Below are positions 1 through 64,000 of a stretch of 64,000 nt of DNA, in pieces. The stretch's first letter is position 1. Each line of letters opens with the position of its first letter. The notes under the pieces were generated by a model. It searched no databases and was not told the origin of the DNA. It saw only the letters and a program-made list of their open reading frames with translations. The position numbers and the translations under genes were made by a program. Origin of the DNA: Ulota crispa (taxonomy: Eukaryota; Streptophyta; Bryopsida; Orthotrichales; Orthotrichaceae); NCBI GenBank assembly GCA_963920765.1, contig OY987248.1:5676539-5740538 (forward strand). Reading direction: 5' to 3'.

Positions 1-1550
1 ATTAGATCTTTGTGCTTGTAATAAGAAAAATTAGGCATATTTGTCATTGCCTAATTTTACGATGGTTCTGTATTGGTCTGTAAGGCAAACCTTGCAAAAA
101 GTACAAATCATGTGAAAATACCTATGAAACAAGGCTTTTAGTAAAAAATTGGTTTGTTTGTCTTACACTTTTAGACACCAAACCAAAGAATCTTTCTCTA
201 CAATTCATGGTCTCTGTAGAGTCATGTGGAAGCCTTTGTATGTATTATGGAGACGGGAGAGGCTTCTAAGTGATCCCCATGACTTCTCTACTAAATCATA
301 ATGAAGAATTTGTGTTGTGTTTGCCTTTTTTTTTTCCCAAATATTTAAAAAAAGTGTTGTAGTTTTACTGAAGATCATGTTATTAAGCAATAATGTGATA
401 CGGTGCAAAACAACATAAACCAACAAAGACCCAGCCATATGAGTTGTTCATAGCACCCCTCAATAAGTTGAAACTCTTTGTAACTATAAGTAGAAAGATC
501 TTATGATAAAAGTAACAAAAACAGATTGGAACTGTTGTTTTGTCAAAAAAAAAAGTTATTAGCGTTCAAAGTCGACAACGCTTTGACATTTTTGACCAAT
601 AATTTGTTGATTTATGGTGTCTTTGCATAATACAATTGTAGATGGACATTCTGTAAAAAAATTATTGAAAATGAGTCTGTTTTGTGGAGACAGGTGGTTA
701 TTACCAAGTGCTACCACCTATTTTGCAGGCCTTGCATACAACGGAACTTGGAACTTAGAAACCGTAAATGTCCTGGTTGTGGGACTCAATTTGGACAGAA
801 CGACGTACGAACTGTTTACATTTAAATTTTTATATCTTTCTTTTTGGAGATTGTATGTTAATATAGGTTCTCCCAACATTTGGGTTTGCATCATATTTTG
901 GGGTGACTTGGCAAGCTCAGGTGTTTTTATGGCTGTGCACTCCGGAGTATTCTTTGGCATATACGGTGCATGACGCTTATAACCAACAACTCCCAATTCA
1001 AGTGGCTAGCCTAAGGCTTTGTCAAAAAAGAATATTAAAAATTCGAGTCCACCAAGATGAAGTTAGGGTTTGTTCCGCTTGGTGGTGGAATTACTTTTGA
1101 GCTAATGGGTATGTATTGTGCTTTAGTATTTCTTGTTGGGCCAGTAGTTGTTGGTTATAAGTGTCTTGCACTATACAGCTTTGTAACTTCTACTTTTCTT
1201 GTCAAGGGGTGGGCTTTTATCTGAATGTGCTAGTGGCAACATGTTGAGTCGTGGAGATTGAAAAAACTTGGTCCAGTGATGCTTAGATAAGGTCAATACC
1301 TTGGGCAAGAAAAAAACATTGACCATATCCAAGCATTGATAGTAAACAAGCACTGCATTCAATTGGGCTTAGAACACAAAAAAGGAGTGGGACCTTGACA
1401 GTATCTAAATGTTTCTTTTACAAAGATTGTCCTTATCCAAGCATCATTGTATGAATTTGCACAAATTCCCACAATAGATTCTCAAACAAAGGTTGTGTAA
1501 TTTCTTTATTTATGATTCATTTACTACTTGATTTGTAAATGGCATTTTTC
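1..1550. other. AT-rich intergenic DNA, no gene seen
   Basis: Open frames here are short, overlap on both strands, lack family motifs and have no convincing splice context. I see no RNA gene. The stretch is probably decayed repeat sequence. Confidence 0.6.
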
Positions 1551-1851
1551 CTAATATTTAGAAAAACATTTTGTGGATACCTTGAAGTTTGCCATATTTG
1601 TAGAGATACCCCTAGTTTTTTAGAAATTGTACAAATACCCTTGGACCATAATTTTCAGACATTTGATTTAATGTGCATGCCACTTCTTTCTCCCTTGTGT
1701 GCACGCGACTTCTTTTCTATTTTATTGCACTCCTTGCTTTAACATTGATCATGAAGAAAGTAGCGTGCATAACAAAATGAAGGGTATTTATGAAATTTTT
1801 GAAAAATTAGGGATATCTGTACAAACTTCAAGGATATCCGTATAATATTCT
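1551..1851. mobile_element. Foldback/TIR element, about 300 bp
   Basis: The arm at 1573-1640 (starting GTGGATACCTTGAAGTTTG) is an imperfect inverted copy of 1783-1840 (ending CAAACTTCAAGGATATCC). The arms are about 60 bp and flank about 140 bp of non-coding DNA. This is the structure of a foldback MITE. I could not fix the target-site duplication, so the superfamily is open. Confidence 0.5.
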
Positions 1852-2014
1852 CTATTCATAAAGTCTTGGACAAATGAATGTCATATTTAACTAGTTTTGG
1901 AATATTGAAGAAAAATGTCATTTTTTTTACAGGATTCTAATGTCATGTGCATCCTCTGAAACTATACCCTTCAAGCATGGATTGACTCCTGTTGTAAGAT
2001 TTCACTATGCAATA

Positions 2015-2425
2015 AGGTAGGAGCACCCAATTGCAACACCAGCCGTTTTCCAACATCTAAAATTAAACCTAAAGTAAACAGATTTGCACCCAAACAAGAC
2101 ACGAATGCACCCAAATCAGATACGTAAGTTGACATAAGGGAATAGAAATTGCGTAGGTGGCAGTTTTTGATTGAATGTGACATGCGCATGACATGGTCTT
2201 GTTGTTGTTGCTTTTGCAAGGGTCTAGTGTTTACAATAGATAAGTCTAGGGAGTTGTCTTCAACAATTCATATTTTATTCATATGATCTCAGAAAATTCT
2301 AAAAACAAAAAACAATTTTCCTTACATTTGTATCTATTTCCTAACAAGCCCATGCCATCAGATTCTCAAAAGACCCTTCCAATTACCACATGTGAGGTAA
2401 GTGTCACATTTGGGTGCTTCTACCT
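2015..2425. mobile_element. Pogo-type MITE, TA-flanked (411 bp)
   Basis: It begins AGGTAGGAGCACCCA and ends TGGGTGCTTCTACCT, with TA directly outside both ends (2013-2014 and 2426-2427). The same terminus flanks the transposase-bearing element at 15809-20401 and five or more other short elements here. It is non-coding, so presumably non-autonomous. TA flanks are the hallmark of Tc1/mariner/pogo insertion. Confidence 0.7.
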
Positions 2426-2427
2426 TA

Positions 2428-4710
2428 TGTAACTTGTATGTAACTTATGGCTCGATGATTGACAAGAACTTCCAACTTCTCAGTCACCTTATGATATGTT
2501 TTTATAAATTTTGGGCTTTGGATGGTCCAAAACTAGTTAAGTATCTGCATGGATGAGGTTTGAAAAACAATTGAAAATTAACAAAAGATGTAAGTTCATT
2601 TTTATTTGTCAAGTATAATACAATAATTGGGTCTTTTAATGAAGTCACGGTGCTTCCTGTTGACTCTCACAAGGATAATGCTTTTATATTTTATATTGTA
2701 TATTTGCAACTGTTCCTGCACTTGCTTGTGTGAGGGCGGATTTTCATGATGAGTTGAGGCCATCAAATCTTTGGGACCATTTGAAATTTCTGCTTCAAAG
2801 GACACAATCAAGTACTCTTTATAATAATGAGTATTTTAAAGCAAAGGGTGTTACTTTTATGTGGCAAGCAATTTATCCATTCACCTGCATTATGTATATC
2901 TATGATTCCATTTGTACAAAATCTAGGATACAAATGGATGAAAATTTTAAAGCTTTGTATTGGTGGAAAATGTCATATTGGCGTGCAACATTTTCTTTTA
3001 TTTGTTACATTGGCGAGTGACATTTTTTTAAGGCCAACCAAACTTTAGGCTATACCAATGGCTTAGATTCTTGATTCACAATGTACAATTCCATGAGTTG
3101 TGGATGGATTAATGTTACTATTGCTAACTACCACGACATCAACCATTCAATAAAAATCCAAAAGACAACAAGCCTGCGTGTGTTGAAGTCTCTACGCCTA
3201 TGAACATTACTAATGAGCTACCTTTGCAAAGGTAATTTAATGGCATTGTTCACAAATACTGTTCCTGAGAAACGTTAATATTCACAAATTGCCTAAAATA
3301 AGGCAACTTGACGGCCTTATTCAAGGTATTGTCACATATAGTTAAATTTGACATCATTACATCAGTATTAATCGTAAGTAGTGGCTGACATTGAGTTTAG
3401 TACGTACTTAACCTCTAAACGATTTGATCCATTTTGAAATGGTCAAACTTCATGTCTAAGTTAAATTTTGCTTTTTAAAGTGTGTTCAAACGAAAAAAAA
3501 CTATGTTGTTTATTGCTTAAAACTATGTATGATATATCACTGCAAGAAATTTCAATTTGTTTCATGAAAATTTTTAATTGTTATCATTTTCTCTTCAAAA
3601 AATGAACAAAAATAAGTTAAAATTGCAAAAAATCCAAATTACTTGAATTTTTTTCTAGAGGTACAAGCAGCTTGAAAGATTAGTGTGAAAAAATTTCAAT
3701 TGGTTATTTTATATTTTAGACCCAAAAAATCAAATTTGACTATCAAACCAAGTTTATTCTTATATTTAATTAATCTATAAAATTTTGATATATTTCGCTG
3801 GAAGGCACACTCCTTTTCTATATACGTTATTATTTTTCATAAATTTGATGGAAAATTCAGATTAATGTGATTTTCTAAAGCTAAATGTGGAAATAAAATC
3901 ATATCAATTAAAATATATATTAAAAAAACTGAAATTTCTATCATAAATGAATGGTAGAATGAGAAACATAGTTTCATAATTTAAGTTTAAAATGCATTTA
4001 AAGAGTAAAAAATATGAATGAAAAACACACCATATTGTGTTATTTGGATTTTAACACTTAGAGCTTTTAATGGCATTTATTCTTTCAATTTTTGACATTT
4101 TTCAAAAATAATTAAATGGAATAAAAAGAAAACTTGTTAAGCTTCATTTTCTTAGTTTGAATTAGGTACCAAAAATTGATATTTTGAAAGTTACAATGAG
4201 GGTTAACCAAAGTGCATCCACGGACTTTAAAGGATTTATAGCATTCTTTTGAATTTGCAAAAACAAACTCACTAAAAGAGTTTTCGAATGCCATGTGTTG
4301 TTTTTAGTAATTAAGCTTTGGGCTTCCCAAAGTTCCCTTAAGGCATTGGAGGATTTACTTGTAGTATTTCGTGCAAAATCTTCTACATCCAAGGGTTCAA
4401 TAATTCTCTAAAAAAAATGACACTAGTGTCCACAAATTCATCACCTCAAGGCATTGAGAGAGCATCTCCAAGTTTTGAAATTTCAAAAAAGTACCAAAAT
4501 TTAGATATCACAATTCAAGTTTTTAGTTTTCACTTTAAATTTTCCAAAGTTTTTTTGTAGCATATTTTAGAAAAAAAATGGATTTTGAGTTTCAAATTTC
4601 TATATGATATATCTCAGACAATGTTGATGGAAATATAGAGAATTGTGGATAGGATCCGAACATCAAAATTTGCAACCCCTTGTCACTCATCAATTTTAAG
4701 ATATTTTTCA

Positions 4711-4713
<3 letters not shown>
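2428..4713. other. AT-rich intergenic DNA, no gene seen
   Basis: Only short unmatched open frames are present (for example around 2730-3048), with no recognisable domain. I find no RNA gene and no clear repeat ends. Confidence 0.55.

Positions 4714-4741
<28 letters not shown>
4714..4741. repeat. (TA)n microsatellite, left part
   Basis: About 14 AT units lie directly left of the inverted-repeat element at 4742-5145. More TA units follow at 5146-5160, so the element appears to have split a TA microsatellite. Confidence 0.85.
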
Positions 4742-4744
<3 letters not shown>

Positions 4745-5145
4745 AATTACTAAAGCAACACCCTAAATTGCTAACGGGACACCTACTCTAAGCATGAAGT
4801 TTGATAATTTAGTGCTAATTTTGATTTTTTAGTTGTCCATCATTCATTCAATCACAATATTATCACCTCCTTGAAAGAAAACATGACATATACAAAAAAA
4901 ATTGAAATATTATTGCACCAATATTATTTTTTTAATATTTTTGCTTTAAGTAACTCAAAAGTCCTATATTTTTAATTTGAAATTTAAGCACACCAATTTT
5001 TTTTAGTGTAGCCTTAGAACGATAAAGGTGAAACAAATCTTTTGATCCAAATTAAAAAATCAGCAGAATTAGCATCAAAAATCTCATTTTCTTGCTCAAA
5101 GGGGGTGTCCTGTTAGCAATTTAGGGTGTTGCTATAGTAATTCCC
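4742..5145. mobile_element. TIR element inserted in a TA microsatellite
   Basis: Inverted repeats of about 42 bp bound 404 bp. The left begins GGGAATTACTAAAGCAACAC and the right ends GTTGCTATAGTAATTCCC. Both arms include the CCCTAAATTGCTAAC block, and (TA)n flanks both sides. There is no coding capacity. This recalls Micron-like MITEs that target TA microsatellites, but the superfamily is not proven. Confidence 0.75.
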
Positions 5146-5387
5146 TATATATATATATATGTATATACATACATTCAATGCTAGAAGAAGCTTGTGATTT
5201 TTTTGACAAATTATTTTGAATGTCTGCTTGTTTTTATGTTACAATTGATGTTAACATAAAAATTAATGGATGTTCAAAAAAATCCTCTGGAAAAAACACA
5301 TGTTTTTTTAATGCAATGAAGCAGCTCATTTTGATTGGCTAAGAGAGTGTCATGGTGCAACTACTAGTGAACCATTGGTCCTTTTAG

Positions 5388-5510
5388 CAAAGGACCAATA
5401 GAGAAGAAAGGGGTACATGTGTAAAGTGGTTTACATTGAGTCCTTTTAGCTAAGGGCCAATAGGGGAGAGAGGGGTCCATGCGTAAAGTGGTTTACACTA
5501 AGATTTTATT
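5388..5510. repeat. Tandem duplication, about 61-bp unit
   Basis: Two consecutive units each carry TCCTTTTAGC, a GGACCAATAG-like or GGGCCAATAG block, and GTAAAGTGGTTTACA. A related copy of the block with its flanks (GATTGGCT...AGAGAGTG upstream) recurs near 12300-12560, so the unit belongs to a dispersed repeat. Confidence 0.6.
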
Positions 5511-5861
5511 TTAAATCAGGTTGTTAACATTTGTGAGTTAGTTGGTCACTCATGATTTTAAATATTTTAATTGATCACATGTTGTGATAAGATCACTACC
5601 ATAAAATTTGATTATATTGCATGAATATCCTATTGCCTAGGTTGGTACAATGGGTACATATACTTGTACGTCATAATGGGTATTCAAAAGTCCTAGAAAT
5701 AGAGAGACCCTCTATAGACTTTAGGATTTCGGGAATTAATTTCATCCCTTGTGCATGCTTTTTGTTAAGTTCTTACTTCCAGATTTGCAGACTTTCTAAC
5801 TAGTTACTACAACAATGAAAAAAAACATAGGCTTAAGGCTGTGTCATATCTTGTCATTTAA

Positions 5862-7355
5862 CCCCTAAAGGACCAAAGAGCCCAATATGGCCAAAGGGGT
5901 GTTTGGATATGTGAAGTATGGGTAGTTGCAAGAATGACCTGCCAATTTTATCTCAAACATCCTTAGTACTATGTAGTACTCTGAAGTACTATGAGCTTCT
6001 GAAATAATTTTTTTTAATAAAACAAAATACAAAAAATTTGTAAAGCACTTAGAATAGCATACTCATGAAAATTCAGACTTAGAAAATATTTATTCTAAAA
6101 GTTATGCACAAAACAAAATTGCCAACAAAAAGCCAATTTCTTTCTTGCTTTTTAGCAAATAGTATAAAAATTCACAAAAATAAAATAAAAATTGGCCATT
6201 TGAGAACCCATTAAACAAATTCACATGGTACTATTGCTTTGCTGAGGAATTTCTTCATATTTTGCCAATGAAGGGAGATAGGATGTTCTCTTTGAGAGAA
6301 TGTAGATGCCATGGAATTAATAATTTTGCAAAACCCTTCTACAAATGCTTGTAAGCATGCTCCATAAATAACATCCTTGATTTATAGCCCTAAAAAAGCT
6401 TTTTGGACCCAAATAAGTACTAAAAACCCCCAAAATGGCCAAGGTAGAGATCTATTTGGTGGCTGCTTAAAAATAGCAAAATCATTTTAAAAAACACCAA
6501 AAAATCATTGAATGTCAATAACTTGCATGTTCACATTAGTCTAAAAGGACAAGTCAATATGACTTCTTTTGCAAAAGTTACAAGCAAAAAACAAGCCACG
6601 GAAGGTGAAGGGTACAGAATGTAGTATAGGTCATTCTTGCAGTCACACGTATACAAAAGAAGCATTTTGAGCTCAAATTTTGGTCTGCCACTCAAGTCCA
6701 AATGGAGTTGTTAGTTCAAGAAAAATTTCTGATTGGCTTCTTGTTCCTTGAAGCGCCTCCTTTGCTCTAGATTCTACATGGAATATGGAAAATATTCTAT
6801 TTTTTCAACAATTAGGAGAAGAATGTCTTTGAGCAAACAAAGGGAGCGGCTTAGAGAGTGGATTGGATGGGTGCTCCCATGTCTTGTATTGTACAAGGGA
6901 GAAGTTTGGTGATGTGTCATTTTTTTTTCTTAATTTGGGCAAGGTTTTTATAGCTCTAAAGTTAGGAGCTAGTGGAATCTAGCTACTTTGAGTGACCATA
7001 TCTTTTGGAGTGTTTTGATTTGTGGAGTTTTTTTTTTCCATCAAGTATAGCAAGACACAATCTCATGGGAATAGCCATTATGTAAATCTTCTTTTTGAGA
7101 AAATATTACATGAAAGTCCAAAATCCATTTTTTGAACTGTTGCCCAAATTGGAAAAGATGAGATTCTCAATGGTGGGGATTTTGCAAATTTACTTGGATT
7201 TGAAATCAAATTGGTCTAAAACATTTGATTTATAGTTGGGTATAGAATGACTAGTTTAAATTATGTGATTACTTATTCAACTTTCCAAAAACTCACGAAA
7301 TGTGTTGAAAGTTTTATGTTGAAGGTACGCTGAATCTTAGGCAAGACGCTTAGGG
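5862..7355. mobile_element. Candidate TTAA element (1.5 kb), weak right end
   Basis: TTAA at 5858-5861 is followed by CCCCTAAAGGACCAA, a perfect family left end. The best right partner is CTTAGGG plus TTAA at 7356-7359, which matches for only about 6 bp. The left end is convincing and the pairing is tentative. A separate inverted repeat (5930-5941 against 6626-6645, core GCAAGAATGACCT) lies inside. Confidence 0.35.
5890..6660. repeat. Nested inverted repeat, possible TIR element
   Basis: The segment near 5895-5941 (GGGGTGTTTGGATATGTG..., ending TGCAAGAATGACCT) is partly inverted at 6626-6660 (AGGTCATTCTTGCA... followed by ACACGTATACAAAA). The ends are diffuse and no target duplication is clear. 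Confidence 0.3.
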
Positions 7356-7646
7356 TTAAATATTAAAATATGTTATGAAATGTGGCTTCAACCTCATAGT
7401 GTAAAGGTTTTATGGCCGCTTCAAAAATCAACCGATGAAAGTATCAGAAGCGTCAAGTTCTAAACCAGCCTCCAAAGTCTAAATCCATCTCTTTCATTGA
7501 CTACCTTAGTTTAGGTTTTCTATTAAGATTCATTTGGTTATTGTTTGCATTTGTAAATGCTGATTGTCGCTGGTCCCTAAAGCTAAACGCTTTAGAGCTA
7601 ATTTATTCTAGGGGAGTTGATGCCATCATCTCTTGAAACCATTTAA

Positions 7647-8566
7647 CCCCTAAAGGACTGAGACTTTTTTTCTGTTTTTTTCTGTTAAAGTCATTGATAG
7701 AGTGAGTAGAAAAGTAGGAAAATTTGATTTTTTTTAATATAGCTGTAGGATTTTGCTTTAGACTACGAGAGGAACTTGTGGGAAAAAATCAAGTCAATTT
7801 AGATGGAGAGGAGTGAGATATTTACATCTAAAGTGCACAAAAAAAAGTTTTTTTCCCTGCTGATCAGAAATTTCAAAAGTCTTTAACCACTCTTATATCA
7901 AATAAATTACTCTATGCAAAGTTGAGGTTTATTTTTCCCATGTAGGAGATCAAGTTAGTTATATGTGGGAGAATTTTCAAATCAATTGGAAATAAACAAC
8001 ACATGGGAAAAAAATAGTAAGTAAAAAGTATAGAATGAGTCAAAATACTAAATTGTTAAGAATTTAATTACTAACATGAAAAATGAAAATCTCAATGGCT
8101 ATAATGTTGCAATAAACAATCTACCTCTTTTGGTTTAATTTTTTTCCAAAATATTGAAAATTGAGTAAAATAAAGGACTTCAAAGTTTATTTTAGAGTAG
8201 AGAATTCCTAACTACCCACAAACAAAAACTCCTCATAACTTTCATCTCATTGATTGAAATTGAAAAATTCAAAGCTTCTCACCTATAACAAAAATCTAAA
8301 GAACCAATTTAAAAAATCAAAATTCAAAAAATGTAATTTTTAAAGAAATTTTTGGGCTGCCCAGGTGGGCAATCCTCCCCAAATTTCATAAAATCATGCA
8401 TAATTTCTTTGTCAAATGTCGAAATGAAGAAAAAATTAGATGCCCACATAGATCTTTGAATTCCCCACATACAATAAAAGTTTCAAAAAATTGCACAAAA
8501 TAATTTAGCCATAGTACATGCCCAAAACCCACTTGTCCCCCGAATGAACAAATAGTCCTTTAGGGG
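7647..8566. mobile_element. TTAA element B, piggyBac-like MITE (920 bp)
   Basis: TTAA (7643-7646) is followed by CCCCTAAAGGAC. The right end is GTCCTTTAGGGG followed by TTAA (8567-8570), so the 12-bp inverted repeat and 4-bp TTAA duplication are perfect. The interior is non-coding. It is homologous along its length to the elements at 8676-9584 and 20528-21436, in the same orientation. TTAA plus terminal CCC is the classic piggyBac signature; no transposase is present. Confidence 0.8.
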
Positions 8567-8675
8567 TTAAAATTTAAGAATCTTAGCCCACAAGTATCCA
8601 ACACTAACTTAGTGGAAACATGGTCTGCATAAACCGAGGATTAAGCTTAAGACGTACACCACGTATGGGTCTTAA

Positions 8676-9584
8676 CCCCTAAAGAGCAAGCAAAGTGTTC
8701 ACCAAAAACTCTTCAAAATTGCCATTTTTAGAGCATCAACCAAATTTAAAAACAAAAACATTTTTATGCATATGTGACTGTAGGATCTTGTAGAAGAATG
8801 GTTTTAAAAGATGTGGAAAAATTTCAGAGTTTTTCACAATGTGGATTGGAAGTTAGAATGGTTTGAATATTCAAAAAAGTCTCGTGGAAAATCAAGCAGC
8901 TACCCTTCTAAAGGTGAAATTCCTAAGGAAAAAGGGCCATGTGAGTGGTGCTTCTCTAAATTCCTTATTCCACCTAAGTAAAGTACATATCAAGAAAGTT
9001 TCAAATCATTTGGAGTTGTATAATATGTGGAAAAAAATTAGTAAGTAAAAAGAAGTAGAGAATGATTCAAAACACTAAATTGTTAAGAATTTAATTATGG
9101 AAATGAAAAATGCCAATCCCAATGGTCATAGTATTGTCATAAAAAATATTCATCCTTTGGTTTTGTTATCTTTCCAAAATGTTGAAAATTGAGTAAAGTA
9201 AAGACTTCAAAGTTTATTTTGGAGTAGAGAATTCATCACTGCCCGCAAACAAAAAATCCTCATAACTTTCATCTTGTTAATCCAAACGGAATGATTCAAA
9301 GCTTCCTACATTCACATAAATCTCCTAAACTATATTTAAAATGTTGTTTTTGAAAAAAAAAAAAAAAAAAAAAATCTGCCTAGGCTGCCCAACGAACATA
9401 AAAAACAACATAATAGACCATAACTTTTATTCATAATTCTAAATGTCATGAAACTTAGTGCATATGAAAAATAAACCTTGTCCCCACATCCTATTAAAAT
9501 TTCAGCCTAAAATATTAAAAACTCCAATCACATGTACCTGCCCAAAATCGCTATGTTTCTAAAAGGGGTCTGGTCCTGTAGAGG
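8676..9584. mobile_element. TTAA element D, piggyBac-like MITE (909 bp)
   Basis: TTAA at 8672-8675 precedes CCCCTAAAGAGC. The right end is GGTCCTGTAGAGG followed by TTAA at 9585-9588. The interior shares long blocks with elements B and C, such as the AAGTAGAGAATGA...CAAAACACTAAATTG region. It carries a poly-A run near 9355-9374. It lies only about 110 bp from element B. Confidence 0.75.
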
Positions 9585-9838
9585 TTAAGGCTTGGTCTAT
9601 GCAGACCATGTCTCTACTACTGTAGTGCAAACATGATCTCAACCACTAAGGGGCAATTCACATTACGTGACACTTTGCATTCCATATTGCAAATCCCATC
9701 TCAAAATAAGATTCAGCTTAGTCGGATTATTAAGGTAGAATAAAATTCCTAAAGAATGCCATGAGTATCATATGCAAAAAAAGATAGTGAAATATGGATT
9801 AAAATTTGGATCATAAAAATGGTTTATTCAAATTTTAA

Positions 9839-10593
9839 CCCTTGAGCGCCCTAGCGACCAGATTTTGGTCGCTTTGGATTTCAAAGGCGTGTTTGGGGCA
9901 CTGGATCTAATTTTTTGATCTTGCTATAAACTACAATTACAAAGGTATTTAAGTTGTTTATGTCAATGGAGTAATGGCAAGGATAGCCAAATGTTGTACA
10001 AGTGTTGCAAGAGATTTGATTGGGTGAAACACCATATGAGGCGTGGTAGCAAGCAATGTTTTACATGTTGCAATTGGTCAATATCCCATGCAAGCTTCCT
10101 TTTGTAAGCTTTGCCGTAGCAAGAAAGTTGTTGGCAAGGGTTCAAGCATTTTCTAGACCCTTATTATGGCAACGGTCAGCAATTGTGTTGGTCATTGTTT
10201 TCCGTGCAATAACGACTTGAAGCCCTAAATCTTAACTTAACAAAAAGTGCAATCTTCAATATTTTACAAGTGTGTGTATTCACATCTAATCTTGTTGCTC
10301 ACAAAACTTGAGATGAATCTGGGGCTTACAGAATTTTGTAAAAATCATCAAAATAGCAACTACCTACCAAAAAATGAGATTTTGTCATCACATGTTGTTT
10401 GATCAAATGTTATAGTCTCTCATCTCCCATGATCAATTGTTCCCAAAATTTGCAAACCATTTTTTAAGTAGGTGTTCCACTATTTTCAATGGTCAGTTTT
10501 TGTGGATCATCCAATTGACCAAAATATGATGCATCAAAATTGTTGATCTCCAAAAATCTTGCTTTTGGTGAATACAGCCTAGGCGCTCAGGGG
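9839..10593. mobile_element. TTAA element E, CGCTC-type terminus (755 bp)
   Basis: TTAA (9835-9838) is followed by CCCTTGAGCGCCCTAGC. The right end is GCCTAGGCGCTCAGGGG plus TTAA (10594-10597). The inverted repeat is about 13 bp with two mismatches. It keeps the TTAA/CCC rule but differs internally from element B, so it is a separate subfamily. No coding region is supported. Confidence 0.72.
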
Positions 10594-10597
10594 TTAA

Positions 10598-11252
10598 GCA
10601 AGATTTCACCTTTTTGATATTAAAGCTTTCAAAAAGTATTGTTATGAGAGCAAAATGTAGTGAACCTATATTTACAACTTGGAACAGAGTATAAGTTACC
10701 ACGTCCCTACTTTTGGCTTTAAACCAATTAAATTGTGAGATTTCAATGGGACATGGGATGTGGAAAGGAAGATGTGAAACTTAATGGGAATTGCTCCTAT
10801 TATCATAAGTGTCAATATATATCCACTATGTTTCTCGTTTTCAAGTTTACAAGTCTAAGGGTATGTTCACACTTGGTCTTAAGTGGGATAGTAGCAAAGG
10901 AAAATTAGATGCATTTGGACACACTTTTAGACTACATTCATATTGCTAATATCCCTCCTAACACTAAATGTGAATATATCTTTAAGATCAATGCCAACTT
11001 CCGGTAATGTTGTAAAGGGTCAAAACCAATACTTTAAACAAACTTTAATGTTTTAAGCAAAGATATTTAAGAAACTTGGTCCCTCAAGTGGAGTGTTTGT
11101 CAGCAATGGAGTGGAGAGAAAGAGGATTTGGATTGAGAGAAACTACCCTAAGGAAGTCTAAGTGAATATTTTACTATAAAAACAAGCCAATATTATGGAG
11201 GCTATGACTCTTCTATATAATAAAGTTGTCTGATTTTGTTGCATCCAATATC
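10598..11252. other. AT-rich intergenic DNA, no gene seen
   Basis: I see no coding, RNA or clear repeat structure between the two TTAA elements. Confidence 0.55.
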
Positions 11253-11256
11253 TTAA

Positions 11257-11624
11257 CCCTTGAAGGATTGACCCTGAACCCGTGGCCAACCCGAGGCTCA
11301 AACCAAGGAGAGTGCATTGTTCATGGGCAGTGAACAACCTATGGCCTGTGTACAAGAGAGATAATATTCTCCTCAAAAGAAGGAAAAGTCAATAGTGTAT
11401 CCCGCCCTCACAAAAAGGGCAGCATGAACCTTGTACATCTTTTTACAAATTGGTGTTTTAAAAAATATGGAGGCATTGAAAGCAATTGTTTTTGGCATAC
11501 AGTGATATGGCACATCTCTCTAACCACTTTCAAGAAAAAAAATTTGAAAAAAAATCTTTTTCCATCTTCTGGGAGTGTTTTCTGCATTGAAAGGACAATT
11601 TTCGTCCTCTTGGACGGTTAGGGG
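11257..11624. mobile_element. TTAA element F (368 bp), degenerate
   Basis: TTAA at 11253-11256 is followed by CCCTTGAAGGATTGACC. The right end is GTCCTCTTGGACGGTTAGGGG plus TTAA (11625-11628). Only the outer CCCYTRA and some GGA/TCC bases pair, so this is either an old copy or a different subfamily. Confidence 0.5.
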
Positions 11625-11628
11625 TTAA

Positions 11629-13445
11629 GCAAAATCCCACATTGTTAAAACCAAAACTTTCAAAAGTGCTGCCATGCAGGCATTTCTGAGTGTACCGGAA
11701 CTTGAAACTTAAGACATACAGCTATAAATCTTGATTTTTAGCTCTCTATCATTTAGATTTTGAGATATTACTTACATTTGGACACATACTATACCTGTAC
11801 TATCCGCATTACCCCGTTAGTATGATGGAGACCTTTCTCACAGCTTAAAAAGTCTTGAAGCATAAAAGCTACGGTCATAATCACAAGTCTTGAATCTTCT
11901 GTATACATAAAAGTATCCTATTGGATAAAAAGTAAAATAGAGTAAAGTAACAATAAAGTATGACAAATTATTACAAATTATATCACTCCTTGCAAGTTAC
12001 ACCACAAGGCTTTCTTTTATCTGTTTCACTAAACGTTAACAACAGATTATTGGCAGTCTCACCACAGCTTTCTCTAGCCAATTAGAACATACGCTCATGT
12101 ATTCTTAAAAGAATCCCATGTTGGATGAAAAGTAAAATAGAATAATGTACAAGTTTAAAAAAATTTATAAATGGAATAAAGTGAAATTTGGGGGGCAAGG
12201 GGATAGGGGGCACAAAGATAAGATTGCTATTGCAAGGATATTTTTGTTGCCTCCGTTGGTACAATGGGTACGTAAACTAGTATATACATAAAACAATACA
12301 TTTGCATATTGATTGGCTGAGAGAGTGTTAAGGTGCAATCGTAGGTGTTGTGGTGCAATTGTCAGTGTTGTATTGTTAATGTTAGGTGAAGTGGCTCAAC
12401 CTAATTGGTTAAAAGAGATTGATGTGGTGTAACTTTTAGTGATCCGTCATACTTTATTGTTAACTAGCACATGAGAGATGGGTACATGCATAAAGTGGTT
12501 TACATTAAGTCCTTCTAGCAAAGGACCAATAGGGGAGAGAGGGATACAAACTACTAAAATTTTAATTTTAATCAAGTTGTTGCTGTTGTTAGTACAACGG
12601 GTACCTAAACTCATATATCAATAAAAATAAGATGAAGGAAAGAAAGCTATGTAGTGAGCCACTCAAATTTCAATTCCATTATACAATAGTGGCTATTCAT
12701 AAAATATATATTTTCAATAAAAATGGTTGTGTTTTAAATGAAGTTTGAAAACTCTAGTAAAGAAACACTTTGGCATTCTATTCTTGATGAAACAAATCCT
12801 AAGTGTTGGGGTTGTGTTAGATCTCTTTTTTTGAACATTAAAATGCTTTCCAAATTCCTTTTTGATTCTTAATTCTTGAAGTCAAGGCTTTGCAGCTAAT
12901 CTAATGATAGATTTGGATGAGGACATGATTGAGCTCTAACATTGGCTTGCTCCTATTTTAAGCAAAACATAACTCCTAAATGCTATGTAGTCCATGTTTT
13001 GGAATATTGAGTTACTTTCTTGTTTCCAAAATTTTAGGTTCATAAATGAGTTGAGTATTACTTGAATTATTTAAATTCTCAATTTGAAAATATTGCATGC
13101 CCAGTAGACCATGTCCAATTAAATGCATGTTGTGCTCAGAATTTGGTGTTAATGTATGAGCTTTATGAATGAATTTTGTATTTTTCACAAAAAGAAAATT
13201 GTTATCCAAGATTTTTTGATATAAATCCATTGCAATTATATCTTGCCTTGAAATTTTCAATACTTTGTACATAAACCCATTTAGAAGAATTTTAAATTTT
13301 GATTTAGAACTTGATTTGTAAATGTTGTACATGGTAATACAAATTCTTACCAAAGAAGTTGTAACCTAAAATCCAACACTTGTAACTTTTGTTAAAATTC
13401 AATGACAAAATTTCTCTTCAAAATAGTGTTCATAGTACACCGGCC
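11629..13445. other. Intergenic DNA with a dispersed repeat
   Basis: No gene is seen. The part near 12240-12610 shares blocks with 5320-5650: GATTGGCTGAGAGAGTG, GTAAAGTGGTTTACA-like sequence, GGACCAATAGGGGAGAGAG, and a motif GTTGGTACAATGGGTAC. The minus-strand open frame at 13012-13353 has no recognisable family. Confidence 0.5.
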
Positions 13446-13449
13446 TTAA

Positions 13450-14379
13450 CCCTTTAATGACCATCAATCATTTGGGGGGGCACCTCAAATTTTCACTATA
13501 CGGTTTGCAAAACACATTTAAGGACAAAATTTGTGTTTCTAAAATTAGATTGGATCGGACATATCAAAGTTATAAATTTTGGCAACATGAATAAAATAAA
13601 ATAAAATTGATCTATTGGAATAATTTCACGTGAGGATTGTGAGAAGCTTGATGATCCAAAAAAAATTGTTGTGCAAAAACGTGAGACACTCTAACTAATC
13701 AGTGTCAATTGTGCAATTGAAACTTTTGATAGTGGTGAAATTTGTAGAGGCTATTGCCCCATTCTAGGTTACTACACTTCTAAAAAATACAAAATTTGAG
13801 TCAATCTGTGCATTTCACAACATGATTTGTGAAATTGAGCATTGGAAGAATACAAACATGGCCACACATATACGGTTGAATACAACATGCATGGAACAAG
13901 TTTCCACAAAATCCAATTGGTCAATATATATTGTCTACATTGGGTGTCATTTGAGGTACAAGGTCCCACATTTAGTATTGCAAACCTTTGGAGCCTAAAA
14001 TTTCATGGAACACATAATGTTGTACTTGAAATACGCCAAATGTAGAACTTCTAAACAAACCATGCATCTTTTGCACAACTACTAGAGAGTTAGCACGGAA
14101 TACTTTGGGTGCAATATGTGGGCTTTGGGGCCATGTCATGGTTGCACTAAATTAGAATTTCATTTGTTACACCCATATGAGATTCCTAGCTTCATATGTA
14201 AAACACGCTTAGCTTCCATGTTTCTTTATGCCTTGCTTTGAAATTTGTTCCAACAAGAGCACAAACTAAACCCCCAACTCCGTCACGTTATGTGTTTTTG
14301 CAAATTAAATAGAACAAAAATGACAAGAACCATAGAATACCAAAATCAACCCAAAAGTGGTCAACTGGGCACTAAAGGG
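13450..14379. mobile_element. TTAA element G (930 bp)
   Basis: TTAA (13446-13449) precedes CCCTTTAATGACCA. The right end is TGGGCACTAAAGGG followed by TTAA (14380-14383). The inverted repeat is 14 bp with two mismatches. The interior is non-coding and unlike element B. The two short open frames inside overlap on opposite strands and are not supported as genes. Confidence 0.72.
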
Positions 14380-14912
14380 TTAACAAAACTCACTTAAGAT
14401 ATAAATTGAGGTGTTTGGAATTTATAAGACAAATCAAATACTCATTTGGGCCAACTTCATTGGTTTTGCAATACCAAAACATGCTTTTCAAAAATTGCAA
14501 TAAAAATGTAAATTTTCACATTCTTTTGAAATTTTGAATTGGACTGAAAATTAATTTATTCAAAAAAAGTTTTGACTATCCTCAAACATTATTATTAAAT
14601 TAATGTATTTGGTGTTTGATGAAATCTAACAATGACTTGAAAGCCACAATTCAACCTTCCATTGTGGTAAACCCAACTCTTGAGCTTAGGGCCATTATTG
14701 ATATTGATATTTTTTAATTAAAAATTTATATAAATTTTAACATGTATTTCAAGTGCAAAGATCTTACATGAAGATTCAATTTTAGAAATTGAACTAGTGA
14801 GAGACAAAAATTGAAACATGTTGTAGCTCAAGTAGACCTTAGACTCCTAGTGGAAGAAAGACCTTAAATGAAGAATAAAGTGAGCAAAACTTCACTGTAA
14901 TTGGAACTTTAA

Positions 14913-15631
14913 CCCCTAAAGGACAAAAGTCCCCTTGGGGGACTTTCAAGATTTCAGGCATGTACTTATGGCTACACTACTTTGTGTAATTTTTTGAAAC
15001 TTTTTCGGAAGATGGGAATTCAAAGATCTATGTGGGCATCTAAATTTTACCTCATTCCAATATTTATTGAAGAAGTTCAAAATGAATATATGAGAATTTT
15101 AGTTTGGTGGGTAGCCCAAAAATTTCTTTAAAACTTGCATTTTTTAAAAATAAAAATTTGAGGTTAGTTCTTTAGACTAATGTATATGTAGGAAGCTTTG
15201 ACTCATTCAATTCTAATTGATGAGATGCAAGTTATGAGAAGTTTTAGTTTGCGGGTAGGTGTGGAGAATCTCAAAAACAATGCCTACACGCAAACTAAAA
15301 CTTCTCATAACTTTCATCTCATCAATTTGAATTGAATGATTCAAAGCTTTCCACATATATGTAAGTCTAAAGAACTAACCTCAAATTTTTATTTTTAAAA
15401 AATGAAAATTTTAAAAAAGTTTTTGGGCTGCCAACCAAACAAAAATTCTCATAAATTCATTTTTAACTTCCTCAATAAATATTGGAATGAGGTAAAATTT
15501 AGATGCCCACACAGATCTTTGAATTCCCCATCTCCCATAAAAGTTTCAAAAAATCACGCAAAGTAGTTTAGCCATAGGTAAGTGCCCGAAATCCCATTTG
15601 TCCTCAAAAAGGGGGCTTGGTCCTTTAGGGG
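14913..15631. mobile_element. TTAA element H, full-length foldback (719 bp)
   Basis: TTAA (14909-14912) precedes CCCCTAAAGGAC. The right end is GTCCTTTAGGGG followed by TTCA, a mutated TTAA. The left half (about 14913-15265) is an inverted copy of the right half (about 15280-15631). Each arm matches the right half of element B, so H looks like two right halves joined head to head. The transcript would be a long hairpin. Confidence 0.78.
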
Positions 15632-16280
15632 TTCATCATTTTTTTACAAAAGCCCAACCACTCACATAGTTTCATGTGATCATGTTGATCACATTTAGAT
15701 TTGGTTTGTTGCCAAATTTGGTTTTCACTAAAAATAGTCTCAATGGTAAGACTGCATATGAGAGCAGTAAAAAGGTTTAGGGGCTGATTTAGTGAGCTCC
15801 TACAAGTAAGGTATGTGCTCCCATAAGCAACATTGTTCCCATACCCGTCACCTACGATTGCACCCATTTTTGTTAATTGCTGTTCTTTTTTTTGTGGTGT
15901 GAGAAAACAACAGTTATAGGTGACAATTCTATCAAAATTAGATGACGGATCAGCTGGTGATATAGTCTGGTGACCGTGATATTTAAGTACAGTTGGGTAT
16001 TTTTCTACGTGGTTTAGGAGACGGTTTAATGTAATCTACTTGGTGGTTACTGGAAACAATTAAGGGGGCTAAACATGCAAGCTCTGACACTTATATTCTC
16101 ATCCCCCAAGAGATATGAGGTTCAATGTGACGGTTACAGGTGACAACGGCGCCATTTAATTGCACTTGGCATGACAAATCTTTTTGCCTCAAATTTTTAA
16201 TGCAAGCAAACTTGGTTACAAGATTTAAGTGAAAATGTGGGATCAAAGAATCAGTTTGAGGAGTGAAGGGTGTCCACGAG

Positions 16281-17369
16281 CTAGGAAGCTGCAAATTTCT
16301 GAATTACTAGAGCACATGGCAAGTACAATGAGGGGAAGTGATGAGTGCTTCCAAACTGAGAGTGGTGCAAGAGCTTGGGTGCTTGAACTAGCATCATACG
16401 GATTTCTCCCAGGGGGTAGGGTGGTCCCCATTTCTTGAACATGGTACAAATGGAGAGTGCAATACTGTGCAGGTTCAAGTTGTTGGGACTAATGACTTGC
16501 ATGGCCAGTAGTCTGACTTGTAGCAGTTGCCTCCCCAAGGAGGGCCCGGTGCTTTTGCATGAGAGCATAGTCAATAGACATGTGCCTTTTAGCCAAAGAC
16601 CAAACGTCAATGGGGTCCCGAAACTCTGAGAACCAGTAGACATAGCAGTGGTGGGGAGAGGACTCATGCTTCAAGCACATCGAGCGGCCACATTGCTGAC
16701 GGCCAAAGGAATTCCCGCACCGGCTGTTCCTTTCAGCACATTGGTGATATCAATCCGCCTGCAAGGTTACCGCCATGTGAAAAAGAAGATCCTACCTATG
16801 ATCACGGTGCCAACTTTTAAAACTTTGGGCAGCAAATGAGCATTCCCGCTCGGAATATGGCATTTGAGCCAATTGTTGAGGACATTGGTGGTGGCCACCG
16901 CAGTTCAAGTCTGCAGAGCCTCGCTTCAATTGCAGGATTTGCGCCGTATGTTGATCAGCATGGTGGCGCCCGTCACGGATCTGGCCTTTACAGCTTTGCT
17001 CCAACTTCCAAATTTGAGTCAATTACCAATCAACGTGGTGGCGCCCGTTGCGGATCCAACCTTCACATACTCGCTCCAACTTTTGGTTGTGAGTCGTTTG
17101 CTAATCGGCATGGTGGCGCTTGTTGACACACCAGCATTCCTAGACCAAAGAAAGTTCTTAGGGGCGGTGATCCACGTCTTGACATTTAGACACCAAACGA
17201 TCAGAACCGTCATTTCCCACTGATTTTCAACATTGACAGAGCCTCTAAGCACATGAGCGGGGCAGGGCGTGGAAGTCTCCAGACCTTGACGAGGGGGGAC
17301 CGCATGAGTCCTAGCAGTATTGCAAGCGAGGATTGTGTAAGTCTCAGCAGCCAAAGGAATCAGTGCCAT
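16281..17369 (-). pseudogene. Unidentified antisense reading frame inside the pogo element
   Basis: I do not recognise this frame. The minus strand reads from 17369 (MALIPLAAETYT...) through several in-frame stops into the frame ending at 16281. It includes 25-residue tandem repeats with the core SxTGAT, matching the 75-bp DNA repeats. At least one stop (TGA near 17020) could be a decayed CGA. Plus-strand frames across the same repeats are also open for about 100 codons, so the coding strand is uncertain. It could be a second gene of the element or simple repeat DNA. Confidence 0.3.
16809..17125. repeat. 75-bp tandem repeats within the pogo element
   Basis: Units start near 16809, 16884, 16959, 17034 and 17109, each with a GGTGGCGCC-like block, at exact 75-bp spacing. 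Since 75 is a multiple of three, every frame repeats as 25 residues. Divergence between copies is substantial, so the array is old or under codon-level change. Confidence 0.7.
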
Positions 17370-17471
17370 AGCAGTCTAGGCATAAAGTGAACAAACACTT
17401 CAGCAATGATTTTCAACAATAACGATCACAGACAGGTAAACGGCAACACTACTTGAAACTCCGGAGCTGTA

Positions 17472-19589
17472 GTGGAGTTGGTAACACTTTCAAGGGCAGA
17501 TCCATCAACGCGTTGCATGCCTACGGCAAACAATAGCCCATCTCCTTCCACAAGTCGTTACCAATATTGCAAGCTGACGGGGAATTGGAATGACAAGCAA
17601 CTGAAATCAACATTGGCTGCAATTAACACTGGGTCTCCAGTGGCCACCGCTAGCCGAGTCTTTGGAATCCCAAACTCATCCCTTTGAGATCACATGGAGG
17701 GCAGGACTTTGCAACGCAAGAAGGGCCGTCAAGGAGTGCTTACAACAGAAGAAGAGATGTCACTAGTTAAGTGGATGCTGGAGATGCAATATCATGCCCA
17801 CCCCATCTCCATATTTGAATTGAAAATGAAAGTTGCAGAGATTACTCAAGAGGGGTGGACTCCCTTCAAGGATGGAATTCCAAGACAAAGTTGGCTCAAG
17901 TGGTTTCAAAATTGCCACCTCGAGTTAACCTTGAGATCTGCACAAGCACAGGAGGAAGAGCGTGCCAAAGGATTAAATCCTACCAGTGTCACTTCATTGT
18001 ACAAGACTCTGCAGGAAGCTTACAAAGCTCATGGATACCCTCTTAGCCACATATGGAATGCAGACAAATCTGGCGCACAAGCTGGGAAGAGTAGAGGCGG
18101 GAGTACGGTGCAAGTGTTTGCAAAATGAGGGTGCCAATCTGTCCATACAGTGGTACCTAGCAACAAAGAACATCTCTCTGTCCTTTGCTGCGTAAACGCT
18201 ATAGGTGATCATATTCCAAATTTCTATATTTTTAAGGGCAAATGCACATTAGAAAACTATATTGCCAAGTGTGAACCATTAGCTTGCATGGCCATGCAAC
18301 CTAAGGGTTGGATGACTAGTTGTCTCTTTCATGCATGGATTTCTTGTTTTGTTACCATAGTCAAACAAAGGTACAAAATCTCACCTAAAAGAAGACACTT
18401 GCTAATTTTAAACGGCAATGCTTCTCACGTGACATTAGAAGTAGTAGAAAAAGCTATGGAAGAGGGACTGGACATTATAACCCTCCCAAGTCACACTAGT
18501 CACACATTGCAATCACTGGATGTAAGTGTTTTCAAATCATTTAAGATAGAATTTTGTGCACAAAGAGATAGGTGGACTCTACAAAATAAAGGTAAAGGAG
18601 CCAAGAAGCAAGACCTAGCAAAGTGGATCTTCTTGGGGTTAAGAAAGGCTCTCACTGCACCAAAAATCATTAGAGGATTTTCAGCAACTGGCATTTGGCC
18701 TCTCGACTATGCTGCCATGGACAAGTATGTTACACCAAGCGCTTGCTATGTAGAAGCGGCAGACAATGACATGGACAAGCCAGAAGAAGAGGATCTTAGA
18801 TTAGCAGATCCTATAACAGCTGCAGGCCACTCTGACTTTGTATCCAAAACACATGGTATCTTCCACAGTCAGGATGACTTACCTGAGTCGCAGCATGCGC
18901 ATTCTAACTTGGTGGAATCTAAATCCACACAGCTACTGCAATTGCAGCTCTTGCAATTAAACTCGGGGTAGTCACAATCAAACCAGCCGCTGCAGACACA
19001 ACTCTTGCACCTAAAGCTCCCGCAGGTAAATATTGCATCTTTTCCATTGTGCCTACATTCATCACTGGAGCTACTGACAAACTCGATTCCGCTGATGTCT
19101 TCACCGTTGCTACAAGTACGGCATGCCTTGTCCTCCCACATCCAGGCAGAAGCTACAACACAATCGGAACGACCCCATCCAGCGTTGGCCATGGTCACGT
19201 ATGAGCAGCAATACTTTGTTGAAGGTTACGGAGACTCCAAATCTGAATCCGACAGCGCCACTGACAAAGAGGGTACAACTCTAGTAAGTATCCCAAATCT
19301 ATTTGCATTGCCACAGGTCGCACTCCCACCAAGGAGGAGAGGAAAATCTGAAGCTTCGTTGGTAAATTACTCAAAATCAATCCTGATGACTTCAAACAAA
19401 TACATCAAGGTGATGACCAATAAGGCAGCAAGGAAAAAAGAGGTGGCACGGGAACAAGAAGAAAGAGGATTTAGATGGAGGAAAAGAAAGTGCAACAACA
19501 GCAAGAGAAGGCTTGCAAGGAAGCTGAGAAGGTCCTATAGAGCATTCATGCTGAGAAGAAAAAAGTGGACCGTGAACGTGAGAAATTGA
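17472..19589 (+). pseudogene. Pogo/Tigger-like DDE transposase, nonsense-disrupted
   Basis: One plus-strand frame runs through 706 codons with three stops: TGA at 17685-17687, TGA at 18126-18128 and TAG at 18969-18971. The N-terminal part (WNDKQLKSTLAAINTG... ASRVFGIPNSSL) is a psq/HTH-type DNA-binding segment. Next comes a CENP-B-like HTH region, then the DDE_1 endonuclease core: NADKSGAQ (first Asp), LLILNGNASHVT where the second Asp and the following His are replaced by Asn, and LQSLDVSVFK (third Asp). A basic, Lys/Arg-rich tail follows (PPRRRGKSE...). It would cut and paste DNA at TA sites. With three stops and a lost catalytic Asp, it is almost certainly dead. Confidence 0.8.
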
Positions 19590-20527
19590 AGAAGGCAACG
19601 GAGCGAGGCCAAGGACGCGTCGATGGTGGATCTCGTAGGCGGAGAGGCAGCGCCAGAGTTGTGCAAGAGGCTGAAGATAATGCTGGCCTTGGGATTGGGA
19701 ACACCTAAAGCTGGCGCTAACGGCTACTTTTTTCTTGACAAGTCTTGGCTCATGAAACCGCATTGCAAACCCTTGCAACCAAACTTTATTGCCTTCAGCA
19801 CCGCGTTCCACTCCCTTAGTGCCAAGCATTCCAGCTCCTTACCACCGCAAACCGCTCTCTCACCACCGAGTTCAAAGACACATCAACGTGCACGCCAAGG
19901 AGCAACGCTTATCATGCACAACTTCCTCCTGGAATTAGGCGCAGGGAGGGAGATTTTCCAAAACATGCAATAGCTGCGGCCCCTCCACCATGTAGTGGCC
20001 TCTGTTCTCCATACTGCGATTATAGGACTTTAGAAGCTATATATAGACAAAGATGACATGGTTCATCAAAACCCTAAGCATGGTTATTTCCGGTATCTCT
20101 TGACGATTTCTGCTTTCCATGTCACTATTACAGCACCTCTTTCAATTTTTGTTGGGTGCAGTGAACGTGGTAATTACCTGTTTGAGACTCTTTTATAGAA
20201 CCGTCTACACACAGCCATGTGTGTTTGCTTACTTTATGCTTTGGGAAATTCTCACAGACACATGGTTCCATCAACAACTTTGCAATCACAGCCAAAATTT
20301 TTGATTACTTCTTCCTGATCTTGTAGTATTTTTCCGATGCTTCTTTGGTCAAGTTTGAACCTCCAAATCCCTTAGTTTGACGGATATGGGTGTACATACC
20401 TTACAATGTTGTGTTTAGGGTGGAGGAACCCGTTTGCTTGTGAGTAATTTGTCAAATATTGGGTCAAACTTGATCCCTAACTTAACACAAGGGGTCTAAC
20501 TAGATCCTTGACACAAAGGGGGCTTAA

Positions 20528-21436
20528 TCCCTAAAGGACCAAGCCTTTTTTTTGTGAAAATCATTGAAAAATGTCACTTTTAGGAAGTTTAGTAAAAAGG
20601 GATTTTATGTTTTGTTTTTGGGAAATCCAACTATAGGATCTTGCCCTAGACTAGAAGAGATACTTGTGGGAAAACATTAGCTCATTCCAAATGGAGAGGA
20701 GTGAGATATTTACATCTAAAGTGAATGCCCAAAAATTTTAGAAGCCTTTGACCACTCTTATAACAAAAAAATTGCTCTACCCAAAGTTGCACTTTATTTT
20801 CTCCATGTAGGAGATCAAGTTAGGTATGTATGGGAGAATTTTCAAATCAATTGGAACTACACAACACATGGGAAAAAAGTAGTAAGTAAAAAGAAGTAGA
20901 GAATGAGTCAAAACACTAAATTGTTAAGAATTTAATTCTTGAAATGAAAATTGCAAATCCCAATGGTTATAATGTTGTGATAAACAATCTACTTCCTTTG
21001 GTTTAATTTTTTTTCTAAAATATTGAAAATTGAGTAAAATAAAGGACTTCAAAGTTTATTTTAGAGTAGAGAATCTATAATTGCCCGCATACAAAAACTC
21101 CTCATAACTTTCATCTCATTGATTGAAATTGAACAATTCAAAGAGTTTTACTTATACAAAAATCTAAAGAACCAATTTCAAATTTTAATTTTAAAAAAAT
21201 GTGAATTTTAAAAAAGATTTTGGGCTGCCAGGACGGGTAGTCCTCCCCAAATTCTCAAAAATTCATGCATAACTTCTTTGTCAAATGTCAGAATGAAGAA
21301 AAGATTAGATGCCCGTGTAGGTCTTAGAATTCTCCACCTTCAATAAAAGTTTTAGAAAATCACAAAAAGTAGTTTAGCCATAGGTACATGCCCAAAGTCC
21401 AACTTGTCCCCCAAAGGGACAATGGTCCTTTAGTGG
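20528..21436. mobile_element. TTAA element C, piggyBac-like MITE (909 bp)
   Basis: TTAA (20524-20527) is followed by TCCCTAAAGGACC. The right end is GGTCCTTTAGTGG plus TTAA (21437-21440). It is clearly homologous to element B over nearly its full length, for example the CATGTAGGAGATCAAGTTAG block at about 20808. It sits about 120 bp outside the right end of the pogo element. Confidence 0.78.
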
Positions 21437-21740
21437 TTAATAGAGCAAGTTGGCACCATGGAACTAACAAGATCCTAGAAACAAGAGTGAGGCCACCCCA
21501 AAAAGTTCTAAGAGAGACTCGTAGTTTTCCATTTTTTTTTTTGAAAATAGACCTAATTGTCATCATTATGTTGTTGATAACATCTTTTTGCTTCACTTGT
21601 TGTGTATAACCAACTACAAAACACTACTTCAAAACTCTCTTTGTATGCGCACTCCACCTAGATACATCACTTACCAATTCCATTGGATTCTCTTTTTTTC
21701 TTGTTATATTACTGATATAGGTCCTACTATATAGTACCCT

Positions 21741-22267
21741 AAAGAAAGAGTACATAAGTCCCTCTTATGGGATTCAAAGAAGTTTGTACTATAAATAAAT
21801 TAGTTTTTGGCAAAAAAAATATATCATCATATTTAAAGATACAAACTTAATCACAATGTATGAGCCAAATAACAAAAACTAATTTCTATAAAGAAATATA
21901 TACTTTACTAAATTTGGTCATGATCACCCTAACATTAAAATTTCTATAGAAGGAAATTTGAAACTTTTTGAATAAGTTTGTTTGAAACAAAGATGTGCAT
22001 ATGGATGTCTCCTACATATCCATGCAATCAAATTTAAAAAATTCATCATCAATGTTTTTTGATCTACTTTCTTGTAAAACCATACTCTTGACACAAAACA
22101 ATTTACCAAAAATAGGATTTTGGTTTTTAGTAACTAAAATTTGGTGTGCTTGATCATGATTGCACAAGAATCACATACAAAAAAATCTAAAGATAAAATG
22201 CCAATTGTATTCTTTGTTATACCAACTTTTATGAATGCCATGAGAGGGACTTATGTACTCTTTCTTT
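21741..22267. mobile_element. TIR element, about 530 bp, unknown superfamily
   Basis: The left arm AAAGAAAGAGTACATAAGTC continues as CCTCTTATGG. The right arm is its inverse (CCATGAGAGGGACTTATGTA, then CTCTTTCTTT). Pairing extends about 45 bp. There is no open frame of note. Target duplication is not resolved. Confidence 0.6.
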
Positions 22268-22517
22268 CTAGTACAGTACATTGGCACGGCCATTGAGGCT
22301 GCACTAATAATATGAATATCATACACTCTTCAAGTTATTAGCCGCTCACCACGATTACTTTAGTTAAGCTTACCAAAGGGTTAGTGAATCATGAAGACTG
22401 CTCCAGCACTTTCACAAGTGCAATTATTTCTAGCAACCTTTGCAGCAAATGACGCCCCCAAAACGACGGCATACCTAATACCATCATCTAAGCGTACAGC
22501 TTTCACCCCCAAGTCAA

Positions 22518-22981
22518 AAACTAGTAACCCACTAGTAACTCATTAAGGTATGAGGCTCGTAAATCGACCATCTAAGAGCTGAAACTGAATTTTGGGGAGG
22601 TGAAAGTTTTTGAAATGTTTTCCAATAAATTGTCCTTGAAAGACAAGAGGATTCGGTATCTAATTCAAGTTATTTTGTATTTTTTAAAACAATGTAGAAT
22701 TAGTTATGAATTTTTGAAGTGAAAAGATCATAGGGCTTTAAATCCGTCCACTTCCTCAAATGTATGCTTGCTATAAATTTTTGAAAAGCTGTAATTAAAA
22801 ACATGTACCGATGGTGTTCATTTGAGGAGATGAGATGTATTAGTGCCCTAACGGAGTGGAGCCTCCTACCTTAGTAAGCCACTAGTAACGCACAAGTAAC
22901 TCCCTAGTAACCCACTTAGTAACTCACTAGTAACCGACTAATAAAGCACTAGTAACTCACCAGTAATTCACGAGTAACTCC
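22518..22981. repeat. Degenerate 11-12-bp array split by a MITE
   Basis: Units of the type CACTAGTAACTC recur at 22520-22543 and again at 22876-22981. The MITE at 22546-22871 lies between the two blocks at a TA. The simplest reading is a single array interrupted by the later insertion. Confidence 0.7.
22546..22871. mobile_element. Pogo-type MITE, TA-flanked (326 bp)
   Basis: It starts AGGTATGAGGCTC and ends GAGCCTCCTACCT, with TA at 22544-22545 and 22872-22873. Its length equals that of the element at 58603-58928, and the two share the GGAGGCTC-type terminus, so they form a subfamily of the pogo MITEs. It lies inside the CTAGTAAC array. Confidence 0.72.
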
Positions 22982-25121
22982 CCGACTGGATGATATGGCG
23001 GGCCCAGTTTGAAGTCTCTGTCGACTGAGTCTGTCTGCAGGAATTTTACAGTTCGCACTGCCTTCCGCGGTTCCGCCTTCCCATCGATTCTCCTCCCATC
23101 AAAGCGGGAATCGTGGCACGGACACTGGGACCGGAATTGCGTCTCTGCCGACAGTGAAAAGGAACAATCGGAAATCTTTGTTGCTCTCAGACGTTTTCTC
23201 CGAGGTAGAAATCCAACAAGTTTAAGCCATGGCGAGACCGTCGATCGATCAAGTTCGGCCTTCCCGCCGCTAAGCTTAGTTGAGGCACTCGTCTTGCCTT
23301 CACAAAAACTTCTTCTTCTTGTTCTTAATGCGCGCTTGTTGCTGTTTAAGTCACGGTGATCGAGTCTGTATCCCGAAATCAAGCTTTCGTGTGTGCGTTT
23401 GGTTATGGCCTGTGAGTGAAATGGCGCCCGACACCAATTGCATGCGGCGGATTAGCTGCTTTGATTGTCGTTTGTGAATTCCACGGAGGAGAACGCTTGC
23501 GTGATGACTTTGTTGATGTTTATTGCTTTTTGCGGTGATCGAGTCTGTATCCCGTAATAAAGCTCTTTGGTGCGCGTTTGGATATGGCCTGTGAGTGAAA
23601 TGGCGCCCGACAGGAATTGCATGCGGTGGAGTAGCTGCTTTTGTGAATTCCTCGAGGGAGAACGCTTGAGTGACGACTTTGTTGATGTTTAATGCTTTTT
23701 GCTGTTAGAGTTAAGGTGATCGAGCAGTGCGATTGTCTGTATCCCGAAATCAAGCTCTTCGGTGCACGTTTGGTTATGGCTTGTGAGTGAAATGGCGCCC
23801 GACACCAATTGCATGAGGCGGACTAGCTGCTTTGATTTCCGTATGTGAATTCCACAGGGGAGAACGTTTGAGTAATGACTTTGTTGATCTTAGAATCTAA
23901 AAACCGACTGTCGGTAAAGCAGATGTCTCTTTCTTGATATATGCGAATTGGTTTGTGTGCTATTGTGCTTACTGCAATCCGTCGATGTGGTGTTATACCA
24001 GGTGAAGTCGCGGAATTGACCAATTGCGATAGGTAGCGGAAGAGTTCTGAAGCTTGTGTCTCTGTTTGTGCTTCGATATCCGAATTCTTAGATTGCAGCA
24101 GTGATCTTGGTGAGTGCGCGATCGTTGAATACAGAGTGCTGCTGGCGTGAGGTCTGAGGCGATTCGACGGGTGGTGACGCGAGCGACGCTGCTTGTGCTT
24201 CGCGACTAGTTGGAAAGCCGTGAATTGAAGTTGAGTTGAACTTCGAGATTAGGTGCGTCTGCAGCTATTTCTCCTTGCATTCTTCTCAGGTCTTGCAGTT
24301 CACGCCCTCTCTCCTAGGTTTTATCGAGTTTTTGTTTGGTTTGGAGATGATTCCTAGGTGTCTATTGCTTATCGCTTAGTTTGTTTAACTGCAACGCAGC
24401 TGCCAGAGCACGTCGCTTTGTAGTTGGTGGCTAGCGATGGTGAATCTTGTCGGCAGAGCGAATGCTCTGTAAAAGCTTCTGCAACGGCTCTAGCAAATGG
24501 AGTGACTGTTCGTACTTCCGGTTTTGCGAATGGTATTACTAAGAGTGTCAGTTGTTCTCCAGATTTTTGGTAGATTCAGTATTAGTATTGATTGATTAGT
24601 TCTTTAGTTTTGAGGTCGCTTGGAGATAGAACTTCGATATTAGTACTCTGCAAATTGTTACAATGTCAAGCACGGTGATAGGTGTCCTGGCTAGTTTGTA
24701 CCCTTGAGGACCCCGAGAAGGAAGCCCCGCATATTGTAGAATTGGACTAGATAGCTTGATGCTTTGAAGACACGGTCCCCGATCCAGGTTTTGGGGTGCT
24801 CTTCAAAGACTTTTATAAAGTTACAAATCCTAGTGAGTGAGTAGATGTTTTATTAAAATTGGAATTGCTCCTAATTTGTGTCCTGCCCCGCTTAGGATCT
24901 AATAAAAAAGTACGCAAAGGTCTCCAAGGGGTTGATCTCTTTGGCTTTTGGTTCTCATGAGTGTCCTTTATGTTCTGGAGAGGACATTGTTGCGTTTAGC
25001 TCCCTATGGAAAGCTGGTTCGGCCTTGATACTAGCCATGTCCTGGCATCCATCTCTAGGGCATCTTTTTAATGGTTTTCCTTGTTGGAATTCTTAGACAT
25101 GTGAGGAGAGCATCCTGTGAA
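22982..25121 (+). promoter_or_regulatory. Probable promoter and leader of the RNF213-like gene
   Basis: Base composition shifts from AT-rich repeat DNA to a more GC-rich stretch with CpG-rich blocks just left of the first RNF213-like exon. No protein family matches the open frames here. It includes three tandem 180-bp repeats and probably untranslated exons; the transcription start and leader introns cannot be placed from sequence alone. Confidence 0.5.
23355..23889. repeat. Three tandem copies of a 175-181-bp unit
   Basis: Copies begin at 23355, 23534 and 23715 with GGTGATCGAG. Each includes CTGTATCCCG, a GGCCTGTGAGTGAAATGGCG-type block, GCCCGACA, TAGCTGCTTT, GTGAATTCC and GACTTTGTTGAT. Copies differ by scattered changes and short indels. 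They lie about 1.2-1.8 kb upstream of the RNF213-like start codon. Confidence 0.88.
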
Positions 25122-28100
25122 ATGGCGGACAAAAATCCCTTCCTGGAAGAAAACTTCCATGAACTTTTTCCCATGAGTGGAAGCACGGCTACCGACAGCA
25201 ACCAGACTGCAAACAAGTCAGCTATTGAAGAGGCGGAAACTCCTGCGGACGTGAAACACCATCAGAGTAGGAGCAGTACAGACGATGTAGGTCTCAAGAC
25301 TGTTGTCGATGACTATGGACATAAGCTACGCCCAAATTATAAGACAGCATTACAGCACAATCCAGTCAAAAGTGCGAGGGACGTTGCAGGAAGATCAGCT
25401 ACTCCTCTGCCAGTTTTCGATCCTGAATCCCTCAAGGATCACCATGCCCATTCAAATACAAGCTTCACTGACAACCTGAGAGTAGGCCCGTATGTCGCCC
25501 AACGCAGATCGACTCAGCCCTCGACTTCTTATGAAGAGGAACATCTTCGAGAGGACTCTTCAATCCATGTTTCTGATGACAGAGTCGACCCAGACCTACC
25601 GAATGAGGAGTTCCGGCTTTGCCTCGCCGCTCCAAAGTCGATATCCCGTTGCTTAGCATTCACAAAATATGAGGTAAACCTGCATTTGGATTCATGTATG
25701 CTTGTTCTCTCTCCCCTAGTTGCACATGATGATGGTTCAAAGTTTTCTCTTGTTGCTTCGATCCGGACAAACGACAGTTTTATCTTACTCACTAAGTTGA
25801 TTAGCTTTGTACCTAGAATCGTTTAACCACTAAACATTGCAAGAGTGCTAATTAGATGGGACAGTTAATATTAATCAGTGGTCGTTGGTTCAGGGTACGG
25901 AAGAACCGATACCAGTTGAGATGCACCTTGAACCAGATCTCGACTTCGTAAGCGTCTCATACAATTTCTGGTTCTCCGGCTGGCTTCCCCGGAGGAACGA
26001 AAGAAATACCGGACTTGCGTATGAATTTACTATCGCTGACACTCCTGTGTCCGCTAGTTTTTTCAATTCCGTGTATAAACTGGGTGGGGGAAAGCAGGAC
26101 ACGGAAAGGGTAGTAATGTCAACCATCAAGGAGCCAAGGAAACGTTTGTCGTTTCGGTTCGATGTTGTTAACGATAGGGGCGAGGTGCTGAAGAGCGATT
26201 CACTGGGCGTGGTGCCATGGCTGACTGTGCTGACGCAAATGATCTTCGTGGTGAACCCCATGAACATTGTCGAATGTGTTAGAGAGTTTCTGAATGTTCG
26301 TTATGGGCATAAATTCAACGAGTATATGTTTCGAGGTTATGGCTACAATTACGATAAACCTTTTGTGGGACAGGTAGCCAACTGGGCTGCCAAAGTTGCC
26401 GACGCGTATGGTGGATCCACAATGCCAGACGCTGCTTACAAAAAGACCGTGGGGCTCAAAATGTTCATCCTCTGCCTGGGGCTGTTTGAGCTTCTCAAGG
26501 AGCTGGCTCTCCACGAGGACGGTCAGGCGGAGAAGTTCCACGAAGCATATGAAGTCGTCCTCTGCTCTCTGCACAAATTCTCGGTCTCAGGGTGTAGTTA
26601 CTCCCCTCCACCCATTTCCAAACGCATCTTACAAGAAGGAATTTCGGACCTGGTTCGGCGCGTCTCGCTCTTCTCTTTCGAATGGATCTCGCACCTGGAA
26701 CTCCTTGGGAAGTATGATCCAACTTTCAAATTTCTCGACAGAGTGGCAGAGTTTCAGTTTGACGTGAAAGAAGTGTCGGCACGAAGTCACGCAGAGCAAA
26801 CCTACCGAAGCGCTGTCAACAACATGCTGAACAGCAACGACTCATTCGGCAAAGCGAAGGGGCTGAGAAAACATACCTTTCGGAAAGCCTTATTTGCTGC
26901 TCCAACGTTTCCTACTTTTCTCATGGAGGCACATGAGTTGCAGGCTTGGATGAGAGGTGCAAATGACTGGGATCGTACCGAGAATCCAGACGACGAGATT
27001 CGCGCTGAGCTCCAGGATGCTCTACATCAGTGGTTTACCAAAGTCACGCCTGATGCGAGTCATCATCTGTATGGGCGGAAGGCAACACCTTTGCAGCCGC
27101 ATCTAGAGGTCATTGTTGCACTCGTCGAATGTGAAGCCGTTTCGAAGAATTCGATTGTGCTGCCTCAGTTCCTTGCCTCGTCGTTTCGGGAACATCTCGT
27201 CGAAATGCTCTTTCAGATCATGTCAATGCCGGCTTCAGATTTTGGAAGAAAATCTGTATCTGACCGGGCGTCCTTGGTGAATATTACGGAGAAAGTAGTG
27301 TTCAAATATCCGTTCACGTTTATGCTGCCCTTGTTGCCTGCTGAGTGTCGGCTGCTCCTTAAGTTCGCCTCATCTGAAATCGAAGAGTATTTCAACCTTA
27401 GTAAGCTTATACTACAGAAAATGGGATGCTGCAATTCAGATGAGATCCCGAAAGCAGAAGTGGTGGAACACTTGAGTAAGGATGTGTTACGCCCATGGCT
27501 GTCGGCGTCTGTCAGTCGAGGAAGGCAGCCGCAATCTCCCTTGTCCTATTTCAAATGTGTGGATGACGTTTTCAACCTTGGAGTCGATCCGTCCAGTTTC
27601 TTCGGGGAGTCCCTGACGCAAGCAGCATCTGCATCTAGTCAGCAACGATCCCGAGGCCTTCAGTCTTTCCTTGCCGGGTCGGAAAATATCGGTCAGCTTC
27701 ACGAGTCGCTTCAATTGCAGTACAAATACGTCGTTGTTGCGATGATACACCGGCAGCTCCAGAGTGCAAGTAACGTCGCAGAGTTGGACAGGATCAGCGA
27801 CCAGGTTCTCAGGGGACTGTGCGCAGAGCACGGCCACGGAGCCTTGAGTGCTAAAGAGAGGTAAACTTTTTTCACTCCTCTTGCATTCGTTGATGTGCTT
27901 TTCTGATCAGTTTGCATGGAAAAATTCCTCAACTGTCCTGCTAAAGCATTCATTGACCAAGCTCGCAAATTCTCATTGAACACGTTGCTATGTTTTCCAC
28001 AGGATTCAAGTGGAGCTATGTGTAGCGCTCCTGGACGAGATGGCTAAGAACGCAGTCTTTGTGGAAAGCCTGGCCGAGCGAGCTTTCCAGACCATATCAA

Positions 28101-31100
28101 CGTCAAACTTTGCAAGCTGCTTGCTGCAAATACAGGTTGCCCCGCCGCCCATCAAAGAGCATTGGATCTATCTGAAAGTGCAGGAGGCGTGTCATGCATT
28201 TGGTAAATTAGTAGTGCAGGGTGAAGTGACAATTGGCACCATTGACAGCGTCTCACGCACTGACAAGTGGGGATCCATCCTGAAATCGTTGGGAGACAAG
28301 GCAGCGTCTGTTGCATTCAATGAAGCCTGCAATGACCTCGTGTTGTACAAAAAGAGGTTGCACGCTTGTGACATTCTGGTCACTCTGTGCGGCTATCTGA
28401 TTGGAAAGGGATATCGTATTGTAGGAATACAGACATGGTCCGCAGATTTGACCGCCAGGAAAGAGACATGGATGTCAACAAGCCTTGGAACGATCGCCGC
28501 TTCGCACTGGCCTGAGGAAGTTCACAGTTCACTATTTGATCATTTGGACTCTCTCGTTCTCTTGCACGAATCTGAGATTTTCAGATGCATTTTGTTGCAA
28601 TTGTGTGGAGAGCTGTTCGAAAAATTGAGCGTAGAAAGACTTGTAGACGTTGACGAAGGTATCTCGTCTCTGGAGACGCCGTTCGCAAGGGTGGCTGGAG
28701 AGTTGGTACCCTGCGCTATTCACAGGTACAGAGCAGAGATGGAGCCTTACTGCGGGAAGAGGAACCTGGAAAAGGTGAACATGGACAAGCTGTACTCGTT
28801 GTGGGTGACTGTGGACGCACAGCAGATCGAGCGAGAGTTCGACCTCGCAAAACGAGAGTTGAAGACAAAAGACTCGAAAACCTCGACGTGGTTCTTCTGG
28901 GGGAAAGCCGTCGACATGATCGAGCTCATTCAAGCATGGAAGGCTATCAAGGCTAAGGGAGAGCTCGTAACTGCGTTGCCGACTGTGGCTCAGATGTTCC
29001 AGTTCGATGAATCCTGCGAGGGGTACCTCGAACAAATGACGGATCTCATACAGAAATGCGACGAGAATTGTTCGTTGAAGGAGTTTACTGATCTGCACAA
29101 GAAGGAAGGAAAGAGCCTCCTGGCCAAGGTTTCGGTAAATGAAGAGTTTGCTCTCATCGGACTTTCTAAGTCGGAGCCGCTGATCAATTTCCTGAGGGAC
29201 AAGCTGGATGAGGATTTCCGGAATCTGATTGATGCTGTTGAGGAAGGCTCCGATAATGATTTTGTGCAGGAATCCATTCTTTCAGATTTGATCGACCTCC
29301 ATCGTAAGTTTTCATTCACACCTAAACAGGGTTACTTTTGAAGCTGTGTCGTTTAAAGCTAATTCTCAGGGTTCACTAGAGTTTCTTTTGAGTGTGCCCT
29401 CTTGCATACTCCTCCAGACCAAAAGTGCTAACTTATGCACGATTGGCGGTGATTCAGGAATGCTTCGCCCTGTACTGAAGTCCAAAGGTCCCACTTTTGA
29501 ACAGCTGCGGAAGGTCATGCTCTCGGAGTTGAAAACGTCGGCTGCAAGTGAATCTGCGTCTGCAAGCACATTGGCTGCAAAGCTTTTCATGTGTAACGAG
29601 AATGTGGCGCAAATCACACGGTTCCTTTCCAGTGTGGCTAACCGAGGGCTGAAAATGAAAGACCACATGAAGAGAATTTTACGAGGCGGCAAGTATCACT
29701 TCACGCTCACTAACAGTGTATGTGATTTGAAGCTCACGTGTGGAGATACAAGCGTTCATTACGTCCAACCCAGCTTCGCAAGTGAGGTCAGTTTGAGAGA
29801 GGAAAGGTGCGTCTATAACCTTGCCGAGTTGCAAGATTTGCGAAGTCGAGCTCGGTTGGTTTTAAGTACGCACAAAGTACAAGCCAAGCGTTTTTTGACA
29901 GATATAGCAGGTTTGGAACACCCAACTCTTCTTTTTCTGTTTTGCATAAAGGCAGAGAAGTAGTTTAAAACATCTTTCCATGGACGGTTCCATCATGAAT
30001 CTGACAAAGTATTGGATTAATGGGGGAAAAAAAATGCTATGCATGTTCTAGTGTTCCTACTGCAAGACACTGCGTTTATTTCTAAGGAACTAGCACTTCG
30101 AAGTGCAGACTCGTCGGATGCTGAGACGGAGAAGGACACGGGCCTCTTCATTGAACAAGTGAACATCGTGGAGCGGCTTGTTGCGTCAATCACAGAGCTT
30201 TGTGCATCCGGCCACTTCCGGTTTGCGCAATTCGACCGCTCGCTGTTCGGACTGCATGAGTTGCAGGAGCTAGCTCGGAGCGTCGACCAGGAACTTCGAG
30301 AGTGGTATACAGCTGTGAAGGAGGCCCGCAATAGAAACTACTGTCTCAACTATTTCCATTCTATGGAGCTGCGTCTCCTTCGTGACGTTCTCTGCGACCA
30401 TCCCTGTTTAGTGGAGTCAAAAGAGAGCACTATGTGTGAGGAGCTTCTGCAGTGGGCTGGCATTCTGTATCCACGGAGGGCCCTGATACAAGCCAAGCAG
30501 AATGCACAGACCCGAAGTGGTGAAAACATTACTGCAACGCCTTCCTTGAGTGAAAGCCTGAATCTGATTGCCATGTCTCTAGAGGAAATCTTCCAACGGT
30601 TCTTCATTTTTAGATCCACACCCTCGCCTTCTTCTACCTTAATGAAGTCATGGTCAATCAAGGGAATTTCAACTTCAGGGAAACGCAACGAAGCCCTGGT
30701 GCTGGCGCTTGTGGAAGAGTCTCAAATGGAACATGAAGCGGTTGTAAGCTTGTTCCACAAAAGAGGTCTCAGCTTAAGGAACGTCCCAAGGAATGTCTTG
30801 TTGTGCAGCTCCTTCACGACTTGGGAGGAGATTCATCTCCTCTTACTTCGCTGCTTCCAGAGGACCGAGCAAGACGTGGGGCTCTTCTGTATTGCGTACA
30901 TTGAAAAACTGAGCCATGAGTGCCAGGCTCAGTTTCTGGTGGTGCTCCAAGAAATGGTACATGAATGGGAAGAACGGCATCATCGAGAACCGCTGCGAAT
31001 TGGCGAAGAGTGTGAACGGCTTGCTGTTGTGTGCTGTTCCAAGAGCCAGGCCCTTTTAGCAGTTTCGCACCATTTGAATGTCCGGGTTTTGCACATGGGC

Positions 31101-34100
31101 ACCTTGAACCCTGTCGAGGTTCGCCAGCAGCTCCCTGCTGAGTGCTCTAACATGCGGGTGATCACTTCGGAGCTTCCTGGTCTAGGAAAGACGAGAAATG
31201 TTTATAGCAAAGCACCGGTACGTACTTCTTCAAAATTTCATTCATAACTCTCGTCAATTTATTTCTTCCTGGTGTATCTACAAATTTCATCAAAACAAAC
31301 ATCCCAGTTTGTCCAAACGGCAGAACTCTTAGAATTAGTATCAACTAATGGTTTATCAACCATAATTCTGAAATGTCTTTCACCATTAGAACAAAATGTG
31401 CTACTCAAGACAAATGAAAAGTATAGTGAGATCTTTCCCTTGGATGACTGTGAAACCCAACTTAGGCAGCAATTTTGAAGAGGTCATTTAGAGGCTTTCT
31501 TTTTGCCTAGCTTTGTGTTTATACTGAACAACACACGCAACATTCGATGTGCAGGGCTTGGTTCGGCCGCTTTGTGTGAGTGGCAACACATCCAGGAACT
31601 CTCTCGTGTCTCAGCTAAAAGAATTGGATGTCCGCCCGGAGTGCATTTTACACCTGGATATCTCGAGCGTGGTGAACCCCGAGACGTTCAACGTGTTGCT
31701 GTTTGAGCTTCTTGTGCTTGGATGCCTCAAATCCGACATTGCAGGCGTGTTTCATCTGAACACAAGCAACGTGCAAATTGAGCTGGGAAACACTCTCGGC
31801 AACGAGCTTGCTGACGGCCTCCCCATATGCGACTGGTTCCAAAGAGAGCACCTAACCTGGAATCTGGACTCTCTGGAAGTAAGCAACGACCCAACCAGTG
31901 ATATGCAAGTGGTTTGCATATACTTGCAATCTCTAGAATCAAGGCTGCTGGACACTCGAGATCTAATCTTCACCGGGATTGCCCAAAATGTGCAAGCGCT
32001 TTCTGCAACGCAATGCCAAGCTCTGCTCCGAAGAAACTTCATCGACCACGTGAGAGAAGCGAATGTCATGTCCTTCACCGTCCTAGAAATGTTCGTGAAG
32101 TTTTTGGCTTGCCAGCTGCGGAGCTTGACAACTAGCATTTTCTTCACAGTGGAGATGTTGCAGTTCATGAGGGCCTCCGCCAGCATTCGGTCGTTTCTTG
32201 TGATTTCGCTGCTCGACGTGTCAAGAGACCTCTCCCTGCGATCCGTGAAGCCGTGGCTTCACGAGCAGCAACAATCCAGGGGGAAGAACATCACGGATTT
32301 GACCATGGAAACCAGGTTCAAGGGCATGCTGCGGTGGTCCGACAGCAACCATTTAATGATATTCTTCCAAAGTGAAGGCCCCATCCTGTTGTTGTACAGA
32401 AACGGGAACCTTCTTCCTGACTCTTTAACACAGCTCGTCCATAGCCAAAGATTGAGAACCGAGGCGAAGCTTATGCCGGACTACGCAGCGATGTCTTCAC
32501 AGGAGCTTTGGTCGCTTCTGTGGCCTATTCTGCAGCGGTTCCCACCGTCGTTTGAACCCAATTACGTCCTCACAGCAGATAATTTCCTAAAAATGGCGTT
32601 GATTGCTCTTCGGGTGGCAGCTCGAGTTCCCGTTCTCATCATGGGCGAAACCGGTTGTGGAAAAACCAGCCTTCTCAGAGTTCTCGCCAAGTACAGCGGT
32701 GTTGAATTCTCTTGCATCACGTTGCACGCAGGAACCACAGCTGAGGACATTCGGTCCTTCCTCCTCAAAGCAAATACTGCTGCCATTGCAGGAACCAAAA
32801 CGGTGAGCAAGGATTTATGCTAAATTTTTATTTTTGTCAAAAGCGTGCTCCAGATGGGTTCAGATTATATACCACCAGAATCGATGAAAAACTTTGCATG
32901 AGCTGATCCATGTACTCGGGTTTTAGCTGTATTACAAAAATCGGTTTTTTATAAGGATTTTTTTGTATGGTGGTGTTATAGGTGTGGGCGTTTCTTGATG
33001 AGATCAACGCATGTGACCACCTTGGGTTTCTGAACGGAGTCATATGCCACCACCTATTAGACGGAAAAGCTTTAAATGCCAATCTCGTGGTGCTGGGTGC
33101 TTGCAATCCGTACCGGATTCACGACGTAGAGAACTCTCAAACAGGGTTTTCTCCTCGTGAGCTGATGAATCCAGGTGATGTGAAAAATTACAACCTCGCG
33201 TACCGAGTGCATCCACTGCCAGAGGCCATGCTGGACTACGTGTGGGACTTCGGCCTGCTTTCAAGGCATGATGAGCAAGCTTACATCGAAGCCATGGCCA
33301 AGGACAAAGTGAAGACTCACGTGCAACTCTTCGCAGACCTGTTGGTTCAGTCACAAGCCTTCATCAGAGAATGTCACGGAGAAGCCAGTGTGAGTTTACG
33401 CGACGCCAGCCGTTGCATTTCCCTCTACGATTTCTTCCTGGACGATGTTCTTAAAAGGCCCCTTCTCAAAGGAAACCTTCGAAAGGAGAAAGTCCGCGCA
33501 TTACTCCTGGCCTTTGCTCATTGCTACCATTCACGTTTAGCCACGGAGCTACAACGGCAGGATTACCGAAACATTTTTGCGGGCGTACTTAAAGCTCATG
33601 ACCCTTCGTATTACAGGTACGATGAAATGTTCTTAGTGTTTCGTTTACTCTTGTTGATGACTTGAGTTTCTGCAAATCTTTTGTATACTGCAAATAATGA
33701 GACATTTTTTTATGAGTTTATTGAGTAGGGATTTCACTGGAAATACTTTTGCGGAGGCTTTGAGAGCAGAACAACTGGATCTTCTCAACCGCATGGATGT
33801 TCCTGTCGGTATTGCGAAGAACAAGGCTATTCTGGAGAATGTCTTTGTGACTCTAGTCTGCATGCTGAACCATATTCCAGTGTTCGTAATTGGGAAGCCT
33901 GGCTCGGGAAAGACACTTGCGCTTCAATTGATCTACGGGTTCGTTCCTTTCCGGGTAGTATCGTTATTTGTATTCCTTTCATTTTCAAACGAAGCATTGT
34001 ATCTTGTTTCAGTGGTGGTCCTTGGGTACATCTAAGCATGTTATTGGCTGGTGGCAGAAATTTGAGAGGCTCGGAGTCTAGAGACAGATACTTCCAAAAC

Positions 34101-37100
34101 TTGCCTCAGATGTACAGATTTTCGTACCAAGGTTCGGAGAGTTCCACATCTGAGGGAATTCTCAAGGTAAACTACATCACCATTGAAGTTATCTCATATG
34201 TTTCATGATTTTACACTAATTTCTGGCATAACCATTACTTTTTCATTCAAATCGATGAAAGTTTCTACCCAAATGCTTGTCTAAGCAATAGTTGTGATCT
34301 GACGTGGGCGCAGGTGTTTGAGAAAGCCCAGCGGTGCAGAAAGGATAACGAAGGGCGAGATGTCTTGGTGGTGGTGGTTCTCGACGAAGTTGGCCTTGCT
34401 GAAGTGTCAAGGCACAATCCTTTGAAGGTACTAGGAAGGAAAACTTGAATCTTTAGAGCAGTAAAATAGTCTACGTCGTTAAAACAGGGTGCTTCAAAGC
34501 TCCAAAATTGTGACATTTCAAGTGCCCAAAGCCCTTAAATCTAAGACGGGCATTTTTTTTTTTTAGTAGTGAAAACCAGGATGGGCTTCTGGAAAAGTGC
34601 CAGTTTTTGCCATAAGTGCATGGTAATCATGAAATGTATTTTGGGGTTTCGTGCAGGTTCTACATTCTCTTCTGGAACCGGAGGAGCCGCAACAAGTGGC
34701 AGTTGTCGGTATTAGCAACTGGTCGCTAGATGCTGCCAAAATGAACCGAGCCATTCATCTTTCTCAACCTGATCCTTCGGAGAAAGATTTGTATGACACA
34801 AGCATTGCTATTTTAGAGAGCTTCGATTCCTCAAATACCGACCAGGAACTGCACCAGACTTTGAAACAGAAGTTGAGAGGCCTGGCAAAATCCTACCATC
34901 AGTACCATTCCCGGCAAACGAAACCGAACTTTCATGGTCTCCGAGATTTCTACTCGCTCATCAAGTCGCTGCAAGTGAACAAGAGCATGGTCTCTTGGCA
35001 ACTGGATGGTCTCGTCACGGCCGTCTGGAGGAACTTCGGAGGCTCACCTGATGATGTGCAGACGTTCTCCGCCATTTTGAAGGAGAATCTCGGGCATGAG
35101 GAGCTTCTGCTGCACCCTCCCCCTGTTATGGACCTTGTTCGAGAGAATCTGGAAGACAAGCATGCGAGGCATCTGATGCTTCTCACCACTGTAAGTTTTT
35201 CACAATTCATCAAGTAACAAGTTCGAGAAAATTGTTGCTGCGGGAAATCACTAAAAATTTACAATATTAGTTCATGACTTGTTGAGAAGGTACTCTCCAT
35301 TTGGCACTCAATTTTTATTGCTCTTGTGGATCAGGGTGACTCTGCAATTGGGATTCTAGAGAAGTTTCAGAAAAATGTGACAATTATTCACGGAAGCAAG
35401 TTCAAAGATGACTGTAGTGATGACTACTCGTATTTGTTGCTGAGCATTATAATATTACACATGGAAGCTGGCAGGTACGTCTCTTCATTTGTTATTTTCT
35501 TTCGTCCAAGACGAAGCCTCTTTGAGAGCATCTGCAACTGCGCATGGATAGTGACTTATGAATATTGATCAAACTCTGATGAGCCAAAGGATTAGCAGCT
35601 TGAAAATGGCCTTCAAGACTGATCACATACTGAAATATGCGATTCTGGTTGGGACTTGTAAAACATCCCCGGAATCAGCGAAGAAAATTGCACGAGTTTT
35701 GGTCGTAAATTTCCAAAATTAGGAAAAGAGATTCCCTGTTTGAAGTAGCATGCAAAACTGGTGAAAATGTAAATGAAACTTGATTGAGCTTGCTTACATC
35801 CTTGAACCTATTGGTGGAATTTGCAGAATCATACTCCTGAGGGGAGTAGAGCGGCTTTGGTCCTCGCTCTACGACATGCTTAATCAACACTACACAACGG
35901 TAGCCGAGAGGCGGAACTGCCGTATCGCCATTGGAGCTTACAGCAATCCCATGTGCTACGTCCACGGCAGCTTTCGTTGCATTGTGGTGGTGGACTTCAG
36001 CCAAGTGTCACGCCTGGACCCTCCATTTCTGAACCGCTTCGAGAAGCAAGTGCTCACCTACGAGAACATTCTGACTGGACGGCGCAGGGACGCTGTGGAA
36101 GCTCTGAAATCCTGGTGTGAACAAATGGCTGGGCTTACCACTAATGCCGTTGTTTTCAAAGTAAATGACTTGTTTGCTGGATTTCATGAAGACACACTTC
36201 CCTCGCTTGTGTTGCACCATCAGCCTGGCCACTCTGAGGATATCACCAGCACGGAGTCCTTGGAATTCGTGTTCCTACTTGACAGGTATGGCGTCACCAA
36301 GTGAGACATTTCCCTCGATAGCTGATTCCACCTCAGGAAAGTAGAAGCTCTCTTGTTCTCTTTTTTGTTCTATCCTGAAGTGTTTCTATAATTGCAACTG
36401 TAGATGTAAAGAAGATTTGTTGCGAACGGCACACGTGGATGCAATGGTGCGTGCTTCTTTGTCCGAACGGTGCAGAGAAAAAGTTTCCGATCTGCAGAAA
36501 TGGACAGCTCTCTTCTTCGGCGAATGGCAACAACAGGGTTTGAATGAGTTCCTTGTATCTGCAGTAAGCAATCCAACAACCCTTTTTCTAAACTTCTGGG
36601 TGGTCATATTTAGCTTACTCGAAAGTTACAAGGTTGTTCAATTAGTCTCCTCGTTCTCCATCTTGGGAGATATTTCGAAACTAACACTAGAATCCTCCGT
36701 ACCTTCTTTGTCAATGGCTGTTGCAGATGCAGGATGAGAGCTTGAGGGAAAATGGAAGAGGCTTGAGAGTGGTGATAAGCACGCGCACCATTATACATAT
36801 GCCAGTGAGGAAGTTCCTGTGCGGAATGGATGTAAGAAACCATTTGGTCTTGAGAGTCATTTTATCTCTTGATTCTTATAGTTTTAAGTTCACTGTGTTT
36901 CTTAGGATTATTGACTTAGCATATCTCAGTCATTTCTTCTTGCTTTCTGTGCTTCATCTGTGCACTCCGATATTTTTCGCTGGGAATCAGTGTTTTTCTT
37001 CGCCACTAACGTTATAATAAATGCCGGTTGTGATCAGGCACAAATTGAGAAGCTTGGAGACTTCTCCTCAGAGAAGCAATTTCAGACGCAGATACAGGCA

Positions 37101-40100
37101 TTCTTAACAGGAGGTTCCAACCTGCTCATCCTCCAAGCAGATGCAGTAATGGACAAAGAGCATATCCAGCATGCGAAGTATCTCTTGGACAAGAACTGTG
37201 CAGACTATCACGCTCAGGTGTCCCCGCGACCTTCTCAGGTGAAGAACATCGTCCTCATCATTCACACTCACCGGGAGATGGAAAGTCTTACAGGATTCAC
37301 TTTTCTCAGCGGATGGCAGCAGATTACACTCGACCAGCTTCAACGAGAAGACACGGATCTCAGGTATATTCAATCTCTCAATAAATTCCATTTTTGTGCC
37401 TTTGTATATTTGGATCTATCAATTGAACAATGTGGACGTGTTGTTTTTTCACGGTGCAGAGTATTTTTGGACCATAGTGTTGCCGACTTGGTGAGAGCAG
37501 AGACAATTCCTCTGAAGGACATCATGGTGAAGGTGCTGACCTGGAGTTTCTTATGCATCAAGTATCCAAGCTCCATGAATCCTGCAGCCTACTGCCAGCA
37601 AATAGTACAGAAAATATGTGAGGACACAGAACTCTGGGGCTGCTTCAAGAGCCGGGCGCTGGTGTGGCTCATGGAAGACGCCGATCCGTTATGGCAAGCA
37701 TCCGTGGCGTCGGACCGAAGTCTGCTGTCTCTGTCCTCCAGCCTGCAAGATGCTTTCCTCCTCTACATCGAAGAGAAGCTCAGGCAGCCAGTTGCAAGAC
37801 TTGTGTACTTACTAGAAAAATCATCAGATCTCGGAAGCTACTTCAGAATGGACGCAGTGAAAAGGGAGATATGGCGAGCAGCAGTTTTGAATGCAGAGTT
37901 GGTGAATGTTAGCAGCGTCCCGGTGCCAAGGCATCCCGAAGGTTACCAAGTCAAGGGGCCACTCAACCTCTCACTCCCTTTCGTTGCCGTTTATTCACAG
38001 CACGTCGACAACGGTTTTAAAAATTTGTATTTGACGCAGTTGTCGAAATCCAAATCTAGCAGCGACAACAGTACTCCTTGCTCATCTGCGAGTATGGAAT
38101 CTGTCAACTTGAAAATTGGACATGACATTATTTCAACAATGCGAAACCAGCTTCCAGAGTTTGCTGTTTGCATCGACACTAACTTGGAGCTCTACGTGGG
38201 AGACTTTGCCAAGATGTACGCACCTTACAAGAATGACAGCCGGAGTGAGGTAGAGTCACAAGCTTTTGAGTGGGTGTTGCGAGGGAACCTCGGCGACGGA
38301 GTTGTCACTCTCCCCGATCTTCACATTCTTCTGTGGGAGAACGGCGAGAAGCTTAACGCGCAAGCTTTGCTGGTAGCGTCGTGCTTGACAGAGACTACTG
38401 TTGCAGAGCAGCTAGCGCTGCTGAAGTGCGAAGACCTTCCTTTTGATGAGCACTTGGTGGCTCAATGCTACTCGGCGGTATTGCCTCGAAGTGAGATGAT
38501 CAGGGAAGACTTTTTGCAGAGAGTTGAGATTCAGCCGTGGGTTAAAAATCTGGAGTTGCTGCTTAGTTTGGCGTCGCCTCTGGAGGCGTTTGGAGGACCA
38601 ACGCGGTGGGCTGTTCTTACCAGCTTAGAAGTGCTGAGGGACCTTGCGTACATGGTTCTCCGACCTTTGTCAATGGAAAACAGTATCCTACAGGGTCTGG
38701 TCATGTGGTTGGGTAGTCATGGCACCGACTTTAGCCCTGGTCAGTTACTGGCAGCAGTTCTTAGTCTGGTGTCAGAAACCTCGACAGAACAAAGGTCACG
38801 GTTTCTTGCTTCGTTCTTCATGAAAGTCTTGAAGGGGAAGACGACGATGTCTGACGTGAACACAATTGCTGCTTTCATTTTCAAGCTCAACTCCATCACA
38901 AGCGTAATGAAGAATCTGATCCTCTGCCTCCTGGATGCCACTCTTTCGCACACTGCGGCGGACTTCGTGGATGCGCGCTGTCCGAAGTACATGCAATTTT
39001 TGCTGAACGGGGAGCAGAGAGGAGGCTTGGAATTGGGAGAAACGTCTATCGAAGGTCAAGGTCATACAGCTTTCGTTCTCCTGTCCGACGTTATATACGA
39101 GTCTCTCAACCCTGAAACCACCGAAGCCTTACTACGAGGAGAGGATCTCGGAACAGAGTGGAAACCTCGAGATTTTCTCAGGTGTTTGACTGTAGCTCTA
39201 GAGCTAATGGAGGGTGATGGACCATTGACACTTCAATTGACTGCCGCGTTTGCGTTTCTACGGGCGGTATTAGATGCTGTTGCATCTGAGCTTGAACGCG
39301 TGTTGAGAGTTTCTGCAAGCACAGCAAGTTCATCTCCTGTGGTCTCCACGTTAGCGAGAAGTATGAGAGAACACACATCATCGCCTACCAGATTTGCAGC
39401 ACTGCAGCTGTATCTCCTGAAGGTACTCCACATGAAGAAGGGACTCTCATTGATTGAAATCAGCAATCTAGCTACAAAATGTGGTGAGATCTGGAAGCTG
39501 AATGACTACGCCGTCATACTTAAGTGGGAGACGATGCATGATGTCACGAATCCACTGGGGTTTGACCCTTTCTGGTCCTCTTCGCCTCTTTACAATAAAG
39601 CTGCAGAAGCCATGTCGTTGTATCAAGATTCCAGGAATGTGAAATACCTTGATCGCCATACCGATCCTGAAAGTCAGAAGCAAATCACTGCAGTGGTAGC
39701 GTCAAGGTTGTACCTTACTTTGGCTGGACGGCAGCTTACATCTGCAGAATTGACTGCTTCCAACTGGTTACTTGGTAAGCAAAAGTGTCTGCAAAAATGG
39801 GACCCCAAGTGGAGAGAAGTGCTCCATTGCTTTGCTCAGAACGATCGAGTCGCTACAATTTGGAGCTCCATGAGGCTCCGTCCCAACATGCCAATCCATG
39901 ATTTGTGGTTTCAGAGCCTCTCAGCGCACCTCCTTCTCGTTGTGACAGGGCTACCACGAACATCGCCATTGCAGGTAATGTTTTCTGATTGCCTCTGTTG
40001 AGAAAGCTTTTCTTGGATGTTTGATTCCAAGCACTGGAGAGATGTAGTTTGGCTGGTGCTGATGTTGTGGACCTGGTATGACGACCACAGGGGTACATGA

Positions 40101-43100
40101 CTCTCGACAGAGACCATCTGGAAAAATCATATGTTCTAGCAGCTCCCAACAGTTTGCTCGCTGCTTTTAGAACCATTGTGGCTAATGGCCAGGGGATGGG
40201 AGAATACAAGTGCCCGTGTGGGTACGAGTACTTCGTTGGGGAATGCCAGCGGCCTATGGAGGCCACCAAATGCCCTGGCTGTGGTAATGCCATTGGAGGC
40301 ACTTCACATGCCCCCGTCTCTGGGAATGTTCTTCTTCAACCCCAGCAGATTCAGAATGGTAACTTCATGCCTTCTCCTTCCATCTCGTAACTGTCAAAGC
40401 ACATTTCTTTTGTTCAAAATTCTGGTTAAGACTTCCTCTCTCTACTGGTATGGTTTGTGTCCTGCTCTGAAGCTTGCTGAAAGATTTGTATCAACCTGTC
40501 ATGCTTTCAAAATGCGTTGTTGCAGTACTAACCTAGAGCTTTGTTTTTTTCGCTTTGCTCTAGGTTATATCGTTGACAATATTTCAAGGTCGGATACATT
40601 CTATTCTGTTCGCAACCTCGATCACAAGTGCTATCGAGTTCTTCGTGTTATACTTCACTTCTGTTTAGTCATTGGGCTTCACCGGGCATCGACAACGGAA
40701 CCAATGCGAAGATTGCTAGGTCTAACACCACAATGCTCTAACCCACTGCAAGAGCTACAGAACATAATCGAGGAAGATTTTGCCAAACTTGACGTCCTCC
40801 TCGCCTGCAATCGAGAAACCACCATGAAATACATCCACTGCGTCGTTTCTTTCTTAAGCGACATGCAGAACAACGTTGCCTTGCTTTCCCCAATGGCGCG
40901 GACACTGTGGGAAGCTGAGTTTCAAAGAATCTTTGACAATGGTAAGTTCGACTCTGGTGCTCATAGAGCTGCGGCAGACTATTTGGAGAGGCAGAAGGGG
41001 AACAGCAGGTATGCAGAGCTGGTGGAAGAGAGTGGAATACCAATTTTTGCGCCTGCTTTTGAGGATATTTTGAGGATATCAGTTTCTCCTAGTCTTGCCA
41101 ACTTCAGGACTTTGTACAAGCAAGATGCGGATATGATAGAGGAGAACCCCATCATTCAAACATTCTTCAATCATCAAAAGAAGTTGGAGGACCTGAAGCA
41201 CTTGATGAATCTCTTAGCATTCTGCAACACTGCTCACGAGGATTTCAGCTTTAGGATCTCCCGGTCTGATGCGGCAACGATGAGCATGAGAGAAGCTTTG
41301 ACACAGTCAAGGTGAATATACATTCTTCCCGGTTTGAGAAATTTTTTCTTTCTGCAAGATTTGATTGAAGCTTGCATCTGGGGTCAGGTGTACAAAAGTA
41401 TGGCTATGTTGAGATTTAGGTTGATGTAGCTCACTCGGACACTTGCACTGTGCTAGACCTTTTCCGTAGCTGTTTCCAAGACAAGTCTTAGCTGATTCTC
41501 TTGTTCTTATTGTGTGTTGCAGTGGATTGCAAACTCGGTTCGAGAAGTTTGCTGTTTCGTGGAACGCAATACGGGAAAATGTGCTGGGCTACGAGTGCAA
41601 AGCCTTCAGCATTCCAGCCATGACCAAAGATTCTCGTCTTGCTATGTGCTTGGTGGAGCCTCGTGACCTCGGCTTACATATTGTGGCTCTCTTTGAGTAT
41701 CTTCGCAATATTCAAAATGCTTTTCTGGACGATGTCAGCTCCGTAGAAGGTGCCAGTGCTCGCGAGCATTCTCCTCGAATGCTGCGCATTCAAGCTTGCA
41801 AGGTTTGCTTTTCATGTTTTTCACTGTTGTTATAATGTACAAAGCATTTTGAGGTTGGAATTCTTCATTGCCCTTGCAAATTAGCAAAGACTACACAAAC
41901 TGTGAATCATGGTTGTTTTACTGTACGCGCAGGCTGAAGATGTTGTGCAGTACGACAAACAGTGGCTTGAGAATGTTGTGAAGGAGGTAGCGATGGCTAA
42001 CCCTCGTAGGGGAAGTGGCCAGCGAGTGCAATACGACAATGGTATCATTGAAGAGCATATCTTTCGAGCTCTTGTGGCAGGAAAAGCTCATCTTGACGCG
42101 GTAATTTCTCGCTTTTCCACTTTTGGCGGTATCATCTGCTCTCAGCATCTTGCGAAAATTTTCCGTTACCCACAACCTCATGAACAGGAACTACGGCTTG
42201 AGATGTTTTAACCTGAACATAAGAACCTAGAATAAATAGGTTGTGATATTGCTCCGTGGCACTTTCATGAAGCTACTTGAACGCCGATTGGTCTGCACTG
42301 ATGCAATCATACCTTCCACTTTCAGATTGTGAAGGCGGAAATCTACTAACCTGAAAATTCTTATCAAAGCATGCCATGAACTCAAGAGGCTTGATGTTTC
42401 TCTCCCAGTCGGCAGCATTAGAGCAGTGACAAGAATCTTTCAGTTTTTAGGATCCTCCATTGAAAAGTACTATCACTTGTGATTGTTTAGGAAACGAGCT
42501 AGTGACACTAATTTCCCCAATTTCCCTGCAGGACTGGGTGGAATTTCCCTACAAACATGAGGCTTTCCACCGGCATGCCACCATTCTTGCAGACGTGGCA
42601 ACGGCAATCCCACAGGAGGCACTGCGGCCAGAGACGTTACAGGCTGTTCAAAGGGAGATAGAATCCGGTGGTATAGGAGCTGGCCAGTTCCTTGAAATGA
42701 TGAACCTCTGCCTTGGGTTCTTACGACGAACCGGAGGTCATCAACAACAAGCTCTGGGCGCATATTGCGAGCTTTGGTTGGGAAAAGATTCAGCGGAACT
42801 GATCAGCAAGAGTACAGTGTTTGACAAAGTCTGCCTCAAGCACATTGTCAGCTTATACGAAGGCCTCGAAGACTCCGCCAGCAGCAGTATAGGCATGCTG
42901 GTCAACCAAATATACAAGTAAATGTCTCCTAGTACCTTGAACTTTGCTGTTATCTCATGCACCTTCTCTTTTTGTAATAAATTTTTTTGGACTTTTGGCT
43001 CACATCCATTAATCTAATCCTTGAATTTATTGTGACAGAGCGCCCCTGACCCTCGCTTTAGCCGAAGAGATTCGACTGTCTGTGAAGACGGAGAATGTGT

Positions 43101-44242
43101 GGAAGGAGGAGGCGGATGCGGAGAGAATCCCCGCATCAACTTTTTTGAATGTGTTGAGGAGATTCATGTTTCGGTATCTTAGTGTAGATAATCATCCCAG
43201 AGATGTGCACCTCCATCTATACTTGACCGACCCCAGGCTCGTGACATGGCCGGCTGACGTGGTGTCTGAAGTCGTCGTGGACGCCTGCTTCCCACCAAGT
43301 TTGCTGCTCCAACATTCCTTTGCCACGTATATGCTGCTTGATCAGGTAATTCTCCCTTCCTTTATCCCTCTCAAAAGCCACTTTAGACCTCACATCTTTA
43401 AAGCAACACAAGCTCAAAGCTTTAATCGTAATCATAAATTCAAACCAAGCTTGATATGATGGGTTGTGTTAATGACATTCTATGATGCATAATGAGGTAA
43501 CAAGTGTCAAATGACTTCAATCCAGCTCAATGAGGTGGGCTTGAACTTTGTTATCTCAAAGTCTTTTAGCATGCTACAGAAGATTTTACAATGTAAGTGC
43601 CCTCATCCTTATAATGGATATTAAACATTGCAAAGGTAAACAAACAAAATATAAATTTTGCACCATGAAGGTGAAGTACTTTGTGTTATATCAAGCATTT
43701 TGCTTTGGTCTGTGTAATCTTAAGTGGTTCTAGGATGCTTGGTACAAAATTCAAAGCACACATACATCCTGTTCTTTTTCACGCAATTGTGATAATTACC
43801 AATTTGAGAACTGCACCTTCTCAATACCTTCAGTGCTAAGCACTTCTTTAGTGTAAAAGTTACATGAAACACTATTGATTGTATCAATGTCTCAGAACTC
43901 CATGTAATCATGTGGATTTTGTGTTTCTCACCAGATTTTGTTGATGATAATTTCTATCCCAAATATACCATGAATGTCGATTTTTTTAGGCTTTACCAAT
44001 TTCATTTCTTTTTGCCATTGTAGCACTCTCTAAAGTATGAAAAATTCAAAAACCAAGATGCTGGTTCAGGTTTATCTCGATTTTTTTTTGTTGTATATCG
44101 ACTTACGACCAGTTTCAAGGAAATTAAGCTGTTATGTACACTGACGATAATTTTTTCTGAATTAGTAAAATTTTGTTATGGCAAATTTTCACAGATTTGT
44201 AAAGGCGGTGAATGGGAGAGAGCAGGCCAGAGCAACGATTAG
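25122..44242 (+). CDS. RNF213: RNF213/mysterin-like AAA+ RZ-finger E3 ligase
   Basis: Phase-consistent exons: 25122-25673, 25894-27860, 28003-29303, 29458-29910, 30067-31217, 31555-32802, 32982-33616, 33729-33938, 34013-34166, 34314-34427, 34657-35190, 35335-35474, 35827-36285, 36404-36563, 36727-36831, 37038-37363, 37460-39974, 40091-40358, 40564-41311, 41523-41802, 41933-42100, 42532-42917, 43039-43345, 44195-44242, giving about 4,740 residues; human RNF213 has about 5,200. AAA1 has GETGCGKT (32644-32667) and FLDEIN (32991-33008). AAA2 has GKPGSGKT (33892-33915) and VVVLDEVGLAE (about 34368). Exon 13 has LDPPFLNRFEKQ of the third AAA-like unit. Exon 18 has the RZ finger. I see no RING C3HC4 cluster before it. 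Animal RNF213 is a dynein-like AAA+ E3 acting on lipid droplets and intracellular bacteria; the role in plants is inference. ATG 25122 is preferred (GAAATGGCG) over in-frame 25071. One short exon may be missing in 42101-42531, and the last exon is tentative. Confidence 0.88.
40211..40309 (+). other. RZ zinc finger of the RNF213-like protein
   Basis: The finger reads KCPCGYEYFVGECQRPME, then ATKCPGCGNAIGGTSH. Spacing matches the RZ fold: first Cys, the C-x2-C pair 20 and 23 residues later, GEC in between, and IGG-x2-H at the end. The position four residues after the first Cys, a zinc-binding His in animal RNF213, is Tyr (TAC) here. An extra Cys two residues after the first could replace it as ligand. 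The GEC cysteine, proposed to carry ubiquitin in animals, is kept. Confidence 0.85.
42101..42531 (+). other. Unresolved exon region of the RNF213-like gene
   Basis: The flanking exons end and start in phase 0, so they can join directly. The gap still holds coding-like stretches: the frame continues past the donor to 42211 (…FRYPQPHEQELRLEMF), and 42355-42430 reads KILIKACHELKRLDVSLPVG without stop. A TACTAAC-like branch point lies at about 42337. A short exon such as 42390-42425 is possible; the exact joins cannot be decided by eye. Confidence 0.5.
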
Positions 44243-45598
44243 ATTCTATGGATCACCCCACTTGAATTGTTCAGCATTTTTTAACTGGTACCATCTCAAT
44301 CAATGACACTCTCCAAAGGCCCAGATATTTGTGAATAGGTTTAATTGCTGGGCCTTGAAACATTGAAACCTTGTGCATAAAATTAGCCCATGACTGTCAG
44401 GACAGAGCCAAGCTCTGATAGGAGGAAGCGATGGATCTTCCTTTGTATAGAGCCACACGGTTTCTATCACTTTCAATATCTTTATTGAATTGCTCCACAA
44501 AAGAATTTGAATTTTTTCCAGGGTGCAATGAAGGTAAGTACACCCACTTGCAACCCACAGAAATTATTGCGTGTGAAATGCTTTCTAAATTGCAAGTTGT
44601 AAATTTAAACATGAGCATCTAGGATTAAATTTAGGTCTAAACTTTTCAACTTATATATTTCAAGTGAATGCGTGCGTGCACAATATAAAAACATATACCT
44701 ATATATATGTACACACACGTATGCATGCAGGACATTGTAAGATTGTTAGAGATAAGGCAATACTAAGGTTAGACAATATTTGTATCATCAAGATACAAAG
44801 GAAGATCTTTTGTAGTTCATATTATTGATTCTCTAATTTTTTATTTCTTGGCTTGGAGGACCTTCCACCACTAGCAAGTGGTATTAGAATCTTTTATTAA
44901 TTGTGTACAAGATTTGACAAAAAATATCAAAATAGGTGTAAAGTGATCTACATGGTGTTTGTAATGAGTTAGCGGGGCCAAAAAAAGTACAAAAAGTGCA
45001 AATGGATTTCTCCCTCAAATTTAGAGTATAAGTTGCTCATAGTTGGAGTTGGTTTCATGTTTGTCTATGTCTCCATGGCAACCTCCAACTTAAAACAAGT
45101 CAAGGTTTGACAATTTTGGTGCCATCTAATTTTGTGCACTTAAAAGAATCTCCCCATGGAAACATGTTAAATAATTCAGGATTGAAGGTCAATATGATTG
45201 CATACATATTGTCAACTCTAAAGAAATGCACTATATACAATCATAAAGTAGGTCAAATGTTGGGTGAAATCTAAAAAAACTTGCTTCTTATTAGATAGTG
45301 CATTGAAATGCAAGAAGTAGAATGCACTAAGTGATCCAAGAGCGGCAGAGATCGGCCATTGCTACGAGATTCGAGGACAAAAGGAATGTTGCTCTTTTGA
45401 GTTCCACCATATGGAAATTGCTCAGATAATCATTTTTCATTAAAAAATCCTTCTTGCTAGTCAAGACCTATAGTTGCAGCTATTTTCAATTTGAAGGTAA
45501 TGTGACCAATCAGAAATTTCTCGAAACGAATCAAGGGAATTTTTCAAATCAGTGAAAGAGAAAGTTGCCTTACTATCCAGAGCTTGGATACTAGCACC
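44243..45598. other. Convergent intergenic region, RNF213-like and FKBP genes
   Basis: The two genes point at each other across about 1.35 kb. It is AT-rich with a short TA/CA-rich patch near 44650-44730. No gene or clear TIR element is seen. Confidence 0.55.
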
Positions 45599-48500
45599 TT
45601 ATTTGGAGCCATTCTCATTCTGAGGTTTCTTCACTTCAAGCAATTCGATGTTGAGATCAAATGTCGCACCAGGCTACAAACAAACACAATGCGCAAGCTG
45701 GTTCAACTTCAACACTAATCTCAATGGCAAGCAAATGTTACTAAGGAACAACTCAAAAAAAGATCAGCTAATTAAACCACAAAGACAATCTAGACCTAAA
45801 CCCTGAGAATACAAGGTGACTAGATAAGAAGCCTTCACACAGGTCTTTACTTACCGGAATCTCATTGAGGCCCCTTTGTCCGTACCCAAAATCGGGAGTT
45901 ACAATCACAGTCCGCTGTACAAGGTATAAAGTAGGAGCACCCATAAGCGTCAGTTTAAGGGTTTTGAACATGATGAGTATTAACAAACAGCTAGCAAGCT
46001 AGGATCCTATTAACAAACAGTTAGCAAATTATAGGATTCTATCAGGAACAGAAAAATAATAAGTTTGCACTTTTTGAATGTATTATTTGGATACTGTGAG
46101 AATAAGTTGTGAATTTTTAAAAAGTAAACTGCCATTGCACCTATAACCAACACTAAGGTTTTATGTTCACATGTTGTACATCCTTGTAATTACATCTATT
46201 CATTTCCATAGATTTTCCAAGATTTCAGAGGTGACAATTATGGGGAAACTAACGCTTATGGGTGTTCCTACCTTAGCAAGAGAAGGATATTAGACCAAGT
46301 TACCTACTACTCCCTATGTCTCATTATAAAACTCCAAAAAACTTCTCCATGAGGGATTAACTATATTTTTAGTCATTATGCTAGTGACAAATGCATTCTA
46401 GAATCAATACATCACCTACTAAATATTTGCAAAATCTCAAGTTTTTATGTTTCCGCTTAGACACCCAAACTCCATGTAATAAGTACCATATTTGTACATA
46501 GTTTGTGAAGAATGCCAACTCCTCATTATTTTAGTCTTAATATTAATGACACATGCATTCTAGAATCAATATACCATGTATCAAATGTGTGCAAAATCTT
46601 AGGCTTTCATGTTGTTGTTTGGGCACCCAAATTCCATGCAAAAGTACCATACTTGTACATGTTGCTAGCTCCTCATTATTGATGATTTAAAGATTAGTAG
46701 CAACAATGGTACCTCATATGAGCAAGGCCAAGCTTATTAGGAGAGGAATGCTCTCTAATTGCTTAACTTGCCCCCATGAGATCATTGGAAATGACAAACG
46801 CTTTCTCAACAATTGAAATTAACAAAAGAGAGTTTTTTAGTGGGACAAGAAGAACTATGCCTAATTTGGAGCTTTATATTGGAACAGAGGGAGTACTTAT
46901 TTTGGATTGCATGTGTCACTAGAAAAATTATTGAAAATACAGTTAATCCCTCCTGGAGAAGTTTTTTGGAGTTTTATAATGGGACAGAGGGAGTACATAC
47001 AAATTACAAGGAATCTCGGTATCAATATTGCAACCATATCAGTCATATATCAATGAAGTTATTCCTTACGCATGTTTGGTAGAGGGAAAAGGACCACCGC
47101 ACTTACTTTGCCACCTACACGCATGCCTTCGGTAATAGAATACAAGGCTGGAGGAGGCTTTGGTGAAGCCTGAGCAGAGAAAAGCCCGTTAGCATTTTCC
47201 ACAAAGTCCCGTTTCCGCTCCCTACCGGGTTCAGCTCCCACGGTTAACTCATACGGCTGCACGATCATGCACATATCAATGTACTTCCTCTGTCCCATTA
47301 TAAAGCTCCAAAAAACTTCTCCATGAGGGAATAACCGTATTTTTAGTCATTATGCTAGTGGTAAATGCATTCTAGAATCAATACACCACTTACCAAATGT
47401 CTGCAAAATCTCCACTTTTTATGTTGTCGTTTAGACACTCAAATTTCATGCAAAAAGTACCATACTTGTACACGTTGCTAGCTCCTCATTATTGAAAATG
47501 TAAAGATTAGTAGCAACAATGATACCTCATATGAGTAAGGCCAAGCTTGTTAGGAGAGGAATGCTCTCTAATTGCTTAACTTGCCCCCATGAGATCATTA
47601 GACATGACAAACGCTTTCTCAGCAATTGAAATTAGTAAAAGGGAGTTTTTTAGTGGGACAAGAACTATGCCTAATTTGGAGCTTTATATTGGGACAGAGG
47701 GAATACTCAGTAGTTAATAGTTTGAAAAACACAAGCTGATTAGTTGCTTGCTTTGCTGCATGGACAAACAGGAAGTGGAGCCGATCACATGTTGATAATT
47801 CAAGCCAAAGAGTAGTGAAAAAACATAGTCATGGGGAATTGAATCTAAACACCTCAGCAATGGTTCGATTTCCAGCAAGAATTTTCGACTCTCTGCTTGA
47901 AACAGCGGTGATGCTGCGATACAAGCAATCGAAATGTACCTGATACAGTACATATACCCAGTCCGATCAGTTCCTGGACCAGAGCTTTCTATGGACAACA
48001 GAGATAAGACACAGTTATTTTGAACATAGTAGTTCTATTCCAGCTGTTGCCAAGAAAGAAATTTTTGAAAATTCAAAAGCATGGTGCATTGTCATGTCAT
48101 GGCATGTGGTAAGCTTTGTATTGCGAGCTCCATCAACACGATCTCAAGAAAGGCCAAGTCCCTATCAGAGTGAGCAACCTAACGGAGAAACCAAAACATG
48201 GAGTATAAAACAAGGGTCTTGATACTGCCATCCCCCTCTTTTACATCAATATTCAAATTTTAATGGTTTTTTGGGGACAATTTGTTTTTTGTAAAATTAG
48301 AATTGAATATGTATTAAACCAAGTGATTTTTTGTTGTGTTTTTCAATGAGAAACTACAATCAAATTTTTTGATAAGATAACATTCTATTATCTTTTCTTA
48401 TCAAAAATTTTGATTGCATTTTATCATTTTGAAAAACACCAACTAAAAATCACTTGGTTTGATACATATTTAATTTTTTTTCTTTTAAAGTAGTTCCCAA

Positions 48501-50644
48501 AAACAATTAAAAATTTTGAACAATGATGTAAAAGAGGGGGTGGCCGTATCAAAAAGGGGGTGGCAGTATCAAGACCCTAAAACAAAGGTATAAAACATCA
48601 GGGTGGTTTTACGTAAAGAGCATACCACGACAATTTCACCTCTCTCAGCAAGTGTCCCTTTCCCTTGTTCCACATCATAGTACTTGAGTCCTGTGTCTGC
48701 TTGATGCCACACAAACTGTCCATGAAAATACTGACCTTCGGTCACTCTTATAAGTATCCAGCAAACAACCATGATGGACATCTATGAGTTTGATAGGAGA
48801 AAAAATAGCACAAGATGCATATTTACTCAAACTTCTTCGTATCACCATCTTCAGCATCACATTCTCTATTCTCTCACCAAATCTTAGGAAACAGGCGTAC
48901 CAGTTCAAAACTGCCTCTGTACACTCATTGTCAATATCACACCATTCTCCAATTACTTCTTAATGTTTCTTTTAAATGCAATGCTATTGATAGTTACAAC
49001 GTTACAGAAGTAATAGAGCTCCATATACCGTGATCACGTGCATAACAAAAGAGGTCTGGATATAATCAATAACTCATTCCCTCGCTACTAAATGACCCGC
49101 ATCCACAAGTCTTCGTACAGTCCTACAGTACTTACGACTTTGCAGGCACTGCAGGACAGGTCCAGGAAATATTTCAAAAATTTAGGCTAAAAGTCGGTTA
49201 CTCAAGAGTATGTCCAACTGAACATTATTTGAGATCGGTTTTTGCCTTTTGCATTTAGGGTAAGAGGTCAATTTCCTTTGGTACTGAATTTCAAACGGCT
49301 AATTTTCCTTTGGTCTTATGTATAAACCGGCTGATTTCCCTTTCATGTGGGATATGAATCAGCTGAATTTCCTTCTATAGTTAATTTAAATTAGCCAACA
49401 CCCTCAAAAAGATTTCAAAAATAACAAAGACATATACATATAAGAAATCAATAAACAATGAAATGTCTATGGCAAAATGTTGAACCTAGAAACTCCTCAC
49501 CAATTGACGATCAGAAACTTGGCCTTACTAAAATATGAAGCTCACATTTGCAATATAAAGAAATCCTACTTGCTGGAAGAGAGAGAGATAAAGAGATTAC
49601 TTGGTGGCACTTCTTTGAAAATGGTATCATGAACAAGCTAAAATGAAGTCATCTAGTGATTTAAAAGCGGGATTAGGTCAAGAGCCTTTGCAACTCTAGG
49701 CTCCAGTGGTTGGCCTTGAAGTCTTGAACTCATCCTACCATTGATGATTGGCTATCCTTGACTCTTTCAGCTAAAATCCGGACATAACCTTTAGAGATCC
49801 TCTGATATCAGGATGGTTTCTTGTATTTTCTACCCAGCTTAAAAAAGTGCAAATAACTTTCTTTCATGTTTTTTTATTACCCGGTTAGTTTTCATCTTAT
49901 TTTCATGGCCTTTGGTTTTCATGTTTTTTTATTACCCAGTTAATTTTGATCTTATTTAATTACCTTTGGTTTTACAACCTAAAGACTTGAATTTGAACCG
50001 GCCAAATTTCAATCTTAACCAGCTAATCTTACACTAGCGGTCTGTTCTTCCCGGACCTTGGGTCGAATACTTCACTGTGCAAACATTCGAGCACAAAAGC
50101 AAACAAAGAAATCCTAAAAAAGCAACAACAAAGTCCAACGAAATAATCAGAGGATGATTGGCCAAGATTCTCGCCAAAATTCATAGAACAGAGAAAGGAT
50201 CATCATACCACTCGTTAAATAATCGTCGGGAGAGATTTCTTTCCTGTTCCGCCGATCTCTCGCCTGCGCTTCGCTCCCTCCCGCAAACAAGTTCATCCCG
50301 ACCACCGCAGCGCCGAACAGAACCTCTCGACGACCACCACGTCCAGACTCCTCCCCGGCCATTTCAAACCCCGAGGTCGTGCAATCGCCATGCTCCTCAC
50401 TCGAACAGCAACGAATCGAACTATCGAGACCTACATTGCGTTCAAATCCAATCCACGACGACGAAGAAGAATAAGAAGAAGAAGCACTGTCCACAATCGA
50501 CCTTCTATCTGATGCAAATGCAGTCCAAATTGGCTGGCGAGAACTAGAAACGCCGCATTGTGAAGTGAGGATTCTGGAGGACGCAGTGATTGAGAGAGAC
50601 GGGGAGTCGACGGGGAGGCGCGGCAGAGAGAGAACAGTCGCCAT
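45599..50644 (-). CDS. FKBP18: FKBP18-like thylakoid lumen peptidyl-prolyl isomerase
   Basis: Six minus-strand exons keep phase throughout: 50644-50209, 48696-48626, 47939-47853, 47256-47107, 45914-45855 and 45673-45599 (879 bp, 292 residues plus stop). Residues 1-100 are a Ser-rich chloroplast transit peptide. Residues 105-128 carry GRREVLFGAA, a hydrophobic stretch and SEAQA, a twin-arginine lumenal signal with a probable cleavage site. The FKBP fold follows: GLKYYDVEQGKG, VHFDCLYRSI, LAGNRTIAEPYE, NGLFSAQASPKPPPALY, GMRVGGKRTVIVTP, FGYGQRGLNEIPPGATF. Plant FKBP18 shares this insertion and order. It probably assists folding of lumenal proteins; several lumenal FKBPs have weak isomerase activity, so catalysis is not assured. 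An in-frame upstream GTG is ignored in favour of ATG at 50644. Its introns hold four MITE-type elements. Confidence 0.9.
45929..46273. mobile_element. Pogo-type MITE in FKBP intron 4 (345 bp)
   Basis: It begins AAGTAGGAGCACCCATAAGC and ends GCTTATGGGTGTTCCTACCT with TA outside each end (45927-45928, 46274-46275). It is homologous over its whole length to the element at 59578-59890. One end lies 14 bases from the intron's 3' splice site. Confidence 0.78.
46310..46993. mobile_element. Stowaway-like MITE with an extra terminus (684 bp)
   Basis: The left end CTCCCTATGTCTCATTATAA and the right end, the inverse of CTCCCTCTGTCCCATTATAA, pair for about 85 bp. TA flanks both (46308-46309, 46994-46995). 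A second right end sits at 46893 (GGAACAGAGGGAG, then TA). So 46310-46893 is a full element comparable to 47284-47703, followed by an inverted second copy of the left terminus. TA flanks and CTCCCTC termini define Stowaway. Confidence 0.78.
47284..47703. mobile_element. Stowaway-like MITE in FKBP intron 3 (420 bp)
   Basis: It starts CTTCCTCTGTCCCATTATAA and ends TATATTGGGACAGAGGGAA, with TA at 47282-47283 and 47704-47705. It is a near copy of 46310-46893. One end is 27 bases from the exon 4 splice acceptor. Confidence 0.78.
48214..48577. mobile_element. Foldback element with 8-bp target duplication, FKBP intron 2
   Basis: Termini GGGTCTTGATACTGCCA and TGGCAGTATCAAGACCC are perfect inverses over 17 bp. 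Pairing continues imperfectly for about 150 bp per arm. TAAAACAA flanks both sides (48206-48213, 48578-48585), an exact 8-bp duplication. Eight bases suggests hAT or a short Mutator-type duplication; the terminal GGG and long arms leave the superfamily open. Confidence 0.82.
48697..50208. other. FKBP intron 1, with low-order tandem repeats
   Basis: The 1.5-kb first intron holds degenerate repeats, for example TTTTATTACCCGGTTAGTTT at about 49872 against TTTTATTACCCAGTTAATTT at about 49927, and GGCTAATTTTCCTTTGG-type units near 49250-49380. No coding or RNA gene is seen. Confidence 0.5.
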
Positions 50645-51170
50645 AGCTGTCTCGGACACGAAGACGAGCGTCCGCCATAGCCATCAGTTGAAGACAATTG
50701 GAGCTCAGAATTGGATGAAAACGGACAGGAACATGCATCCATCCAGCACTATCGTCATCGTTTCCATCCGGTTATAATCCATCGATATCCAAGCTTTGCG
50801 TGGTGTCGTGTCTCCGCTCTCGATGCCCGGTTCAGACTAGCAACCGGCCGAGATACTCAAATCGGCATCGTGTATGGTGTTTTGCCCAATAGAAATTTTA
50901 GAAATTTTTTTGTGTAATTGTATGTCATTCAAGAGTGTGCCTCTACCAGACAAGTTTAGTACCACCTTTGGAGCAAGCCCCAAAATTTCACTATCTTGAG
51001 CGCTGACGTGGTTATATTGGTTGGTGAAGATGGATGTAAAAGTAACAAACAAATCCTCAATCTAAACCCAAACTTCAACCAATCACATTCAAGAATTTTT
51101 TGGCCGGTTGCTAGATTGAACCAGGCCTCAAGTTCTTGTGTGTTACTGGCCCAACTCATTAATGTCTCTT
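50645..51170 (-). promoter_or_regulatory. Upstream region of the FKBP gene
   Basis: This interval lies directly 5' of the FKBP start codon. It begins GC-rich near 50650-50870 and turns AT-rich, ending at a TTAA element at 51171. No core promoter motif can be assigned with confidence. Confidence 0.4.
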
Positions 51171-51174
51171 TTAA

Positions 51175-51905
51175 CCCTTAAAGGACGGGCCTACAACCAT
51201 GGATTTCCTATGGAATTGCAATCAGCTCCTAGGAGTTATTTTGGAAATGTAATCATCATCAAAATTCAATATTATAATTTTAGTAGAAGAAAATATGTGT
51301 ATATGACATGTATAAAAAAATATTCATAAATTTTGGTGAAAATTTGAAATTATTGTAATTTTTTGAAGCAAATGCTAAAGAAATTCATGTTTAATTACAA
51401 AATGCATTCAATTATGCCATTTTTTATATTATAGTTGTGAATCACAATGAAGATTATCATGATGGAACTTTTCTTCCCATGTTGGTAAAATTAGAAAAAG
51501 TAAACATTCCATGGTAATAGGTATTCAACTTGTGATAGTAATAAAAGTTTAAAATCTTAAGTTTTTTTGAGAAACTTAAAGTAAGAGGAGAAACTAGATC
51601 AAGTAAACTTTCTATTGCTAGTTATGCTCAAACTAAAAACACATCATTTCAATAACTCACACTAAATTTTGGTTTAAAGATCCTCAAAATTCAAAATATA
51701 CTACACAGTGGTGTATCTTTACTACTCAATTGGCAAGTGGGACCCTTTTGTGAACATTGTGCATGTAAAAGCTTTCTATTTACATGCTCTAGATTGCATT
51801 ATTCTTATCCCAATAGAATTTTGGATGAGAAATAGTGATATTCCATTGTCACAGCAATATTCAATCATCTAAAAGCCACAAAATGGCTGCAACAAAGTTT
51901 AAGGG
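51175..51905. mobile_element. TTAA element I (731 bp)
   Basis: TTAA (51171-51174) is followed by CCCTTAAAGGACGGGCC. The right end TTTAAGGG precedes TTAA at 51906-51909, and the terminal repeat is 8 bp. The right TTAA is also the left TTAA of element J, so the two are abutting insertions. Confidence 0.6.
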
Positions 51906-51909
51906 TTAA

Positions 51910-53194
51910 CCCTAAACGTCCCATGGGGATAGTAGGTATGTTGTCATATAATTGGCATTTGCTACCAATAAGTAGTTTTAGTTTGGGACCTTAAATCATT
52001 CTACTAAAGTTACAAGGCTCCCGGGTGGATGACTTAATGCATTTTAGATTTCAAGTGCAGCATAATATAGAGAGGGGTTTATTCTTTTGAGGTAATAATT
52101 ATAAAAAAATTACAACTAAGAAAGAGTTCATTCAAATGGCAATATTGAGTATAAGTAATATAGGTAGGTTATAAACATGCCTCATTACTTTTTTTGCAAG
52201 TAATTAAGGGGCTAGTATCATGAGGTATCCTATGGTCTTACTGTATTTAATGTGGATATAGGGTATCCGATGTTCCATGGTGGGTATAGGGTATGTGATG
52301 TTCCAATGAGGGTGCTAGGTGTTAGGTGATGAAAAATGAGAGCAACAAATGTGGATGAATGGTTAGGGTATACTTCACTTTTGAGTGAGGGTTTTGTTGC
52401 TAGGTGTTAGAGTGCACGTTCTAGCTTTTGGGATTTTAGCTTATTTCATTTGGCTTGTGCGCAATAGGGTTTTCTTAATACATACATGTGAACAGAGTTC
52501 ATTCATATGCTTTGACTCTTAGTTTATTTACTCTTAAATTTTTTGGAGTGAAGAGGCATTTCTAATTGAATTGTATATTTCCATGAAGGATTTGATCTTT
52601 GTCTTGAAATTACTTATGAAAGCATAGTGCATTCATACCCTAACCCCTAAAGCCTAAATTGTCAAATTACCTAACAATTCAAAATTTTAAATTATAAAGA
52701 AGATAGCCTAAGAAAAAAAAATTGCTTAGCCCTTATAAGTAATTAAAGAGTGTCCTAAAATTGGCAATTTAACCCAATTATATAATTATAGAGACCCTTT
52801 TATTTGGCCCAAGGAACTAAATAGCCCCCCATAAATTACCTCCTTGCCGCACGTGAGGTACCCAACATACAAAGAGTGCTCCACCTGAAACAAGGCTCTC
52901 TGCAACATCACATCTTGACTTTTGTAATACCACATGTCCACTCTTTGTGATATCATTGCACAGATACAAATTAAAAACTCATTGAAATTTCTACTTTGCA
53001 TTCTATTTAACATATGAAAATCCTAATAAAATTCAAATGGTGAGTGTGTAGCGTAGCAAGTGCCAACTAATAGCTCATTAAAATTGTATTGATTTATGAT
53101 TTCAACTTCTTTATTGATCTCAAATGTAGTAAATGTACAAATCCATTCCAAATATTTTAAAAAAATCTTCTATTAAAGTGGCCATATTTAGGGG
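51910..53194. mobile_element. TTAA element J (1,285 bp)
   Basis: TTAA at 51906-51909 is followed by CCCTAAACGTCCCATGGGG. The right end is GGCCATATTTAGGGG followed by TTAA at 53195-53198. Both ends are homologous to the 232-bp element at 57713-57944: the left shares GGCATTTGCTACCAATAA-like sequence and the right shares CTCAAATGTAGTAAA and CATTCCAAATAT. No coding region is seen inside. Confidence 0.65.
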
Positions 53195-53513
53195 TTAATA
53201 TAATTGAGTATTTGTAAAATCACTTTGGAATTTAGAAATTTGGGGAGTTTTTATAAGGATTATAGTGGACCCATGCACCCTTCGGGCCCACTTCAAACCA
53301 GGATTTGGGGAGAAATTTTAGCTTCACCGGTTGAAATCCGGCAATGTCTAGTTTCAATTGGATTTTCACTAACATGGACCGGTTATTTTTTTGTAAAACT
53401 TCTAAATTTCTATTGTAAAAGTACTATATTTAGATTTATTTGAAAAATGGACCAATTTTTTAGTCAATGGTTTCAAGTTTCAACCGGGTTTTTTGCAATT
53501 TCAACCGGCTACC

Positions 53514-53672
53514 ACCCCATGCATGCCCCCCCATGGCATGCCCCATGCATGCCCCCCATGCATGCCCCCCATGCATGCCCCCCATGCATGCCCCCCATGC
53601 ATGCCCCCCATGCATGCCCCCCATGCATGCCCCCCATGACATGCCCCCCATGGCATGCCCCATGCATGCCCC
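53514..53672. repeat. 13-bp minisatellite, CCCCCCATGCATG units
   Basis: About 12 units of a 13-bp motif, with a few CATGGCATG and CATGACATG variants. Thirteen is not a multiple of three, so all frames read the same His-Ala-Cys-Pro or Met-Gly-Gly type repeat; the apparent open frames are repeat artefacts. The purine/pyrimidine bias and the ATGCAT palindromes could form unusual structures. Confidence 0.92.
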
Positions 53673-53760
53673 CATCTATATATAATAGAACTGGGTGTCT
53701 GTTGCCACGCTAGAAAAGCGTGCTTGACCGATAGACACCCAATTCTATTATATATATGGA
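53673..53760. repeat. Strong hairpin next to the minisatellite
   Basis: Arm 53673-53700 (core TAATAGAACTGGGTGTCT) pairs with 53733-53760 (core AGACACCCAATTCTATTA) over about 28 bp with two or three mismatches. Inside, CACGCT and AGCGTG make a second stem. It abuts the 13-bp repeat array, suggesting one composite repeat unit. Confidence 0.8.
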
Positions 53761-56700
53761 TTGAGTATTGCGTACTATTCAAGAGTTTTGACATCTAAAA
53801 AAGTCTTGCGCTAGGTTTCATTGAAGCCCCTAATTTTTCTAAATTATTTTGGAACTAAACCGTTAAGGGTTTATTGCAACAACTCCACAACAAATAAAAA
53901 GACATCTTAGATAAACTTTTGCATTGATCTTAACAAAATTCACATGATTTGTGAATGAAATTGCAAATACACTTAGTTGAAATTTGAATTATAGATCGCA
54001 CAAACCATCACTTTTATAAGGGTGGTTTTTGTGATGCCATAATATTTTTTGAAAATTTTAATGCAAAACACTAAGCTCTTTTAGAGTAAGAAGCTTTTCA
54101 GAAGATTAATCAAGTTTTCATATAGACTTTAGTCATTCAAGGGTTAATTAAAAAATCTTGGTTTTATTTTTTACCTCACTTATATATAGTTAGACATTTG
54201 ATTCAACCTTGTTTTTAGTTCTTAATTTCATTTATACAAATCACATGACTAATTACATTATTGTTACTACAATATATTTACTACGACTGAAATTAGTATC
54301 GGCAGTCAAAAATTGCATTCAGTTTTTTTTTTTTGTCTTCGATACAATAAAAGTTACATTTTGATTAAATATTTATTTATTTATTTTGTACAAATTATTC
54401 CAAAATCTGACATCATGTGTGCACTATAAACGAAGATTTCAAAAGTTACTGGAATAACTGATAATTTTAAATCTTGCAAACTTGTATGTTATACGGATAA
54501 TTGACTAATGTCCATACAGTGCTAAGCATAGTTGCAAGGAACTATATTTCATATTTTTAAAGAATAGCAATTTGTATTGCATCTCAATTTATTAGGGGTA
54601 TATTGAATCCAAATGTCTAGTTTTCTTAAGTCATAGTTACAACTTAAATTACAGAGGGATAGAAACAACAATGTTTTTGCACTCTAATTACAACTAGCAC
54701 AAAATACCGGATTGTTATTAAAAGGATTTAAAATTAACTTGATGTTGTGGTGAAGGTACTAATATTCTAATTTACGAATCTCATTTTCTACATTACCTTG
54801 TAATAAGGTTTTTGTTGCTAGATGGTTGTGCATTTATTAGTCCATATTTTTTAGAAACATTAGATCTTGATAAAATTGAGCACTTGTAAGTTGTAAAAGC
54901 GTAAAATTAACATTTATGTTAAAACCTCAAGTTGAGCACACATAACCCTTAAATGTCCAAAATCTTTTAGTTAAGTACATTACAAAAGCAAAAGCCCAAG
55001 GATTGATGACTTTAATCAATTTTAAGTGATGATTGTGGTGTTTTTAACCCCCTAAAACCAAGGCTCTACATTGGTGTTGATAAGAATATTAAATTACATA
55101 AAATCTTACTAAATTGTAATTTTGAATTTGAGTACTATATTTTAGTTGAACTCAAGTGTTTTTTTATGCATGAATGTTATCTTCTTTAAATTCATATTTT
55201 GCATGATTTTGATTTAGGTTTGACATATTGGTAGAGGGCCAAAAATATTTGAATCACTTCTAAGTTTTCAATGTTTTTACAAAGAAAAACTATTTGTGTT
55301 GTTGTTGTAAATATTTTTTTGATGTTGTTCATTAGAAGCATACATTAAGATTGTACAATTACAATTCAAAGTGATTATTCAAACCTATTAATACTTGCAT
55401 TTTATGAATTGTTGTGATTGTACTTTCAAAGTTCAAAATTGGCCTAAGGAATTTTTAAATTACACTAGACATATCATTGATTATGCAAAAGAAAGGGACA
55501 AATTAACACACATACATTAAAAACTCATAGTGTTTGATTGTATATTAAAAGATCAAAGTATGGCAAATCATTGAAGTTTTTCAATTCTTTGCTATTATGC
55601 CAAATTTAGAACAACAATTTATGTAAAATATGTTAGGTTAAGGAAATAAATAATTTCTCTCAATAAATTTGAATTACTACATTCTAAATCCATCCTTCAA
55701 TTATTCTAAAAGTTCTTGCAATATATTTTCTTTACAATAACCAAGTAGGTTTGAGGGTAGTAATATGAAAGAGCTTTGCAATGTAACAAAAAAAATCTTG
55801 TAGTCCATTTACTTGCAAAATAAAACATGAAAAAAAAATATATATATATATATAAACCAAATTTTGTATTTGATGTTTTATAGAACTGATCAATGATTTG
55901 TCATTACAGTGTGAAACAATGATAATCATGAAAACTGATTAAATCCTCAAAGCATTGTTAAAGCAAAAGTGTGGTGCTACTTGATGCAAGGTTGTGTTTA
56001 TTAATGGTTTTTCTATATAATTAATTTTTTTTAAATGACAGATTTGACTTTAGACATGTATTAAAACATATAAAAATGTTTGATTTTTTTGAAAATACGT
56101 AGAAATTCAAGAGATTACAAACGAAGATTGGGTTTATGAATTTAATGAAAACTGCAAACATTGATATTGAACAATTATTACCAATAAGTATAACTTGGGA
56201 TCAATAAATTATCGTTTTTAAAAAAGTTTAAATTTAAAAGTAAGAAATTCAATAATATAAATGGAAGCCCAAAACAACAAACCAAAACTTTCAATTAAAA
56301 AAATCTCACAATAACTATCATCAATACTCTACAATAACTTCTACAAATACTTTGCTAAGACTTATCTATTTATTATTGTTGCTTATAATATTACCTATAA
56401 TTATGTATTCTTACTAGTGCATTGGATTTAGAGTTTTGGCTCCAATCTAAAATTCAAAATTTGTTTGAGCTTCTTCTTAACCCAATAAAAATGAGGATCA
56501 ATATACAATTCCACTTAAAAACTTCCATAGGTCATTTGCATTACTAAAAAATTACATTATCTCACATTTACATATGTTGGTCATAATCACATAAATTTTA
56601 AAATCCTCAAAAGTATACATAGGGGTTAGAAAATGAATCCCTAAAGATTCTACATTTTCAAAACTGATATAAATAGATGTAGTAGTTATAGCTGGGGGCA

Positions 56701-57708
56701 ATTAAAAACTAAATAAACTATTGATTTCAACATGAAAAAATATAAAATCGATGTATGATATTAATCCTTTGAAGCTCTTGGTTGGATGGAGAGCAACATT
56801 TCTGAACGGGCTCTTTAATGTTCATTTGTTTAGAAGTTGATTAACAATTTGTTAGAAATGCCAAACTGTACACATCAACATGCCATAAAGTTTGACCTAG
56901 TCAAAAAAAAGGGGGGGGCTCCTATCTTTTGAACTTTCAATTGAATTGTCACACAAATGCTTGTTGGGGTGAATGTCAATTTATAAATACACAAATAGGT
57001 ACTCAAATGTGAGTGGATCATTTTTTTTCATTTTTTGGAGTGAGTTTGGCAAATTGCTTCATTAAAGGACAAGAAAAGGCCATTATTTTTGCACATGGGA
57101 ACTCATCTCACCAAATTTAAAAATTTGATAAAACCTTTCAAACTTTCTACTATCAGATCTTTGTTAGTTTAGATCCAAATGATTTGACAACAATATCATG
57201 TTTGTGTAAATACAAGATATCATTCACTTTTAGCAAGAAAATGCAACCCATGTATGGTTTGGCCTATGTGGAAGATAATGTGGAGAAACCCAACCACAAA
57301 ATGGTCAATATAGCCTTACAATGTTAGTAAAAACAAGTTTTGAGAATTTTGACTTAATTAGAAAATATAACCATTTGAAAGAGATTCAACTAGAGTTCAT
57401 TGAAATTATTATGAAATTTAGCTTTTGCATGATAGCTTGTACACATTAGACCATAGGAGTAGCTATTGCATTTTGGCATTGAAATATATAAACGAGACTC
57501 TTGAAATTCTTGTGTTTATTATTAGAAGTTTATTGGAATAGTATTTCTATTTCTCTGATTTTACTTTTATCCAACACACCGCATGCAAAGTTTAGTAACT
57601 TGCATTGTTGTTTATTGGGTTTTTTTTTTTTTTTATAATTTTTTATACAAATTGCCCATGGAAGTTGATCTGTACTTTGGAGTAAGAAACCACCAATTGT
57701 GGCTCGGT
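53761..57708. other. AT-rich intergenic DNA with possible single TTAA-element ends
   Basis: No gene is supported. Sequences resembling TTAA-element ends occur at 54132-54147 (TCATTCAAGGG, TTAA), 54942-54957 (ATAACCCTTAAATGTCC) and 55044 (TTAACCCCCTAAAACC). I could not pair them. Poly-T/poly-A and short TA runs are common. Confidence 0.5.
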
Positions 57709-57712
57709 TTAA

Positions 57713-57944
57713 CTCTTAAAGGACTGCTTTGTGTATTACATAGTAAATACGCTGCTGTATAACTAGCATTTGCTACCAATAAAAAGTTTTAATTTGGGAT
57801 CTTGACTAGCTCACTAGAACCGCATTGATCTATATCCTAACTTCTTTGTTGATCTCAAATGTAGTAAAGGTGTGGATGCATTCCAAATATAAGAAAATAC
57901 TAAATATTGTATTGGCCGCAAAGGGCTGCTCGGTCCTTTAAGGG
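57713..57944. mobile_element. TTAA element L, short MITE (232 bp)
   Basis: TTAA (57709-57712) is followed by CTCTTAAAGGACTGC. The right end GCTCGGTCCTTTAAGGG precedes TTAA (57945-57948). The inverted repeat is about 12 bp with one mismatch. Both ends match those of element J, so L is an internal-deletion derivative of the same family. Confidence 0.8.
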
Positions 57945-57948
57945 TTAA

Positions 57949-58600
57949 TGCAGATACACCAATGTGGGGTCAAGGTGGAAAAGCTCAACATTTTTTACAA
58001 ACAAAGACAAACGTAATAAATTGTCTTGCTTTTTGATGTTGTTTAATAGTATCCTCCAATGTGGTTCTACTATGCATAATATCATAAACCATCAAATTCC
58101 CATAAGTGGCCAAATTCCTTGGGCAATTTTTTTCTTGACTATTTACCCTGACTTGCTCTAAAATCCATATGGCATCTCCAAGATTTGGCATGATAGACAT
58201 AAGTGTCTTGACAAACAGAGTGATTCCTTTGGAATTCCTCTAGATTTAGTTTGTTAATTAGTTAATTCAATCTAAACTAATTATTAGTATTGGAGCAACC
58301 AATGTTAGGATGGCCAATTCTTTGCCCTTTTGGAGTAAAATGTCAAATAGTTGCCACTTTTAAATAGTTGCCATTTTTAAATGATGATAACTCTTTCTTG
58401 GGAAATAATAACTCCAATCTACTTTTGAAACTTTTTTTGTAGCATCTCTTTGCTTGTAGCTACAAAGGTTTTTATTTATTGAGGAAAGCTATAAATAGTT
58501 AATATGATTGTTACATCCTTTTTTATTTATGTTGTCTCACACTATAGATGAGAAGATCTTTGGATAAAAATGTAAATTTAAAATCCCCTTGATAAACATA
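57949..58600. other. AT-rich intergenic DNA, no gene seen
   Basis: Overlapping open frames on both strands (57964-58200) have no family match. I see no RNA gene and no paired repeat ends. Confidence 0.5.
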
Positions 58601-58602
58601 TA

Positions 58603-58928
58603 AGGTAGGAGGCTCATATTTTGCTCAGACTCTAAAATCATCCACCTTCTCAAATGTAATGCATTTTTACATGCTATTTTTTGTAGGCTTCAATAATGTA
58701 CAAGCAATGTAAATTTGAGCAGGTGGATGGTTTTAGAGCCCTAAGCCACTTCAATGTCAAAAATTTATACCTAATTCCACAAAGCTTCAAAACATATAAA
58801 ATAACATGGGTTAGATGCCAATTCCTCTTGTCTTTAAAGGAAAATTTACTGAAAAATATTACAAGAAGTTTCACCTCCCAAAAATTTAGTTTTAGCCCTT
58901 AGATGGTTGGTGTATGAGTCTCCTACCT
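58603..58928. mobile_element. Pogo-type MITE, TA-flanked (326 bp)
   Basis: It starts AGGTAGGAGGCTC and ends GAGTCTCCTACCT, with TA at 58601-58602 and 58929-58930. Same length and terminus type as 22546-22871. It directly abuts TTAA element M. Confidence 0.75.
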
Positions 58929-58932
58929 TAAA

Positions 58933-59507
58933 CTCTTAAATAACCAAAAGACCCTTTGCGACCAGTACAATACGAGGTATTTTTCTTGTATTTGGAATGG
59001 ATACACACCTCTACTACATTTGAGACCAACAAAGAAGTTGGAGAATAGATCAATGTGGTTCTAGTGAGCTACTTGAGATCCCAAATTAAAATTTCTTATT
59101 GGTAGCAAATGACAATTATACGTCAACATATAAACTATAATGAAGCCTCTCTTATTGCATGGGAACAATGGAGAGTGTATTTGAATAGTATGCACACAAA
59201 GAGGTTCAAGTGCCATAAGTCATTTATTTCAACATGAGCATGATGTATAAATGGTAAGTGGCTCATCTAAAAAAAATAGTTATAGATGATTGCTTTCCAT
59301 TAACACTAATTGATAAAAAAAGGTACCAATGAGAGTACTTTGTATTTTGCAAGTGGTCCCATTGTGACAAAAATAACTTCATTTGTGGTTATTGCAACAC
59401 ACTTAATGCACATAGGGAGTATGCAGTTTAAGAAGTATAATTTATTATGCAAATAAGGAATTTACATTATGAGAGGTCTCACTACATGCCCTATGGTTGT
59501 ATAAGGG
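58933..59507. mobile_element. TTAA element M, inverted relative of J and L (575 bp)
   Basis: It begins CTCTTAAATAACC and ends ATAAGGG followed by TTAA (59508-59511). The left flank is TAAA rather than TTAA. The left end is the inverse of the right end of element L: both carry GACCCTTTGCGACC-like or GCCCTTTGCGGCC-like sequence and a TTGGAATG block. It is therefore a reversed copy of the J/L family. Confidence 0.65.
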
Positions 59508-59577
59508 TTAAACTCTTAAATTTTTGTGGCCGGTGAAATACCAGAACTTTTTCACCCTGGCCCTACATTGACGTATA

Positions 59578-59890
59578 AGGTATGTACACCCATAAGCATC
59601 AAACTAAGGATTTTTAACATGATGAGTATCAATAAACAACTAGCAAATTATAAGATTCTATTAGGAACAGAAAAATAATAAGTTTGCACTTTCGAATGTA
59701 TTATTTGGATATTGTGAGAATAAATTGTGAATTTTTAAAAAGCAAACAACCATTGCACCCGTAACCACTATTAAGATTTTATATTCACTTGTTATACATC
59801 CTTGTCATGACATCTATTCACTTCCACAGATTTTCCAAGATTTCAGAGGTACGGTTATGGGGACAGTGGTGCTTATGGGTGCACATACCT
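59578..59890. mobile_element. Pogo-type MITE, TA-flanked (313 bp)
   Basis: It starts AGGTATGTACACCCATAAGC and ends GCTTATGGGTGCACATACCT, with TA at 59576-59577 and 59891-59892. It is homologous throughout to the copy in FKBP intron 4 (45929-46273), and its 20-bp terminus matches the family consensus of the pogo element. Confidence 0.82.
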
Positions 59891-59892
59891 TA

Positions 59893-60850
59893 AACTGAGC
59901 CACCAATTGTGGCACATGTGCAGCGCACCAACCAAGGCGCTGAGTCCGCATTATATTTTTGTAATTGGTGAAGGAACTCACGGCAGTAGGTCAAAGCCTA
60001 GGGTACAGTATCATACACTCCAGTACAATACAGGTAATTCCAACGGACGGTTCCCGCTGAGTATGCGGGGTTGTATCATATACCCCGTACGATACGAAAT
60101 ACGTAGCGCGGGGGGGTGTACGCAGCGTCGGCGCCAATATTCAAATCTTCGGAGCCAGTTTTCGGACGTTTTCCGTTCCTTCTTCTCGTTCTCGACGTTT
60201 TCGCCATTGCTCCTTTTCACCGAAGTGCCTCAAACCTTCGAGTCTTCTTTCTCCGATTTGCCGTTTTTCATCAAGTAACAGATGAGCGTATTTGTTTTAA
60301 CAAGAATATTGGAAGAGCTGAGAGCGAGAGAAAGAGAAGGAACGAGAAAGTTGTCGGTAAGTTAAACTGTCTTTTTTGCTTCTTTTTCCGTGCATAAGCT
60401 TAGTAGCGCATTTGATTGAAGAGATTGCGTAGTTTTCAGTGTGATAAATTCGTGTGCCTGGCCTCAGAAATTTGTCTCTTACCTCGAATGTGCGAACGGA
60501 GCTACTCTATTTTTCAAAGATTTTAGAAATATTGTGAGGGGAGGGATTATTTGATGCGTGCCTAACAGTGGAGAATGAAAGTGGACGCTAATTAGTGGTT
60601 GTGGCATGTTTTGAAGAGCAAAGAGAGGGATACGCGGCGACGCAGAGAAAGGAGAGTTGCTGATTTGCGTTGATAATGCACGTATTTAGTAAGGAGAACA
60701 GAACAACCGGGCAGGTGCGTTTGAATGCCTTCTCTTAAATCCTCGATTTCTATGATTACGAATAAGTGTATGTTTGAATGTCCTGCCCTCTCTCCAAGAC
60801 GATTGTAGTTTTTTTAGCTTTTCGTTAATGACTTCTCGCTGTGTTGGTAG
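59893..60850 (+). promoter_or_regulatory. Upstream region and probable 5' UTR of the kinesin-7 gene
   Basis: The sequence becomes GC-richer and CpG-containing from about 60030. A good donor (TCG, then GTAAGT) at 60356/60357 and an acceptor (TTGGTAG) ending at 60850 suggest a 5' UTR intron directly before the start codon. An ATG at 60282 in the first exon would open a short upstream frame. Confidence 0.5.
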
Positions 60851-60855
60851 GCAAC

Positions 60856-63800
60856 ATGGAGAAGATTTTCGTAAGCATAAGAGTGCGTCCGCTAAGTAAA
60901 GTGGAAGCAACAAAAGGCAGCCCATGGAAGCTTGGTTCAAGTTCTATCACTCTCTGTAATTCTGCGGGAGCGCCTATTCCCGGCCAGTCATACTCATTCG
61001 GTACACATTTTCCCTCTTACAATTGTAGCCTTCCTTGCAAGATTGTTAAAATATTATTGCCTCGACGATTGTCTGGAGGCGCTCGTGAAAATCCTTTGTA
61101 TGCGAGACATTACATTTAATTAAGCTCCAACAGCATAGGTTTCTGTCTCTCTACAGCGTTGTGGACACGTGGAACCTTGATCCACACTTATGGCTCCTAT
61201 TTTCAGGAGTTCCTTTCGTTCAGAATTCTGCCAAGTTCATGGCTCCTGGCTTTGGTTGACAGGTTTTTATGAGGATTGCAAGCTGCTGATTTTCATGAGT
61301 TTGACAAATGATGTGATTTTGCAGACAATGTGTTCGACTCAGAGTCATCAACCTTAGAAATCTATGAAACTCACACTAAGGATATCATCGCATCAGCTGT
61401 GAAAGGGTTCAATGGTTAGCTACCTTTCTCTTCTTTTCAATTTCAACACTCCTAATGCTTTGGCATGCCTTTGAATCAGCAATAGCGTATTACACATTTG
61501 GCTATTGCATGATAGGGAAGGGTCATTGAGAATGTCATGGGGAAGACACTCGTCTGGGTATGTAAATGGTGCTTGTAATCACCGCATGGGAAGGCCGTAA
61601 GCAATTGTGCTTTTTTGGCATGTTTAAAGTGCATAGTGCAGTCGCAGGTCTCTTACATCCACAAGCATGTACCAATATGTGAGATTTTAGTTTCATGTTT
61701 AGTCTTGTAACTTTTCATCGAGCTTTGATGTTGGCTGCAAATATTCAAGGTAGGTCAAGGTAGTTATTTTTGTCCTTCATAACTGCTCTGAAATTCTTAA
61801 AACTACTTCAATCTGCACATCACATGCACACTTCTTTGACGCTTCGATGAATGAAACAGGCACAGTTTTTGCTTATGGACAAACTAGCAGTGGCAAGACC
61901 TACACCATGCGAGGGTCTCCACGTGAACCCGGCATTATACCCCTGGCCGTTGAGGAGATTTTTAGGAACATCGAAGCGGTAATTGTACTTCATTATTCTT
62001 ATGTATGCAATTGTTCTTGACAGCTCATCCTTTTGTGCGTTAAGGGTCTAGGTTGACGCCACTGACAGTTTGGGATTTGAAATTGCAGACTGCGGATCGT
62101 GAGTTCCTTTTGCGGGTTTCATACATGGAGATTTACAATGAAGAGATCAACGACCTGTTGGCTCCAGAGAATCGGAAACTGCAAGTTCATGAGAACATTG
62201 AGGTTTATTGAGTTACTCTATAGTTTTATGTAGCTCAGAACATCCGTGGATCCACCTTTTACACATTGTATTATGTATGCAGTTATGTACAGTATTATTA
62301 CGATTTGGTGACCTCCTGTACTACTAAGGTTCATTTGATACCAAAACGAACTTCATAAACCTATGGTGTTTCTTTAATCACATAGCAGAAGGATACAAGT
62401 ACGCAGGTCTTAGTTGTGATTTCCTTATGAAGTGCATTGGTAAAAAAGAACACTGTTGTGCCTGCTTTCTCTCTCTACCGACACTATTATCCTCATTTCA
62501 TTCTAATAAAATTTTGAATGCATGTGTCCCTCCTTTGCAGAGAGGGATATTTGTTGCTGGTTTGAGGGAGGAAATTGTGGTCAGCCCAGAGCAAGTACTT
62601 GAACTGATGACATCGGGCGAGAGTATGAACACAAACCTAATTTCGTTGGGCATCACAGTCTATTTCTTGGGTGTCACTGTTGAATGATGATGATGAACTC
62701 AAACGATACTAAAAGCACCAATCAACTGCTCAAATCTTTCTTGGCTGCAGCATATCGTCATGTTGGGGAGACGAATATGAATGTTTACAGCAGCAGGTCC
62801 CACTCGATCTTTCGTATGGTAAGCCCTTTGTGCATGATATTTCATTGAGTTTGATTTTGCGTAGTCTTGATTAACATGTTGTTGCATTAAAGGTCAAGTT
62901 TTCTCTAGAAATTTCGTAATACCTCGACGGTACTATGAGGACATTGGAAGAGACTTGTGCATAAAACGTTAGGTAGGTACTTACTTTGCTTCAGTACTCT
63001 AAAATCTGTAAGCATTGGTACAGGTGATAGAGAGTAGAGACAGGAGCCATGACGACCCTGCTGCACCCGCCTCAGTGCAATCTTGTGATGCTGTCAGGGT
63101 TTCTGTTCTGGTAAGTGCACTGTCAAATTAGTTTTGTTTCTTCCTAAGTGCAATAACAGCTCTTCATTTTGCTTTTGACATAAATTATTGATCCTTCTAG
63201 TTGTACTATCTGCATTTTCAATAAGTGAAAACTACTGTGTTCTGAAAGATCTTCTGATCAAGACATTAGCTTCAAAATGAATTCAGAATAGCCTACTAAA
63301 TACCTCATTCTTCTGCAGCAGTTGCACGGTTTCTTGAAAAACTTCGGTTGTGTGTTTTCTTCTAGAGGTTATCACATCCTTCATCGTTTACTCAATTTTT
63401 TGTCTTTGATGTTCCCTAACTCGGATTGTCTTCATGGTACTGGCGTTTGATTCCTGAGTAGAATCTAGTCGACCTCGCTGGGTCCGAGCGTGTTGCCAAG
63501 ACAGGAGCCGAGGGGGCCCGATTGAAGGAGGGCACTCACATCAATAAGAGTTTGATGACCCTGGGCACAGTAATCAACAAACTGAGTGAAGGGGTTGAAA
63601 AACAAGGGTCAGAATCACCTCCTTTGTGTGTTGAGCAGTTTAGAAACTCTCTCAGGCAATGAATGTTAGTAGCTTCTAGTTATTTTCTATACACTAGGAC
63701 ATCATTTTTGGGCTATGTGCACATGTCTACTATCCAGAGTTATGACTTTATGAAGAGACTCTGAAGCGTTTCTTAACTCTTAAGCTGTTTGAAGCCGATT

Positions 63801-63982
63801 CAAGAAATTGTATTAGTAACATCAGTTGTTCGTACTAAACCACTCGCATGTATTCTGATGAAGATGATCTTATGCGTAGGGGCCATGTACCATATCGCGA
63901 CAGCAAACTGACAAGAATTTTGCAACCGGCTTTGGGAGGCAATGCAAAGACTGCTGTCATTTGTAACATAACTCCGGCGCAG
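60856..63982 (+). CDS. Kinesin-7 (CENP-E-like) motor protein, 5' part only
   Basis: Nine phase-consistent exons: 60856-61000, 61325-61414, 61860-61978, 62089-62202, 62541-62622, 62751-62818, 63024-63110, 63462-63607 and 63880-63982 (954 bp, 318 residues), then a donor at the window edge. The protein starts [17 protein letters not shown]. It has the P-loop [21 protein letters not shown], switch I NVYSSRSH, switch II DLAGSER and [16 protein letters not shown]. The short N-terminus and [16 protein letters not shown]-type motor are typical of plant kinesin-7, ATP-driven microtubule motors for mitosis and cytokinesis. Catalytic motifs are intact. The neck and coiled-coil tail lie outside the window, so the exact paralogue cannot be named. 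Confidence 0.93.
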
Positions 63983-64000
63983 GTTCTACGATCCTACTTA

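Follow-up and report, generated by a model that had tools for sequence, protein, structure and literature searches.

The window, by which we mean the whole stretch of 64,000 nucleotides analysed here, holds a series of short repeats that are flanked by TTAA and carry CCC..GGG termini. The question raised by this locus is which transposon superfamily produced them. The piggyBac superfamily has been described chiefly in animals, fungi and algae and is, to our knowledge, regarded as almost missing from land plants. A first, sequence-only reading of the window had listed 11 such elements and proposed that they are piggyBac-like MITEs in a plant genome. The results presented below make it almost certain that the elements are non-autonomous piggyBac transposons, the 7643–8570 family being derived from parents of ~8 kb.

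All 11 elements of that list were inspected at both ends (Table 1). They are genuine repeats: TTAA stands at both ends in nine of the 11, and the end motif, with up to two mismatches allowed, occurs 22 times in the window versus a mean of 1.02 and a largest value of 5 in 100 shuffles. The perfect ends attributed to 7643–8570 were found as described, the inverted end being exact over 17 bp including TTAA, which leaves 13 bp beyond TTAA (CCCCTAAAGGACT). Inverted ends are shorter or mismatched in most of the other elements. A published description of piggyBac termini gives CC[C/T]T ends with inverted repeats of ~12–19 bp (PMC2872659); 7643–8570 agrees with this description and the others have shorter exact runs. 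Two kin groups are recognized. The first comprises 7643–8570, 20524–21440, 14909–15635 (whose arms match the right part of 7643–8570 at 75%) and part of 8672–9588, while the second, of partial relatedness, comprises 51906–53198, 57709–57948 and 58929–59511. The remaining window elements have no match to any other listed element at E 1e-5. The window elements are several families that have an end style in common, but not their interiors. A single TTAA common to two abutting elements is seen in the window at 51906 and also at L066:3079.

Table 1. Coordinates of the window elements and of the parent elements found elsewhere in the genome.
Feature	Position	Strand	Length	Description
Main MITE	7643..8570	+	928 bp incl. 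both TTAA	Studied by end reading, copy alignment and parent comparison
MITE related to 7643–8570	8672..9588	+		Both ends TTAA; inverted ends degraded; 80% identity in the centre
TTAA-flanked element	9835..10597	+		Ends CCCTTGAGCGCC / CCCCTGAGCGCC; the dispersed repeat around it occurs without interruption elsewhere
TTAA-flanked element	11253..11628	+		Ends CCCTTGAAGG / CCCCTAACCG
TTAA-flanked element	13446..14383	+		Ends CCCTTTAATGACC / CCCTTTAGTGCCC
Near-palindromic foldback element	14909..15635	no strand		Arms 85.7% identical; right end TTCA
Full-length sister of 7643–8570	20524..21440	+		80% identical over whole length
TTAA-flanked element	51171..51909	+		Right TTAA is the left TTAA of 51906–53198
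TTAA-flanked element	51906..53198	+		Abuts 51171–51909 on one common TTAA
TTAA-flanked element	57709..57948	+	240 bp	
Relative of 57709–57948	58929..59511	-		81% over 208 bp; left end eroded to TAAA
Exact left-type end	5858..5871	+		TTAACCCCTAAAGG; absent from the first list
Parent e38	C8:11097229-11105483		8,255 bp	Starts/ends TTAACCCCTAAA, encloses PF13843
Parent e25	C5:24506226-24515054		8,829 bp	Starts/ends TTAACCCCTAAA, encloses PF13843
Parent e26	C9:12440860-12449389		8,530 bp	Starts/ends TTAACCCCTAAA, encloses PF13843
Parent e11	C7:11814404-11822436		8,033 bp	Starts/ends TTAACCCCTAAA, encloses PF13843

The boundaries of the 7643–8570 family were defined with its copies elsewhere in the genome. 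The family has at least 41 matches (40 candidates scored of 9,606), and 28 copies were aligned: L001–L008, where L001 is the window copy and L007 and L008 do not differ in the element or its right flank, plus 20 of the 33 remaining matches. The 13 matches left out of the alignment are eight that begin at or beyond query position 57, three that stop a few bases short or begin late, and two complete ones. TTAA is found at the left end in 21 of the 28 copies, at the right end in 21 and at both in 16, fractions that do not stand for the whole family since the 20 added copies were chosen mainly for matches reaching at or near both ends. Conservation ends at TTAA, the columns -1 and +1 carrying 0.04 bits each; among the 28 flank columns, column -10 reaches 0.64 bits and the rest do not exceed 0.29. 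The copies diverge by 3.1–7.2% from their majority sequence, and the burst that produced the family was therefore not very recent. Seven among the 41 listed copies match solely from position 57–63 onward (e.g., C3:5991999 and C1:22225831), and the parent e25 likewise matches the MITE from position 58, as would be expected of a subfamily in which the outer ~57 bp at this end differ.

The state of the target before insertion was read from empty sites, which are here paralogous copies, in the same genome, of the repeats that were invaded. The joined flanks of L003 (a copy of the 7643–8570 family), 20524–21440 and 9835–10597 were searched against the genome. L003 is inserted in a dispersed repeat, and its junction is crossed without the insert in 38 of 42 rows at 77–85% identity; the other four rows are its own flanks (two) and short fragments (two). 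The best 10 of the 38 empty junctions were fetched and read TTAA in eight cases, TTAC in one and TTCA in one. The expectation of a single TTAA at empty sites is borne out for L003, in one relative of 20524–21440 and in none of 9835–10597. For 20524–21440, six of 40 rows cross the junction (221–224), when spanning is counted from at most 200 to at least 250, and the four relatives fetched read TTAA once and otherwise CTAA, CTGA and TTGA, with gaps of 1–3 bases adjoining the junction. For 9835–10597, 27 of 40 rows cross the junction by the same rule. None of the seven empty copies inspected (six fetched and L056) has TTAA: five read TTGA, one TGGA and one TGTA, and all seven align gap-free at the junction. 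The host repeat thus usually carries TTGA, and the copy that was invaded presumably had TTAA. A local duplicate of the left flank of L006 also continues from TTAA into ordinary sequence. On these data TTAA is the target and is duplicated on insertion, and it is single at most of the L003 empty sites read.

These data bear on the possibility that the repeats are Tourist-like MITEs of the PIF/Harbinger superfamily, whose target would have been misread as TTAA. Such MITEs are common in plants. A review describes them as duplicating a 3-bp TAA or TTA (PMC10004981). A 3-bp TWA duplication was not what was found here: the four bases TTAA stand on both sides and are single at empty sites, and the parents with matching termini, described below, carry a piggyBac domain. 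We consider the PIF/Harbinger origin extremely improbable, and a piggyBac origin is retained.

The ends are very abundant in the genome. Across 274.8 Mb, TTAACCCYTAAAGG has 18,588 exact occurrences (9,337 + 9,251), against three (1 + 2) for the reversed-pattern control, and the wider TTAACCCYTNANNGNCC has 31,318 (15,685 + 15,633) versus nine (4 + 5) for its control; these figures count ends rather than elements. The genome also contains piggyBac transposase sequences. A search with the PF13843 (DDE_Tnp_1_7) profile gave at least 120 match rows on contigs C1–C11, with a best score of 254.5 bits (116 of 528 candidates scored, with two rows for some loci), and no match in 14 control genomes. The motifs DE, DN and GVD..DQ recur over 31 aligned loci (30 domains and L041), where the 80% level is reached by DE and GVD..DQ, and within DN by N alone. 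The three catalytic aspartates of the superfamily fall in these motifs and are represented among the loci; in L041, N replaces the third D. The L041 open frame is similar to the solved transposases piggyBac (6x67, E 4.1e-20) and piggyBat (9c0f, E 5.8e-17), and the 16 relatives retrieved by the protein search all have PF13843. Stop-free matches account for 10 of the at least 120 rows, and the domain is near-complete in one alone, that of the L041 locus. A search for an intact transposase among L041, L108 and L109 gave no convincing case: L041 has a near-complete, stop-free frame with the N for D exchange, L108 is split into two frames, and the single long frame of L109 is damaged in its second motif. 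The L109 frame (C8:19570200-19573000, positions 751–2169; 472 aa) displays piggyBac motifs and seems to run through an unspliced stretch. Most of the transposases are broken, and they are diverse. According to the sequence-only reading, the window contains no transposase. This holds for piggyBac, as no PF13843 row falls there, but not for transposases in general, as a DDE_1 fragment (PF03184, 74.7 bits), which belongs to a different DNA transposon type, is found at 18129–18971.

Element ends were mostly not found within 1.5 kb of the transposase domains because the parents are 5–9 kb long; longer flanks succeeded. Four parents of 8.0–8.8 kb were delimited in this way (Table 1). They are the longer copies with the same ends and a DDE_Tnp_1_7 domain for which a search had been proposed on first reading. 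For a fifth locus, e34, the 3' end was found and the 5' end was not. In all four parents the domain is interrupted by stops or frame breaks, and it is preceded by ~4.9–6.0 kb. The MITE 7643–8570 matches their termini. Its positions 731 or 742 to 928 correspond to the first 189–200 bp of e38, e25 and e26 (77–84% identity), and its positions 1–348 to their last ~350 bp, the 3' terminus, at 73–81% over most of the length. Within the latter match 48–71 bases near the end in e38 and e26 and the outermost 57 in e25 are unaligned; the outermost 32 bp of the MITE are 87.5% identical to e38 and e26. The similarity to e11 covers ~52 bp of one end only at the threshold used, and the MITE centre (349–730) has no match in the parents. 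Since both termini are matched in three parents that carry PF13843, 7643–8570 is an internal-deletion derivative. A second parent family is formed by C3:13130262-13135288 (5,027 bp), with a piggyBac domain and ends TTAACCCCTCATCGCC and TTAACCCTTCATTGCC, and by a copy on C10 that is 90.5% identical end to end and has TTCA at its left end.

Two further features of the coding regions were recorded. As a candidate for the C-terminal cysteine-rich domain of the superfamily, a CxxC..C..C..H stretch is present in e11 and e26 and, in part, in e34; none was recognised in e25 or e38, and a zinc-ribbon sought in the e11 frame gave no Pfam match. An acidic-rich ..DSQE.. frame lies ~0.9–3.8 kb upstream of the catalytic domain in e38, e25, e26 and e11 (e.g., element positions 1455–2420 in e26 and 3566–4072 in e11), is 33–44% conserved between parents, and has no Pfam match when one such frame from each of the four parents is scanned. 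It may be a distant first exon or a second protein. Near-palindromic repeats of ~320–420 bp occur in or near transposase loci (L012:42-446, L022:3593-3976, L026:3803-4125); the L026 repeat also matches the window, where 21797–22266 was recorded with this set.

Duplication of TTAA also occurs outside piggyBac, which leaves room for another TTAA-targeting superfamily, Kolobok or Sola1, that would resemble piggyBac at the ends only. This idea is largely refuted by the PF13843-bearing parents, whose ends are those of the MITEs and whose termini are homologous to theirs. The upstream frame scanned in each of the four parents has no Pfam match, and no transposase of Kolobok or Sola1 type was found among the frames scanned. 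Such an origin has a minimal probability. The assignment to piggyBac made from the ends is upheld by the same-end parents with PF13843, the homologous termini and the single-TTAA empty sites. The short repeats are deletion derivatives of piggyBac, present in thousands together with decayed parents.

In the mechanism that we propose, the ~8 kb parents elsewhere in the genome would encode a piggyBac transposase able to recognise TTAA-CCCYTAAAGG ends (CCCCTAAAGG ends). An element would be cut out and pasted into a TTAA, leaving TTAA on each side. The 7643–8570 family arose from a parent by internal deletion, with ~350 bp of one terminus and ~200 bp of the other kept and the transposase gene lost. 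We infer that the transposase family of the parents moved the MITEs by cut-and-paste.

PiggyBac being best known outside land plants, an animal, fungal or algal contaminant in the plant assembly could be suspected as the source of the repeats. The plant nature of the host, asserted from the beginning, is well founded. The chlorophyll a/b-binding profile PF00504 gives 56 rows and matches one of 14 controls, a cyanobacterium. The best single-domain solved relatives of an LHCII protein from this genome are 8htu_U (455.9 bits) and 7xqp_a (455.5), followed by 8c29_G (436.3); two multi-domain 9vfj chains score 519.9 and 441.8 bits through several matched stretches. 7XQP is assigned to Physcomitrium patens (PMC12589708) and 8HTU is PpPSI-L (PMC10005731). 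The host is likely a moss, as judged from this one protein. PF13843 is found on C1–C11 and chlorophyll a/b-binding rows on nine of those contigs (C1–C9), and L066 has two TTAA elements within ~1.3 kb of an LHCII match. These observations make a contaminant source barely conceivable and place the piggyBac elements in the plant genome itself.

The elements have in common with the piggyBac superfamily (6x67, 9c0f) the TTAA target and its duplication, the CCC..GGG ends, a DDE_Tnp_1_7 domain with DE, DN and GVD..DQ and perhaps, in e11 and e26, a C-terminal Cys/His stretch. They differ from known piggyBac by the land-plant host, the very high end counts, the size of the parents (5.0 kb in one family and 8.0–8.8 kb in the other) and, in the larger ones, the long stretch before the domain. 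Tourist and Stowaway MITEs (PIF/Harbinger and Tc1/mariner, respectively) are short, non-coding and high-copy with inverted ends. The elements described here resemble them in all these traits, but have a TTAA target, other ends and another transposase in the parents. A further parallel is found in corals. The CMITEs related to AmiPB1 are TTAA-flanked MITEs with the termini of a piggyBac parent whose end is CCCTTTCCCGTCC, and they share with the present elements TTAA flanks, termini common with a parent and tandem arrays (PMC2872659). The CMITEs are animal elements of ~100 bp, whereas those reported here are plant elements of 240–1,293 bp that keep up to ~350 bp of a parental terminus.

The superfamily had been said to be hardly described in land plants. 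This agrees with the open literature searched, which yielded label-level mentions, namely 1,230 PiggyBac-labelled copies (0.00%) in a table of a fern genome paper (PMC6890710) and one 75-bp PiggyBac match in a table on feather-grass (PMC8319324). A review, however, sorts angiosperm MITEs by their ends into seven superfamilies, one of which is PiggyBac (PMC10004981). Among the titles and abstract beginnings listed by the searches of the open literature, none concerned piggyBac elements in bryophytes, although an earlier description may exist in subscription papers, other preprints or Repbase; a paper on the moss Niphotrichum was matched solely by the word “piggybacking”.

The superfamily is already known; the unusual point is how abundant and diverse it is in a land plant. 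We lean towards the view that in one land-plant (moss) lineage piggyBac diversified into many old lineages of transposase and grew into a leading DNA-transposon group, with more than 31,000 exact ends surviving, parents of unusual size and an acidic frame conserved well upstream of the catalytic domain (possibly second protein or distant first exon). PiggyBac is a major genome-engineering tool. The presence of many natural families in one plant genome demonstrates that plants can host and amplify piggyBac, and native plant ends and transposases become available for study. It is also a warning that plant repeat annotation centred on the usual superfamilies may leave piggyBac elements unclassified. 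The alternatives of an algal ancestor or a sideways arrival for piggyBac in plants become testable.

Two minor observations complete the description. The copy L006 (C4:23085340-23089269) is truncated at its right end, and its left-flank sequence stands on either side of it as direct repeats of 137 bp (97% identical), an arrangement that would fit local duplication during repair of a break at the end of the element. The window also has a region of long open frames at 25059–42921, whose likeness to RNF213-type proteins is no more than an impression. Two of the frames were scanned with Pfam, one giving no match and the other AAA domains.
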